A DNA stretch of 64,000 bases, from the NCBI GenBank assembly GCA_018292915.2, contig JACVVK020000465.1:1-64000 (forward strand), written 5' to 3'. Below are positions 1 to 64,000 of the stretch, in pieces (the stretch's first letter is position 1; every line of letters begins with the position of its first letter). This DNA is from Batillaria attramentaria (Eukaryota > Mollusca > Gastropoda > Batillariidae). Position numbers and translations under genes: made by a program. The notes below the pieces were generated by a model that saw nothing but the letters and a program-made list of their open reading frames with translations, was not told the origin of the DNA and did not search any database.

Positions 1-2492
1 CTCAGCTGCCTAACCAGCTCCGACGCACTAAGTTATCAACTAAGCATCAGTCGAACTCCGACGCAGTTTGTCAGTGATGCTGAACAGCGATAGAGTTGCC
101 GTTGTTGAGTCGCAGCTGTCATGATTATTCCAGTTTCAGAGCCGTTGCTTGGTTAAAGATTCAGATATCAATTTCGTACATGTTGTTCGAAAACAATGTC
201 AAAATGTATTGTTGGTTGTGTGTGTAGTCTGTGAACTTTTGCATATGACTATATATATACACCCTCTCACCCTGCACCATACAGACACACACATACAAAC
301 ATCACATAGGATAAGTCATTTCAATTTATGAATTTATTATAAATCACCACACAACCACTACATGGAACTAAATTCTCGATTATAGAAATATTTTCAGTTT
401 CAAGTATTGCAAGCATTAAATGGGCAATAATTTAAAGCCCGGATCATTATTATTTTCCTTTTTTTATGATGATGATTGTGTACATGCTACAGCAGTCAAC
501 TGCTACCTGGTACAATATAATGCATATGCTGATATCGCTTCCCCTGTCAATCATCATATTGCAGTGCTATTGAAGCAGATGGAAACCCCACTTCCCCTCC
601 CCTGCTTCACCCTGACCACCATTTATCGAAATGAGTCATCAATGTAAAGTTTCATCACAAAAAACAACAGCCCCCCCCCCCCCCCCAACAAAAAAAAAAA
701 AATCAAAATCACTCCCAGTCTAGTACCTGTATAAATTTTGCTGGTGCATCCCACTGAATAATTTGCCACTCAGAAACACACATGCTAAAAAAAAAATGAT
801 GCCTCTCAGTTTGTATAAATGTATTAAAAACAGTTTGAAAGTCACAAGAATTGGCAAGAAAAACAGCATTACGAATGCGCATCTCTTGCAACCAGTATTA
901 TGTCACATCTGACCCATACTCACTGAATGTATGAATCTTTAATGAGTATAACTCACAACATCCACACACATTCCTGAATGTTCTTCAAAAATAAAATAAA
1001 AATCAAAGTAAACAACAATAAAAGTATAACGCTCATGAAGCCTGCCTGGTAATACATGTAGCTGCAAAATTGTACGTGTAAAACGACTTTAACCAAGCAA
1101 ACATGTTCACATATTCATAGCTGCAGAGACACGACACTTTCCAGTATCTGAGCACAAAATGAACAAATAGCAGGACTTCATGTGCAGGGGAACAATGGGA
1201 AAAGGTATTCGTCCTGAATCATGACTATGGCAAGAACCACAATTAATATATATGTATATACCCAGTATATATATTAACATAAAAAGAAGCAAATATCAGA
1301 ACAGTTATGAACATTTGCACGCACTGTGACCACAACACACCGACTCCAAACTAAAAAGAAAAGTGACCTAATACTGTACTGATGTCGAGCTCCGAAACAA
1401 ATGCAGGTTATGATCCTGGGCACGCTAATCCATACTTTTTTGCAAGTTTGCAAATAAATGTCAACGTAAACCTTCATAACATTTCCACTTCATTTTAAAT
1501 TTCACTTGCTTCAGTTTCTAATTTGACAGCACAGTTTCGGGAGCAACAAACGTTCACATTTCATAGGGATGCAGCAACACGAGACTCCTAGTACATGTAC
1601 ATGTATATATATATAGAGAGACATGTTGTTCTAACAATAAGACCAGTATACAGACACCCTCACTAAAGAGTGTTAATAAATTATTATATAGTGAAAAGCA
1701 TAATGATGAACAAATATTGCTGTGCACTGCACTGAGGCGAAGGCCAAATCAATTTCTCAAAATAATTTCAACCAGAATGATAACGAACCCAATGAAAAAA
1801 AGATGAAATGAAATATGCAGTGTCAGTTTTCTTGGTTTGAACAGCATCTCCATCACTGTCAGGAAAAGTCAGTGCACACGCACTATCTGCATGTTAGTGG
1901 CATACAGCAAGACTTGCATCATTTTGTGAAAGGAAATCAAAACCCATTCTAGTGCATTCCAAATGAGAGCCAGCCACTAGTCTGCAAAACACTGGCTGGG
2001 CTGAGCAACAACGACTGAAGACACAAGGCCACAGTAACAAATAGAAATTTTGTGTGTTTTTTTGTGGGAAACACAAGAGGTAGTGTAAAGATTTCACAAA
2101 TGCATTCTCAGCACACAAATATACCAAAGCATGATTTCACTTACAGTTACAAGGGAAAAAGAAAAGAACAAAACAAACCAGAACACTAAAATAATGGAGA
2201 GGTTTCAATGACAATGAGTTGCCAAACTCAAATCAACAAAAAAGCAAGATAGTAGCAAAGATCTAGAATCTACACAAATCAAATGTGCACCACATGTCTT
2301 ACAAAATTAACTGTTCAGGTAATTGTCTCCAAGACACTGTGCAATTCATGCAGTGCTTGTTGTAGAGTCATGGAACTGGCAATTTGTAAAACATACAACA
2401 TACTGCTGCTGTTGTAAACAGGTCCTACACTGATGATGGAAAGTCCAAGTATGTCTGCTCAGTACTGCTTTAGGCACATCATGTAAGGAGGT
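1..2492. other. Region downstream of terminal exon C; no gene seen
   Basis: AT-rich, with short poly-A, poly-C and poly-T runs and no convincing ORF on either strand. It probably contains the 3' UTR and polyadenylation site of the isoform using exon C and then intergenic DNA. A minus-strand AATAAA occurs near 334-339, but I cannot tie it to a transcript. Confidence 0.4.
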
Positions 2493-2618
2493 TCAAAGCA
2501 TTAATGTACCAAGGATAACAACAATAATGATGATAACCACCATCATGAAGCAAACGAGTAGTATACACAATTTTCTTCTTTGCTGTGTGGCAGTTGCGTT
2601 CATTCCAGGATTGTAGGC
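2493..2618 (-). CDS. Alternative terminal exon C (transmembrane anchor) of the PPxY gene
   Basis: The acceptor is GCTGACTGTTCCAG, phase 0. The 41 residues start AYNPGMNATATQQRRKL and continue as one hydrophobic segment (CILLVCFMMVVIIIIVVILG) ending TLML before TGA. It has the same architecture as exons A and B (basic residues, helix, very short tail) without obvious sequence identity. Confidence 0.62.
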   Translation of the reverse strand, partial: AYNPGMNATATQQRRKLCILLVCFMMVVIIIIVVILGTLML

Positions 2619-5600
2619 CTGGAACAGTCAGCAAACAATACAATCACATTAACATTAGACTAGTCCACATTGTCTGCAGCCCCCTCTCACTCCTCGCATG
2701 GCCCTTTAAAGCTCTATATACCCACCGCAAAACATATCACATGGACAGAAGTACACAAGGGTTGCAGTAAACACAAGAAGTAAACAAGGGTTGCAGTAAA
2801 CACAAGAAGTACACAAGGGTTGCAGTAAACACAAGAAGAAGAAACAAACAGTAACATGCATTCCAATTCTTCAGTTTAACCTTCCAGCTACGTCGCTAAA
2901 AAACTTCTTAGTCCTACATCGTGTAAAACAACTTATCCATGGTTTTTACATAGGTAATTTTCGACTTATTCCTAGTCCTACGTCGTGGGAAACAAATTAC
3001 CCATGGTTTTTACATAGGTAATTTTCGACTTATTCCTAGTCCTACGTCGTGGGAAACAAATTACCCATGGTTTTTATATAGGCAGATTGTAGCTTATTCC
3101 TAGTCCTACATCGTGGGAAACAAATTACCCATGGTTTTTATATAGGCAATTCACAGCTTATTCTTATTTATTGTTTAATTACTCTGCTAATTACAAGTTA
3201 AACAACACAATTTTTGGCATGAACATAGTCAAACCATTTATTGACAAAGTCATGAACTTTCAAAGGTGTGACCTAAATATTGACCGAGATACGTTCATCT
3301 AAAGCAATGTGTGTGCAACTTTTTACCCAGGACGTAGCCGGAAGGTTAAAAGAAAACCACAACAGTTTAGGGAGAAGAAAGGTGATTAAAAAAAAAAAGA
3401 GCAGAGACAAACCTGAGTGACAGAGATTATGTGTGATGAAGTGAAAGGAAGTGAGCACAAAGATCTACCGCTACCTCTCTCCACACTAGAAGCAGCATAC
3501 ATGTAGAAGTTCACTAAGTACAGTGCATTGCATTTTGCATACAGTTCAAGTGCAGATCTGAGCATTAGATACATGTATTAAACATACACTTATTAAAGTT
3601 CACTTCTGGTCAATTTATCCAATTTAGTCCAAGTACTAAAAAGGTAAGATCTGCTATGTACATTTGCACAGTCTGGCTACAAATACTTGCATAGATATCA
3701 CACACATACATGCCCTATTAACAACAGTCATAACAGGGCACATGCATAAAATGTTCAATACACATCATCTGTGTTGCTGCACCGATATGGGTACTGGCCC
3801 AGGTCAATCCACACAGCTTAACTTAAGTCTTCCCTACAGAGTGGTAGATTGTCACTCATGGAAATGTCTCGTTGCTCTAGTCTGAATCACCACTCAAGAG
3901 GATAGAATAACAGCGACAAACCTGTGATAAATTATTACATGTAGATTTCAATACATTCTGATGGACAGAAAATTGACAGGTTTGTGAATAATGCAGCCAA
4001 CTAGGTGCCAAGCACAACACACTTCAATACTGATAACTCACATCGTTGCTGCAATGGCAATGGCCACAACCAAAATAATCACAATGATGGAAATACAAAT
4101 GCCTATGATTATCCCAGTTTTTATTTGCTGTCGCCTTGCTGCTCGCTTCACTGACCTAGTTATAATAACCCCTGTCCGTGTGGTTTGTCTTTGCTGCCCT
4201 GCGGCACGCTGCGTTCGAGCACTTTTACTCTGGAACAGTGCAAAGTTTATGCATGTGTAGTTAAACTGAATTACTTTGTATCCATACAAGTAAAGTACGG
4301 AAAGGTGTAGACTATCTAAGCAGGTAAAATACCATTCTCACGACACCAAATTTAAAACGTTCAAATAAACTCACAGAAAATCCAGTGTGTAAAACATTAA
4401 ATCAAAACTGATAATGAATAAGGTGCCAAAAATTAGGTCAAGGTCTTCAGAGACAGAAGCATTTGTTGTTTATATGGAATACATATCAATATCTTTTCAC
4501 TTAAGAGTATTGACTGTAGGGTACCCACATATAAGTGCATATATATACGACAAAATATGGTATTATTTGCCACCCACATTGTCTTGCTAGACTAAAATGA
4601 GCAGAAATGAAATATTACTAAATTACTGTACGTTGGGGGAATACTGGTCAGATTTTTTTGATGAAATTCAGAAAATGACATCGGTCGAAGCCGTAAAACT
4701 GTAAGCAAGCCTCCAGTGCTTTAGTGCTCGTGTCACTAAAAACAACAGCTATGCCTCTTAGGCCATCAGCTTGCTCCACAGAACACATCAGAAATCCACC
4801 ATTTGCCTGTTCAGTATTCTGCCCCCCCCCCCCAATGCTATCATGCTTTCACAAAACACAAATGACACCTATCATTCTCTCCAGTTCTGTTTTGAAGGTA
4901 ATGTAATGCTGAATCTATTTCCTATAGGTACTGCCATCAAACATGGCACTGGTATCTATATACTGCACAAACAAGTGAAAAAGACAGAAGTAAGTCTGAG
5001 AGTAAAAGAGGAATCCAAAAGGCTGGTGAAGTGAAGGTGTCAAATGACAGCTCTGGTGCTACTGTTGGTTTCAGCAGGGATTTTTTGTTGCTTTTGTGCT
5101 GCTTTGAAAGGAATTGATTCAGTAACAAGAAACTGCAAAATTTACTATTCTGCCTGTGCAAATGTTTGGCAGTAGCAAATGTTATGCTGATGTATTTCCA
5201 ACAGCAAAGAAATGAATAAGTCTGTGAGTGTGTTAAACTGAGATTACAGCATGCGTTTTAATTTACAGTAGTATGATTACGAGTCATGCATGCATCAATC
5301 AATCTAAAAATGCACAGAATTACCCACACGACTGATTGGGAAAACAAAGCCAAGTACATCTAATAAAAACACAAAACAAAAAGGATATTCATTGGCTGTC
5401 TTCAAAATCCCAAACCATAGCAGGCACTCATGCAAATAAGGTAAAAGGCAGCATGCATGTATGATGAAAGCAGGTAAATATGACCCCCCAAAATAGTTCA
5501 AAAGTTCATAGACCTGTTAAGAGAATCTGTCATTTGTTTAAAATTTGAGCGAATTGATTCAGATCAGCTACGATGAATAATGAATGAACCTTGATGAGAA

Positions 5601-8600
5601 ATTTATGGCATTTACCAGTATATTTCACCACAACCATGTGGCATGCAAGAGATTCGCTCTATTGTAACATCTGTTCAAATAAATTGAGTCTTCACAGTAC
5701 ATTTGTCCTGTGTGTTCATTTAAATTTCAGGGTTTCACTCTGAAAAAACAACAAAAGCTACATGTATCACCGAAAGTGGTGAAAGCTACTACACGACGCA
5801 TACATACTTAGAAAAACAGGTACATGATGTACAACAATCAGCCATAGTAAACTAGAACAACTCAAGAGCTGGTTGACAAGAATGACTGAATTGCAAACAA
5901 AAAACTTCAAACAAAGTTGTCCCTGACAATACAAATTTATGAAACAGTACACCGGGAACTACAGTTGTATCACACCTTTGATCATAATGGAAGGTATTAT
6001 CATGACTTAGTTTATAGATGAGTCCATATTTGACTACAGACTAGAATGTGTTACAGTTAAGCACAACAGACACCTCCACTCCTGTCCATCAAATGGGGCC
6101 ATCCCTCAGAAAATAGCCAATCACGTGCTGTGGCATAATGAGCACAACACACGGCATACTGCGGCACACTTTTCTTGCCAGACACTATGTGTCATTTGAT
6201 ATCACTGAAACGTGGGTAGAAAGCAGTAAGTCCATTGGTGTCATTTGTGGAAAAAGACCATTACATACGTATCGCTTTCATCTTGAAATCACCCCTTTTT
6301 CCACAAAATCATGTCATGGATGTACTGTGTTTTGCCCATACACAGCACAGTAAAGGGGGCGGGGCTTTGGCCTGGGGACTTGCTGTGTGGAGCCGTCTAA
6401 CACCTTAGAATCTCCATTTCTGACAAACTTGTTGCTGTATGTGGCATGCATGTGTAGAGCTGGGCACTAGCTCCATTTACAGAACATCAAAGGTCATAAA
6501 AAGAAACATAAGATGAACAAAGTAAGGTTCAACAGTAACAGCAAAAACAAGTATGGAAGAAAGCAGAAAAGTAATTACATCAAACAGATTTCAGGAAAGA
6601 GAAGAAATCGAACAGATGACCATATAGCTTCAAAAACATATACACTGTTAGTGTTAACCTACTGTTCACCATGTCCAATGAAACAAACTATTCACTATTT
6701 TACATGTACACTGTTAGTGTTAACCTACTGTTCACCATGTCCAATGAAACAAACTATTCACTATTTTACATGTACACTGTTAGTGTTAACCTACTGTTCA
6801 CCATGTCCAATGAAACAAACTATTCACTATTTTAGACAAATACATAAAGTTCAACAACTCATATGAGGTAGAAATTCTCTTTAGCTACATATTGATCATC
6901 TCTTATGACATTAGCTGTGTTGAACCTTTTTAAAACCAATAAAATGGGATAACAAAGGGCTGAACAAGCAAAGTCAAGTCTCCTGAAGTCTATTTTCATA
7001 ATAGTAGAGGAACTTCTACTTTCATCACTCACTCAATGTTTACTGCCGTAACGTTAAATTTTGGCCAGGTACAACAAAGAAAAAGAAAGGAGTCAGACTT
7101 TTTTTTATAGTTTTTTTTTTTTTTTGGACTGAATAGTATAGGATCTGAATTTGAATGAAACCAAGCCCCTGGAATTGTGAGGTAACCTAGCTTACTAATT
7201 ATACTAGGACCATCTTTTCTTCTGAGCTTCTTGAGGAGAATCTATTGGATTGAATGCCAAGTTAGTGTGTGCCGATGTAGTATGCAAGTAGAAAACTGAC
7301 AACACCTAACCAACAAAAAGCTATGAAAACACGTTTTGTGCTTATTTTTGGATTTGCTCCAGCAGCCCTGAAAACGCTACAAGGGACATCAGGCACACAG
7401 AAGGTCAATCACTTCAGTCAGACATCACTATAAATCAGGTGTAGGTCCGAGAGCGACAAAAATAACTACAAACAAGACTGTCAGAAAGAAAGTCAGGATG
7501 CAGAAGACGAGGAGGCAGACAATGGCATAGCGACGTCGAGCAGCACTCCCAGAGTACATCTGGCGGGGACAGAGAAAAGGACATGCCACATCTAGTCTAA
7601 CTATCCACTACTGCACTGTACTACATACTATATATATACATCAATATAGATCACCCTCAGTATCATGCTGTCTGACAAAAGAGGACTGTGAATGTGATGA
7701 AACACCACTATATTCTGATTTTTGTTTTTTTTTTTTTTTTGTCTTTTTTTTTTTTTTTTTTAAGGACTCTGTCTTCAGCCACAAAAACTGACCACTCTGT
7801 CCACTAGCAGTAAACCAAGGGTGAGGCATGTTATACTGAAGACAAGCTGTACTTTCAGAGGTTGTGCACAAATATTCACAATACACACATGTAAATTTCA
7901 ATTATCTCTGATTATGAATATATAATTTATATTCAAAGTCATCATTCTGAGACAGTTTGGTTTTGAGGTGCAAATCTCTCTATTTGCGTGTTTGTGTGTG
8001 TGTGTGTGTGTGTGTGAACGCATTAACTGTAAGGTGAAAATACATGCTGCACTCTACATGTGTTAACACAAGCTAATTAGCAGGTAGCTGAGCTATACAT
8101 CATGCCACACTATGTAGTAAACAGTATTGCCATTACACTTAAGAGTGCAAGATGAGGTTTATATCTGTATGCAACCATTAATGTGTAACCAGCATTAGTG
8201 TCAATCAGAATATATTCACGGCCATTGCGCTGCATAGTACAAACTGCCTAACTTCAACCAAAAGAAAAGTACATCACTACGTGTGCAAGCAACACAAAAG
8301 CAACATTCTGCATAGATAGTGTTCTTTCTGTATGTTATCAAGATCCATATCACTGCTGGTTCTGAAGAGACCAATTAAATTTAAACTGTTTTGTACATAA
8401 GACTATCTTGAACATACTGTATAGTACAACACTAAAATCTACTTCACTTACTGTTTCCAGCCATCATGATTTAACAAGAATTGCCTCTGATAGTGACTCT
8501 AGTCTGTCTCAACACTATTCAATGAAGAGTTCACATTGCAGCATTGCATGTTTCTGATGTTTCATGGAGCTTCATTTACTCTTAGAGCTGCATCACTAGA

Positions 8601-9664
8601 CTGTCATTTATCTACATACTCTCTGAGACTGAGTCTCTGCAGTGTGTTGCACTAATCACTACTGTACATAGATTCTGGAGGCGTATACATGCGTGTGTGT
8701 GTTGTTTGGGAGGAGGGATAGAGTGTGAATCACTGAATGGCCCAGTCACATTAGTCATTAGGAATTGATGATAGGTATGTCAGGCACGTTTGAAGTTTAT
8801 TCATTTACAACATTATAAATCTCTTTTCAAACCTTCATTTATCGTACTCAGGGTGACACTTCACACACAAATGTAAGTTGCATCTGGTTTCAAAAATACG
8901 TGTGCCTCAGCGAGGATGAAAGACCACACACAGCAACTTAGCAGCATCTTTCCTTACATTTAATTTGAACTGTGGTATCTGCTGTGTAACCATGAGCAGA
9001 AAAAGAGGACTATACATGTGTAAGCGTAAAAACCCTGCGGGAGGCCCTTCACAAATGTGATAGAGTGAAACACTGAAAATCAACTTAATATTTGAAATAA
9101 GTGCACACACATCAAATTACTAAGGATGTGGATCTTTTCTCTCACCATCACATTTGTACATGTCCCACCAAAGAAGTGCCTCACTCCCTGGGCTAGACTG
9201 CAATGTTTTGGGGCAAACGAGAAAAGGAACATCTACTGACAAAATCTACCAGTACATGTAACAGTATGAATACTGACCAGAGGTGTCGTCTGGTAGCCGG
9301 CGTTGAGTGGATTAACCCCCTGAGATGGTGAATACTGGTAGCCTGGGCCGACCTGTACTGTGGTGTATGTGTACTGAGGGAAGGCTCCCCCTGCCCCTGG
9401 TGCCTGCTGACGAGGTGGCCCATGTCCTGAACTGCTCGCTGATGCCGACAATGAACTTGGCTGTCCGTAGGAGTGATGGCCATGCCCGTGATGTCCGTAG
9501 GGTTGCTGTCCGTGTGCATGTTGTATGTAGCGATGCTGCCCATGTGAGAACTCTCCTGACAGTGGAGGTGCTGACGTTTCATGCTTTGAGCTAGAAGAAT
9601 CAGGTGTTGCGAATCCACCACCACCTTGAGTGACATCCTCGTAAGATGGCGGAGGAGACTCCAT
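2493..9664 (-). CDS. PPxY-containing single-pass membrane protein, three alternative C-terminal anchors (gene-level entry)
   Basis: Gene-level model. The common coding exon is 9664-9278 (129 residues). It ends in phase 0 and can be joined to any of three downstream terminal exons: 7559-7428 (43 residues), 4229-4038 (63) or 2618-2493 (41). Predicted isoforms have 172, 192 and 170 residues. The N-terminal part has PPSY at residues 5-8, a possible WW-domain ligand, then a Ser-, His-, Gly- and Gln-rich low-complexity region. Each last exon supplies basic residues, one hydrophobic segment of about 20-25 residues and an almost immediate stop, the layout of a tail-anchored or type II protein with a cytosolic head. 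I do not recognise the family; LITAF-like proteins share a PPSYEE-type start, but their cysteine motif is absent. No signal peptide is seen. A 5' noncoding exon is implied by the acceptor just before the ATG. Exon structure is well supported by sequence; function is unknown. Confidence 0.72.
2750..2840. repeat. Short tandem repeat, about 31-bp unit, 3 copies
   Basis: The phrase ACAAGGGTTGCAGTAAACAC recurs three times at 30-31 base spacing. It lies in the intron or 3' region between terminal exons B and C. Confidence 0.7.
2880..3345. mobile_element. MITE flanked by TTAA (piggyBac-like target site)
   Basis: The left end CCTTCCAGCTACGTC and the right end, read inverted, CCTTCCGGCTACGTC match at 14 of 15 bases. 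Both ends abut TTAA (2876-2879 and 3346-3349). The element is 466 bp and noncoding. TTAA duplication is characteristic of piggyBac-type transposition; the family is my inference. Confidence 0.72.
2905..3165. repeat. 64-bp tandem repeat, 4 copies, inside the TTAA MITE
   Basis: The string GTCCTAC recurs at 2911, 2975, 3039 and 3103, exactly 64 bases apart, with few substitutions between copies. The array makes up more than half of the MITE. Confidence 0.85.
4038..4229 (-). CDS. Alternative terminal exon B (transmembrane anchor) of the PPxY gene
   Basis: The acceptor is TGCACTGTTCCAG, phase 0. The exon encodes 63 residues: a basic region with many Arg, Gln and Thr (including RSVKRAARRQQIKTG), then a strongly hydrophobic stretch rich in Ile and Val beginning IIIGICISIIVIILVVAIA and ending AATM before TGA. 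It shares the ten bases ACTGTTCCAG at the 3' splice site with exon C. Confidence 0.65.
   Translation of the reverse strand, partial: SKSARTQRAAGQQRQTTRTGVIITRSVKRAARRQQIKTGIIIGICISIIVIILVVAIAIAATM
6639..6835. repeat. 66-bp tandem repeat, 3 copies
   Basis: Three near-identical 66-bp copies lie between terminal exons A and B. Because 66 is a multiple of three it keeps a frame open, but the translation looks like chance. Confidence 0.85.
7428..7559 (-). CDS. Alternative terminal exon A (transmembrane anchor) of the PPxY gene
   Basis: The acceptor is CTCTGTCCCCGCCAG, followed in phase 0 by MYSGSAARRRYAIVCLLVFC, a long hydrophobic run continuing to VALGPTPDL and TAG. The RRRY cluster just before the helix predicts a cytosolic N-side. 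This is the exon nearest to the common exon, about 1.7 kb away. Confidence 0.7.
   Translation of the reverse strand: MYSGSAARRRYAIVCLLVFCILTFFLTVLFVVIFVALGPTPDL
7999..8017. repeat. (GT)n microsatellite
   Basis: A short GT run lies in the intron between the common exon and terminal exon A. Confidence 0.7.
9278..9664 (-). CDS. Common coding exon of the PPxY membrane-protein gene
   Basis: Read on the minus strand, an acceptor (TTTGGTAAACAG) lies three bases before the ATG, so transcription starts upstream in an untranslated exon. The 129 codons begin MESPPPSYEDVTQ and include a His/Gly/Gln-rich stretch around residues 42-68 and a Ser-rich stretch around 69-80. They end GYQTTPL at a donor CTG|GTCAGT, phase 0. 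Reading through the donor would add only 14 unlikely residues before a stop. Confidence 0.75.
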
Positions 9665-9711
9665 TTGCTGTTTACCAAACAAACAAAAAAAACAAAAAAA
9701 ATGCACAAAAA

Positions 9712-9990
9712 CATTAAAGGGACTAATACTACCATGTTTATGCTGACAGATTGTTCTAAGCTGTTTCCATGGTATCTATCATCACACCACTTCGACACCT
9801 GGACAGTGACAGCATCTGTAATGCTGGAATTGAGCCAACAGAAGTGTACTTGGTGACACGACAAGCACACTACGCGCTCCAGTAGTGTAACAACAATCAG
9901 AGAAGTTGGATGTTTGACCGCTCGCACAAAATGTAAACAACATTTGTAGTATCACATTAAGATCTGTACTAATCATCAAGACAAGTATTT
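9712..9990 (-). repeat. Dispersed repeat family R1, copy 1
   Basis: Read on the minus strand, this aligns over about 260 bases with 15815-16062 and 51396-51625. Shared blocks include ACTTCTGTTGGCTCA, CAGCATTACAGATGCT, CACTGTCCAGGTGTC and AGTGGTGTGAT. No terminal repeats or coding capacity were recognised. It sits immediately upstream of the acceptor of the PPxY exon. Confidence 0.75.
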
Positions 9991-10930
9991 CAAGCATGCA
10001 GGAGCACTCACAAGTGAAACTGTTTTAAAACATGTTGGCTAAGCAAAGACAGAATTCGCCCATTTAACCTTCCAGGAAACGGAGAAACACCATTATGCTA
10101 TACATTTTCTTCAATTCTTGCTTGTTTTCCAGCAGTTAATACTTACCAAATTCAGTGACAAGAATTAGTGTCAACATCTCAAGACAGGTAAATTAAGTAA
10201 AGACTTAACGATTCAAAATCGGTTCATTATTAAGCCAGAAATCATTTGTAGTAGATCAGTCTGCCTAGGACCAACATCTGAATGCATGGTCAACTAAAAC
10301 TGACTAACGAGGACCAACCCCCTACCCAGTCCCATCTCCGTTTTACACTGCTGGCCGTCCGCAGGTTCCAGGCAGTGGCCCGTTTGTTGTAGGTGGAAGG
10401 GGCAAATCCCGTCATAGTTCTGAGCCTATTTTTCCCATCTATTTAAACGACGAATCACTACGTATTTTTTGGCTTGGAGGTGTACACTAGTTTGTAAATT
10501 CCTGCATGTACATGACAAGTTGTTTAACAAACATTTTGTTTCCCACCCTTGATTTCCTACTCAGAACACACAGCTGTAACTTGCTGCAACTTACCTTATT
10601 CCAAGTTGTTTACAAACATTCCGACCACGTTTATGGCTAAAAAGGTTACCTGTTTCGTGAAAAGAAATCATTCAAGCTGTCCATACTTACTTACGAGAAG
10701 TATTTCCGATCACAACCTGTCTTTGTCTCTGGCTAATTTAATCAGTCCGCCACGAAAACATTGTCCAAAAACGCGAAACTGTCTGTCAGGCGAACTCGCG
10801 TAAATTATTGACCATGATTCTTCTCACCGGAAGTATCCCTCCATATGGGTATTACTTCCCTTGTGACTTTCTATTTCTCCTCTCGAAGGTCAGTCAAGGT
10901 TTACAAAGGTCGCCAGATTCCATCCGCAGA
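9991..10930. other. 5' flank of the PPxY gene; likely holds its promoter and noncoding first exon
   Basis: No coding exon is recognised. The region leads from AT-rich sequence into the GC-rich block that starts near 10.9 kb, on the upstream side of a minus-strand gene. The transcription start cannot be placed from sequence alone. Confidence 0.4.
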
Positions 10931-12557
10931 TCAGTACCGTGTTAAGGCGCTTTGAGTGGGGGAGGGGGAAGGGGGAGGGGGAAGGGGGGAGGGGGAAGGG
11001 GGGAGGGCCGGCTTCACAAACCAAAGAAACTGAGCCGGAGAACCCATGCTCGGGGCCCGGCCACGGCTTTTCAGTGTTGTTTTTTAGGGTCACAGTGCCC
11101 CGCCGCCCCCACCCCCGCCGCCGCCCCGCCCACCGGCAGCCTGTTGTGTACGACCCCGCTGCTTTGAACGGCTCTGACAAACACCTTTTCTACAGAATCT
11201 CGGCAAGGGACATAACTGACTCCGGGTCTGCTATCATAAGTAAAGATCACAGTGATCAGCCAGTTACTCAGTGACTACAGTTTGTCACTGTTCTCTTCAG
11301 TGTGTAACTGATAAAGTTACACCAAAACCGTCGTCACGTGTCAGTAGAAGTTACGGCAGGAACCGGCTCTGAAGTCAACTGATCGCCGGAACTCAGTGAA
11401 ACAACACTTGAAGTAATCCAGACTGAGCCGGTCCGCAGTCATCATTGTGTAGTCACTAAACTAAGGGGGGACTTGACTGAAGTCACGTCCAACAACTCAG
11501 TGATTTAATTACTATAGTATAGACTGGGGTTCAACTCAAGGATTATCAGATACCCCGCTCTGATTATAATTGTTGGACCCCGGGGTTCCCGGCAATGACT
11601 AACGCGGAAGTTTACAGTTATCAGTCAGTTGGACCGGGGGGTCCATTCAGTACTGACTCGGGGTCTATTCAGTAACAGTATACCGGCACTGACACCGGCC
11701 CTGCTGCCGCTCCGGCAGTGTTGAACTGGCCACTGCAAAGCTGAGACTTGAATCTTTCCGATTCAGTTTTCACTGACAGCTTTAGGTGAATCAGTCCGGT
11801 GGCATCGTTGGGTATGCCGGGTGTCAGTCACGGCGGAATCCGGTGCCATCACTGAGGCGGTAGAACTTCTACCATAGTTCTTCAGTTTGGGCCTCTTCAC
11901 ACTGACGCCCGGCCCTCCACGCACCGCCGAGCTGTGACTGTGCGCTTGGTTGACGCCGCGTTCCACTGACTCGGTGAGGCATATCTTTGTCTGCCTCTGT
12001 CAAAGCGAACCACTGACTGAAGCACGAAAATAACAGTGCCGCCAGGGGCCTCTAGATACGACCTTTCTTTCGAGAAAAACTGTCATGATTTATGTCGGGC
12101 TAAATTTGGTTGGTGGAAAATCACTGAGTCGACCCTGACTGAGTCCGTCAGTGGGCAGAACGGCATGATCAGATCACGTCAGCCGGTGATGTGTCATATA
12201 TGGACGTCATGGACGCTACCAGTCAGTGAATGCGCTTATTCAGTCGAGCCACTGACAATAATTATATGACTCGCTGGTGTCACTGAGTCAGTCTGAGGTA
12301 GTATGACTGACAGTGTTTACCTTCAGTGACAGAACTTGTTCAGTTCCGACCATCCATACATTTGACTGAGACCATTGCATCAGTGACTGAATCAGTAGAG
12401 AATCATGGCTATGAGTTGGCGGATCGGGACCTGGCCTTCGTTATAGGCGGGAGAGGTAGCGGGCCATTGCCGCGAAGATCAACTGACTTGACTTGACTTG
12501 GCCTCCAACTGAAATCCAGTCTGTTTGTTTCAGCGGCCCAAACCGGCGCCTAGTTAG

Positions 12558-12735
12558 GGGGAGCCAGGGTGGTCGAATGGTAGAGCGTTGGACTTCTAAT
12601 GCTCGGGTCTGAGTTCGATCCCGGCTGGGGCCAAATATTTGTGCTGGCTTTTTCATCGTTGTCCCGTCTTTGATATCACCCTATGTGGTGGAAAAGGACG
12701 TTAAACCCCCAAACACCCCCCCCCCCCACCCACCC
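12558..12735 (+). mobile_element. tRNA-derived SINE (family S1)
   Basis: A tRNA-like head has an A-box-like GGTGGTCGAATGGTAGAG and a B-box-like GAGTTCGATCC. A body follows with GTGGTGGAAAAGGACGTTAAA and a C-rich tail. A second copy is at 15404-15632 (minus strand), and tail fragments are near 51695 and 62405. Confidence 0.8.
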
Positions 12736-13365
12736 CGGCGCATACTGAGTTAGTAGGTGACTGAATAATCGCCTGAACTGATAGAAAACTGTTTTAACCA
12801 GGCACTTATTGCCTTTTGCCAGGTTGAAATCCGCCCGACATTTCAGTTATCAGTTTTGTTCTTTCATCTGCCATGCACACGATCAGTTTTATCCTGAACT
12901 GACGACTTGTATCTCCTGACGCAAAGCAACTGCATTATTCCAGAGTGTGAGGGAGCCCAGTAACAATTCTACGTCTTATATATCAGTCTTACTAACCGAT
13001 CAGTATCAATTCATTGGACGCCTCCTCAGTCCGGCCATGACACTTCATCATCTCTATCATCATCTTTGCACACTAAAGCGGCTAACACCCCCTCCACCTC
13101 CCCCTCCCCCGTTTTAATAGTTCTTTTACTGAGGTTCAGTGTCCCCAGAGACATACATCAGTACAGCAACTCTGTTTTGCACGGTAAGTCTCATGCAGTC
13201 TGGTGTCCTCTATCCGCAGTCACTGTGACGGTTCAAGTTGGCGGGGACGTTAAACAACCGCCAAGAAGAAGCAAAAAACCTGGCCATGTCTACACCCAGT
13301 GATGTTCGCTGAAAAGCCTTTGTGTTCAGTTTGTAACTAGTGAGAGAAACAAAATCATCTGAGAG

Positions 13366-13862
13366 CAGGGGCGCCGGAACCGGGGGGGGGGGCAGTGCCC
13401 CCCCCCCCTGTACCTAAGCAGGGGGGGGGGGGGCAAGAGTATCTTTTTGCCCCCCCCCCCTGGACAATCAGGTGACTATGGCAAGAGGGGGGGCAAAGCC
13501 ATGGTCTTGCCCCCCCTCCCTTCCCCTACCCCCCTCCCCCTACCCCTCTTCCTGCTCTCTCCCTCATCCCACCCAACAGAGAACCCACTTTAGCCGTTGC
13601 ATGAAATATCAAAACGACTTGGCAGAAAGTCGTCAAACCCCCCCCCCCCCCGCTTTTGACTTTCTTTGTGCAATTGGGCAACGTCCTTCCTTTCAGTGGC
13701 TCCCTGGTTCGTAAAGGTTTTAAGGTTTTTGTCTGCGCAGCATCTGAACGCTCCACCCCCCCCCCCCCCGGCTTTTCACTTTCTTTGGGCAACGTCCTTC
13801 CTTTACTGGCTCACTGGTTCGGAAAGGTTTTTGTCTGTGCAGCATCTAAACGCCCCCCCCCG

Positions 13863-13904
<42 letters not shown>

Positions 13905-14009
13905 CTTTTCACTTTCTCCGGGCAACGTCCTTCCTTTCACTGGCTCTGGCATTCCTCCCCTTTGAGATTCTGCCCCCCCCCCCTCTCCCAACATCTTCCG
14001 GCGCCCCTG
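13366..14009. mobile_element. 644-bp MITE with 14-bp inverted ends and GAGAG target duplication
   Basis: The left end CAGGGGCGCCGGAA is the exact inverse of the right end TTCCGGCGCCCCTG. GAGAG is directly repeated on both sides (13361-13365 and 14010-14014). The interior carries about three degenerate copies of a unit containing GGGCAACGTCCTTCC, separated by long poly-C tracts. It is noncoding; proline-rich translations are artefacts of the C runs. The superfamily is unknown. Confidence 0.8.
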
Positions 14010-15069
14010 GAGAGGAAAAGCTGCACGGCGCTTCAGTACAAAACTCTAAAGTTGCCGGTCGGTTTGCCGAATACTGAAGAGACTTGAGTCATGCTCCATT
14101 TGGCCGCGCCGCCATTCAGCGTAACTTTGTGGCTTCTAATATGAGAGAAATATATCTTTCTTTGGCTGCTGTCGCTTCAGTGTAGGCCTACATAAGTTCA
14201 GTGGGAAAAGTCTCAGTCTAACAATAGCCACCAACTGAATTGCCGGCAGCGTCGTCACGGTCTCACTAGTAGTTGGACGTCAGTCCGCCACCAAACGTTT
14301 GGGGTCAGTCTCGGTCTCAGGCTGCCGAGTCCGGGAGTACGCCGCTCCCACACTGAACAACACTGATATACGCCGACCACAGTTACTAAGACTATCATGG
14401 TTTCAGACTGATGTGACCCAAGTCAGTGACTGATTCTGATGCACGGATTATGACGAGGTTTTCCACTGTGTTGGTGACGGTATGCCTGACAAACCGGTAT
14501 TGAGACTTTTAACCAACCCCTTACAGTACCTGCCGGGCCAACCGTCTGTGACGCCGTGCCGCTGCTACTGTTGGTGGTCGGCCTTCCCGGCTATACCATA
14601 CTCTCCACGGCACATCACGTCACGTCGCCGGTCCGCTACGCTGTCCTGAGGCCAAACTGAAGGGAGTGATAAGTAGAACCGAGTCAGTCACGGGCCGCCA
14701 CGCATCATTGGTCATCAGGTAGTGCCAGAGACTACACTCACTTTCTATGTACAGTCTCTGGTCATACGCAGTGGGGTACTGAGACTCACCGAGTGGTCCC
14801 TTCACTGAGCCGCACCGCCGGCCCGAGGCCGCAGAGCAACCTCACTAGTGTCCCGTGCCGGCCGGCGCTTCCTGCCATCTTCACACCACACCGACTGCGA
14901 ACAAAACAGACTCAAAGTCAGTGATCCATGTAGCAGATATATATATGCTGTATTATGAACACACACCCCGACCAGTTGTTTGCAAAACAAAATCAAGAGT
15001 GACACTTGCAAAACAGTTCCAGTCTCAGAAGTTGGGAGTCGTCCGTCTAGCCGGCTTCAATGTTTTGTA

Positions 15070-15212
15070 ATGCACTTTGGGAAAAGTGGACATGAGCCGC
15101 TTGTCACCACTATCGTCTGGTTGTATGTGTCGCGGTGCTGCCTGCCCATGGTGATAGCCCTTCTTACGGAACCGCACGTAGCAGCTACTTCCTCATCTTT
15201 TCATCCACATAG
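15070..15212 (+). CDS. NAGPA: NAGPA exon 1 (leader)
   Basis: The ATG at 15070 opens MHFGKSGHEPLVTTIVWLYV and a further hydrophobic stretch to LPMVIALL, a plausible signal peptide or signal anchor. The donor is CATAG|GTAATG, phase 2. The two leftover bases AG plus the first T of exon 2 give a Ser codon, so the join is in frame. This exon rests on phase and hydrophobicity, not on homology. Confidence 0.55.
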
Positions 15213-16739
15213 GTAATGCATGAGCAAACTGCCTGAACACACAGTCACACATTCAAACAGGGTGAGAGCGTGACATTTCCAACTTGCTGGTGTGTTTCTG
15301 TACGGTAGTACGGTAAAGTGATCAATGCTGACTCTGTACCTAATACACCTACTCAAAACATTTACAACTTGGTGTTGTGTTTCTGTGCGTGTGGGTGGGT
15401 GTTCAGTTAGGGAGTTTTAACATCCTTTTCCACCACATATGGGGCTTGCGCAGCTTTAAGCCCTAAAAACTCACTCACTCACTCACTCCACCACATATGG
15501 GTGATATCAAAGACAGGACAATGAGAAAAAGGTTAGTACATGTAGAAATATTTGGCCCCAGCCAGGATTCATACTCATGACTTGAACATTGAAAGTCCAA
15601 CGCTTGACAACTCAGCTATCCTGGCATCGTGTTTGTGTGTGGTAGTATGTCACCTGATTGTGATATATACAGTAATATACTACATTTATACTTTATATTG
15701 TTAAACAGCCTATTTCCAGGTTTACTAAGCCAACTTGTGTTTTGAATCCGTTGAGCTTGTGAGCGTTCCTGTATGCTTGAATGATATTAAAATATTATAG
15801 ATCTTGATCTTCAATCTTGATGATAAGTAGAGTTCTTAATGCAACACCATGTTGTTTACAATTTGCTTGAGTGCTCAAACATTTCAGTTCTACGACTGTT
15901 GCTACAACACTTTTGCTTCGTTTACTGGCGGCATCACTGAGTACGCTTCTGTTGGCTCAGTGCTGTTTGAGATGATGACACTGTGCAGATGTCTAACTGG
16001 TATAATGCTACTATTGCTAGAGATCAGAAGAACAGCTCAGAACAATTTAAAATCATGAAGATAGGGCCTTTAACATGTACGACTTGGTGTTGTGTTTCTG
16101 TGTGGTAGTGTGTCACGTGATGAGGATTTACTCCATCCATCCATTGACCACCACGATCCTGTTCATCGTGGACTTGGCGACACACAAAAATGCCAGCACC
16201 GATGTTACGGCAACTCAACATACTCACTGCATCGGGCACACAAGAACCTGTCGGCTCTCACACATTTGGTAGATGTTCGCCACAAAATAGTCAAAGTGGG
16301 AACTCCTGACTATGACGAGCGCACCATGACTGTGAGATTTCAGCGGGTATTCAACCCGCGGCTGACGTTCTCCGTGATGGAACCCAAACACCCTGGGTCG
16401 TGTAATGAAGGGACACGCACATGGGCCACTGTACAGGAAACCGCAGCGACCAGGGACTGTGTTGTTGCCACTAATGCTGGCTTCTATGACACATACTCTG
16501 GAGCATGCTTGGGTGAGTTAATTACCTTTCCCTAATTCCTGTCAGATACAGGGATAACAATTATAATACATGTATACTATTGTAACACTAATAAACTGTA
16601 GCATGCTTGAGTGTTACCCTCTCCATAATTCATAGTAACAGTGATAGGGTAACACTAATATACTGGAGCATTACAAATTTTTAAACCATGACCTGCAATA
16701 GTGGTAGAGTGATATAAAATAAAGTAATAATGATATAGT

Positions 16740-16802
<63 letters not shown>

Positions 16803-19800
16803 GCATACTTGGGTGAGTATCTAAGTCTAACTTGTATCATATGATATAATAACAAAAATAATGTAATGCACAGTAATAACATACACACTGGAGCATGCTT
16901 GTGTTTACTTCTAATTTGTAGTACATATAACAAAAATAAAATAGTATGCTTGGGTGAGTTTACCTATCTCTTTTCTTTTTCCTGTCTGTGATCCACAGGC
17001 TTCAGTCCATCGTGTCAAGTCAGTTTTATTATCCATTTTGGGAATTTGGGCTGCGTCCCCCCGGGGAAGTGCACCGTTGCTGTGCTGCGCCACCCAACCG
17101 ACCTATCCTGATACCGAGTCAATAAAATATATTGAGTAATATTATATTATAGGAATTACAATAAGGATTTGTTATGGATTGTGTAAAAGTGTATAAGGGG
17201 TCAATGTTAGTATTGCAGGTTTAGTAGTAGTAGTAATAGTAATGAGTATGGTATAGGTGCTTTACCAAATTTCATGAATCGGCTCAAAGCGCCGCGAACT
17301 GAACCCAACATGCACGCTCAAGTGAATCACGAGATATTCTCTCACACACTGGACATAAACACATTACAATCACGTGGTGCAAAGTGTCAGCTATATAAAT
17401 TTCGGAATTTAGAATTGCATTTATTTTTTTCAAATTTGGTGGGCTGAACATTTCCAAAGCAGAGGGGGAGGAAGCCGGAGTACCTGGAGAGAACCCCTGA
17501 CGATCAGCCCAAATGAACGGTGCCACATACGAGAAGGAAAAATTCTTTGCCCCTGAGTGGGACTCGAACCCCTGACCTCTCACATTGATGACAAGTCTGT
17601 TCATTAGAACACCGACAGCCCCCCAGGTTTCAGTCCATATTGAGTAAATAAGGGTTCACTGTGCCTATAAGTTGTGTAACAATGTGTAAGCTAGGGGTCA
17701 GTGTTAGTCCTGCAGACTGCATATCATTGGCCAAAGATGACAAAATAGCATTTTTTTTCTGCAGAAAAGGGGTCAGAGTGGCTCATGTGTATTCATCAGT
17801 GAATGAAAACAAGTGTGTTTTCTCCAGGTAACATTGTCTGTGATGGAAAACTGGTGCAAAATTCAGGTGGGATACAGAACGTCCACTTTGGGATCACCAA
17901 AGACGGGAATCTCTTTACAGGGTACGTACTGGCTGAGCATCTATACAGGGTATTTATGGGCTGGGCATCTGTACACAGGGTATGGGCATACACAGGGTAG
18001 TGGTACATACAGGCTGGGCATCTATTCACATGGTATGTAAGGACTTGGCATCTATACACAGGGGTGGGCATCTATACACAGCTACACACAGGGTATGTTT
18101 GGGCTGGGCATCTGCACACAGGGTATGTAAGAGCTGGGCATCTATGCACATGGTATGTTTGGGCTGGGCATTGTATGTGTGGACTGGGCATCCATACACA
18201 GGGTATGTGTGGGCTGGGCATCCATACACAGGGTATGTGTGGGCTGGGCATCCATACACAGGGTATGTGTGGGCTGGGCATCCATACACAGGGTATGTGT
18301 GGGCTGGGCATCCATACACAGGGTATGTGTGGGCTGGGCATCCATACACAGGGTATGTGTGGGCTGGGCATCCATACACAGGGTATGTGTGGGCTGGGCA
18401 TCCATACACAGGGTATGTGTGGGCTGGGCATCCATACACAGGGTATGCATTGTCTGGGCATCTATATGCAGGGTATATATGAGCTGGGCAGCTATACACA
18501 GGGTGTATATGGACTGGGCATCTGTACACAGGATCTGTATGGGCTGGGCATCTATACACACCATATTTCCAGGCTGGGCATCTATACACTCAGCCAATAC
18601 CATGGTGGTGCTTGCCCTCTTGAGAAGGTGTCACGACCCAGTCTTGACTTCCTTCTCACACACACATTCACACACGCAAATAACCACTCGCTCCCATACC
18701 GCTCGCAGCCATACAACACCAGACGCAGAAAACGCTGAGAATACAATACGAAATCTTTACCACAAACACTCAAGCACTTAACTACACACATTTAACACAT
18801 ACAGTAATAATTATAGCACCAGCACTTCCGTCTGTCGCGGAACGCGACAGGCGACTTGATGGTAATTACTGTCTAATTACCAAAATAGTTGACAATGCAA
18901 AACGTGATAACTACAACAGTCTTTGGCACTTAAAACTCAAAAACTATTCTGGTGGCCTGGTCTCTTGACAGTTGGAGGAGTACGTAACAGAGTGTATACG
19001 CCCTTTCTCCCGCCGGAACGGACGCCGCCGTCTTCAAGGTGGAGAAGGCACACGTAGGTAGAACTCTCGTCCCAACTCGTCAGGTGGTCCACGGGTACCA
19101 AGTGGCGTTGACACGATACGCGCCTGCTTGCGTGGAGGTGACACGTCCCAACGTCAGCCTCAATGCAGCCTCTACCCGTCACTCCGGACCCCAGCCAGAC
19201 CGCTGTTGATTCAAAATAGTCCGTGACGTTTCATCAGAAATGGACAGATATGCATGGCATACACACTCAAACGCAACCCCCAACTGCCTTACAATGCGCT
19301 GAGCCACCAGTTAAAACTACCGTCACAGTAATGACAAGTTTTCACTACAGAGAGTTAAACATGCACCTTTAAAGTAACCAAAGTGACAACAGTTACTTAC
19401 ATCAACGTATTAGCAAAATACAATTTAAAAGCTTACCCCTAACATAGGGCAACCGTGTCCTGCGTAAATCGAGCAACAAAAAGGTACGCTCTGTAGCAGT
19501 GGCGATATCACTGCTAACTGCCCCAGTTTATATACCTGTACCCGTGAGCACTACTCAGCTAACTCAGTCCAGATACAGTGGCCCGAGTCGCACGTGGGAA
19601 AAGGGATCCCGGTGACACACGTGCCTCAAAACGCTGTGTCTAGGGAAATAGAGTATTATGTCAGGAAACACGATCCAAAGTATGTTCACACAAAATATTT
19701 GTACTAACGGCTGTGTTATCATCTAATGTTTGTCACCAAAGAAAAACACTGATATTTGGTTCCTGACAGAAGGGATGCCAATGAAAAGAGTGTGCTGTGC

Positions 19801-22800
19801 TTGTGGAATTCTAGATGGTCTATTGTGCAGGTATCTATCGGAGATTGACGTATTCACACACCATTTCCAGCAGCTGGTGGGAGGAGTTATCTGGCTTGTA
19901 CGTGATGGTGAAGTTTATGTTGATCAAAGTCGGGACATTGAGTGCCCAGATACACAGGAAACGGGTAGGTACACAAACTGTGTTTAGCAAACCGTGTCTG
20001 TTTAGTTCTTTTGCAACAGTTACGAAAAGAAAGGTGGAATGGGGGGGGGGGGGAGGAGTGGGATTTCTGTTTGTCAAATCAATAAGAGATGTCTTATATT
20101 TGACCGCCTTTTGTTCCAAGTATACGGTGTGTGTGTCTTTTCAGTTTTGTTATTTGTTTACATTATGAAGTTGTGTTGGTAGCTTGCGTAACTTCTTGTC
20201 ATTCCCAGGGACTCTGGAGACATTTATCAGCTTGTTGTCTTCTCGTTCTGCGGTGGGACATGACAGTGAGGGGCGAGTGCTGATGGTACAGTTGAACGGC
20301 CAAATCAATCTTGGGTGACTTGTCTCTTCTTTCCACATATCCATCATTCTAATTTGGCTTTAAGTCAACACAGGTTACAGTAAACTGTTTTTGCACCTAG
20401 CATTTCCCTGAAGCATGCATTCTGTCTGGTAAAATTCAACACAGGCTTAGAGAACAAAACTTGACAAAATAGAGACTCTCAGGTAAATTGTGGTTTATTG
20501 TTTAAATCTAGCAAATATTGTTTCTCTCTCTATGTCACACTCTTTGGTGCCCAGCTTTTATGTGCCATGTAACTTTGACATATGATGTTGGTTGGTTGTG
20601 TTTTTTCCATGTTGCAGAGCAACCCTGCGTGAGTTTGCATCCTTGTTGAAGAGACTGGGTTTTGTGAACGCCATCAATCTTGATGGAGGAGGATCAGTTA
20701 CAAGCATCATCAATGGGACTCTCGCCAACTACCCTCGTGATTACTGGTCACTTCTACGCTCTCTCTCTCTCTCTCTCTCTCATGCTAATAGCTTTACTGT
20801 TGAGAACTAAAAGTTCATTGTCTTTCTCTCTCTGGCATCCTTTATCCTGATCAGTTCTACTATCTGATCTTGCCTGTCCGTCTGATTGACTTGTTCCAGT
20901 GATGATAATAACAATAATAAAATAATAATAATAATAATAATAAATCACATTTATAAGCACAGTTCTTGAAAATACATCAATGCGCAATGTGCATTCACAC
21001 ATCCCTCACACGCACATAGAACACATCCCTCACACGCACAGAGAACACATCCCTCACACGCACATAGAACACATCCCTCACACGCACATAGAACACATCC
21101 CTCACACGCACATAGAACACATCCCTCACACGCACATAGAACACATCCCTCACACGCACTTAGAACACATCCCTCACACGCACATAGAACACATCCCTCA
21201 CACGCACATAGAACACATCCCTCACACGCACATAGAACACATCCCTCACACGCACTTAGAACACATCCCTCACACGCACATAGAACACATCCCTCACACG
21301 CACATAGAACACATCCCTCACACGCACATAGAACACATCCCTCACACGCACATAGAACACATCCCTCACACGCACTTAGAACACATCCCTCACACGCACA
21401 TAGAACACATCCCTCACACGCACATAGAACACATCCCTCACACGCACATAGAACACATCCCTCACACGCACATAGAACACATCCCTCACACGCACATAGA
21501 ACACATCCCTCACACGCACATAGAACACATCCCTCACACGCACATAGAACACATCCCTCACACGCACATAGAACACATCCCTCACACGCACATAGAACAC
21601 ATCCCTCACACGCACATAGAACACATCCCTCACACGCACATAGAACACATCCCTCACACGCACATAGAACACATCCTAAACCAGCAGGTACCACGGTTAC
21701 ATGAATCAGTGAAAGGCAAGTTGAAACAAATGAGTTTAAGCTCTGAAATATGACAGAGTAGGTTGCTGTCTCACGCTAGCAGGCAGTGATCGAGTTCCAG
21801 ACTGTTGGGGTGGTAAACTGGAAGCCGCAGTCACCAAAGGACGTCAAATTTCTCTTAGAAAAAATTGAGAAGCTCTTAACTGGATGAACGGAGGGTAGGC
21901 GACGGATTGTAGTGCAGAGTGAAGCCGCGGACAAATAAGGTGGTAGCTAGGGTACCATCAAAATGACAACCAAAGTAGCCTTCCAATTTGTTCCCGCGAT
22001 ATCAGACTGTGATCTGACCGTGGTCTGTTGATTTGTTCCAGTGATGACCCCCAATGGAACTGTGCTCGTGAGGTGAGCACTATTCTGTGCGTGCATGACG
22101 TTGAGTGCTCACCACCGGACTGTTCCGGCCATGGCCGATGTGTTGCTGGGGAATGCCATTGCTGGTCACCTTGGTCTGGTCCAGCATGTGACACTCTGGT
22201 CTGTCCACAACACTGCCGCCAACATGGCCGATGTTTGGAGGGTAACAGGACAAGAATTGTCTTCTCTTGCTCGTGTTCATGGTTGCAGTAGCAAAACTAG
22301 AAACAGTTGAAAGAAGTCTGGTCTTGCTTTCCATATAATTGTGTGTATCTCTGCGTGTGCTGGCATCACCGTATAACCAGTGTGAATTGATGATTTACAT
22401 GCTGACCAAAGTTAAAGAGAAGAGCTAGTGACTGACTGCTGTAGACCAGTGGTAACCTGAGCGTGAGTGGTGACAGGGAGGACTAAAAGTTCAGGGACCC
22501 CCAGTAGTCATTTGGGTTGCAGTGTACCAGCCTTATAAAACTCAATGGGAGCCTGAATATTTGTCTGACAGCCCAAACAATTTTGTCATGGTCGGTGTGT
22601 TCTGCTTTGCCATGCTTTGTGAGAGACCAGCAGATGACATGGGAACAGTTTGCACTTGGCTTCACATAGTGAGTGCCGATTTCAGTCAACTGGATTTTTT
22701 TTCTGCTCTGTCTTGTGGATTTCATTAGCCATTTGGGCTATGAGAAATGTAAGATTGGTTTGCCCAGCATGAAATCTTCTTGCATGTGGTGATGGGTGAG

Positions 22801-25102
22801 TACTTTTGGTCCTCCCTGGGAGAACATTGATTCTGTGTTTGCCTACAGTTGGATGTTCTTGTTTTTTGTCAGATGGTTGTCACGGTTTGCATAAAGTCAG
22901 CCTTTTGGTTTTTTTGTCAGACGGCTGTCACTGTGAAGCTGGTTGGCATGGTGATGACTGCTCCCTTGTGTGTGCCGAGGGAACATTTGGCACCAGTTGT
23001 AGCAGTCACTGTCAGTGTAGGAATGGTGCTTACTGTCTTCCTGTGACTGGACAGTGTGTGTGTCGCCCAGGATACTCTGGTGTGCTGTGTGAATCAGGTT
23101 TGTTGTGTATTGTACTCTGACTCATGTACACCAGTAGCCATATGGGATCCCTGTGTGATGTATCTATTGCCTTCTGCGAGATTATGTTGTTCAGTGTGTT
23201 GCGTGTTCTATTCCACTGCTGCAGATAAAGATGTGGAGTTTGTGTGTACATAATGTTTCAGTGTGTCCCTACGGTACCTATGGACAAGACTGTGCTGGTC
23301 AGTGCCGGTGTCCAGAATGTTATTTCTGCGATCCTGTCACGGGTGTCTGCAATAGAAGCATTGCTGCTGAATGTTTCCACGGTACATGTTAAATAACTAC
23401 TGTACTGGCAAATATAACTGTCATGCATTTTGATTACACTTAAAGGAGCACTAGGCAAGAATTTTTACCCACACATCAACCTCGGCTGATTACAGTGACA
23501 AGAGCATGATATACCATTAAGGTTGTTTGTCACTTTGACAACCAGTGAGAAGATTTTGGTAAGTGTAGGTTTAAAAGTAGTGGAGGCATCTGACAACTAC
23601 AGGTAAAAGCTGTGTTGTGATTAATAAGAACAAAACTGATTCCATGAAAATGAGCTACAATGTGAGCCAAAACATACGCCAAATCAACCCAGGGACAAGT
23701 GACACGTTAGTGTGAAACAGACTATAGCTATACTAATGGCTGTCTCCACAAAGTCAAATTTTGGGCCAGTGGTACAAGTCACCACAAACATTACAAGTTT
23801 GCAGAGCTCTAAACAGACTTCGGGAAGACCTCTGACACAGTAGCAGCACCATCTGTGCGAAACACGTTTTTGACACAGTGGGAGTCACGCATCCTGCTGG
23901 ATGTAACTTTAATCATCTGTCTGCTTTGGAAATGTCCAGTCCACCAAATTTGAAAAATAAATGCAATTCTAAATCCCGAAATTTAAATAGCTGAGCTGAC
24001 CCTTCGCACCACGTGATTGTAACGTGTTTATGTCCAATGCGTGAGAGAATGCGTGTGATTCACGTGAGCGTGCGTGTTGGGTTCAGTTCGCGGCGCTTTG
24101 AGCCGATTCATCAAATTGGGTAAAGCGCCTATACAATACTCATTATTATTATTATTATTGTTTGCTGTGTACACTTTCCTGTCAGTTCTACCGTTGTACT
24201 CATTTTGTAACCATTCTTCTTGTGTTGCAGTTGAGGAATGTTTGCTGCAGGCGAGAGTGAACAAAGACAAATTTGTGCCTGACTGCAGTGACCACATCCC
24301 GTGAGTCTCTGAATTGCTGTTACTATTGTGTCATCCTGTCCATTGTTGTTAATGTGTCATCCTATCTGCTGTTGTTATTGTCATGTCCTGTCTATGTGTC
24401 ATCCTGTCATTTGTGTCTCTTCTCATGATCTAGTGTGTCATCTTGTCCGTGTGTCATCCTGCCTGCTGTTATTGTGTCATATCCTATCTACTGTTGTTAT
24501 GTCACCCAGTTCATGTGTCATCCTGGCCCCTGTTATTGTGTCATTATGACAGTTGTTACATCATTCAGTTCATGTGTCATTATATCCACTGTTGTTAATG
24601 TGATCATATGTCTGCTGTTTTGTCATGTGTCATTATATCCACTGTTGTTAATGTGATACTGTGTCTGCTGTTTTGTCATGTGTCATTATGTCTGCTACTT
24701 TGTTCATGTGTCAATATGTTGTGATGTGTCACCCTGTCAATTGTTTTATTTTTTATGTTATATATGTACATGTATTAATGTGTAACAGAACAGAAGTTTA
24801 CCATTATTGGCCTTTGTTCTAGGCACTGGACATGGACAACAGTAACACTGCTTGTCGTGGCAACAGTAAGCATTGGCCTGAATGTGTGGCTTACCTCCCT
24901 TGTGCTGAAGTCCCATGGTGATACAGGGAGCGGTGTAACACGGCATCCTTGCTCCTGTGTTCCACAACAGCCTCCAAGCAAGACTGCTGTCACTGGTGAA
25001 AGATTTGCTATGTGCACTGGACACAAGAGTAGAGAGTGTGGGGGGCAGTCAGATGGCAGGGGATTTGGTGTAGTAGTTAAGGCATCCGACTTCCAATCCT
25101 GA
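15070..25102 (+). CDS. NAGPA: N-acetylglucosamine-1-phosphodiester alpha-N-acetylglucosaminidase-like (gene-level entry, 11 exons)
   Basis: Join: 15070-15212, 16109-16512, 17828-17921, 19831-19964, 20209-20314, 20618-20746, 22042-22241, 22921-23097, 23262-23381, 24231-24300, 24823-25102. That is 1857 bases, 618 residues, with all phases consistent. NAGPA is a Golgi type I membrane glycosidase that removes GlcNAc from GlcNAc-P-mannose on lysosomal enzymes and exposes the mannose-6-phosphate tag. Visible features are a hydrophobic leader (about residues 11-33), the phosphodiester glycosidase domain with NAGFYDTYSGACLG, GGIQNVHFGI and NINLDGGG-like NAINLDGGG (314-319 are NLDGGG), Cys-rich EGF-like repeats (about 337-500), and one membrane helix (about 531-554). 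It is longer than the roughly 515-residue human protein. The vertebrate cytosolic tail with its tyrosine-based and C-terminal trafficking signals is not recognised; the tail here ends inside a SINE. Confidence 0.88.
15404..15632 (-). mobile_element. SINE family S1, copy 2, interrupted by another repeat
   Basis: On the minus strand the same tRNA-like head and body as the 12558 copy are visible. The body is interrupted by a short insert carrying four AGTG units and AGTTTTTAGGGCTTAA. CCACCACATATGG is repeated on both sides of the insert, as expected for a later insertion with target-site duplication. Confidence 0.75.
15815..16062 (+). repeat. Dispersed repeat family R1, copy 2
   Basis: Aligns with 9712-9990 (inverted) and 51396-51625. 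Diagnostic blocks are TACGCTTCTGTTGGCTCAGTGC and a following AGATGTCTAACTGG. It ends about 45 bases before the acceptor of NAGPA exon 2. Confidence 0.75.
16109..16512 (+). CDS. NAGPA: NAGPA exon 2 (start of catalytic domain)
   Basis: The acceptor TTTCTGTGTGGTAG lies at 16108. No in-frame ATG is available nearby, which supports a spliced upstream exon. It encodes a Cys-containing pro-region-like segment, FNPRLTFSVMEP and ATVQETAATRDCVVATNAGF, closely resembling vertebrate NAGPA. The donor is CTTGG|GTGAGT, phase 1. Confidence 0.88.
16742..16800. repeat. (AC)n microsatellite
   Basis: An uninterrupted AC run of about 58 bases in NAGPA intron 2. Confidence 0.95.
17010..17140 (+). repeat. Dispersed repeat fragment R2, copy 1
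   Basis: Shares with 32690-32780 the blocks TTTTATT, TTGGG(G)AA..TTTGGGCTGC, GGGGAAG..GC and GCGCCACCCAA. It looks like the 3' end of a retroelement family, by general appearance only. Confidence 0.55.
17222..17625 (-). mobile_element. tRNA-derived SINE (family S2), near full length
   Basis: On the minus strand, a tRNA-like head with B-box-like GGGGTTCGAGTCCC is followed by a body and the 3' end GCGCTTTGAGCCGATTCATG, then a degenerate ACT/ATT tail. The same 3' half is at 23925-24160 (plus strand), and a 5'-part copy is at 61850-62015 (minus strand). Confidence 0.75.
17828..17921 (+). CDS. NAGPA: NAGPA exon 3
   Basis: The acceptor is TTTTCTCCAG, the donor ACAGG|GTACGT. It encodes NIVCDGKLVQNSGGIQNVHF and GITKDGNLFTG, matching the SSGGLQNAQFGI-type block of the family. 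It enters in phase 1 and exits in phase 2. Confidence 0.9.
17925..18590. repeat. 30-bp minisatellite in NAGPA intron 3
   Basis: The unit carries GGGCTGGGCATC(C/T)ATACACAG plus GGTATGTGT. Between about 18180 and 18450 at least nine copies are essentially identical; flanking copies on both sides are degenerate. Both strands are open in several frames only because the unit is a multiple of three. The array starts at the exon 3 donor and reaches to 35 bases before the LTR. Confidence 0.93.
18629..19768 (-). mobile_element. Solo LTR of a retrotransposon, 1140 bp
   Basis: It begins TGTCACGACC and ends GGTTCCTGACA, so the termini are TGTCA...TGACA. Both sides are flanked by the 5-bp direct repeat GAAGG (18624-18628 and 19769-19773). 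Read on the minus strand there is a TATATAAA box (19534-19527), which suggests minus orientation. There is no gag or pol, so it is a single LTR left after recombination. It lies in NAGPA intron 3, ending 62 bases before exon 4. Confidence 0.78.
19831..19964 (+). CDS. NAGPA: NAGPA exon 4
   Basis: The acceptor is TCTATTGTGCAG, the donor ACGG|GTAGGT. It encodes YLSEIDVFTHHFQQLVGGVI followed by WLVRDGEVYVDQS and ECPDTQETG, the WLIRNG/DETQETG block of the family. It enters in phase 2 and exits in phase 1. Confidence 0.9.
20209..20314 (+). CDS. NAGPA: NAGPA exon 5
   Basis: The acceptor is TTGTCATTCCCAG, the donor CTTGG|GTGACT. It encodes TLETFISLLSSRSAVGHDSE and GRVLMVQLNGQINLG; the S/TAVGHD motif is typical of the family. 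Confidence 0.88.
20618..20746 (+). CDS. NAGPA: NAGPA exon 6 (INLDGGG block)
   Basis: The acceptor is CCATGTTGCAG. It encodes ATLREFASLLKRLGFVNAIN then LDGGGSVTSIINGTLANYP and RDY. INLDGGG is the hallmark of the phosphodiester glycosidase domain. The donor TG|GTCACT is weak, but the join makes a Cys codon at the position of a conserved Cys. Confidence 0.88.
20755..20780. repeat. (CT)n microsatellite just after the exon 6 donor
   Basis: A CT run starts about ten bases downstream of the donor. Confidence 0.8.
20985..21676. repeat. 24-bp minisatellite, about 28 copies, NAGPA intron 6
   Basis: The unit is ACACATCCCTCACACGCACA plus TAGA. It is almost perfectly homogeneous; a few copies have CACTTAGA instead of CACATAGA. 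Because 24 is a multiple of three, long ORFs appear on both strands, but none has coding character. Confidence 0.97.
22042..22241 (+). CDS. NAGPA: NAGPA exon 7 (end of catalytic domain, first EGF-like repeats)
   Basis: The acceptor is TTTGTTCCAG. It encodes DDPQWNCAREVSTILCVHDV, ECSPPDCSGHGRCVAGECHC and VCPQHCRQHGRCLE. The REVSTILCVHD block matches the RQVSTVVCVHE block of vertebrate NAGPA. The donor is GGAGG|GTAACA, phase 1. Confidence 0.9.
22921..23097 (+). CDS. NAGPA: NAGPA exon 8 (EGF-like repeats)
   Basis: The acceptor TTTTTTTGTCAG is a good polypyrimidine site. It encodes GCHCEAGWHGDDCSLVCAEG, TFGTSCSSHCQCRNGAYC and QCVCRPGYSGVLCES, two Cys-rich EGF/laminin-type repeats. A degenerate second copy of the acceptor and exon start lies 49 bases upstream. 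The donor is TCAG|GTTTGT, phase 1. Confidence 0.88.
23262..23381 (+). CDS. NAGPA: NAGPA exon 9 (last Cys-rich repeat)
   Basis: The acceptor is ATAATGTTTCAG, the donor CACG|GTACAT, phase 1 to 1. It encodes CPYGTYGQDCAGQCRCPECY and FCDPVTGVCNRS, resembling the CPxGxxGxxC...CDPxTGxC repeat of the vertebrate protein. Confidence 0.88.
23925..24160 (+). mobile_element. SINE family S2, 5'-truncated copy in NAGPA intron 9
   Basis: Shares GGCGCTTTGAGCCGATTCAT and the TAAAGCGCCTATACAATACT tail followed by (ATT)n with the inverted copy at 17222-17625. The tRNA-like head is missing. Confidence 0.75.
24231..24300 (+). CDS. NAGPA: NAGPA exon 10
   Basis: The acceptor is TTGTGTTGCAG, the donor ATCCC|GTGAGT, phase 1 to 2. 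It encodes EECLLQARVNKDKFVPDCSD, a Cys-bearing linker before the membrane helix. It corresponds in position to the short KQCLQ-containing segment of vertebrate NAGPA. Confidence 0.8.
24310..24745. repeat. Degenerate tandem repeat, NAGPA intron 10
   Basis: Irregular repeats of TGTGTCATCCTGTC/TGTGTCATTATATC and CTGTTGTTA(A)TG with variable spacing. No clean period. Confidence 0.7.
24823..25102 (+). CDS. NAGPA: NAGPA exon 11 (membrane helix and SINE-encoded C-terminus)
   Basis: The acceptor is CTTTGTTCTAG. It encodes HWTWTTVTLLVVATVSIGLN then VWLTSLVLKSHGD, a clear transmembrane segment, then a 60-residue tail. The last 13 residues (about GFGVVVKASDFQS) and the TGA come from the tRNA-like head of a SINE. 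No tyrosine sorting motif is visible in the tail. A different last exon used in some transcripts cannot be excluded. Confidence 0.72.
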
Positions 25103-25280
25103 GCTGCCTAGTTCAAGTCCCCGGTGGGCAAAAATATGGTGGGTTTTTCCCATATCGAGTCAAATTCATGTGCAGACTCATTTACGCTGCCTGTCTCGCC
25201 TTCATGTACACATGCACGCACACACAATATCAAGTGTGCACGTGAAAAATCCCATTTCAAACAGGAGGGGCCAGGCAGTG
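25055..25280 (+). mobile_element. tRNA-derived SINE (family S3) overlapping the NAGPA 3' coding end
   Basis: A-box-like TGGTGTAGTAGTTAAGG and B-box-like AGTTCAAGTCC are followed by a body ending near TGTGCACGTGAAAAATCCCA. The element supplies the final NAGPA codons, the stop codon and part of the 3' UTR. Confidence 0.8.
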
Positions 25281-25718
25281 GAAAAGAGTTAACCAGCATA
25301 CACAACTACACTGACAATGGTCCTCACAATATGTTGAGGTTGGTCAGTCAATTGGAAGAGGGAGATGCTGATGAAGAGACAAAACACATGGTCACTCAGT
25401 CCCTTCATGATCAAACTGCACACTTAACTCTCTCTCTCTCTTTTTACAGGGGAGGGTTCGTGTGCATCAGTTCGTATTATTTCAGTGGATTGCATTATTT
25501 GTAAAAACATGATTTTTACACTTTGGCAACATCAGCAGCTGTTGTTGTTTATTTATTTGCTGTTTTGATTTGTTTTGCTTTCTTTTTTTCTTGGTTTTGT
25601 TTTTGATGTAAGGAGCAAATGAACAACAGTGTGTAGATTTTGTCCTGATTTTAAGGGGACAAAGATGGAAAAGGCAGAATTAGTGTACCTTTGACTGTGT
25701 TTATTACTGTGATATTAC

Positions 25719-25724
25719 AATAAA
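25719..25724 (+). terminator. NAGPA: Candidate polyadenylation signal AATAAA of NAGPA
   Basis: AATAAA is followed within 30 bases by a T/G-rich stretch (GTGTAAATGTGTTTTG), the usual layout of a cleavage site. It gives a 3' UTR of about 620 bases. Confidence 0.6.
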
Positions 25725-25739
25725 TTATGTGTAAATGTG

Positions 25740-26340
25740 TTTTGACTTGCCAACAATCTGGCACTCAGAGTATTACTGGCTCATCTGTGTAACAAAGTGA
25801 GTTTAGTAATCCTCTAGTGCAGGTGTTTGTGTTTGTGTGTGGGCGCACGTGCAAAAACATTAACACTGTAATTTTCTCAGATGTTCAGTTCTTATTTTTG
25901 CCATTCCGTAGCAGTGACTATGGTATGAGCTGATTAACTGGCCATTCTCTTGAACGCAAACAGGTCAAGGGAAACTGTCCAAGTTGACTGATTCTGTAAG
26001 TGTATGTGTGGTGCTTTTGGTATTGATTATGTAGACCTTTCCAGCATATTGTATATCTTATCTTATATCTTCAGAATTTAAAGAGGTCAGTGGTGGTGGT
26101 GGTTGGTTGTTTTCAATGTGGGGGGGGGGGGGGGGGGTGTGAGTAGGACATGTTAATGTAGGCAAAAAATGATGGAGCTGAGCAGTAAGTTGAGAGGGTT
26201 CTGGTCAGTAACACTGAAAAGTGGACACGCAAAATACCTGATAATGTCGAACCCCATGCAGTATCATTCTAAAATTAGTTCATGTGCAGATCAAACGGTA
26301 AAAAACTGAACATGGTCAGTGTATAACACTCCTTCAAAAT
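25740..26340. other. Spacer between NAGPA and the MADD upstream region
   Basis: No gene seen. Holds a poly-G run at 26120-26137 and short GT runs. Confidence 0.4.
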
Positions 26341-27544
26341 TTCCAATTTTCCGCCTTTCCGCGCGCGAGATGTCAGGACTACTTCCCTTCTTTGTCTCAG
26401 ACTACAAAACTGACGTTCAGAGGTCCGGGGGATTCGGTGACTGAAACTTCGTGTCTAGACGCGTGTGCACTTGAAACACATTCAGTTTTAATTCCGAGTG
26501 CCCGTAAGTAAGCAAAGACATTAGGCATTGTTTGCTGATGGAGAACAACATGATGTTTAAAATGTTTAAAATGATCATCAGCGTCGGACCTGGTGTGTCA
26601 GTCACAGTGGCACTGTACGCTGCAGAACTAGCGCTCACTCAGCAGTCTCCACTGACCCGCTCCAGGAGGCATCACTGACCGTAAACAGCGGCTTCAAAGC
26701 CGGAACAGACTGCAGGAACAAGGTCTTCTTCCATCCCCCGCACAGTCACATGAGGGACTGGGTTGACCTCCGCCAGGATATCGTCCATGCCGCCGCCTTT
26801 GACACCTTGACCGATTCTCCGCGAAGGTGTCCAGTTCATCAGTCCAGCTTGCGCCGGACCGTCGTCAACATTGACACGGCCGGAATCAGGAAACTTGAAT
26901 ATCTGAACTGATTTAGCCGCCTGTTTAACGATGCAGCTGGTGATAGGCCTAAAACCCAAGCCGGATATCATTCTTTGCCCAGCTTGAAATCAGTATGAGT
27001 GCAGAATGATATAAACCGACTGTGACTTGCAGGAACAAAGGGTGTACTCGGTGTCGTGATGGTACACGTACATTATGTATATGTATCGCCACCAGTATCA
27101 GTGAAGAATTTTCTCGTAGTAAATAATGACGCTTCATCCTTTTCAGTCATCTTAGTGTCGGTGCTGACCAGGAAACAACAACAACAACGGAAAAGAAGAA
27201 CCGCATACGGTAACTGAAGACCCACGAAGTTTAGTTTGCAGCCCGGCAACTACTAGTACCCCAGACTGCCGGTAACATGCAAGAAGCAATCTCGTTGACT
27301 CAAGAGATCCGGGTTTCCGGCGTCTTCCTTGCCTCGTTTTGTTTCTTTCTTGCAGGACTCAGTATTCCTTGGTTATCATTGTTTCAGGACCTCACTGCCG
27401 GAGTTACTGGTTTGCTCTGAGAGCGTTTGTCAGCCGTTGTTTATCAGTAGCCTCCTGCTTTGCGGGAAAAACAAACAAACAAACAAACTTGAGAGGCGGG
27501 AGCGGATATCCTGGCTTGGGACGGATAGGGAAACATGGGCTAGA

Positions 27545-27612
27545 TTAGTGAGTGAGTGAGTTTTTGAGGCTTAACACCGCGCAAGCCACAAAGACTAATT
27601 CGCGGCTAAGTG
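27545..27612 (+). repeat. Fragment of the (TGAG)n / GCGCAAGCC repeat
   Basis: GTGAGTGAGTGAGTTTTTGA followed by GGCTTAACACCGCGCAAGCC matches, inverted, the insert that interrupts the SINE at 15404-15632. This type of repeat is common in molluscs. Confidence 0.6.
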
Positions 27613-30600
27613 TGTATGCACTCGTGAAAAAAAAAGAAGTTACGTTGGGCAACTGATGCAAACTGATCTACGGGGCAGTATAAACCTAGGACATGCAGGA
27701 GACGCTGCACCTTCATGCTAATTTTTGGAACTCCCGATTACAAAAAAAGCGTAGAAAACAAATAACAACTGATTACAACTAGGTAAAACAAAGATAAATA
27801 CTAAGCGCATATACAACAAATATTGCAACTTATCATCTCCTAGGCGCAATAAACCAGTTCGCAGCATATGCCCAACATCACTTATTCCTAACCACTGGTA
27901 GTGCAGACGTGAGTGAGGGGTTAAAAAAGAAGAAATAGAGATGAAAGGGTCGAACTTAGAAATCAGCTGAGAGAAGAGAGGAAGGACAGGGCGGCTACAT
28001 TCGGGAGGTTTTAACGATAAAGAGACAGGCAAATGGGCTGGTGAGGGACTGACAGAGAGGTAGCAAGGAAAATTCCTTTGTTGCCATTGAAGACAACATG
28101 CCTGGGAGGCAGTTGGAGAATAGACTGCTCCAATACGGAACCTCCCCGCCGTGAGGCGGTTTGGGAAAACAACGTACCAGAGATTGGTGCGTTGTGAAGG
28201 TCTTCAACATGACAGGTGTTCAGCAGCACCAGCAGGGCGCTGCGAACAAAGCCCGCCAGGGTGAAGACCAGGTGGGAGGAATCCAGTGAAGTCGGCCTTC
28301 AGAAACGACCCTCAGATGTCTCACTGGACCAAGGGTCAGTGGATGTACAACGATTAAAGTGCCCTTCCACCAACAGCTACATTTTATAATTGCCTGCATG
28401 ATGCAAGCGATTCAAGAAGCTTCGGTTGCATCTGTATCAGAGATCACTTCTTGTTTAGTCCGCGTCACTTATGATTTCTGTCACTGAGAAAAGTTCGCAA
28501 ACATCAGTATCAGATGGATAATCCGTAGGAGTACCGCTATAATCTTTGGTACAATGGCATATCAGTGCAGCGTCAGTAACCTGTGTAGTTGATCACTCAG
28601 TCTGGTCAGTGGCCACGTCACTATGACTGACCATTCACATGGCGATCTCAGAATGTCACAGTCACGGTGATCCGCAGAAATGACATTTTGTCCGTTGCCC
28701 TAAAGGAGAAACGCCGGCTGACGCCGTGACAGTCACCCGAACAAGCAAAAAAAAAGAAACACTGACACAACAGTCCTTCTGGCGGCCGAAGCGGACAACT
28801 GGCTGAGTGACTGAAAAAAAAAAAAAAAAAGGAGCCGGAAAAGAACTGATTCCCTCGAGTCCGCCAACGTGACCCCGACTGACCACGTCCTTTCAAAAGA
28901 AAGACTGAAACAAACGTTGACTGAGACAACAACAATTAAACGAAACGGGGGGTGGCGCCGGGGTGGTGGTGGTGGTGGTGGTACCGGCTGAACTGAACAA
29001 GAACTTGACTGATTCGACACTGAAAACCTGACACCACGCCAACTCTGCATCATCGGGTTCACTACGCTAGTCAGTGAAACCCGAGGATCCCTACAGAGTT
29101 GACACGGCCACGGTGACCCAGAACAACTGTCGGAGCGGCAACACTGAACTGAAAGGCACGTGACAACACTGACTACAATTTGTCGGACTCAGTCGGAATC
29201 AGTGGCTACTCGGAGTCAGTGACCGGCACCACTTTTAGTTACACTGACTGGAGTCGGTTCCGAGTCGGCCGTCGCGGGGTCGGTGGTGGCCGGTGGTGGT
29301 GGTCAGTGAGTGGGGTGATCTGATCAGTGGACCGACTCGCTCGTGGCGCGGACAAGTTAGTGATGGCGCTGAGCCGGGCCGGACTGACGACAGACCGCTG
29401 TGACACTGTTATGTAATGTTATTTATTTTCAGCTGACGACTTGACTGCCGCCCGGGACTGCGGATTTCACAACTACTTGAAAGCACGTCAAACCTGATCC
29501 GCCAGTGGTTCCGGTCCGTCCGGCCTTGACTGACTCGACTGAGTCGGCGGTTGTTCAGTTTGTCAGCGGTGTTGTCAGCCAGCCGGTGCCGGACTGGAAC
29601 TGACTTCAGCCAGTCACAGAGTCAGTTCAATAGTCAATTTCGGCTTCACCAGTACAGTTGTAGCCGAGTCAGTTTCAAATACAGTCGGACTCTCAGTGCG
29701 GCCGCCGGCGGCGGCTTTCATGCGGTTTGCACTGAAACTGACCGGCTGGCCGCTGACTTTGACTGATCAAGTCATTTTTCCGAGGCTGTCGCGGCGATCA
29801 GTGGTCGCGGGCCGCGGCCGCCGGGTCAGTCGTAACTGTTGTTTACGGCCGGCATCAGTTTGGGAAAAACGAACTGTTGCATCACTGACTGAAACAGGCT
29901 AGTTCAGTTCACTGAGCAGACGCCGGCTCAGTTGACCGTCTGACTCAGTCGGCACTGAGTAGGCTGAACGTGACCGTGAAGAACTTGACCTGACCGCCCG
30001 TCAGTGCCGGCGGCTTCAGTGGAGCCGGACCGTCGGTCAGTCTTCAGTTCCGCGGCCGGGCAACGGTTAATTCAGTAAACTGACCGGCTGCCGTGGACTG
30101 GCTGAACTCAGTGAAAAAAAAAGAAGAAAGACTGAAAACCTGACTTGAAAGCCGCGGCCGGTCAACACTCAGTGACTAGTGACTCCGTCTGAACCGGCCG
30201 GCATGCCGGTTAGAACAGGCAGAACTACAGACAGTATTTGCGAATGGGAGCTGGCGGCTGACATTTCTGTGACATATGGCAGTTAACGGACCACATTGTA
30301 TCATATGTAACTCAGTGTACGGTCGCCAGATGTCCCCCCCCCCCCCCCCCCACTAATGCATCCATTCAGAAAGGTGACGATCGATAAAGAGTCGCCTCCC
30401 TTCTCCGTCACGGGGTGCGCTGCGTCGGCGCGTTGACGTCAAACGGTGTTTAGCATAAAACCAGAAATGTCGAGCTGTGGCTGTCGTCCGTGAGGTGAGG
30501 TTGCGCTTATTTCGCAATATTAATAGTTCCACATGCTTAGATATTTCTTTGCTAACATTTCTCTCCAGTCCTTTTATTTGAAAATGAGGTGAGTGGCCAG

Positions 30601-30631
30601 GCCATATCGTGCAGATTCGCGGAATGTTTAC

Positions 30632-30739
30632 ATGGCGCTGTGTCGTGACTGTGGCGGTCGTCTGCTTTCTCACTCTCAGTGTACAGTGTGTACCTTTCCA
30701 GATCCTGAAGAGACAACTGTGCCAGCAGATGATTTGTAA
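30632..30739 (+). CDS. Candidate 35-residue small ORF with paired CxxC motifs
   Basis: ATG to TAA in a CpG-rich stretch near the inferred MADD 5' end. The peptide reads MALCRDCGGRLLSHSQCTVC followed by an acidic tail of 15 residues. Four Cys in a CxxC-x9-CxxC arrangement resemble a mini zinc ribbon. It could be an upstream ORF in a MADD 5' UTR, an independent micropeptide, or chance. No homology is claimed. Confidence 0.25.
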   Translation: MALCRDCGGRLLSHSQCTVCTFPDPEETTVPADDL

Positions 30740-30999
30740 TGTACTTGACAGCTTTTAGGATGTGTGATGTCTGCGTTCATAGTTTCAAACTGTGAGTCAG
30801 TCACAGAAAACAACTCAGTCAGTGACACGAACGCAGTCAAATTTAGACCACGGTACGTATGTAAGACTGAGTTGGAAACCGGCGATGTTTGCTAGCGGCT
30901 GATATACATGTAGGAAGACCACAGCTGCTGGAGGCGACAAACTCCTACGACGCTGAGACGTAGGGTTTAGTGCGGAAACTCTCAACTGATTTTTATGTT

Positions 31000-31998
31000 T
31001 GATTTATTTAGCTCTTCATGATCGTCCGCAGTTTGTGATGCTGAGTAATACATGTATGTACACTTACTACATGTGTAGTTTGAACCCATCTGTTCTGCAC
31101 TTTGAATACAGTGAGTGGCCAGCCACTGAATACAAAATGGTATGACTGATATGCAGCTGGGATGCCAAAGACTATGCTCTTGAGGGTGAAAGTGGATCAC
31201 ACTGATTCACTACTGATTCATTAATGGTCTCACTCAACAGTTTTGGTGTTTTTACTACTGAGTCGGTGGGCCGTGGCTCACATATATATAAATGTTCAGG
31301 GATTCGTCATTTCTGTTACTACATAGCATTAGTGTAGAAGTTAGCCAGATTGGTTAATTTGAAATGATCATGAGCACTTACTAACTTGATTATACTGTTT
31401 GGTAAATGCCACATCTAATTAGCTGATGATTAATTGGAATTGAGCATGACTAGGCATACCAGCGCTAGTATTAGCAGCGTTGAGACCTCTAGTACATGAG
31501 TGCATGGGTTTGGGCAAGAATAAACTGCCTGGCTTATACTGATAACATGTAGCCAAGTTGAACAGGGACAGATGAAAGCCTGGTTTGTCATAATTATTTG
31601 ATAAACATAGTTTTGCTGCTTTTTTGGTTGTTGCAGAGATGTCAAGATGGTCTGACTGTTCTCAGTGTCCACACTAAGGTTGATCAGAATGGGTTGAATC
31701 TCATCTTGTGTTTCGAAAAACAAAACAAAACCCCAAATAAAAACCCAGACTACTGCTGTTGCCGTCATCGGTGCTAAAGACATGAGGGGCACATATCAAA
31801 GCACAGCAACATCCGTGCCTTCACAGCAATTCTGTCAAATGTGTTACTTTGCTACAAGCATGATGCAGGAGGTGCTTCTGTGAAACTGGCAGAAACTCCT
31901 TGGAACCAAGTCCAGATTTACTGAGAAAGGTCCGTTAGAGTTTGATTCACAAGAAGGGGCTATGCGTGGTGATTTCCCACACGCTTCCCCCAAATCAG
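31000..31998. other. Upstream intron or spacer of MADD; no gene seen
   Basis: AT-rich sequence without convincing exons. The acceptor for the first MADD coding exon ends it. Confidence 0.4.
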
Positions 31999-31999
31999 A

Positions 32000-32595
32000 A
32001 TGGATACGAGCAAATATTTTTGTCCCCGCCTGTTGGACTACTTGGTGATCACAGGCAGTCGGCATCCCAACACCAATAATCATGTGTCACAACCGCCTGA
32101 GCTGCTGCGGCGATATCCTCTTGAGGACCACAAAGATTTTCCGCTTTCAAATGACGTCATCTTTTTCTGCCAGCCAGAAGGATGCATCAGCGTTGGTCCA
32201 AAGCGCATGAGCCTTCGAGAAACCACTTCATTTGTCTTCACTTTGACAGAGAAAGATTCTGGCATCGTTAGGTATGGCATGTGTGTGAACTTTTACCGCC
32301 CTTTTGAGAGGCGGAGCCACTCGTCAGAATGCTGGCAAAAGGTGGATCGGTCATCCACAGGCAGCACACACTCGGTAGAGACGTTAAGTTCTTCCGAGTG
32401 TGACCGTCCACGTTCACCCAGAGCGCGGCGCAAGTCGCGTGTGCGGAACAATACCCTTACCTCTCTATGCATTGTTAGCCATCATCCATTTTTCTCCACA
32501 TTCCGTGAGTGTCTGTTCATACTGCGCCGACTGATAGAGGCTTGTCATGATCGCAGCTGTGTTCGTCGTGTAGGAGGATCAAAAGCAACAGCGAG
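32000..32595 (+). CDS. MADD: MADD exon 1 (first coding; uDENN)
   Basis: The acceptor CCAAATCAG lies just before AATGG. It encodes residues 1-198: [49 protein letters not shown] and [20 protein letters not shown], the conserved N-terminal DENN start of MADD. Between them is a Ser-rich variable loop (about residues 107-150). The donor is GCGAG|GTAAGA, phase 2. Confidence 0.93.
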
Positions 32596-35500
32596 GTAAG
32601 ACTGACTTGTCATACTAAGCATATTATTTGTGCATGATTTTCACAACATCATAATGAAATTAGAGGAAAGGATAATTTAATTTTTTTTAAAATTTTTTAT
32701 TGTGCCTTTGGGGAAATTCGGGTTGCTGGGGGAAGCGCGTCGCCGTGGTGCAGCGCCACCCAATAACCTATCCTTCCTTTTTAAAAAAACCCCCAAAAAC
32801 CCAACAATTTTTGCAGTTAATGAAATACACTATCAGTGATCGTCAAATGTTGTCAGGGACCTTGGTAGCCATTCAGGCTACCACCCTGAACAAAACTGGT
32901 AGCCCGAAAAAAAATTCTGGAAGCCGGAGTGGCTGCTAGGTTCTGATTCATCTCAGAATTCCTTCTCGCCATTGGGGGCTACCGCTACCGGAGCTTTCAC
33001 TCGCCGGCCGGTAAATTTGGTAGCGAAAGCGAGCGGGTGAGCGCATTTGACAACCGCTGACTATGCAATGGTGGTTTCCATTTCTTAATCTTCTGATTTG
33101 TACTACATGTAATAGCAAAATTTTGTCTGTCACATTTCCCAAATCGTCATTTTTTGTTGGGGTTGTAAAATTGTGTGTTGTTAAAATTAATAGGCAAGAA
33201 GACAGATCTGTGTATTCCAGGTAACTTTTGCAATGTCAGAATTATATAATATGCATTCTATTATTCATACATTGCAATAGTTTTAACGTACAGTAGGAAA
33301 CAAATGATCAATGTTGGTGGTCTGGAGGTACATGTATTAAGTCATGCCCAACTGTTGGCAGAGATACAGTATGGGGTGTACTGACTGGCCAAACCAGTGA
33401 CAACATATCCACCCTGGTCATGCATGAAGTGCGGGAAATAGAGACGTGGATTCTGCGACTGCTTAGTGCTCCAGTGCCTGTGCCAGGAAAAACGCGAGTG
33501 GAGGTATGTATGCTCTAGGTTATTCTTCCTGCACAGTTACATGCCAGAAAAAGGCAGTCACATCATTGAAATTTTCAAGTGGATAAGAGTCATTGATCTG
33601 GGCCCGCATGTAAAAGTCGGGGTTAGGGAGTTTAACCCCGGGTTAGAGTCTAACCTCGAACTATACTAGCTCTAGGGTTAAATTTTCTGTTGTTTTTTGT
33701 TTTAAATCAGGAAGTGGGTCCATTCCAGCAAGGTGCCTATGCCGTTATAGAAGGACTTTTGTCTTTCTTTCTTCGCTTCCTTTTTTACTTAATTTTGTTT
33801 TGGGGTTTCTTTTGTCCTAGTCTGGGTTAGGCCCATAGCCGTGGGTTAAATTATCCTCAAGTCCTCAAGTTTTACATACGGGCCCAAAAGTATTGTTTTG
33901 TTTCTTTATTTTAATGTTTGCTTTTACAGGTTTGCTGGATTACTAAACTTCGTAATTTGGGGGGGGGGGGGGGGGACTGCATTACAGTTTACCCTGCCCT
34001 GACTGCTGACTGTGATTAAAAAGAAATCAATGGGTCAGATAATTCTGTAATGAAACAGTCATCTTGAAAATAAGTATTTTGTCTCGGTCACTATGAAAAA
34101 GATGATTTTTGTGGAAATAATGTCTGGCCCAGTGCCAGCAGAATCTCATCACTGTGGTTCAAGATAGATCACCCATGTCAGTTGTGTCAAAGGGAGAAAA
34201 ATAATCTCTCATAAATTGTGCCAGATAGAGACGTCTGGCCTGGGAGCCTACTCCTTGATCTGTAGCTCCATCTGGTGATGTCCTGACATTTCCCCCAGCT
34301 CGCAACCCAACACCCTGAGTACAGGATGTGAGGGAAGACAGGCAGGCTAAATTGGGATGTTAGGGGAGACAGCCAGGCTAAATATGTATACATGTCTGGA
34401 ACCAAGTGGCCAGAGATTGGAAATTTTAGATCTGTCAAGTGGAAGAAACAAGAGACCGATCAATCGGAGTTGCTATGGATGTGTCCATTCTTCAGATTTA
34501 GCTCAGGGACTTTTTGTTCTTGTGTTCAGTGTGTCACTGCTCAGGTGCATGCTTCCCTGTGAAAAAAATTACATGCCCACTTAACACCTGCAACATAATG
34601 TGCAACATTTGCACCTTCCCACTAAAGGTGGTTCATTCAGTCAGATGTGGAAGGAATCAGCTTGAGGCATTGAATTTATGCACCATTTAAGCCTGACCAC
34701 TTACCTATGAATAACAGACAAATCAACAACAACAACAACAAAAACATACATGTATAACAAACAGCGGTATCTTTAGTTATGGATGACCCTTACCTGTTAA
34801 AATCAACGTCTTGGCCTGGACATAATTGCTGTATGTTTAAGACCAAGATATTGAACATCGTGGCCGGTTTTCTGACAGCCGGTGTGATACTGCAGCCATT
34901 GACAGATGGTGTCCAGTGACAGTCAATTTCTTGACTTTCCTAGAGAACATTTTCAGAGATCGAGTGTGCCCGCTTTGTACAAAGTCATCTTAATATATAT
35001 AAACCTGATATTGTAAACATGTTTTTAAAACAGCAGAACAGTTTTTAGCCTAAGACCAAAGCCGGTTATGCAATAGTTCCACCACCACAGGAGTCAGGAA
35101 TGAAGCCCCATACCAGCAGGCAAGGGCAGTGTGGCTAATTTGCTCATAGCCAAACCCATTTGTATGGAAGTCTTTCTGCAGGGTAAATCCCTTTCCTGGT
35201 CTTGTCATTCTCACACCCAGAGCTAAATAAGAGCGTGCTTTTTGCCGGGAGTGTGATACATGTACGTACTTCAGTGGATGTAGCTCTGTTTCCCCAGCAC
35301 ATCGATTTTACTGGGTTTGCCACAGGCGGCTGACTGGTTGGGCGACTGCCAAATGAGGATTGGTTAGTGGATAAGGAAGGGGCGCGGGGGGGGGGGGGGG
35401 GGGGTATGGTTTTGACACTTCAGTACCAGTTTTCCACAGAACTGGAACAGGGGAAGGATAGAAGTGGAAATGTCATAGGGGATTGTGGTGGAAACAAATT

Positions 35501-35897
35501 TTGAAACTGGTGTGTAGTGTCACTTGTTGACTGTGTTCATGCGTTTGCACGTCAGTGATGGGTGAGGCGCCGGCGCTGTCAGTTTGCCTCCTGTTGTAAA
35601 ACTATAATTGATGGGTATCTGTGATTGATGAATTCAAATGTTCTGTCTGTAAGAGGATTGTTGCAGGGTATTAAGTTAATTACAACATGTGAATTTCAGA
35701 ACAAATTGCAGAATGGTGTGAGGATGAAGTTAGTGTCACGTGGAGATACATGTGTGGCATACAATAGTACATATGCTGCATTGCAGTACGCACACGTGTG
35801 TGCATATATGCACGCACACACACACACACACCCCGGCACACACACACACACACACACACCGGCACACACACACACACACACACACCGGCACACACCG

Positions 35898-35957
<60 letters not shown>

Positions 35958-35959
35958 CG

Positions 35960-36025
<66 letters not shown>

Positions 36026-38531
36026 GTATGTTTGTATTGACTTGAAGAGCAAGTCGGTAACTTACACACGTAGCAGCTGTGCAAACATAGAACTGTTTTC
36101 CTATTTTATTATCAGTTTAATGTTACAGGAGAAATGCCATGATATGTATACACTAGCCATCATACAGTGCAGTGCTTAGCCAGCCTGCCCTGGCCTGTCC
36201 TCAGTGCATGGGGACCAGGGATAATTGCCATGACTGGCTGGTGGCATAAGGGATTGGAAAGTGTGTGAATCCCAGGCTTGTACTGGCCCTGACTTCTGGG
36301 CTGTCACCTAACATCATGTTCACTCACCCATGCTTCCCTTTAAAGCTGCTGTCAGTGTCAGCTTGCTTGAGAATATTTCTTTCAGTGCGACTGTTCTTGC
36401 CTGCAGCTGTGTGTTTGCAGGTGGTTAATAGCTGTATCAAATTAATTCACCATAAGTCTTGTTTTGTAAATATTTATAATTTAAATATTTAAAGCAGTCT
36501 TGTCTGTTTCTGTCCAAGGTGTTTCAGTTTTCAGAGACCTGAGCAAACAGTATACTTCTAACTTGTAAAGAAATTTGTTCATAATTATTCTCAGTGGCCT
36601 CCAGGTCTGGCCTGGAAAGTGTAGTCAAATAGCGACCACTGTGCTTCCCAGTATGTATACATCTATGTATTCAGCATAACTCAGGCCTTCACAAAATGAG
36701 TTTTTGAATGAATTTTTCATGATGTGGGAATATTGCTGCGTATAGGGACAGCTGAGAGAAGACATTCACTCTGGCAAATGTGTTCCTGTGAGCTGTAAAA
36801 GCTGTAAATTATGAATACCTTTCACTCCTTTGGAGGAAGATGGTCAGAGTGTTAACCCTTTACAAACTGTTTGAGTAACCCTCACCTTTGAAGGCCACAT
36901 ACACTGTTTCATGCAAACACTGCGCATATGACTTTCGCTGCATGGTCGTCTTTGAGATGCAGAAAAGCTAGAAATTGATGAATAGAAAATGAAGTGTCAC
37001 TGGAAAAAAAGGTCACAGAAAATGTTTACTGGAATATATATAAATATATGTCTCATTTTGTCTGCTTCACAGGATACATGTATTGCAAAGATATTTGTAC
37101 AGACTGTGTTCTGGGCACCCTACCAGGTCCCTACCCCCTGCACCCTGATCTGGGTTTCAGTTATTTCAAAATTTCTAAGGTCACCCGTATACATAGTATG
37201 TAATTAAGATTTTTTTGTAATTCAGTCTGTTGAATTTCTGTCTGAACTGTTGATTTTTGTGTGTGTGATGCTGTGAGGTGTACACATTTTTTACATGCAT
37301 TCACCTACTGTGTTTACTGTGTGTGTTGTGCAGGTGAACGTGTTGCCAAAAGACCTGCAGGCCCCCCTGTTGTTTGCGTTACCTGACCACACTCGCTTTA
37401 GCCTGGTCGACTTCCCCCTCCACCTGCCACTGGAGCTGCTGGGGGTGGACACCTGTCTCAGGGTGCTCTCTGCCATCATGCTGGAACACAAGGTAAGAGC
37501 AGCTGACAGGAGGAGGAGCACCGCTGTCTACCAGCTCGTCTGGAGACCAACAGTTTGCACCTAGTGGACTTGCCTATAGCCCTTTTTATACCTGTAAAAA
37601 ATCATATGCCCGTTTTCACACCGAAGGCAGTTGTTTCCTGTGGTGGAGCCTCTGTTTGTCTTATCATATAGCCAATACATGTACATGTACTTCCTTCCCT
37701 CAGCTGTTGCTCTTTAACATACAGTGCTTCAAACACATTCAAATTGATGTCGATGTGAAAGAAAAGGAAAAAAAATAATAAAAAAAGGCCAGGTGAACTC
37801 TACAGCATGGCAAGCCTGTGTGTGGGATGAGATTTTTTATGTTAAATGGCTGTGTGTTTTGGTGTCCATATACATTGACGTGCTTTGTGCCATATTGCAT
37901 TTTGTTTTTATAACTCTTGTCTGTGGATAGGGAACGTTGAACAAATATTCCACACACAGCATCCTATCGCCGTCAGTCTTCTTTATATGCCTGTGCAGCC
38001 TTCTTGTCATGTCAAGCTGCCTATTTCAGGACACAGCACCAGCTGGTTCAGCTGAAGGCAGAATTATTTTGTTGGAGTGACTGAATTATTGAATTCAATT
38101 TGCATGTACCAGTGATGTGGCCAGGGCTCGGACATCGGACATAGACCGATCAAAATGGGAAATGTCCCATCGTTTGCACCCCAGCTAGGACATTTGTCCC
38201 ATTGATTCACAATGCTGGCGGACATTGTCCCATTCATTCATGTTTGGCTCGGTCATGCCATTTGAGTTTCATGGCAAGCAGCATAGATTCGGCGTCTGGC
38301 TTCGCGGCGAAACTCTGTCCCTGTTATTTTTAGTAACTTCTTGTCGTCAGCTGAAACCGCTCGGCCAATCAAATTCCGTTACCGGCAAAAGCGCTCACTT
38401 TTCTGTGACGTCAACTGTATTTGCGCATTGTTGTCGTCTGCTGCCGACTGAGAAACGTGTTTGAGACCGTGCTAAAAGTTTACCATCTCATACACAATGC
38501 CACCCCCCCCCCCCCCCCCCCCCCCCCCCCC

Positions 38532-38599
<68 letters not shown>

Positions 38600-41500
38600 A
38601 AAGACCAAGGCCCGGAAAAGGTCAGTCGTTTTTGACGGCTATGTTCAAAAAGAGCAATGTTTCTCAATCCGCAAGCGCTTCTAACGCGGATGACCCGATG
38701 GAGGGGGGGGTAGTGAAGAGCTTCCTCTCAGTTCGGAGGCACCGAGTGGCACTCCTAGTCCCCCATCGCATGAGCCCAAAATCGAAAGATGTTGAAAACG
38801 AAAGTACCAAGACCCCCGCTCGACAACTAATATCCAGTTGGTTCAAAGTATTTCCATGGTTGGTTTACAATGAAGAAACGCGGACCATGTTTTGCAGTGT
38901 GTGCATGAATGATGGTGTAGCCAAAACTCGTTCACAAGGGGGTGCGGGAATCTCCGTAAGTTCGCGCTCTCGGGCCCTGCAGATGCCGATGCAGGTACAA
39001 AATTGGATGCAAGCTGAAAAAATGCGATATTACAAGCGGCAAGGGCATTGTGAAGCGATGGAAACAAAAGAGAGAGGGGAGGTTGTTCAAATCAAAAACA
39101 TCGGCATCACAGTTGGAGACCACAGGCTCTTCCTGAATTGTTGTTTGGCTGCTTCAACTCTTGCCCCAGTGGGAGTATGGCCACAGAGACTTGCTGATTA
39201 ACTCTTTGGCTGCCAAGGCAGGGTAGTGGCCATGCAAATGCATGGCCACTTCCATGCCTTGGTAGTCAAGGGGTGAAATGAGAGAAGCTGAAAGTCTTTA
39301 GCCCTTTCCCGTCGTAGAACACATTACTGACAAAAGATTTCTAAGGAAGTCTTGTGTCAGAAATGTGTGCTCGGATCTGAGAGGGTTAATGGATTCATAG
39401 GCGTCATGTGTTTCAGTGAACTAAGGGAGAGAAACAGACAAAGGGGCACTTTAGCTCATTTACCTCTGATGATGTCTGCTGTCCATGCTTTTAGCATGGA
39501 CGGACAGCAGATGTCAGTAGGGGTGAATGTGGTAAAACAGAAAACTGAGAAAAAGACCCTTCTAACACACTCATGAATACATTCTCTTTTCTGACAGTGT
39601 TGTCTTTTTATTTTAAATTTATTTGAAACAATCAGTTTATTACAACAAATTCTTCATTTTATTCAATATTGTTCTGACATTTTGAAGTCTCGATTAGAAA
39701 ATGAGATCAGTTTGTCAATGGTGTCTATTAAAAATTCCTGGTTAATACGACATCTTGTTCTGCTATTATTTAAAAGTTGTATTAAATTAGAACAATAATT
39801 TAACTTGAATTTTTTTTTTTTTTTTTGACGTTTCCATGTCCCATTAATTTTTTGAACCAGGACAAAATGTCCTATCAAGTGTTTGGCTTCAGGACATTTT
39901 GTCCCATCCGGTCTCCGAGCTGGCCACATCACTGATGTACAATTGTGATATATATGTATATTATATATGGACAAACAGAACAGGTTTTATTTTAATTTTT
40001 GCCAAGTAATGGATGATATGCTACGCATAAGCGCAGTGCCTTGAAGGCTTGCACACATTTGTTAAAGTGAAAGTTTGCTGGGGGGGGGGGGGGGGAGGTG
40101 AATGTACGTGACCTAGATTTATTGCTGACAGTTCTGTTTCTCCTTGTGTTTAGGTGATCTTGCAGTCGCGGGACTACAATGCCTTGACCATGAGTGTGAT
40201 GGCATTTGTGTCCATGCTGTATCCCCTGGAGTACATGTTCCCTGTCATCCCTCTCCTGCCCACCTGCATGGCCTCCGCAGAACAGGTAATTAGGGGACAA
40301 CCACGACCCAGCAACAAACAGAAAACTAAACAAACCAGCAGAAACCAGCGTCAGCAATATTCCATGCCATTGATACAACAGTAGAACAACTTTGATTTTG
40401 TCTTTATCGGTGGCGAAATGTTGGTGACCTTGGAGGCCAACATACAAAATACAGGGGTCAAGCTTCCAAGGAAAGTCTGCGAGGATGGGGGTAGGAGTGT
40501 AAAAAAAAAAAAAAAAAAACGCAAAAAAAAAAAAAAAAAGCAAAGGGTGTATCTGGGCCAGAAAATGGTCACACTGGATAAAAGATACCAGACTCTAGAT
40601 GCATCAAGTGAACAGCGGAGTTATTGTATTACGGCAGAACCATAGGATCCAACTTGACTCAAACGCAACTTTAATCAAGGAGGCAAGAGTCAGTGTAGAA
40701 AGCCACTGGTTACTGGTTTGGTCACCCCTGCCTACTGACTTTACTGTGTGCCAATTACTGCTGTGTTACATTGTGTAAATGGATTCTTTGTGTGTTGCAG
40801 TTGTTACTGGCCCCCACACCATATCTGATAGGTGTACCTGCCAGCTTTTTTCGCTACAAGAGAGATTTCCCTCTGCCAGATGACATCTGGGTTGTGGACC
40901 TGGATGCAAACAAAGTAGGCATTACAGTTTGAGATGGAAATACTAGACTGGTGTCATTTATGGGATGCCGTATTCAGTGTATTCGCAAAAACAACCAAGA
41001 AACTCGGAAAACACCATTTTCAGAATTATGTGACATGATCATGATTGCAGAGGATAAGCGTGTGAGTTTTTAATGATTGCCAAAAAAAACAAAAAAACGT
41101 TGTTGGTATTTAAGTGCATAGAGTTTTTAACAGAAAGAGTTGTAGAAAAGATGAGTAGAAAAGAAAAACATGAACAAAGAGGCATTGCAATGCAGTGGCC
41201 ATGTTCTCTGTTGTGACAGATTACATGTCCTCCCAACTCGGATTTTCTTCCTCCTCTACCTGAGCCTGAAGGCACTGCACTCAAAACACACCTCAAACAG
41301 GTAAACTCACACCTGTGTGAGCATGTATATGTGTTGGGGGGGGGGGGGGGGAGAGAGAGAGAAAGAGAGAGTGGATTGCAATACATGTCTATATTGATGC
41401 TCTCCTGAGGTAGTCTATTTTGAAGAAGTGGGTATAGAATATTATGTCTGCTTTCTCTTTCAGTTCATTACCCGTGGTACTAAAGTAAAGAGATCACATT

Positions 41501-44500
41501 TTCTTTTGCTTTACAATTTCAAATTTAATTTTCATTTGTTATCTCTCAGTTTTGAGATTCATGTTTTGGGGTGATTTTTCATATCAGACTGGTTCTGCTC
41601 TGACTAATTTTGTTTTGTTGCTGTGTTTACTTTGCCTGAAATGGAGATGGGGGCGGGGCTGCTGAAGTAGAACATACTGTGATGGGGCTTCATATTCATG
41701 GGAACTAACATCGGACAAATGTTTAGTATTGCTAGGGCTGCTGAAGTAGAACATACTGTGACGGGGCTTCATATTCATGGGAACTAACATCGGACAAATG
41801 TTTAGTATTGCTAGGGCTGCTGAAGTAGAACATACTGTGACGGGGCTTCATATTCATGGGAACTAACATCGGACAAATGTTTAGTATTGCTAGGGCTGCT
41901 GAAGTAGAACATACTGTGACGGGGCTTCATATTCATGGGAACTAACATCGGACAAATGTTTAGTATTGCTAGGGCTGCTGAAGTAGAACATACTGTGACG
42001 GGGCTTCATATTCATGGGAACTAACATCGGACAAATGTTTAGTATTGCTAGGGCTGCTGAAGTAGAACATACTGTGACGGGGCTTCATATTCATGGGAAC
42101 TAACATCGGACAAATGTTTAGTATTGCTAGGGCTGCTGAAGTAGAACATACTGTGACGGGGCTTCATATTCATGGGAACTAAAATCGGACAAATGTTTAG
42201 TATTGCTAGGACATATCTCCTGACATACAGTAACCAGGGTGCTGAAATAATACCCGCTAGGACATAGGTTAGCCTTGATGAGAAAGTATTGGGACATTTT
42301 ACACTTGAATTGGTCTATGTCCGCTGTCCAACACGGATATGAAGCCCTGTTTTGTACAGTAAATGTACTGAAGGACATTGTTTTGGATGAGTCTGAAGTT
42401 TTACTTGCAAGGAGAAGTAATGATTTAATAAATAACATATAATATCATATTGGCATGGAAAACTGTCGACAGTTACCAGTAACCATTAAAAATTGCATGC
42501 TGCTGTATTTGGCCATGATTTAAAAAAACAACAACTTACTTGTATTTGAAAATATTTGTGGAAAAAAGTTTGTGTAGTTTTGGTGATGAGTTTTTGTTAT
42601 GCCTGCATTGAAGACAAACTGACTGCTAGTCACTGCTGCTTGCACTCACAGTAGTTTGACTCTTTCATGATTCTGATGATCAAGTTGACTATCACACTGC
42701 ATTGGCGGTTCCTGTGATAGCAGTAAAGTTACCTGCATAATGTTTCCCTCGCCTCCAGCTTCATCCGTCTCTTCTCTTACCTTTTATTTTTCTTTCATAT
42801 AAATTAAAATCCTCTAAAGTCATCTGGTCAGATAATGTTGTGTACATTTGACATGTTTTGGTAGTGACATGCTGTTTGTGTTGAGGTCGTGTTCAGTGTT
42901 GACAGGCATAACCAACAGAGAAATCTACTGGCGCAAGATAAGCTGCAGTAACAAAGTAACACAGATAACACTGCTTTATTCCTGTAGTGCTGGTTGAGAG
43001 TAATGGAAATAGCACTTTACCCAAGTACGCTGCTGTTGCTTCAACTGCATTCCAACTCATTTATTACAGATATGTTAAAGTGCATTTAGTGCTAGTGCAT
43101 TGTCTAACACACTTATCTCTACATATAGAGACGCATAAACTTGCATTTACTCTCATTACTTTTTTTTGTTATAACTGTATCTTGCTTTGTATCAGGTTTT
43201 ACATGTGTGAAACAGTAGTTCTACCGCGAATTATGCTTGCGTTATGTTTATTCTTTCTTGGCTTGGTTCTGGGAACGCTGCCTTGCACTAACACCTTTCT
43301 CCCTAACCGCTCCCTCCTCTCAGGCATTGGCCAGTATGAGCATGACTCCGCAGCCAATCAAAAATCTCGATGCTATCGCTCAGAACCCAGAGATGTGGCA
43401 GCGTCGGGAGAGCTTTTCGTCACAGACAGGTTTCAACCCTCTCATTTATGGCAACGATGTTGACTCGGTGGACGTGGCAACCAGAGTGGCAATGGTGAGT
43501 TTGAAGCTACTGGAATGTCGACTCTCATGGAGAGGACTATAGCTACTGTACTGTCAAATCAAAAAGGACTAATGCAACAGTCAGTATTGGGCATGTAGCT
43601 TGGGGTAAATCACGTTAGCTGGCTTCTCACAGAAATGTGAGTGTGGTAGAGTGAACTGCCACAGGACAGCTGAGACACCAGGAACACTTCTGAGAGATGG
43701 TGAAGCACAAGTGGTGCTTTTCAGAGTTTAGAGATGCCGTCTAGCCTGAGACTGAGTTTTTCACGGGAAAGCAAGCACTTCTCAGACAATGCTTATTGTG
43801 ATGTTAACTCACGATCCACTTTGTACATGTATGTAATGATGGAAAACTGGGTGACTGTGGTGGACAGTGACCATATTACACAGCCTGACACACACTCCTT
43901 GCTACAGTTCTCCTCCTGACACAGTCGACAATGCTTATTGTGACGTGAACTCACGATCCCACGTATGTAATGATGGAAAACTGGGTGACTGTGGTGGACA
44001 GTGACCATATTACACAGCCTGATACACACTCCTTGCTACAGTTCTCCTCCTGACACAGTCGACAATGCTTATTGTGACGTGAACTCACGATCCCACGAAT
44101 GTAATGATGGAAAACTGGGTGACTGTGGTGGACAGTGACCATATTACACAGCCTGATACACACTCCTTGCTAAGGTTCTCCTCCTGACACAGTCGACAAT
44201 GCTTATTGTGACGTGAACTCACGATCCCACGTATGTAATGATGGAAAACTGGGTGACTGTGGTGGACAGTGACCATATTACACAGCCTGATACACACTCC
44301 TTGCTATAGTTCTCCTCCTGACACAGTCTAGTTTCTAGTGTTGGCTGCCAGCCAGAAATGCCCCCGGCTCACAATGTATTATGTGTTATCAGTGATTTTA
44401 CATCTTGACAAATATGTCACTGATACAAACAGTGGCACCTTGAGGGGATGATTGCCGATTGTCCAGATTACAAGATAAAAGTGGTGAAAGCAAGGAGTTG

Positions 44501-47500
44501 TAATTTGCTTACTGTCAAGTGTTTGTATCCTGCTGTAGGTGCACACCTGTGACAGTGTGAATAGAGGCAGGTGGTTGGCTTTGTGGCACAAGAAAGGGTC
44601 TGAATTATTCATTTTACTTTGGTAGAGAATAGTTTGGGGTTTGAAGTTGTAAGATTAACAAGATACATTTGGTTTTATTGCTGCTACTGTTATGTACATT
44701 TGTGGTTCTGTGCAAGTGGTTAGGCTTTGTTGCTTTGTGTAGGCATTACGTAATTACGTATGCAGATCTTTTTTTTTTTTCTTTTTCCTTTTCTTTGTAA
44801 CCATTATTGTCTGGTGAATGAGGTACAGATGTTATTCTGAGTCATGTTCTTTCTGTACTTCGATCTTCAGGTGAGGTTTTTCAACTCTCCCAACATCCTT
44901 GGGAACTTTACGGAACACACGCGCACACTGCGCCTGTACCCTCGCCCCGTTGTTGCCTTCCAGCTGTACAGTTTCATGAAGTCGCGGCCACAGCGCACTC
45001 ACTTCACGGCACGCCTTGCTCGCACACAGGTTGTTTGACTTCTTCACAACCTCCTGTCTTGATCATTCTTGTACATGTAGTATGTACTAATAGTTGCAGA
45101 GAGCTGAGAACCTCCTTCACATAGCTTCTCAGTACATGTACCCATGTTTACCTTTGGAGAACGCAGCGTTTGAGCTTTTCCAGATTCATGCGTGCTTTTG
45201 ATGTTTCAAAACATCAGATGCCGAACACTTTTTGTGAACAAAATACAGTGCATCACGGTTATGAGCGGTGCAGCCAGGGCCGGTTTTTAAACTATGAAAT
45301 TTTCATGACTGAGACATAAGTGATTCCTATTATTGCTTCTTGAAACTTTTGGATAATGCCTGCTGTTCTGGTTTGGATTGTGTTCAGTATTGTAATAAAA
45401 GTGAGATGTTGTGACAGGCGGTAGAGTACTTTGCGGAGTGGTCCCTGTGTCCCACGAACCTGGTGTACCAGCGCGTGCAAACAGCGGTGTACGACCCCTC
45501 TCTCATTGGGGACAAACCCAAGTGGTACGCCCAGCATCTGCAGGCTGTCGAGTTCCACGTCTATGACAATGCTTCCTCCTTGGCTGCCGCCGTCACCTCT
45601 GTCAGTGAGACGCTCAGCGACGACGTTCCTACAGGTCGGATGTTTGTTTATACTCTTGGATTGATAGATCCAGTGTCCACTTACATAGCGCAGCAGTGAT
45701 CCATGAAATCAATTTGTGCTCGTTTATGTACTTTATCCTGAAATCAAGTTGATAACATCTTACAGTAGTTACAGACTCACATTGAGAGGCAGTTTCTTGT
45801 GTGAGAATAATAGTGGTCATTTCTTATGTTCGTCGGAACTTTTGTCCCATCATAAAACTCATTGTTTTTTGCTCATTAGATTTTATGCCAATGGAATCTT
45901 TAAAAAAAAATGTTCAAGGAGTCTTTGATGTCATAACTGTTTTTTTCAGTATGCACGACCAAAATAGCTTGCCATCATGTATCCATACGTTCACCACAGA
46001 ATCTGTCTGTTATTTCATGTACAGATGAAAGTGGCAGTGACAGTGAAGGGGCAGAGAGTACCAGCTCCAGTTACTCCTCTCTGTCTGACCTCATCATGTA
46101 TCCATACGTTCACCACAGTATCTGTCTGTTATTTCATGTACAGATGAAAGTGGCAGTGACAGTGAAGGGGCAGAGAGTACCAGCTCCAGTTACTCCTCTC
46201 TGTCTGACCTCATCATGTATCCATACGTTCACCACAGTATCTGTCTGTTATTTCATGTACAGATGAAAGTGGCAGTGACAGTGAAGGGGCAGAGAGTACC
46301 AGCTCCAGTTACTCCTCTCTGTCTGACCTCATTGCTGAGATGACGAACAGCGAGATTGATGGGGAAACACCATGTGAGTGAAGATGTTTGTTACCCACTT
46401 TGCTGCACTCCTTCCCTCCACTAAGTTAAACTTTCCATCCCTTAACCTTTCACTAGCAAATTAATGTTTGTATTTGAGACTGGCAAATCACTAAGTTAAA
46501 CTTTTCATCCCTTAACCTTTCACTAGCAAATTAATGTTTGTATTTGAGACTGGCAAATCACTAAGTTAAACTTTTCATCCCTTAACCTTTCACTAGCAAA
46601 TTAATGTCTGTATTTGAGACTGGCAAATCACTAAGTTGAACTTTTCATCCCTTAACCTTTCACTAGCAAATTAATGTCTGTATTTGAGACTGGCAAATCA
46701 CTAAGTTAAACTTTTCATCCCTTAACCTTTCACTAGCAAATTAATGTCTGTATTTCAGACTGGCAAATCACTAAGTTAAACTTTTCATCCCTTAACCTTT
46801 CACTAGCAAATTAATGTCTGTATTTGAGACTGGCAAATCACTAAGTTAAACTTTTCATCCCTTAACCTTTCACTAGCAAATTAATGTCTGTATTTGAGAC
46901 TGGCAAATCACTAAGTTAAACTTTTCATCCCTTAACCTTTCACTAGCAAATTAATGTCTGTATTTGAGACTGGCAAATCACTAAGTTAAACTTTTCATCC
47001 CTTAACCTTTCACTAGCAAATTAATGTCTGTATTTCAGACTGGCAAATCACTAAGTTAAACTTTTCATCCCTTAACCTTTCACTAGCAAATTAATGTCTG
47101 TATTTGAGACTGGCAAATCACTAAGTTAAACTTTTCATCCCTTAACCTTTCACTAGCAAATTAATGTCTGTATTTGAGACTGGCAAATCACTAAGTTAAA
47201 CTTTTCATCCCTTAACCTTTCACTAGCAAATTAATGTCTGTATTTGAGACTGGCAAATCACTAAGTTAAACTTTTCATCCCTTAACCTTTCACTAGCAAA
47301 TTAATGTCTGTATTTGAGACTGGCAAATCACTAAGTTAAACTTTTCATCCCTTAACCTTTCACTAGCAAATTAATGTTTGTATTTGAGACTGGCAAATCA
47401 CTAAGTTAAACTTTTCATCCCTTAACCTTTCACTAGCAAATTAATGTTTGTATTTGAGACTGGCAAATCACTAAGTTAAACTTTTCATCCCTTAACCTTT

Positions 47501-50500
47501 CACTAGCAAATTAATGTTTGTATTTGAGACTGGCAAATCACTAAGTTAAACTTTTCATCCCTTAACCTTTCACTAGCAAATTAATGTTTGTATTTGAGAC
47601 TGGCAAATCACTAAGTTAAACTTTTCATCCCTTAACCTTTCACTAGCAAATTAATGTTTGTATTTGAGACTGGCAAATCACTAAGTTAAACTTTTCATCC
47701 CTTAACCTTTCACTAGCAAATTAATGTTTGTATTTGAGACTGGCAAATCACTAAGTTAAACTTTTCATCCCTTAACCTTTCACTAGCAAATTAATGTCTG
47801 TATTTGAGACTGGCAAATCACTAAGTTGAACTTTTCATCCCTTAACCTTTCACTAGCAAATCAGTGTTTGTATTTGAGACTGGCAAATCACTAAGTTGAA
47901 CTTTTCATCCCTTAACCTTTCACTAGCAAATTAATGTTTGTATTTGAGACTGGCAAATCACTAAGTTAAACTTTTCATCCCTTAACCTTTCACTAGCAAA
48001 TTAATGTTTGTATTTGAGACTGGCAAATCACTAAGTTAAACTTTTCATCCCTTAACCTTTCACTAGCAAATTAATGTTTGTATTTGAGACTGGCAAATCA
48101 CTAAGTTAAACTTTTCATCCCTTAACCTTTCACTAGCAAATTAATGTCTGTATTTGAGACTGGCAAATCACTAAGTTAAACTTTTCATCCCTTAACCTTT
48201 CACTAGCAAATCAGTGTCTGTATTTGAGACTGGCAAATCACTAAGTTAAACTTTTCATCCCTTAACCTTTCACTAGCAAATTAATGTTTGTATTTGAGAC
48301 TGGCAAATCACTAAGTTAAACTTTTCATCCCTTAACCTTTCACTAGCAAATTAATGTTTGTATTTGAGACTGGCAAATCACTAAGTTAAACTTTTCATCC
48401 CTTAACCTTTCACTAGCAAATTAATGTTTGTATTTGAGACTGGCAAATCACTAAGTTAAACTTTTCATCCCTTAACCTTTCACTAGCAAATTAGTGTCTG
48501 TATTTGAGACTGGCAAATCACTAAGTTAAACTTTTCATCCCTTAACCTTTCACTAGCAAATTAATGTTTGTATTTGAGACTGGCAAATCACTAAGTTAAA
48601 CTTTTCATCCCTTAACCTTTCACTAGCAAATTAATGTTTGTATTTGAGACTGGCAAATCACTAAGTTAAACTTTTCATCCCTTAACCTTTCACTAGCAAA
48701 TTAATGTCTGTATTTGAGACTGGCAAATCACTAAGTTAAACTTTTCATCCCTTAACCTTTCACTAGCAAATTAGTGTCTGTATTTGAGACTGGCAAATCA
48801 CTAAGTTAAACTTTTCATCCCTTAACCTTTCACTAGCAAATTAGTGTCTGTATTTGAGACTGGCAAATCACTAAGTTAAACTTTTCATCCCTTAACCTTT
48901 CACTAGCAAATTAATGTTTGTATTTGAGACTGGCAAATCACTAAGTTAAACTTTTCATCCCTTAACCTTTCACTAGCAAATTAATGTTTGTATTTGAGAC
49001 TGGCAAATCACTAAGTTAAACTTTTCATCCCTTAACCTTTCACTAGCAAATTAGTGTCTGTATTTGAGACTGGCAAATCACTAAGTTAAACTTTTCATCC
49101 CTTAACCTTTCACTAGCAAATTAATGTTTGTATTTGAGACTGGCAAATCACTAAGTTGAACTTTTCATCCCTTAACCTTTCACTAGCAAATTAATGTCTG
49201 TATTTGAGACTGGCAAATCACTAAGTTAAACTTTTCATCCCTTAACCTTTCACTAGCAAATTAATGTTTGTATTTGAGACTGGCAAATCACTAAGTTAAA
49301 CTTTTCATCCCTTAACCTTTCACTAGCAAATTAATGTCTGTATTTGAGACTGGCAAATCACTAAGTTAAACTTTTCATCCCTTAACCTTTCACTAGCAAA
49401 TTAATGTCTGTATTTGAGACTGGCAAATCACTAAGTTAAACTTTTCATCCCTTAACCTTTCACTAGCAAATTAATGTCTGTATTTGAGACTGGCAAATCA
49501 CTAAGTTAAACTTTTCATCCCTTAACCTTTCACTAGCAAATTAATGTCTGTATTTGAGACTGGCAAATCACTAAGTTAAACTTTTCATCCCTTAACCTTT
49601 CACTAGCAAATTAATGTCTGTATTTGAGACTGGCAAATCACTAAGTTAAACTTTTCATCCCTTAACCTTTCACTAGCAAATTAATGTCTGTATTTGAGAC
49701 TGGCAAATCACTAAGTTAAACTTTTCATCCCTTAACCTTTCACTAGCAAATTAATGTCTGTATTTGAGACTGGCAAATCACTAAGTTAAACTTTTCATCC
49801 CTTAACCTTTCACTAGCAAATTAATGTCTGTATTTGAGACTGGCAAATCACTAAGTTAAACTTTTCATCCCTTAACCTTTCACTAGCAAATCAGTGTTTG
49901 TATTTGAGACTGGCAAATCACTAAGTTAAACTTTTCATCCCTTAACCTTTCACTAGCAAATTAATGTTTGTATTTGAGACTGGCAAATCACTAAGTTAAA
50001 CTTTTCATCCCTTAACCTTTCACTAGCAAATTAATGATTGTATTTGAGACTGGCAAATCACTAAGTTGAACTTTTCATCCCTTAACCTTTCACTAGCAAA
50101 TTAATGATTGTATTTGAGACTGGCAAATCACTAAGTTAAACTTTTCATCCCTTAACCTTTCACTAGCAAATTAATGTCTGTATTTGAGACTGGCAAATCA
50201 CTAAGTTAAACTTTTCATCCCTTAACCTTTCACTAGCAAATTAATGTCTGTATTTGAGACTGGCAAATCACTAAGTCAGTAAGTGTGTGAAATGAAATCA
50301 GCTGCAGTACTAACAGATGTTTCCTGTGTCTGTCAGTGTTCAAGAATGCTTTGTTGAGTGTTTACTGATGTCTCACAATGCCATTGGCAGCATGGTACTA
50401 ATGCTGAAGATGTTCTGGCTGATATCTCTGTTACTTGCACAGATTAATTTGATGCCTACTGTCTTACACATTGTCAGTTTACCAATGTAATGATGCAGAT

Positions 50501-53500
50501 ATGTGTGCCTGTCCTTATTCCTTGCTCCTCACAAACCATTACATTTGATGTTGCATTTGATTTTATGGAACTGACACAGGACTAACAACATCAAGTGTGT
50601 GACTGCAGCCCTAGTAGTTCATTGTGTATGTGTGTGTGTGTGATAACAGCTTTCGTGCCAGAGAATCAGATACTGGCGGTGGATGAGGCGAAGGTGTTCT
50701 GTCCGCCGGACAAACTGCATGTCCCCGAGGCCCCATCCACCAATAGCGACTCGGCGTTCTCCCTTCAGGAGGACAGTGACATGAGCTCGTCTGAGTCGTC
50801 GAGCGCGGCATCTAGTCCCGGTGCTAGGGATGTTGATGAGGAGGGGACGGAGGACACACAGGTGTGTTGTGTTGCGTAGCGGTGTATATACATGTACCAG
50901 TATAGATGTACTTTATAAGGGTGGTCTGAGTCGTCTAGCGCGGCATCTAGTCCCGGTGCTAGGGATGTTAATGAGGAGGGGACGGAGGACACACAGGTGT
51001 GTTGTGTTGCGTAGCGGTGTATATACATGTACCAGTATAGATGTACTTTATAAGGGTGGTCTGAGTCGTCTAGCGCGGCATCTAGTCCCGGTGCTAGGGA
51101 TGTTAATGAGGAGGGGACGGAGGACACACAGGTGTGTTGTGTTGCGTAGCGGTGTATATACATGTACCAGTATAGATGTACTTTATAAGGGTATTTGAGT
51201 GAATCACGCTCAGGATATGTTTTTTTTCCCCCCGTGATTAAATGCTGTGGACAAGAGCTGTGGGCTTCATATTAGGCCCAAGTAAAAGGTATCTTGTTTA
51301 AGTTGTTGTGATTGTATTGTTAAACAGGCTAAACCAACTTATGATTGGAACAGTTTCACATGTGAGTTCCCCTGTACGCTGGAAATACTCTTGCCTTGAT
51401 CATCTACCTTGATGATCAGTGCACTCTCAGTAGTGCTCTTATGCTGTTTACAGTTTGCACCAGTTGTGGAACATTCAAGTGTTGTTACACTAGGGCTCAG
51501 TGTGGTTGCTGTGTCATGGAGTACGCTTCTGTTGGCTCAGTGCCAGCATTACAGATGCTCTCACTGTCCAGGTGTCTAAGTGGTGTGATAATAAATACCA
51601 TAAAAACAGCCAAGAATGACCTGTGATATATGATACATGTGATACATATATACATGAATATGGGGACATTAACCTCTTTTGAAGAAAAAAGAAGATGGGG
51701 GAAAAGGACGTTAAACTCCTAAACACCCACCCACCCACCCACCCTCTCTCTCTGCCTCTCTCTCTCTCCCTCCCTTCTTCCCCCACCCGGCCCCACCCCC
51801 AGTCACGTGGCTAATCGGTCGAGGTCGTAGAGGATCTAGTGTCATTGGTAGAACTTGTAGAGGGGAGAACCGGCAACAATAACAACAAAGACAAAATAAA
51901 ATGAAGTTTGGAGAAACAACTTTGTAGGACGGGGCCGTTCCTCCTTGTTTTGTCACTCAAGTGAAGTACTGCTCTAGATAAGACCAGGCAACTTGACCAT
52001 GGCTGTTATTTGTCTGTTTCCACTCCAGCTTAGCATGTACTCACTGTCTTCCTTGCTTTATTCAGGAACATCGAATCTTCAGATACGACTCAGGAAATAT
52101 CACAGAAACAACGTATTCTCTGACAAGGTAAGTACTGCATATTTGACAGACCCTGTAGTAATTCTGTTTTACAGGTATTCCGTACTGTGCAAGAACAAAA
52201 AGCCATGATTGTAAGTAGATGATAGAAGTGACAGAGAGGTGGACAAACCATTTCATGTGTGTAGAGGGATTGTATGGATAGAAAAGTAAAACTTGGTGGC
52301 CTGTCAGATGAAAACACCATAACATTTTCTATGCTGCTGCAGTGAACAAGGATCGTTAGTTTGTGCTGATAATAAGGAGTTTGTTCACTTGCATCATTTC
52401 TTACCATCATTTTTATCCAGCTCAAATGGCAAGAACATTTTGTCTTATGTGTATCAGTGTTCCTCGCACGGAGGCGCCCAGCAGTCCAAGAAGTCCAGCA
52501 GGGAATCGCCAGCTACCGCCTTCTCCACGTTCCCCCCTCCACTTGCAGGGTGTGGGGCGGGGCACCCCTAGTCCTGTCCATGTGGAGCAGTTTGAGAAGC
52601 CACAGCTGTTGCCCCCACCCATGGGGCGTCGACCCCCATCCCCTCGACCACACCTGGGCAGTTTCTCCAGTGGTGGATCCAGCTCCTCGACCAAGAAGGG
52701 TTTTCGGGTATGTAACCATACTCTCTCCAGTATCATGTTTTCTGACAGTTATTGACCCTGTGTTTCATTGCTGGTTCTTCCGCTTTCCTAACCAGCAGGA
52801 ATGATCTGAAGCTAAATGGGGAGTTTTGATGAGAATTTGCCAAGCAAGTAATTACTGTTGTTGAAATGTCTCGCTGACTGTACATGCGATAGCCAGTCTC
52901 CATGCCATGAGGCAACTTGTTCTTTGACATTGTTCATGCGACTGTTAGCAATGTGTCTCGCTGACTGTACATGCGATAGCCAGTCTCCATGCCATGAGGC
53001 AACTTGTTCTTTGACATTGTTCATGCGACTGTTAGCAATGTGTCTCTGCTGACTGTTGCTCATGTGCTGGTGACAGGTGGGATCTGATGCGGGATCGGAC
53101 AAAGGGTCCGGACACTCCATCATCTCCACCATTAGTAACGAGCTGACCGACATCGCACAGTCTGCCACCAGCACCATGACTGAGCTCTTCAGTGAGTGTT
53201 GCTTTCATCTGTGCTGCACGTTCATGGTTATGATATCATACAAGTTAGGAGTGCAGGTAGTACATAGCAACCTGCTTACTGTTCTACAATTACTTCATCC
53301 TACTTAATTCACCTGTTTTAGCTTTGGGTGCACTTCTGTCTTGGTTTAAACAAGTTTCTTGCCATGCAGGTTGTAGAAATGAACAAATAATGAGCATGAA
53401 TAAACACAGCTTATGGTAACTCTCCGGGTGGAACAAATACATTGTGACAGTATTGCAATGGCAGACTAAATTGACTCCGTACTTATGGTAAATCAACACT

Positions 53501-56151
53501 ACAGAGGGGAGAGAGAGAGAGAGAGAGAAGAAAAAATTTGAGTTTACCTTGTGTTTTACTGGAAAACTCAAATTACAGTAGCAAAACATTGATGTCAGTA
53601 TTAACAGTGATCATTGCTGCATTTGTAGTGTTGGTGATCCACTTATACTGACTGCTTGCAATTGATGTTTGTTTTAGGCTCTAACAAGCACCCACCCCCA
53701 CACACGCCACCCACCGTCCAAAAACCACCCAGCAAACCGTTCACACCGCTCGGTGAGTAGCCTTGGTCTGACTACCAGTCCTTTAATTTTTATTTTATCG
53801 TCAGTCTCTTGTTTACAATGTTGGGTTACTGACTGAGCGAAAGGAGACAGAAAGTGAGAGAGTTTTCGTGTGGAGCCAGCAACAATGACCATCTCACAGC
53901 AGGAGACAAAGGTAGTCTGTCACCATGTTAGCATTGTGGAAGTATGTAAACAATGTTCTTTTTATTGTAACAACAAACTTGTTTTGTTGAAGATTCGGTT
54001 ATTTTGTTTTTCAGGCAATCGCAAGGCTCTGGTGGAGAAGTCGGGGCTGGTGAAACATGCTACCACCATAAAACAGAAAGATCAACCCAAGCCAGCACCC
54101 CCTTCTGAACCCAAGACTAGCACAAACAGGTAATAAACCATCATTTCACATAGCGTAAGTAGTTCTCCTACACACAGTGGAATCAAGTATTAGGGCGGTG
54201 ACATCTGTCCGTGTGTGTCAGTGTTCCTGGTTACGCACAGGTGTGCGTATTTGTACACACAAAACAAGCAGCGGACACTTGCAGCATCGCATTTTCGCTG
54301 GGCCATTGTGCATAAGAGACATAATCTGACTGGCTTACGCACTCTGGGACACTTTTTGCTCAATCATGATGCTTGGTAGTGTGTGGGTTCCTCGCCTTGC
54401 TGATACGCTATGGTTGACATGCTACGATTTACACACATCTCTCCTACTTGAATACTTATGTAAACAACAAACAACAAATGGTTTTGACTTTCAGAATCTT
54501 TATGCCAAAAGACCATGGACCCTCAACGTGTACAAAAGGATGTTGTTGGGAACTGTTTTATTTCAAGTCATATGTAAATCTGTTGCATGCTCTGGGTTAA
54601 AGCTGTAGTGCACCACATGCTGATGAATACCACAGTAACTGTTGGTGTGCAAGTACTAACGTACGTGTGTGTGTGTGTGTGTGACAGTGAGAACCAACAG
54701 TTCCTGAAGGAGGTCATCAATGGGGTGCTGGATGGTCAGGGCCTGAGCTGGCTCAAGGTCAGTCGCATCAAGAAACTCATGGAGGATGAGAACTACCGCA
54801 ACTTTGTCGTCTCGCGCCTCAACCGCAACCTGGACAAGAAACTGCCAGAGGATGCCCGCCATATTGAAGATGTTGTAAGTGGACAGTCAGGTTTTGGTCT
54901 CTCAGTCTGTTCCCATTCGGTATATTCCTATCATTTGGATGTTTTGGTTTGTATTTTGCCCCCCAAAACTGGATCAGTAAGGGGTGGGGTGGGGTGGGGT
55001 GGGTAGGGTGGGGTGGGGAGGTGTTGTTGCTGCTGTCTTGTTCATCACGTTTGTCAGTGAGGCTCCTGCTGAACAAGCCAGCAATAATTGGTGTCACTGA
55101 GTTTCAGTGTTGTGTCTAGAGTATTCAGGTGAACAGTATGTACAGTTCATCCCAAATCTGAAGCCTCTGGTCATTTTATCTGTGTAAAGCAGTGACTGGA
55201 TAAAAAACGTTTTTGTCTTTAACAAAAAAACACCACAACAGCAAAGAAACACACACACAAAAAGTGTATTGGATTTTCCATGCATGTTTCCTAACACAAT
55301 TTGTAATAATGTGTGTGAGGCATCTTGCATTTTTAAAATCTGAATATTTGTTTTGTTTTGTTTTTTGCTTAGTGTGTGTCACGTCCAGTGTTCAAGGGGA
55401 TGCTGGCCATGTGCAAGGCGATCATTTCAGGGCTGGAGCACACGATACAGAACCACGGTCTGGGTGGCATGGCCTCCGCCTACAATGTGCTGGAGATTGC
55501 TCACACACACTACTGGCAGCGAGACCTCAACTCCAGCAAAAGTGACGTCAGTACTAAATCATCTTTTACACTCTAGGGAGGCACAGGGTGGGAGTTAGAG
55601 TTGGGATGGTGATGTGGATGGGTGTTTGTGGTGGTTGGGGGACCTGGGGGTGGGGGGGGGTGGGGGGGGGGCGTACTTACGATGCTTGTGGATGGGCTGG
55701 GGGAGAGTAAAAACAGTAGGGTTTCTTGTTTTTGCGTGAATCCACTGCCATGGTAATAAAGGGCAAACATTGGACACTGCTCAGGCTGCAGTAGAGCCAG
55801 GCTTTGGCTAGACAGAAGGCAAACATTGGACACTGCTCAGGCTGCAGTAGAGCCAGGCTTTGGCTAGACAGAAGACGTGTCCAGCAGATAGTGATGCAGG
55901 TGCAGGATGACAGGTTGTGATGTAGCTGGATGTACCTTCTCTCCACAGACCTCCTCCCTCCATGGCAGCCAAGAGAGTCTGCATTCCAAAGATGAGTTGG
56001 CACCCCGACCAGACCTGCGACGTCTGTCAGATGAACAAGTGGCTTCAGCTTCCAGTGAGTGTTAGGGTTTTTGATTTGTTTGCTTTTGCTGTGTTCAGCA
56101 AGTTAGTCTCATGCATCACATACCGCCCTGTAGTTCTCTTTTGGTGAGGTG

Positions 56152-56182
<31 letters not shown>

Positions 56183-59100
56183 GCTGATATGTGGTATTAG
56201 CATACTTGGCCTCTCCGTATGTATGGCTGCCCTCTCCAGTATGTCTGGCAACGATTTCATGTTTCAGCTGCTTTACACAGGAATATTTGTTTAGAATGGT
56301 GATACGTGGTGCAAAGAGTTTAGTGAATGGAGAATGAACTATGTTGATACAGATGTTGAATATACACTGCCAGTGTGCACAATATGTGTGTGTGTGTCCT
56401 GGCACGGTTATTTGCATTAACATTTTTGAATTGCAGCATTATCAAACCCTGTGAAATCGATGGGTTTTGTTTTTCTGTGGTTGCGACTTTTTACCAGTTG
56501 AGTAGATTGAATGAACATGTGCATCCCCCAAGTTTGTGTGCATTTGTGATGAGAATGAGCAGAACTGCTGTGTTCCTGCCAATGTTCCACAGCCTAAGCC
56601 AGTGTTCCCACTGTAATGGTCATCGCTCATGCTATGCTGTATATTAAAAAAATCAGAATAAAGAAAAACACTTGTTTCAGGTTTCTAGATTGACCTTACT
56701 TATTGTTTGCCACATGCTTGCTTCACGGTATCTAGCGTTAAATTGATGGAACAAGTGTAGAAAGTGTACAGATATCTTCACCTACCACACCACCAACTTC
56801 AGCATTGTTTCCCCATGAAACCTGAAACAGACTTTGGCTGTAGAGATGTGTAACAGTGCGTGAGGCTGAACCCAGCACATCAGCTTGCAACTCCCAGGCT
56901 GTTTATACTGGACGTAGAGCTTTAGGTCCCACCCTAGCTGGGCTGACCAGTGTGTTTGTGACTGACATTGACACCCCTGCTGTGCATCCCACAGGCATGA
57001 GCCCCGGGTGGTGGTCCCCGACTGGCCACCCCTCCCCCGGCACTCTCTCCCAGCCCTCTGCTGACCTCATCATTCCCTCCTGGCCTAGTTCTCAGTCAGG
57101 CAAGTTGCACGTGCTGCTCCATTTCCACACTCCTCCCCTGTCACAAGGCTTGTTGTCTGCATGTTCCTGCACAACACGCGTTGGTTTTATGTTCTCGTCT
57201 GCTGGCAGCCTTATGTCTCATTGTGGTGTGTACTTTAATGTGCCTACTTCAACATGACTAGTCTTTACAGGGGATACTCGGTGACTTTAATCTCCTCCCC
57301 TGTCACAAGGCTTGTTGTCTGCATGTTCCTGCACAACACGCGTTGGTTTTATGTTCTCGTCTGCTGGCAGTCTTATGTCTCATTGTGGTGTGTACTTTAA
57401 TGTGCCTACTTCAACATGACTAGTCTTTACAGGGGATACTCGGTGACTTAAATCCCACTCAAAATGGATAAATATTGCAGCAAACGATGCTTCTCTTACT
57501 GTCACTAGTACTGCAAACGTTAGCTGGGTCTGGAGACTTGCACTGGAGCTGCAGAAGGATTACCTGTCATAACGTCTCCTTTTTTGATGCCGGTGTTTGG
57601 AGTAGTTGTGTGCTGCATGTCATGGTTTCTGCTTGGCTTTTCAATATGGTTGTGATATTCTTGACTTTAAACAGATTTTTACACATATATTTTGTTACAC
57701 ATTTACTGTATTTTCTTCCTTACCCTCCGTGGCTCTTTTTTTCCTCTTCTCTTCGTGTGACGGGTGTCACCAGTTTTTACCTTTGTGTCAGTCCCAGCTG
57801 ATTAACTTTGACCTGATTGTAGTTCTGTTGTTGGTCACATCCATGTTCCAACTGTTTTTCCATCTTTCCTATTGCATTTCTTTTCCTATAGTATGTTGTT
57901 TTTGTGTGTCATCTAACAATTCCTTGTCCTATAGTATGTTGTTTTTGTGTGTCATCTAACAATTCCTTGTCCTATAGTATGTTGTTTTTGTGTGTCATCT
58001 AACAATTCCTTGTCCTATAGTATGTTGTTTTTGTGTGTCATCTAACAATTCCTTGTCCTATAGTATGTTGTTTTTGTGTGTCATCTAACAATTCCTTGTC
58101 CTATAGTATGTTGTTTTTGTGTGTCATCTAACAATTTCTTGTCCTCTGACACAGTCACAGTGGCCAAATGTTACTGTTTTGTGTGTCATCTAACAATTTC
58201 TTGTCCTGACACAGTCACAGTGGCCAAATGTTACTGTTTTGTGTGTCATCTAACAATTTCTTGTCCTCTGACACAGTCACAGTGGCCAAATGTTACTGTT
58301 TTGTGTGTCATCTAACAATTTCTTGTCCTGACACAGTCACAGTGGCCAAATGTTACTGTTTTGTGTGTCATCTAACAATTTCTTGTCCTCTGACACAGTC
58401 ACAGTGGCCAAATGTTACTGTTTTGCTTGTGCACTGGATGTTTTTGTCTGCCATGAAGCATGAAGAGCTTTTCAAAATTTATATGTGGATTATACCATGT
58501 TATAGTGGAGATTACTTTCAGTATGAGTACTATAATTTGTTTATGTATATATTGAAAATCTGTGATTTAATTGTCCTGTTTGTGGCTACCCAAGTAATGT
58601 GACGTGCAGATTTTTTTTGTTCTTGTATTTTTGGTTGGTAATCCATGCAGTGTTCATTTTTTGTCATTGTTAACGCACTGGCATCTACTTTATTGTACAT
58701 CAAGGTATTCAGAAATCTACTCATAAATGCTATTATGCGGTCAAACACAGAGTTTGATAAAGATAAAATTAATGTACGTCAGGGCACCAGGGAATCTTTA
58801 CTAGATGCTGTCAAGCATGAAGTTTGAAAAAAAAAAAATTTTGGTGTTGAGAATGCACATATATAGCTACACAAAGCTACACAAAGGTTAATGGCATTTG
58901 GATTCTGCTGGGGTGTTCCGAGATATCCTCCTTTCGTCCAAACCATTTACACATGTGGTGAATGTGTGCTCTGCACTGGGATTGGAAGTGACTGACATAG
59001 ATGCAACTGGATTCCATAGTGTGGTGCTGTACGTGTTAACAGTAGATAAACAACTCTGTATGTGTGTGTGTGTGTGTGTGTGTATGTGTGTGTGAGTGTG

Positions 59101-59771
59101 CGTGCTTGTGTTCCTGCTGTACCTGATTTTTTCACATCAAGTTTTGCTTTGGCAACAGGTTCCCCGGTGATTGTGAATGGTGATGAGTTTGAGAACATTG
59201 AGATCGCTGGCTTGTCTCCTGAAGAGCAAAGTCGGCACCTACAAGGTCATCATGAACCTGGTCACCCTCACCTAGATCACAAGCAGCACCACCCTCATCA
59301 CGATCAGTATTCGCATCAGGGACCACCTCATCCGGTTCAGCAGCATCACGGGGGACCACTCTCACTGCAGCAGCAAGGTGACCCGTTAGGTGCTGTCACT
59401 GATCTGAATCGGAACATAGGGAAAGCAGCGATGGTGGGTGACGGGATGTCACCAGGGGCAACATGCGACATCATCATCACAGATGCGGATGTCAATACTA
59501 GCAGTGGTGACATGCTGCGTGAGATGGTGAAAAACAAGGTGAGACTGTTCATGCAGCTGTAGTGGGTTAGCTTTAGTCATGTGGAAACATGCATGTAGGC
59601 TCTGTTGGTGATGTGAGTGATGTCAGTCTCATTTGTATAGATAAGCTATGCCATGGATGTTGCAGCTCTGTCTCCCAGGTAGTAATGTCTTCTCTGTTAT
59701 TGAAATGCAAGAAAGAATACTACTAAAGAAAGCTGCATCCACTCATGGGTGTGTGCTCATGTGCGCGTGCG

Positions 59772-59806
<35 letters not shown>

Positions 59807-62431
59807 TACTGTTGTGAGTGTTTCACAGTGTGGAGATGACAACTAGGGAAGTATGGTTTGTGCATTGTGTTTATCTGTGGGGATGTCTGTGTGACCATCT
59901 TGATACAGTCATCACTTTGTGCAGCTAGCATCGTTATAAACATGACTAAACCTTTCTTGCTTATCCTGCAGGAACTCCTCCGCTCCACCCGGCTTCAGGA
60001 CAAGAAGTTCAACAGTGTGGACTCGGAGATCTCAGAAGCATCAACGTTAGTGAGCACGGGGTCCGATAAGGAGGCAGAGAAAGGGCGGGGCCGCATCGCG
60101 CACCACTCCATGCGAGGAGCCTTGTCAGACAGCGAGATGGAAACCATGGTCAGGGTTAAAAAAAAAAAAAAAAAAAAATCTTGAAATAGTATTGAATAGT
60201 ATATCTTGTATCTTTTGTCTTTTGATGCTGGCAGGGCAGTGACCATGGCCGGGTTCACCCATTTATACCCAGTATGTGAAAAAGGGGCACCGTAACAGGG
60301 TCTTTATACACGTGCATGTGCTCTTGAAAACTGCTGAGCTTGCTGATTTGAGAATATAAGACTTTTTGTAGTTGTTTTGAACAGACACACCAGCTGATGG
60401 TTTAGACACAATATCCGTTTGTTATTACGATACTACTATAACAAGAAACAAAAACATGTTTAACAATGACACCATCTTGTGATTTTATGTAATGATACTC
60501 TGTTGTTGTTAACATTACCACGATGACTGCTGCTTGCAGTCGATGGGTGGGCGGCGGCGCAGTCGATCGTCGAGTCTGTGGAGCAACAAGAGCAACTATT
60601 CCCTGGGTTACCGTTACCATGACGGCAAACTGGTTCACACCGGTTCACTACCCAACCAGGATGTGGGCAAGACCTACCTGTTCGAGGGACTCATTGGTCA
60701 GCTGCACTTTTCTCTCTGTCCAGTTTTATTTACGCTGTTTGTACTTGGGGAGAGGTTTGGGAATGCTCTTGGGCTTGCCGTGGATCTATCAAGAGAAAGT
60801 TGTAATGGAGTAGCAAGTGATCTTTGTGAAAATGACAATGACCATCTGATAATAATGTGCAGGTTTTTACCATTTAGATATAGTATACACTTGCCCTCTC
60901 CATGCAGGTCCTGTGTAGAGAAACACCCCAACGTTTTACCACTCTTGGGTAGCAAAGTGACCACTCTGTAACACAGTAACAATAATGATAATAATATGTA
61001 TTAAAAGGATGCCGTAGCACTGTTAGCAGCTCAGTGGCGCCTTACAGTGAAAACACTCCCACAAACTGCAAGTGAGTGATATGTCTTTGGGATGTTGATG
61101 GTTGCTTCTAACTGCACACAGGGAAGGAACGTAGTCGTATGTGGGACCAGATGCAGTTCTGGGAGGACATGTTCCTGGACGCTGTGGCACAAGAACGTGA
61201 CATCATTGGTATGGACCAGCGACCATCCGAGATGATGGAAAGGTTTGTGTGTGTGTGTGTGTGTGCGCGTGCGTGCGTGCGTGCGCGTGTGTGCGTGCGT
61301 GCGTGCGCGTGTGTGCGTGCGCGTGTGTGCGTGCGTGCGTGCGCGCGCGTGCGTGCGTGCGCATGCGTGCGTGTGTGTGCGCGCGCGTGCGAGGAGCTTA
61401 CCATGGCTGAAGTTAATCCCCAAATAACAATAAGAACAATAACAACTGTTTGCTGTAGCTCACAGTCATGGGCAGAGTCAATGATAAGAGCCTTTGCATG
61501 AGGTGAGTGAGAACCGTCGTCATTTGATAGGCTGTGTTTGGTGTATTGCAGATACACCTCACTGGGTGATGGAGAGCGGAAGCGACTGGAGCAGGATGAG
61601 GACCGCCTACTGTCCACCATGTTGTACAACCTTGTGGCTTTCATGCTCATGGTGCGCGTGCCCAAGGCCGAGGTGAAGAAAAAAGTGCGGAGACTGCTGG
61701 GCAAATCGCACATCGGCCTCATCCACAGTCAGGATGTCAACAGTCTGTTGGACTCCATCACACAGCTGGTATGTGCTGGTTTCTTTTCATCAGTCATTCA
61801 TTCAAATGATCATGAATCAAGATTGCTGGCTCGCATTTAATGTTAAATCTTATTGTCCCTCTCCCCTCCCAGCTGTTGTGTGCTTTGATAACCTCTTGAG
61901 GATCAGAAAGTTTACATACGAGAAAGGAAAATGTTTTGACCGGAGTGGGACTTGAACCTGACCTCTTGCATTGGCGACAAAGTTTTTACCAGTAGACCAC
62001 CGGCCCTCTCGTAGCATGAAGGAAAACTGCATTTGAATTTTCTTACTAGGGTTTGACATACGTGAATTAATAACAAAGTTCATTCTTGTATTTATCTGTT
62101 GATCAGAAAGTTGCATTTTTCATTGATGCCAAATGGTAATGTATGTTTTCTGGATGCATGGTGATAGCAAGGGAACGACATTGACCTGAAGCCCATGGGG
62201 AGTCGTCAGATGCAGAAACAAACGTTCACCGTTCACTGGGGGCCTGACAACACTGGGGACATGCTCTTCATGGAGGTTTGTACCATGCCTCACAACCCCC
62301 CACACCGCCTTACTCCTGGAGAAAGTGTTGAGGGGAGGGGGGGGGGGTAGAGAGGGAGGGTGTGTGGGCGTGTGTGTGTGTGTGAGTGAGAGAGAGAGGG
62401 TGTTTGGGGGTTTAACGTCCTTTTCCACCAT

Positions 62432-62476
<45 letters not shown>

Positions 62477-62761
62477 TTCTGCTGGTCAGACAGTTTTGCT
62501 TTGTATGATTGTGACAGGTATGTGACGACTGCCTGTTGGTTGTGTGGTGATTGTGACAGGTATGTGACAACTGCTGTTTGTGTGTGATTGTGGCAGGTAT
62601 GTGATGACTGCCTGTTGTTGCGGAGTGTGACGGGGATGATTCACGACCGATGGTGGTTTGAAAAGCTGGTTAACATGACGTACTGCCCCAAGACCAGGGT
62701 ACTGTGTCTGTGGCGTAAGAACGGGGAGAAGGTCCAACTCAACCAGTTCTACACCAAGAAG
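32000..62761 (+). CDS. MADD: MADD, DENN-domain Rab3/Rab27 GEF (gene-level entry; 27 exons, 3' end outside window)
   Basis: Join: 32000-32595, 33362-33503, 37334-37492, 40154-40285, 40801-40914, 41220-41300, 43324-43494, 44871-45029, 45418-45634, 46263-46373, 50650-50861, 52066-52127, 52458-52707, 53077-53191, 53678-53752, 54015-54129, 54688-54874, 55373-55546, 55949-56054, 56995-57099, 59159-59538, 59972-60148, 60540-60696, 61122-61242, 61552-61768, 62168-62275, 62597-62761. That is 4608 bases, 1536 residues, phase-consistent. MADD (AEX-3 in nematodes, Rab3-GEF in flies) activates Rab3 and Rab27 on secretory vesicles and, in mammals, binds TNF receptor 1. Visible features are the uDENN-cDENN-dDENN module (residues 1 to about 600), a long Ser/Pro-rich linker, conserved ENQQFLKEV and GLGGMAS blocks, and the C-terminal death-domain-like and PH-like region (from about 1333). 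The first 32 kb of the gene is intron-heavy and repeat-rich. Confidence 0.92.
32690..32790 (+). repeat. Dispersed repeat fragment R2, copy 2
   Basis: TTTTATT, GGGGAAATTCGGGTTGCTGG and GTGCAGCGCCACCCAATAAC match the copy at 17010-17140. It is in MADD intron 1, followed by a poly-A-rich stretch. Confidence 0.55.
33362..33503 (+). CDS. MADD: MADD exon 2 (DENN)
   Basis: The acceptor CTGTTGGCAG is in phase 2, the donor GTGGAG|GTATGT in phase 0. Residues 199-246 include [30 protein letters not shown] and KTRVE, matching the family block that links uDENN and cDENN. Confidence 0.88.
33504..37333. other. MADD intron 2 (3.8 kb)
   Basis: No exon seen. Holds poly-G runs at 33960-33974 and 35386-35404 and the large CA microsatellite listed separately. 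Confidence 0.6.
35809..36024. repeat. Compound (CA)n microsatellite with CCGG interruptions
   Basis: CA runs are broken by CCGG or CCCCGG at six points. Long ORFs in all frames are trivial products of the dinucleotide. Confidence 0.97.
37334..37492 (+). CDS. MADD: MADD exon 3 (cDENN)
   Basis: The acceptor is GTGTTGTGCAG, the donor AAG|GTAAGA, phase 0 to 0. Residues 247-299: [20 protein letters not shown], then [20 protein letters not shown] and MLEHK. It contains the highly conserved [12 protein letters not shown] core. Confidence 0.95.
38497..39201 (+). pseudogene. Truncated transposon protein, TTF/ZBED-type zinc finger, 234 codons
   Basis: The ORF starts with ATG followed by an expanded run of about 29 Pro codons (a poly-C tract), then [20 protein letters not shown]. 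Further on, [20 protein letters not shown] and VCMN match the start of the TTF-type zinc finger found in hAT-derived proteins such as ZNF862 and KIAA1586. The RNase H-like catalytic core and the C-terminal dimerisation region are missing, so the element cannot be autonomous. Confidence 0.7.
38499..38601. repeat. Poly-C tract followed by poly-A
   Basis: About 90 bases of almost pure C with one A, then 13 A. The true length in the genome is uncertain because such runs are hard to sequence. Confidence 0.9.
39205..39276. repeat. Imperfect inverted repeat within the hAT-like element
   Basis: The arms CTTTGGCTGCCAAGGCAGG and CCATGCCTTGGTAGTCAAGG pair around GGCCATGCAAATGCATGGCC and could form a hairpin. 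Confidence 0.6.
39477..39512. repeat. Short inverted repeat (hairpin) in the hAT-like element
   Basis: The arms CTGCTGTCCATGC and GCATGGACGGACAGCAG pair around a TTTTA loop, with a few unpaired bases in the right arm. Confidence 0.65.
40154..40285 (+). CDS. MADD: MADD exon 4 (cDENN)
   Basis: The acceptor is CTTGTGTTTAG, the donor GAACAG|GTAATT, phase 0 to 0. Residues 300-343: [20 protein letters not shown] and [20 protein letters not shown], then SAEQ. Almost identical to other metazoan MADD proteins. Confidence 0.96.
40801..40914 (+). CDS. MADD: MADD exon 5 (cDENN)
   Basis: The acceptor is TGTGTGTTGCAG, the donor AACAAA|GTAGGC, phase 0. Residues 344-381: [20 protein letters not shown], then [18 protein letters not shown]. 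Confidence 0.95.
41220..41300 (+). CDS. MADD: MADD exon 6
   Basis: The acceptor is CTGTTGTGACAG, the donor AAACAG|GTAAAC, phase 0. Residues 382-408: [20 protein letters not shown] then LKTHLKQ, matching the LPxLPEPE...LKKHLKQ block. Confidence 0.92.
41650..42216. repeat. 79-bp tandem repeat, 7 copies, MADD intron 6
   Basis: GGCTGCTGAAGTAGAACATA starts at 41657, 41736, 41815, 41894, 41973, 42052 and 42131. Copies are nearly identical. Confidence 0.95.
43324..43494 (+). CDS. MADD: MADD exon 7
   Basis: The acceptor is CTCCCTCCTCTCAG, the donor GCAATG|GTGAGT, phase 0. Residues 409-465: [15 protein letters not shown], then [20 protein letters not shown] and VAM, the invariant block before dDENN. 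Confidence 0.95.
43795..44330. repeat. 134-bp tandem repeat, 4 copies, MADD intron 7
   Basis: GACAATGCTTATTGTGA starts at 43795, 43927, 44061 and 44195. Each copy includes AATGATGGAAAACTGGGTGA. Minus-strand ORFs from it are artefacts. Confidence 0.93.
44871..45029 (+). CDS. MADD: MADD exon 8 (dDENN)
   Basis: The acceptor is TCGATCTTCAG, the donor ACACAG|GTTGTT, phase 0. Residues 466-518: [20 protein letters not shown], then [20 protein letters not shown] and ARLARTQ. Confidence 0.95.
45418..45634 (+). CDS. MADD: MADD exon 9 (dDENN)
   Basis: The acceptor is TGTTGTGACAG, the donor CTACAG|GTCGGA, phase 1. Residues 519-590: [36 protein letters not shown], then an acidic/Ser end. It corresponds to the end of the DENN module. 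Confidence 0.93.
45980..46320. repeat. 119-bp tandem triplication covering the exon 10 acceptor
   Basis: The intron end, acceptor (TTTCATGTACAG) and first 64 bases of exon 10 occur three times, with exon starts at 46025, 46144 and 46263. Copies are almost identical. Only the last copy continues into the rest of the exon and a donor. Confidence 0.92.
46263..46373 (+). CDS. MADD: MADD exon 10 (acidic Ser-rich linker)
   Basis: The acceptor is TTTCATGTACAG (third of three copies), the donor ACACCAT|GTGAGT, phase 1 to 1. Residues 591-627: [20 protein letters not shown] then [17 protein letters not shown], matching the SGSDS...SSSSYSSL...INGDTP block of vertebrate MADD. Starting from copy 1 or 2 would read into a stop. 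Confidence 0.9.
46421..50275. repeat. 70-bp minisatellite array, about 55 copies, MADD intron 10
   Basis: The unit begins CTAAGTTAAACTTTTCATCC, then CTTAACCTTTCACTAG, CAAATTAATGTCTG and TATTTGAGACTGGCAAATCA. Copies differ mainly at ATGTTTG/ATGTCTG, TTAATG/TTAGTG/TCAGTG and AGTTAAAC/AGTTGAAC. There are stop codons in every frame, so it is noncoding. Some variants occur in runs, suggesting expansion by blocks. Confidence 0.98.
50650..50861 (+). CDS. MADD: MADD exon 11 (Ser-rich linker)
   Basis: The acceptor is GTGTGATAACAG, the donor CACACAG|GTGTGT, phase 1 to 0. Residues 628-698 include [16 protein letters not shown] and [20 protein letters not shown]. Its 3' part and donor are tandemly triplicated downstream. 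Clean coding character; weak conservation is expected for the linker. Confidence 0.85.
50788..51196. repeat. 135-bp tandem triplication covering the exon 11 donor
   Basis: CTGAGTCGTC(G/T)AGCGCGGCA starts at 50791, 50926 and 51061. Each copy holds the last 71 bases of exon 11, its donor and 64 intronic bases. Copies 2 and 3 carry the same Asp-to-Asn change (GTTGAT to GTTAAT), so they arose from one another. Confidence 0.93.
51396..51625 (+). repeat. Dispersed repeat family R1, copy 3
   Basis: Contains TACGCTTCTGTTGGCTCAGTGC, CAGCATTACAGATGCT and CACTGTCCAGGTGTCTAAGTGG, shared with 9712-9990 (inverted) and 15815-16062. Confidence 0.75.
51690..51790 (+). mobile_element. SINE S1 tail fragment plus C/T-rich simple repeat
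   Basis: GGGGAAAAGGACGTTAAACTCC matches the 3' part of the SINE at 12558-12735. It is followed by CCCA and CTCT runs. Confidence 0.55.
52066..52127 (+). CDS. MADD: MADD exon 12 (linker)
   Basis: The acceptor is GCTTTATTCAG, the donor GACAAG|GTAAGT, phase 0 to 2. It encodes [20 protein letters not shown]. Weakly conserved linker; accepted because both splice sites are good and it makes exon 13 join in frame. Confidence 0.65.
52458..52707 (+). CDS. MADD: MADD exon 13 (Pro/Ser-rich linker)
   Basis: The acceptor is ATGTGTATCAG, the donor TTTCGG|GTATGT, phase 2 to 0. Residues 719-802: [20 protein letters not shown], then repeated Ser-Pro-Arg blocks including [21 protein letters not shown] likely phosphorylated or SH3-binding segment, by composition only. 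Confidence 0.82.
52867..53050. repeat. 87-bp tandem duplication just before exon 14
   Basis: TGTCTCGCTGACTGTACATG occurs at 52867 and 52954. A partial third copy (TGTCTCTGCTGACTGTTGCT) leads into the exon 14 acceptor. Confidence 0.92.
53077..53191 (+). CDS. MADD: MADD exon 14
   Basis: The acceptor is GCTGGTGACAG, the donor CTTCA|GTGAGT, phase 0 to 1. It encodes [20 protein letters not shown] and [18 protein letters not shown], resembling the alternatively spliced Ser-rich block before GNRRALV in vertebrates. Confidence 0.82.
53678..53752 (+). CDS. MADD: MADD exon 15
   Basis: The acceptor is GTTTGTTTTAG, the donor GCTCG|GTGAGT, phase 1 to 1, so it can be skipped without a frame change. It encodes [20 protein letters not shown] and FTPL, Pro-rich. 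Confidence 0.8.
54015..54129 (+). CDS. MADD: MADD exon 16
   Basis: The acceptor is TTGTTTTTCAG, the donor AACAG|GTAATA, phase 1 to 2. It encodes [20 protein letters not shown] and [17 protein letters not shown], matching the conserved GNRRALV...IKH block. Confidence 0.9.
54688..54874 (+). CDS. MADD: MADD exon 17
   Basis: The acceptor follows a GT run (GTGTGTGACAG); the donor is GATGTT|GTAAGT, phase 2 to 0. Residues 904-966: [20 protein letters not shown], then [20 protein letters not shown]. Highly conserved in MADD. Confidence 0.94.
55373..55546 (+). CDS. MADD: MADD exon 18
   Basis: The acceptor is TTTTTTGCTTAG, the donor AGTGAC|GTCAGT, phase 0. Residues 967-1024: [20 protein letters not shown] and [20 protein letters not shown]. 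Highly conserved. Confidence 0.93.
55620..55680. repeat. G-rich tract in MADD intron 18
   Basis: G runs with interspersed T/A (GGGGGTGGGGGGGGTGGGGG), G-quadruplex-capable by pattern. Confidence 0.7.
55763..55875. repeat. 56-bp tandem duplication, MADD intron 18
   Basis: GCAAACATTGGACACTGCTC occurs at 55763 and 55819 with identical following sequence. Confidence 0.9.
55949..56054 (+). CDS. MADD: MADD exon 19 (linker)
   Basis: The acceptor is TTCTCTCCACAG, the donor CTTCCA|GTGAGT, phase 0 to 1. It encodes [20 protein letters not shown] then [15 protein letters not shown]. Confidence 0.85.
56155..56182. repeat. (TA)n microsatellite
   Basis: TATATA run in MADD intron 19. Confidence 0.9.
56995..57099 (+). 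CDS. MADD: MADD exon 20 (linker; GC donor)
   Basis: The acceptor is TGCATCCCACAG. It encodes [20 protein letters not shown] and [14 protein letters not shown]. No GT donor gives an open join; the only good site is CAG|GCAAGT, the consensus of the minor GC-AG intron class, leaving phase 1 that matches exon 21 exactly. Confidence 0.75.
57130..57460. repeat. 162-bp tandem duplication, MADD intron 20
   Basis: CTCCTCCCCTGTCACAAGGC occurs at 57130 and 57292, each copy running to ACTCGGTGACTT(T/A)AA. Confidence 0.92.
57885..58430. repeat. Compound tandem repeats (about 47-bp then about 65-bp units), MADD intron 20
   Basis: First, several copies of TAGTATGTTGTTTTTGTGTG plus TCATCTAACAATTCC. Then copies carrying GACACAGTCACAGTGGCCAA and ATGTTACTG that keep the TCATCTAACAATT block. 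The second unit evidently arose from the first. Confidence 0.9.
59059..59100. repeat. (GT)n microsatellite before MADD exon 21
   Basis: GT run with one TA and one GA interruption, about 60 bases before the acceptor. Confidence 0.9.
59159..59538 (+). CDS. MADD: MADD exon 21 (His-rich linker)
   Basis: The acceptor is TTTGGCAACAG, the donor AACAAG|GTGAGA, phase 1 to 0. Residues 1095-1221 include [20 protein letters not shown], then a His/Gln/Pro-rich stretch with [20 protein letters not shown], and end MLREMVKNK. Confidence 0.87.
59775..59806. repeat. (AC)n microsatellite
   Basis: CA run in MADD intron 21. Confidence 0.9.
59972..60148 (+). CDS. MADD: MADD exon 22
   Basis: The acceptor is CTTATCCTGCAG, the donor ACCATG|GTCAGG, phase 0. 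Residues 1222-1280: [20 protein letters not shown] and [12 protein letters not shown], corresponding to the RGTLSDSEIET block of vertebrate MADD. Confidence 0.92.
60540..60696 (+). CDS. MADD: MADD exon 23
   Basis: The acceptor is CTGCTGCTTGCAG, the donor CATTG|GTCAGC, phase 0 to 1. It encodes [20 protein letters not shown] and TYLFEGLIG, ending in the YLYEGLLG-like block. Confidence 0.9.
61122..61242 (+). CDS. MADD: MADD exon 24 (death-domain-like region)
   Basis: The acceptor is ACTGCACACAG, the donor GAAAG|GTTTGT, phase 1 to 2. It encodes [20 protein letters not shown] and [11 protein letters not shown]. Very highly conserved. Confidence 0.95.
61242..61392. repeat. (GT/GC)n microsatellite abutting the exon 24 donor
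   Basis: About 150 bases of alternating purine-pyrimidine (GTGT, GCGT, GCGC) begin within the donor GTTTGTGTGT itself. Confidence 0.95.
61552..61768 (+). CDS. MADD: MADD exon 25 (death-domain-like region)
   Basis: The acceptor is TGGTGTATTGCAG, the donor CAGCTG|GTATGT, phase 2 to 0. Residues 1373-1445: [20 protein letters not shown], then [20 protein letters not shown]. Confidence 0.95.
61850..62015 (-). mobile_element. SINE family S2, partial copy in MADD intron 25
   Basis: On the minus strand a B-box-like GGTTCAAGTCCCACTC and the following body (AACATTTTCCTTTCTCGTA) match the copy at 17222-17625. The 3' tail is absent. Confidence 0.65.
62168..62275 (+). CDS. MADD: MADD exon 26 (PH-like region)
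   Basis: The acceptor is GCATGGTGATAG, the donor ATGGAG|GTTTGT, phase 0. Residues 1446-1481: [20 protein letters not shown] then [16 protein letters not shown]. Confidence 0.93.
62405..62475 (-). mobile_element. SINE S1 tail fragment ending in a long poly-G (poly-C) tract
   Basis: GGGTTTAACGTCCTTTTCCA is the inverted 3' part of the SINE at 12558-12735. About 42 G follow at 62432-62473. Confidence 0.6.
62508..62610. repeat. Tandem triplication of the exon 27 acceptor and exon start
   Basis: GATTGTG(A/G)CAG|GTATGTGA occurs three times, with exon-start positions near 62518, 62560 and 62597. Copies 1 and 2 are degenerate after about 20 bases; only copy 3 stays open. Confidence 0.88.
62597..62761 (+). 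CDS. MADD: MADD exon 27 (PH-like region; last exon in window)
   Basis: The acceptor is GATTGTGGCAG, the donor AAGAAG|GTGGGT, phase 0. Residues 1482-1536: [20 protein letters not shown], then [20 protein letters not shown] and QLNQFYTKK. The remaining C-terminal exons lie beyond base 64000. Confidence 0.95.
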
Positions 62762-63200
62762 GTGGGTATGATGGTGACTGTAGTAACCAGTGGGGGTGGT
62801 GCTTGGCTGAACACTCCCAGGCTCATCCGCTTGAATCAGAGGGTTGCATGTGTGAACGTTTTTCAAATACAGTAGAAACTTTTTTGAGCGACCTTTCACG
62901 GGACCGAGCAAAAACGGTCGTGAACAACAACTGGTCGCCCAAACTGCAGTCAGTCACAATGGCGTCCGGACCTGGCCCTGCCCGGCCGGGAGGCGCGCAT
63001 ATCAACCGTAGGGATCATTGCATAATAAGTACAGTGTGCATGCGTGGATTTGACTCAGAAGCAGAGTTTGGTGTTTCTGTGGAGTCTTCCAATAATCAAG
63101 ATTGTGCGGCTTTACCTAAATTTCAGCGACGGAAAACGTAAACAGAGTCGCATGTGCCACCATGTTTTTAACCACTTCCGTTTCATGCGGTGTCGTGAAC
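62762..63200. other. Start of MADD intron 27
   Basis: No exon seen. CAGTAGAAACTTTTTTGAGC near 62869 looks like a pogo/Tigger-type end, but no matching right end is visible. Confidence 0.4.
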
Positions 63201-63202
63201 TT

Positions 63203-63497
63203 GTGTTTGCTAAGTGTCAAATCGGTGAGTTTAGTCTGGTTGAATTCCCAGCGGCATCACAGCCTCTGTCTCTCCATCTCTTTCTTTCTCTCTTTCACCG
63301 TCACGGTGGCAGTGACACACACACACACACACGCGCGCGCGCTCGCACCCACACGTGTCCTAACGATGTGCACTGATATCCCGGCGCTGCCAGTTTGCTA
63401 AGTGTCAAATCACCGAGTTTAGTCCGGTTGAATTCCCAGCGGCATCACAGCCTCTCTCTCTCCATCTCTCTCTCTCACCGTCACGGTGGCAGTGACA

Positions 63498-63552
<55 letters not shown>

Positions 63553-63680
63553 GTGCGCGCGCACGCTCTCACCCACACGTGTACAAACGACGTACACTGA
63601 CTGACATCCCGGCGTTGCAGATTTGCTAAGTGTCAAATCGCTGAGTTCAGTCCGACTGAATTCCTAGCGGCAGTTTCCGT
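63203..63680. repeat. About 197-bp tandem repeat with internal CT and CA/CG microsatellites
   Basis: TTTGCTAAGTGTCAAATC starts near 63208, 63395 and 63622. Copies 1 and 2 run through CTCT and the palindromic CACCGTCACGGTG into (AC)n and CACCCACACGTGT. Copy 3 is cut short after about 55 bases. Confidence 0.85.
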
Positions 63681-63689
63681 TTTCTTTCT

Positions 63690-64000
63690 TGTCAAAACAA
63701 CATAAAAACAAGGAGGATTAGGAACCACACCATACCTATCAACTATCCGCCTTAATTCGCTCACACGCACTGGCACACAAAGAAACACCTTCACACACAC
63801 ACACACACTGACATGCCCGTGATAGGGCGTCTTGTGGAAATAATGGTCAGTGAGTTGACAGGTGTTAAGGGTGTCAGAACTGGCGGATGAGGTGATCACA
63901 ACCCGCATAACTGCAGTCGTGTTTAGGGGGCGACGCGCTAATTGCCCTGTCTTTGTCCGAGGTCACGCGTGCACAGTAGGGGGTGGGTTCAAGCGGCGGG
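63690..64000. other. MADD intron 27 continued
   Basis: No exon recognised. A short CA run lies at 63793-63808, with CpG-containing words near the end. Confidence 0.4.

Follow-up and report, generated by a model that had tools for sequence, protein, structure and literature searches.

The gene lies on the minus strand of contig JACVVK020000465.1 of the mud snail Batillaria attramentaria, within a window of 64,000 nucleotides whose first base is also the first base of the contig (Table 1). As claimed in the preliminary description, the coding sequence of the head exon (387 nt, 9664-9278) ends in phase 0 after 129 codons and is followed by the donor GTCAGT from 9277, which matches the consensus at seven of nine positions. 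The encoded head begins with MESPPPSYEDV, without a hydrophobic stretch at the N-terminus, and carries PPSY at residues 5-8, overlapped by YEDV, a YxxV motif. Its middle part is rich in His, Gln, Gly and Ser, and the conserved core closes with GYQTTPL. In a genome search, the head exon matched its own genome once.

Table 1. Features on the minus strand, positions as in the window
Feature	Position	Strand	Remarks
Upstream coding exon	10326..10415	-	candidate coding; peptide of P0001 mapped there; followed by GTAGGG
Head exon	9278..9667	-	CDS starts at ATG 9664; 129 aa
Possible intronic poly(A) signal, AATAAA	8796..8801	-	consensus match only; may terminate the form with the retained intron (annotation P0001)
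Candidate last exon A	7428..7559	-	132 nt, 43 aa; RRR, 28-residue hydrophobic run, C-terminal PTPDL
Candidate last exon B	4038..4229	-	192 nt, 63 aa; 26-residue hydrophobic run up to the stop
B half of the B/C similarity	4188..4249	-	in register with 2577..2638
Possible poly(A) signal for B, AATAAA	3237..3242	-	consensus match only; 796 bases past the stop
Candidate last exon C	2493..2618	-	126 nt, 41 aa; RRK, 25-residue hydrophobic run up to the stop
C half of the B/C similarity	2577..2638	-	20 bases of intron and the first 42 of the exon; same register as 4188-4249
Possible distal poly(A) signal for C, AATAAA	333..338	-	consensus match only; GT-rich sequence after it

Downstream of the head, three phase-0 exons had been proposed, each with an acceptor, a basic cluster, a single hydrophobic segment and a stop, and their coordinates, frames and splice dinucleotides were verified. 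Each exon follows an AG acceptor, and its phase-0 frame is open from the AG to its own stop, which is separated from the hydrophobic run by five residues in A and by none in B and C. In exon B, the basic stretch amounts to +7 within the 20 residues ahead of the anchor. Tail-anchored proteins have at most about 30 residues past the hydrophobic segment, and a product spliced from the head to any of these exons would have a lone hydrophobic segment at its C-terminus. At the level of sequence features, the arrangement is that of alternative last exons, at least two of which fit in phase and supply both an anchor and a stop codon. In a rough acceptor matrix, the acceptors of A, B and C ranked 30, 11 and 58 of 510 AGs, which is fair but not outstanding, and all three scored higher than that of the head exon itself. 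Donor-like sites matching eight of nine consensus positions were absent from the 900 bases after the stops of A, B and C, and those matching seven of nine, the score of the head donor, numbered 0, 3 and 1 over the same distance, indicating that the three resemble last exons more than cassettes. Additional tail exons may lie past C, because the contig begins at window base 1.

Exon A opens with an ATG right after its acceptor, and codon 6 of exon C, ahead of the basic cluster, is an in-frame Met, as might be expected if the hydrophobic exons were part of other transcripts, either with A or C as short membrane micropeptides or as exons of an unseen longer gene. In contrast, no Met precedes the anchor of B, and all three exons lie behind acceptors and match the head exon in phase 0; we regard such other transcripts as a most improbable source. 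The sequence is best read, as initially put forward, as a PPxY head followed by alternative last exons that carry tail anchors, with frames, phases and stops verified.

Relatives of the head and the public gene model

The public gene model, BaRGS_00035194 (protein P0001), skips exons A, B and C and runs on into the intron behind the head. It also places 30 codons from the upstream exon ahead of the CAA-ATG of the head exon, which would alter the N-terminus of the head. The article on the B. attramentaria genome (PMC10382545) refers to Trinity transcripts produced in a previous study. The head has two relatives, P0002 and P0003, which are 95% identical to each other; P0003 is 48% identical to the head in the alignment. 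P0002 starts at a Met equivalent to that of the head, and the homology of P0003 likewise begins only from that Met. The head segments PPPSYEDV, PQYTY and AGYQTTPL are common to both relatives, and the PPSY motif is kept in the head, P0002 and P0003.

The homology of P0002 and P0003 with the head stops at the same codon, which is that of the donor, and after the same Leu all of them read VS. This common VS is compatible with a GTNAGT donor in the relatives, as judged from a comparison of proteins rather than nucleotides. If the relatives indeed diverge at such a donor, the head must go on into a phase-0 exon, and A, B and C were the only phase-0 exons found to combine an acceptor and a basic cluster with an anchor.

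Alternatively, the main product may be soluble, as in the public model, and consist of the head followed by VSIHTVTCTGRFCQ from an intron-retained or intronically polyadenylated transcript, with the anchored forms minor or absent. BaRGS_00035194 is annotated in this way, the head donor matches seven of the nine consensus positions, and a second hexamer (ATTAAA at 8964) accompanies the intronic AATAAA at 8801. However, visual comparison shows no relationship between the intron-encoded end of P0001 and those of P0002/P0003 past the VS they have in common, in contrast to the conserved head, and P0003, which stems from a 12,302-base contig, may be a mere frame called on unspliced genomic DNA. A soluble main product appears quite improbable to us.

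For the preferred anchored product, homologues of the tails were sought in three protein searches that required several shared 5-residue words. These retained 2 of 102 candidates (head plus C), 2 of 66 (pieces of the P0002 head plus C and A) and 1 of 8 (compact head plus tail pieces); the candidates kept were P0001, P0002 and P0003, all by their heads only, and no tail homologue was among them. No Pfam family reached its gathering cut-off, the best being Vac7 with isoform B (19.8 bits vs 28.7). A search for stray host DNA in prokaryote and viral contigs gave 24, 13 and 58 pattern matches, none of which was confirmed. Within the snail genome, exon C gave one full match and six weak ones (E 0.4 to 4.0).

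Similarity of exons B and C and the role of chance

The last ten intron bases in front of B and C are identical (P 0.00075). This sequence, ACTGTTCCAG, which had been noted before at the two 3' splice sites, was found at no other place on either strand of the window. The similarity extends without gaps into the exons, where 22 of 42 bases are identical (P 0.001); both P values refer to random pairs among 3241 acceptor-like sites. The single register across the splice site suggests that B and C are a duplicated exon pair. The protein similarity of B and C gave P 0.0015 with simple shuffles and 0.07 when the basic and hydrophobic blocks were shuffled separately, and the case for duplication therefore rests on the in-register DNA. 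Homology of A with B or C was rejected: at the DNA level the surroundings of its acceptor are no closer than random pairs, and its protein likeness to the two shifted from P 0.003 and 0.0025 with simple shuffles to 0.12 and 0.13 with block shuffling.

The layout was compared with chance expectation by a filter set after the exons had been seen, which comprised a pyrimidine-rich AG, a phase-0 frame of 35-75 codons, an uncharged hydrophobic 20-mer near the stop and at least two basic residues ahead of it. Applied to both strands of the window, this post hoc filter returned exactly A, B and C, and it gave no match in 400,000 strand-bases, taken from 20 further 10-kb stretches of this genome. With eight other settings, judged against 518,336 strand-bases, 3 to 6 matches were observed where 0.036 to 2.5 were expected (P 7e-6 to 0.056). 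Among the six settings isolating A, B and C, those without the basic cluster yielded P 0.056, 0.013, 0.003 and 0.003, the least favourable of which is weak, and those with it 2.5e-5 and 7e-6. As the gene strand is richer in T than the comparison stretches (T fraction 0.341 vs 0.282), Markov models of the region itself, minus the exons, were also run (orders 1-3, four settings, 500 runs each). At least three matches occurred in 2 to 9 of 500 runs with the loosest setting, in 0 or 1 of 500 with the next and in 0 of 500 with the other two. Hydrophobic phase-0 clusters also lie around 5958-5904, 2895-2868 and 1045, but none of these three was counted as a fourth tail exon; their hydrophobicity was 2.15, 2.7 and 2.92, compared with 3.17 to 3.74 for A, B and C, and the pyrimidine content before the AG was at most 0.59, compared with 0.65 to 0.88.

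Splicing-factor motifs were surveyed across the region as well: of ten motifs, seven exceeded the genome background (P < 0.05), one was far below and two were near it. This excess was not used as evidence, because the strand is T-rich and base composition was left uncorrected.

Downstream of C, ATTAAA at 943 lies 1,550 nt and AATAAA at 338 lies 2,155 nt past the stop. Exon B is followed by further hexamers (AATAAA 3172, ATTAAA 3179), and another AATAAA (4125) sits within its coding part. For about 2.2 kb past the stop of A, only weaker variants and no AATAAA or ATTAAA occurred, the first canonical signal being ATTAAA at 5262. The distal poly(A) context, which is best for C, and the lack of a close canonical signal for A speak for the use of only one or two of the exons, likeliest C and perhaps B with it. 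The rest would be decayed or chance frames, and the gene would encode a tail-anchored PPxY protein of the ordinary kind, perhaps switching between two tails. Furthermore, B and C are apparently of common origin and a duplicated exon can be silent, and if no basic cluster is required, the number of hydrophobic phase-0 frames behind an acceptor expected per 9.3 kb is 0.3 to 0.9. However, this expectation is about 0.05 or less with the basic cluster, and A, B and C all combine it with an acceptor, an uncharged hydrophobic run and a prompt stop; moreover, neither B nor C has lost its open frame since the duplication, if they are indeed duplicates. We consider the use of fewer than three exons rather unlikely.

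Tail-anchor switching and PPxY adaptors in known systems

Swapping of tail anchors by splicing is already known from the published accounts of SLMAP, UNC-64, DMPK and FALDH, as are PPxY-containing, tail-anchored Nedd4 adaptors. Mammalian SLMAP is described as having separate C-terminal exons, XXIII (TA1) and XXIV (TA2), which encode single-helix anchors chosen by alternative splicing; the two anchors are not homologous in sequence and are targeted differently (PMC2712456). As in the snail gene, separate last exons of one gene each carry a tail anchor, but SLMAP has two anchors instead of three and a largely coiled-coil instead of a PPxY head; TA2 has a lower hydrophobicity and mitochondria among its destinations, whereas the snail anchors are very hydrophobic in all three cases. 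In the C. elegans syntaxin gene unc-64, alternative exons 8a and 8b alter the C-terminal membrane anchor; both isoforms are reported to localize to the plasma membrane, but the locomotion defect was rescued by UNC-64A alone, and either isoform rescued axon regrowth in hypomorphs (PMC4946901). Thus, exchanging the anchor can have consequences even when the membrane stays the same. Unlike the snail gene, unc-64 has two such exons and a SNARE head, and only the last 14 of 25 anchor residues differ. SLMAP and UNC-64 show that such an arrangement occurs in nature.

Splicing of DMPK is reported to provide one head with two different tail anchors and a short cytosolic tail (PMC2778554). The common head with different spliced anchors resembles the snail gene, but the head is a kinase, two membrane tails stand beside a soluble one, and both human anchors are mitochondrial. 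C-terminal splicing also redirects tail-anchored FALDH (FALDH-ER and FALDH-PO, ALDH3A2; PMC5450235) and likewise a VAMP-1 isoform, for which the charge of the VAMP-1B tail is discussed (PMC5450235 reference list; PMC4592070). FALDH retains the hydrophobic segment and alters the charged tail after it, whereas the snail gene would exchange the segment itself and has almost no tail.

Ndfip proteins cross the membrane several times. Cellular Ndfip1/2 are described to recruit Nedd4-type ligases to particular cell sites, and the herpesvirus proteins UL56 and UL42, which are tail-anchored and have cytoplasmic PPxY motifs, bind and relocate a Nedd4-family ligase (PMC5849660). The predicted snail product is like UL56 and UL42 in having a PPxY in its cytoplasmic part and a C-terminal anchor, with no sequence relationship claimed; unlike the snail gene, none of these proteins is mentioned with alternative anchors in the available text of that article. 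The preliminary description had stated that no described gene has this exact layout. This does not apply to two anchors, which are known from SLMAP and unc-64 (8a/8b), but no gene combining tail-anchor swapping with a PPxY head, nor any with three anchors, was found among the literature matches listed.

Proposed product and choice of the membrane anchor

We infer a one-exon PPxY head that can be finished by any of three alternative anchor-bearing last exons, a reading we consider moderately likely. The head would be cytosolic and probably disordered, and by splicing to A, B or C it would receive a full C-terminal membrane anchor. The resulting tail-anchored adaptor would present PPSYEDV to WW domains on the cytosolic face of an endomembrane, with Nedd4-family E3 ligases as the obvious predicted partners. 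Because the anchors of A, B and C differ in length (28, 26 and 25 residues), juxtamembrane charge (+3, +7 and +3), cysteines and terminal residues, selection of one last exon, coupled to that of the poly(A) site, would set the site of ligase recruitment within the ER-Golgi-plasma membrane-endosome system.

In mammals, a very hydrophobic anchor without a positive tail is described to lead to the ER and not to mitochondria or peroxisomes (PMC5450235). With a GRAVY of 2.9 to 3.3 and tail charges of -1, 0 and 0, all three snail anchors are predicted to enter the ER/secretory route. Since all are very hydrophobic and lack a positive C-terminal tail, any difference in destination is more likely to lie within the endomembrane system than between organelles. 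The earlier suggestion of different membranes for the same head was thus not borne out for different organelles and stands only for possible differences among endomembranes.

A three-position membrane-address switch, in which splicing would send one Nedd4-recruiting head to three distinct membrane domains, with B and C derived by duplication and A gained independently, is a tentative and, in its entirety, unlikely extension. Vertebrates use several separate PPxY membrane adaptors, and with such a switch one gene would do the job of several of these. If all three exons are used, the gene would represent a natural experiment in which only the anchor varies, and the influence that its length, juxtamembrane charge and last residues have on the sorting of a ligase recruiter would be directly readable. 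If only one or two are used, it would encode an ordinary tail-anchored PPxY protein overlooked by the public annotation. New at this locus is the in-register match of B and C on both sides of the splice site (P about 0.001), which suggests that an exon was duplicated; if used, this pair, with its 5' ends still alike, would provide a case of anchor-exon duplication that bears on the origin of alternative last exons.

Candidate tail exons and their 3' ends

The locus is probably a gene, overlooked by annotation, whose alternative last exons encode tail anchors. A preliminary description had proposed that a single PPxY-containing head exon is joined to three interchangeable membrane-anchor last exons, and its coordinates for the head exon and for exons A, B and C were all verified. 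The three exons start in phase 0 following a CAG, and each has its own stop codon. The exon layout as observed is real and, judged from the sequence, use of all three candidate exons appears somewhat likelier than not.

Features of the locus and of the remaining window
Feature	Position	Strand	Properties
Head exon	9664-9278	-	129 residues from the ATG
Last residues of BaRGS_00035194	9233-9277	-	14 residues, intron sequence past the head exon
Exon A	7559-7428	-	43 residues; basic residues, then uncharged hydrophobic run of 28 (GRAVY 2.89); 5 residues after
Tandem copies	about 6640-6840	-	three, near-identical, each about 66 bases
Exon B	4229-4038	-	63 residues; basic residues, then uncharged hydrophobic run of 26 (GRAVY 2.87); 0 residues after
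Exon C	2618-2493	-	41 residues; basic residues, then uncharged hydrophobic run of 25 (GRAVY 3.33); 0 residues after
NAGPA-like frame	16074-16535
Tandem repeats	18000-18480, 20950-21750		long; several open frames on both strands
EGF-like frames	22013-23120	+	EGF families only in Pfam
DENN-like frame	37277-37564	+	21.0 bits
MADD death domain	61511-61840	+	E 1.1e-31

AATAAA was located 796 bases past the stop of B, and C is followed by ATTAAA at 943 and by AATAAA at 338, the latter with GT-rich sequence after it. For A, the first canonical hexamer is ATTAAA at 5262, preceded by weaker variants, and because there is no canonical hexamer before this point, A is the weakest of the three as a last exon. 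Up to 900 bases past the stops of A, B and C, no donor-like site matched at least eight of nine consensus positions; those matching seven of nine numbered 0, 3 and 1, respectively. The tandem copies lie between A and B.

Test for chance origin and possible duplication

T-rich DNA yields more hydrophobic codons, and the T fraction was 0.341 on the gene strand versus 0.282 in the DNA used for comparison. When a filter was tailored to this layout, it returned A, B and C as its sole matches on both strands of the window (bases 1-64000 of contig C465 in a 715 Mb genome) and no match in 400,000 strand-bases of other contigs (20 stretches of 10 kb). As this filter had been devised after the exons were seen, eight further settings were run on 518,336 strand-bases. 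With hydrophobicity and acceptor only (four settings), three matches were observed versus 0.29 to 0.86 expected (P 0.003 to 0.056); with at least two basic residues added, 0.05 and 0.04 were expected (P 2.5e-5 and 7e-6). The two loosest settings also caught other frames (6 versus 2.5 expected, P 0.04; 5 versus 1.3, P 0.01). Four filter settings were also applied to Markov models built on the region itself, thus preserving its T-richness: the loosest gave three matches in no more than 9 of 500 runs, the next in no more than 1 of 500, and the remaining two in none of 500. The filter and Markov results therefore make a chance origin of the trio unlikely, and much of the statistical weight rests on the basic clusters.

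The ten identical intron bases described at the acceptors of B and C were confirmed and occur nowhere else in the window. The match continues into the exons, where 22 of the first 42 bases are identical, ungapped and in frame, and Gln-Gln-Arg occupies codons 12-14 in both. Against 20,000 random pairs (3241 acceptor-like sites), P was 0.001 for the exon and 0.00075 for the intron, three exon pairs having been compared; the same test gave no acceptor-region DNA match for A with B or with C. Protein alignments of the tails by themselves lost significance under block shuffling. We read B and C as a putative old last-exon duplication, after which the extra basic stretch of B may have been gained or lost.

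The head exon and its relatives

The head exon, for which no Pfam family was found, ends in phase 0 between CTG and GTCAGT and contains one PPxY, overlapping a YxxV motif. It is contained as a whole in the public protein BaRGS_00035194 (P0001) of the caenogastropod Batillaria attramentaria. Two related proteins from ENA, P0002 and P0003, are 95% alike across the head and perhaps come from one species; identity to Batillaria is 42% for P0002, covering 75% of the query, and 48% in the alignment for P0003. PPPSYEDV, SAPP, PQYTY, GVNP and AGYQTTPL are unchanged in all three. Some residues past PPxY, P0002 and P0003 read PSAP, a TSG101-type motif, where Batillaria reads TSAP. Protein searches returned heads as matches and no homologue carrying any tail.

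At the protein level, homology among the three stops at the same Leu, followed by VS and then divergence, and therefore the exon end and its phase appear to be conserved. The shared VS is as expected for a GTNAGT donor translated through, the relatives being compared as protein only. At its end, where it continues into intron sequence, the public model is probably misannotated or represents a retained intron.

Possible destinations and further genes in the window

In the simplest working model, the product would be a tail-anchored WW-ligand. In PMC5849660, Nedd4-family ligases are described as being bound by tail-anchored PPxY proteins of viruses and by cellular Ndfip adaptors, which relocate them to specific sites within the cell. 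Under a published mammalian rule derived without SNAREs (PMC5450235), tail-anchored proteins go to the ER when their anchor is highly hydrophobic and their tail charge is low; positive tails favour mitochondria or peroxisomes. By this mammalian rule all three anchors fall into the ER class, so that of the earlier suggestion of different membranes, a choice of organelle such as ER versus mitochondrion is unlikely, and a choice among secretory or endosomal stations is the better guess. Anchor length and flanking charge would then pick the station along this route, and we hypothesize that the three tails may differ in destination. Two anchors at one membrane can still differ functionally, as UNC-64 shows.

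The layout had been thought to be undescribed. SLMAP has the same layout but with two anchor exons, unc-64 has alternative exons 8a/8b, and DMPK and FALDH exchange tails by splicing. What stands of this claim is that no PPxY protein with alternative anchors was among the literature matches listed (for instance 20 of 145 and 8 of 5,046, judged by titles and abstract starts), which, with most subscription journals outside the coverage, is weak evidence of absence.

Elsewhere in the window, the frame at 16074-16535 gave no Pfam match and reads like the uncovering enzyme NAGPA; the EGF-like frames perhaps belong to the same gene. The DENN-like frame scored under the cut-off of 23.4 bits, and the MADD death domain marks a MADD-like gene. 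If both are parts of one gene, it extends across a large part of the window's right half.
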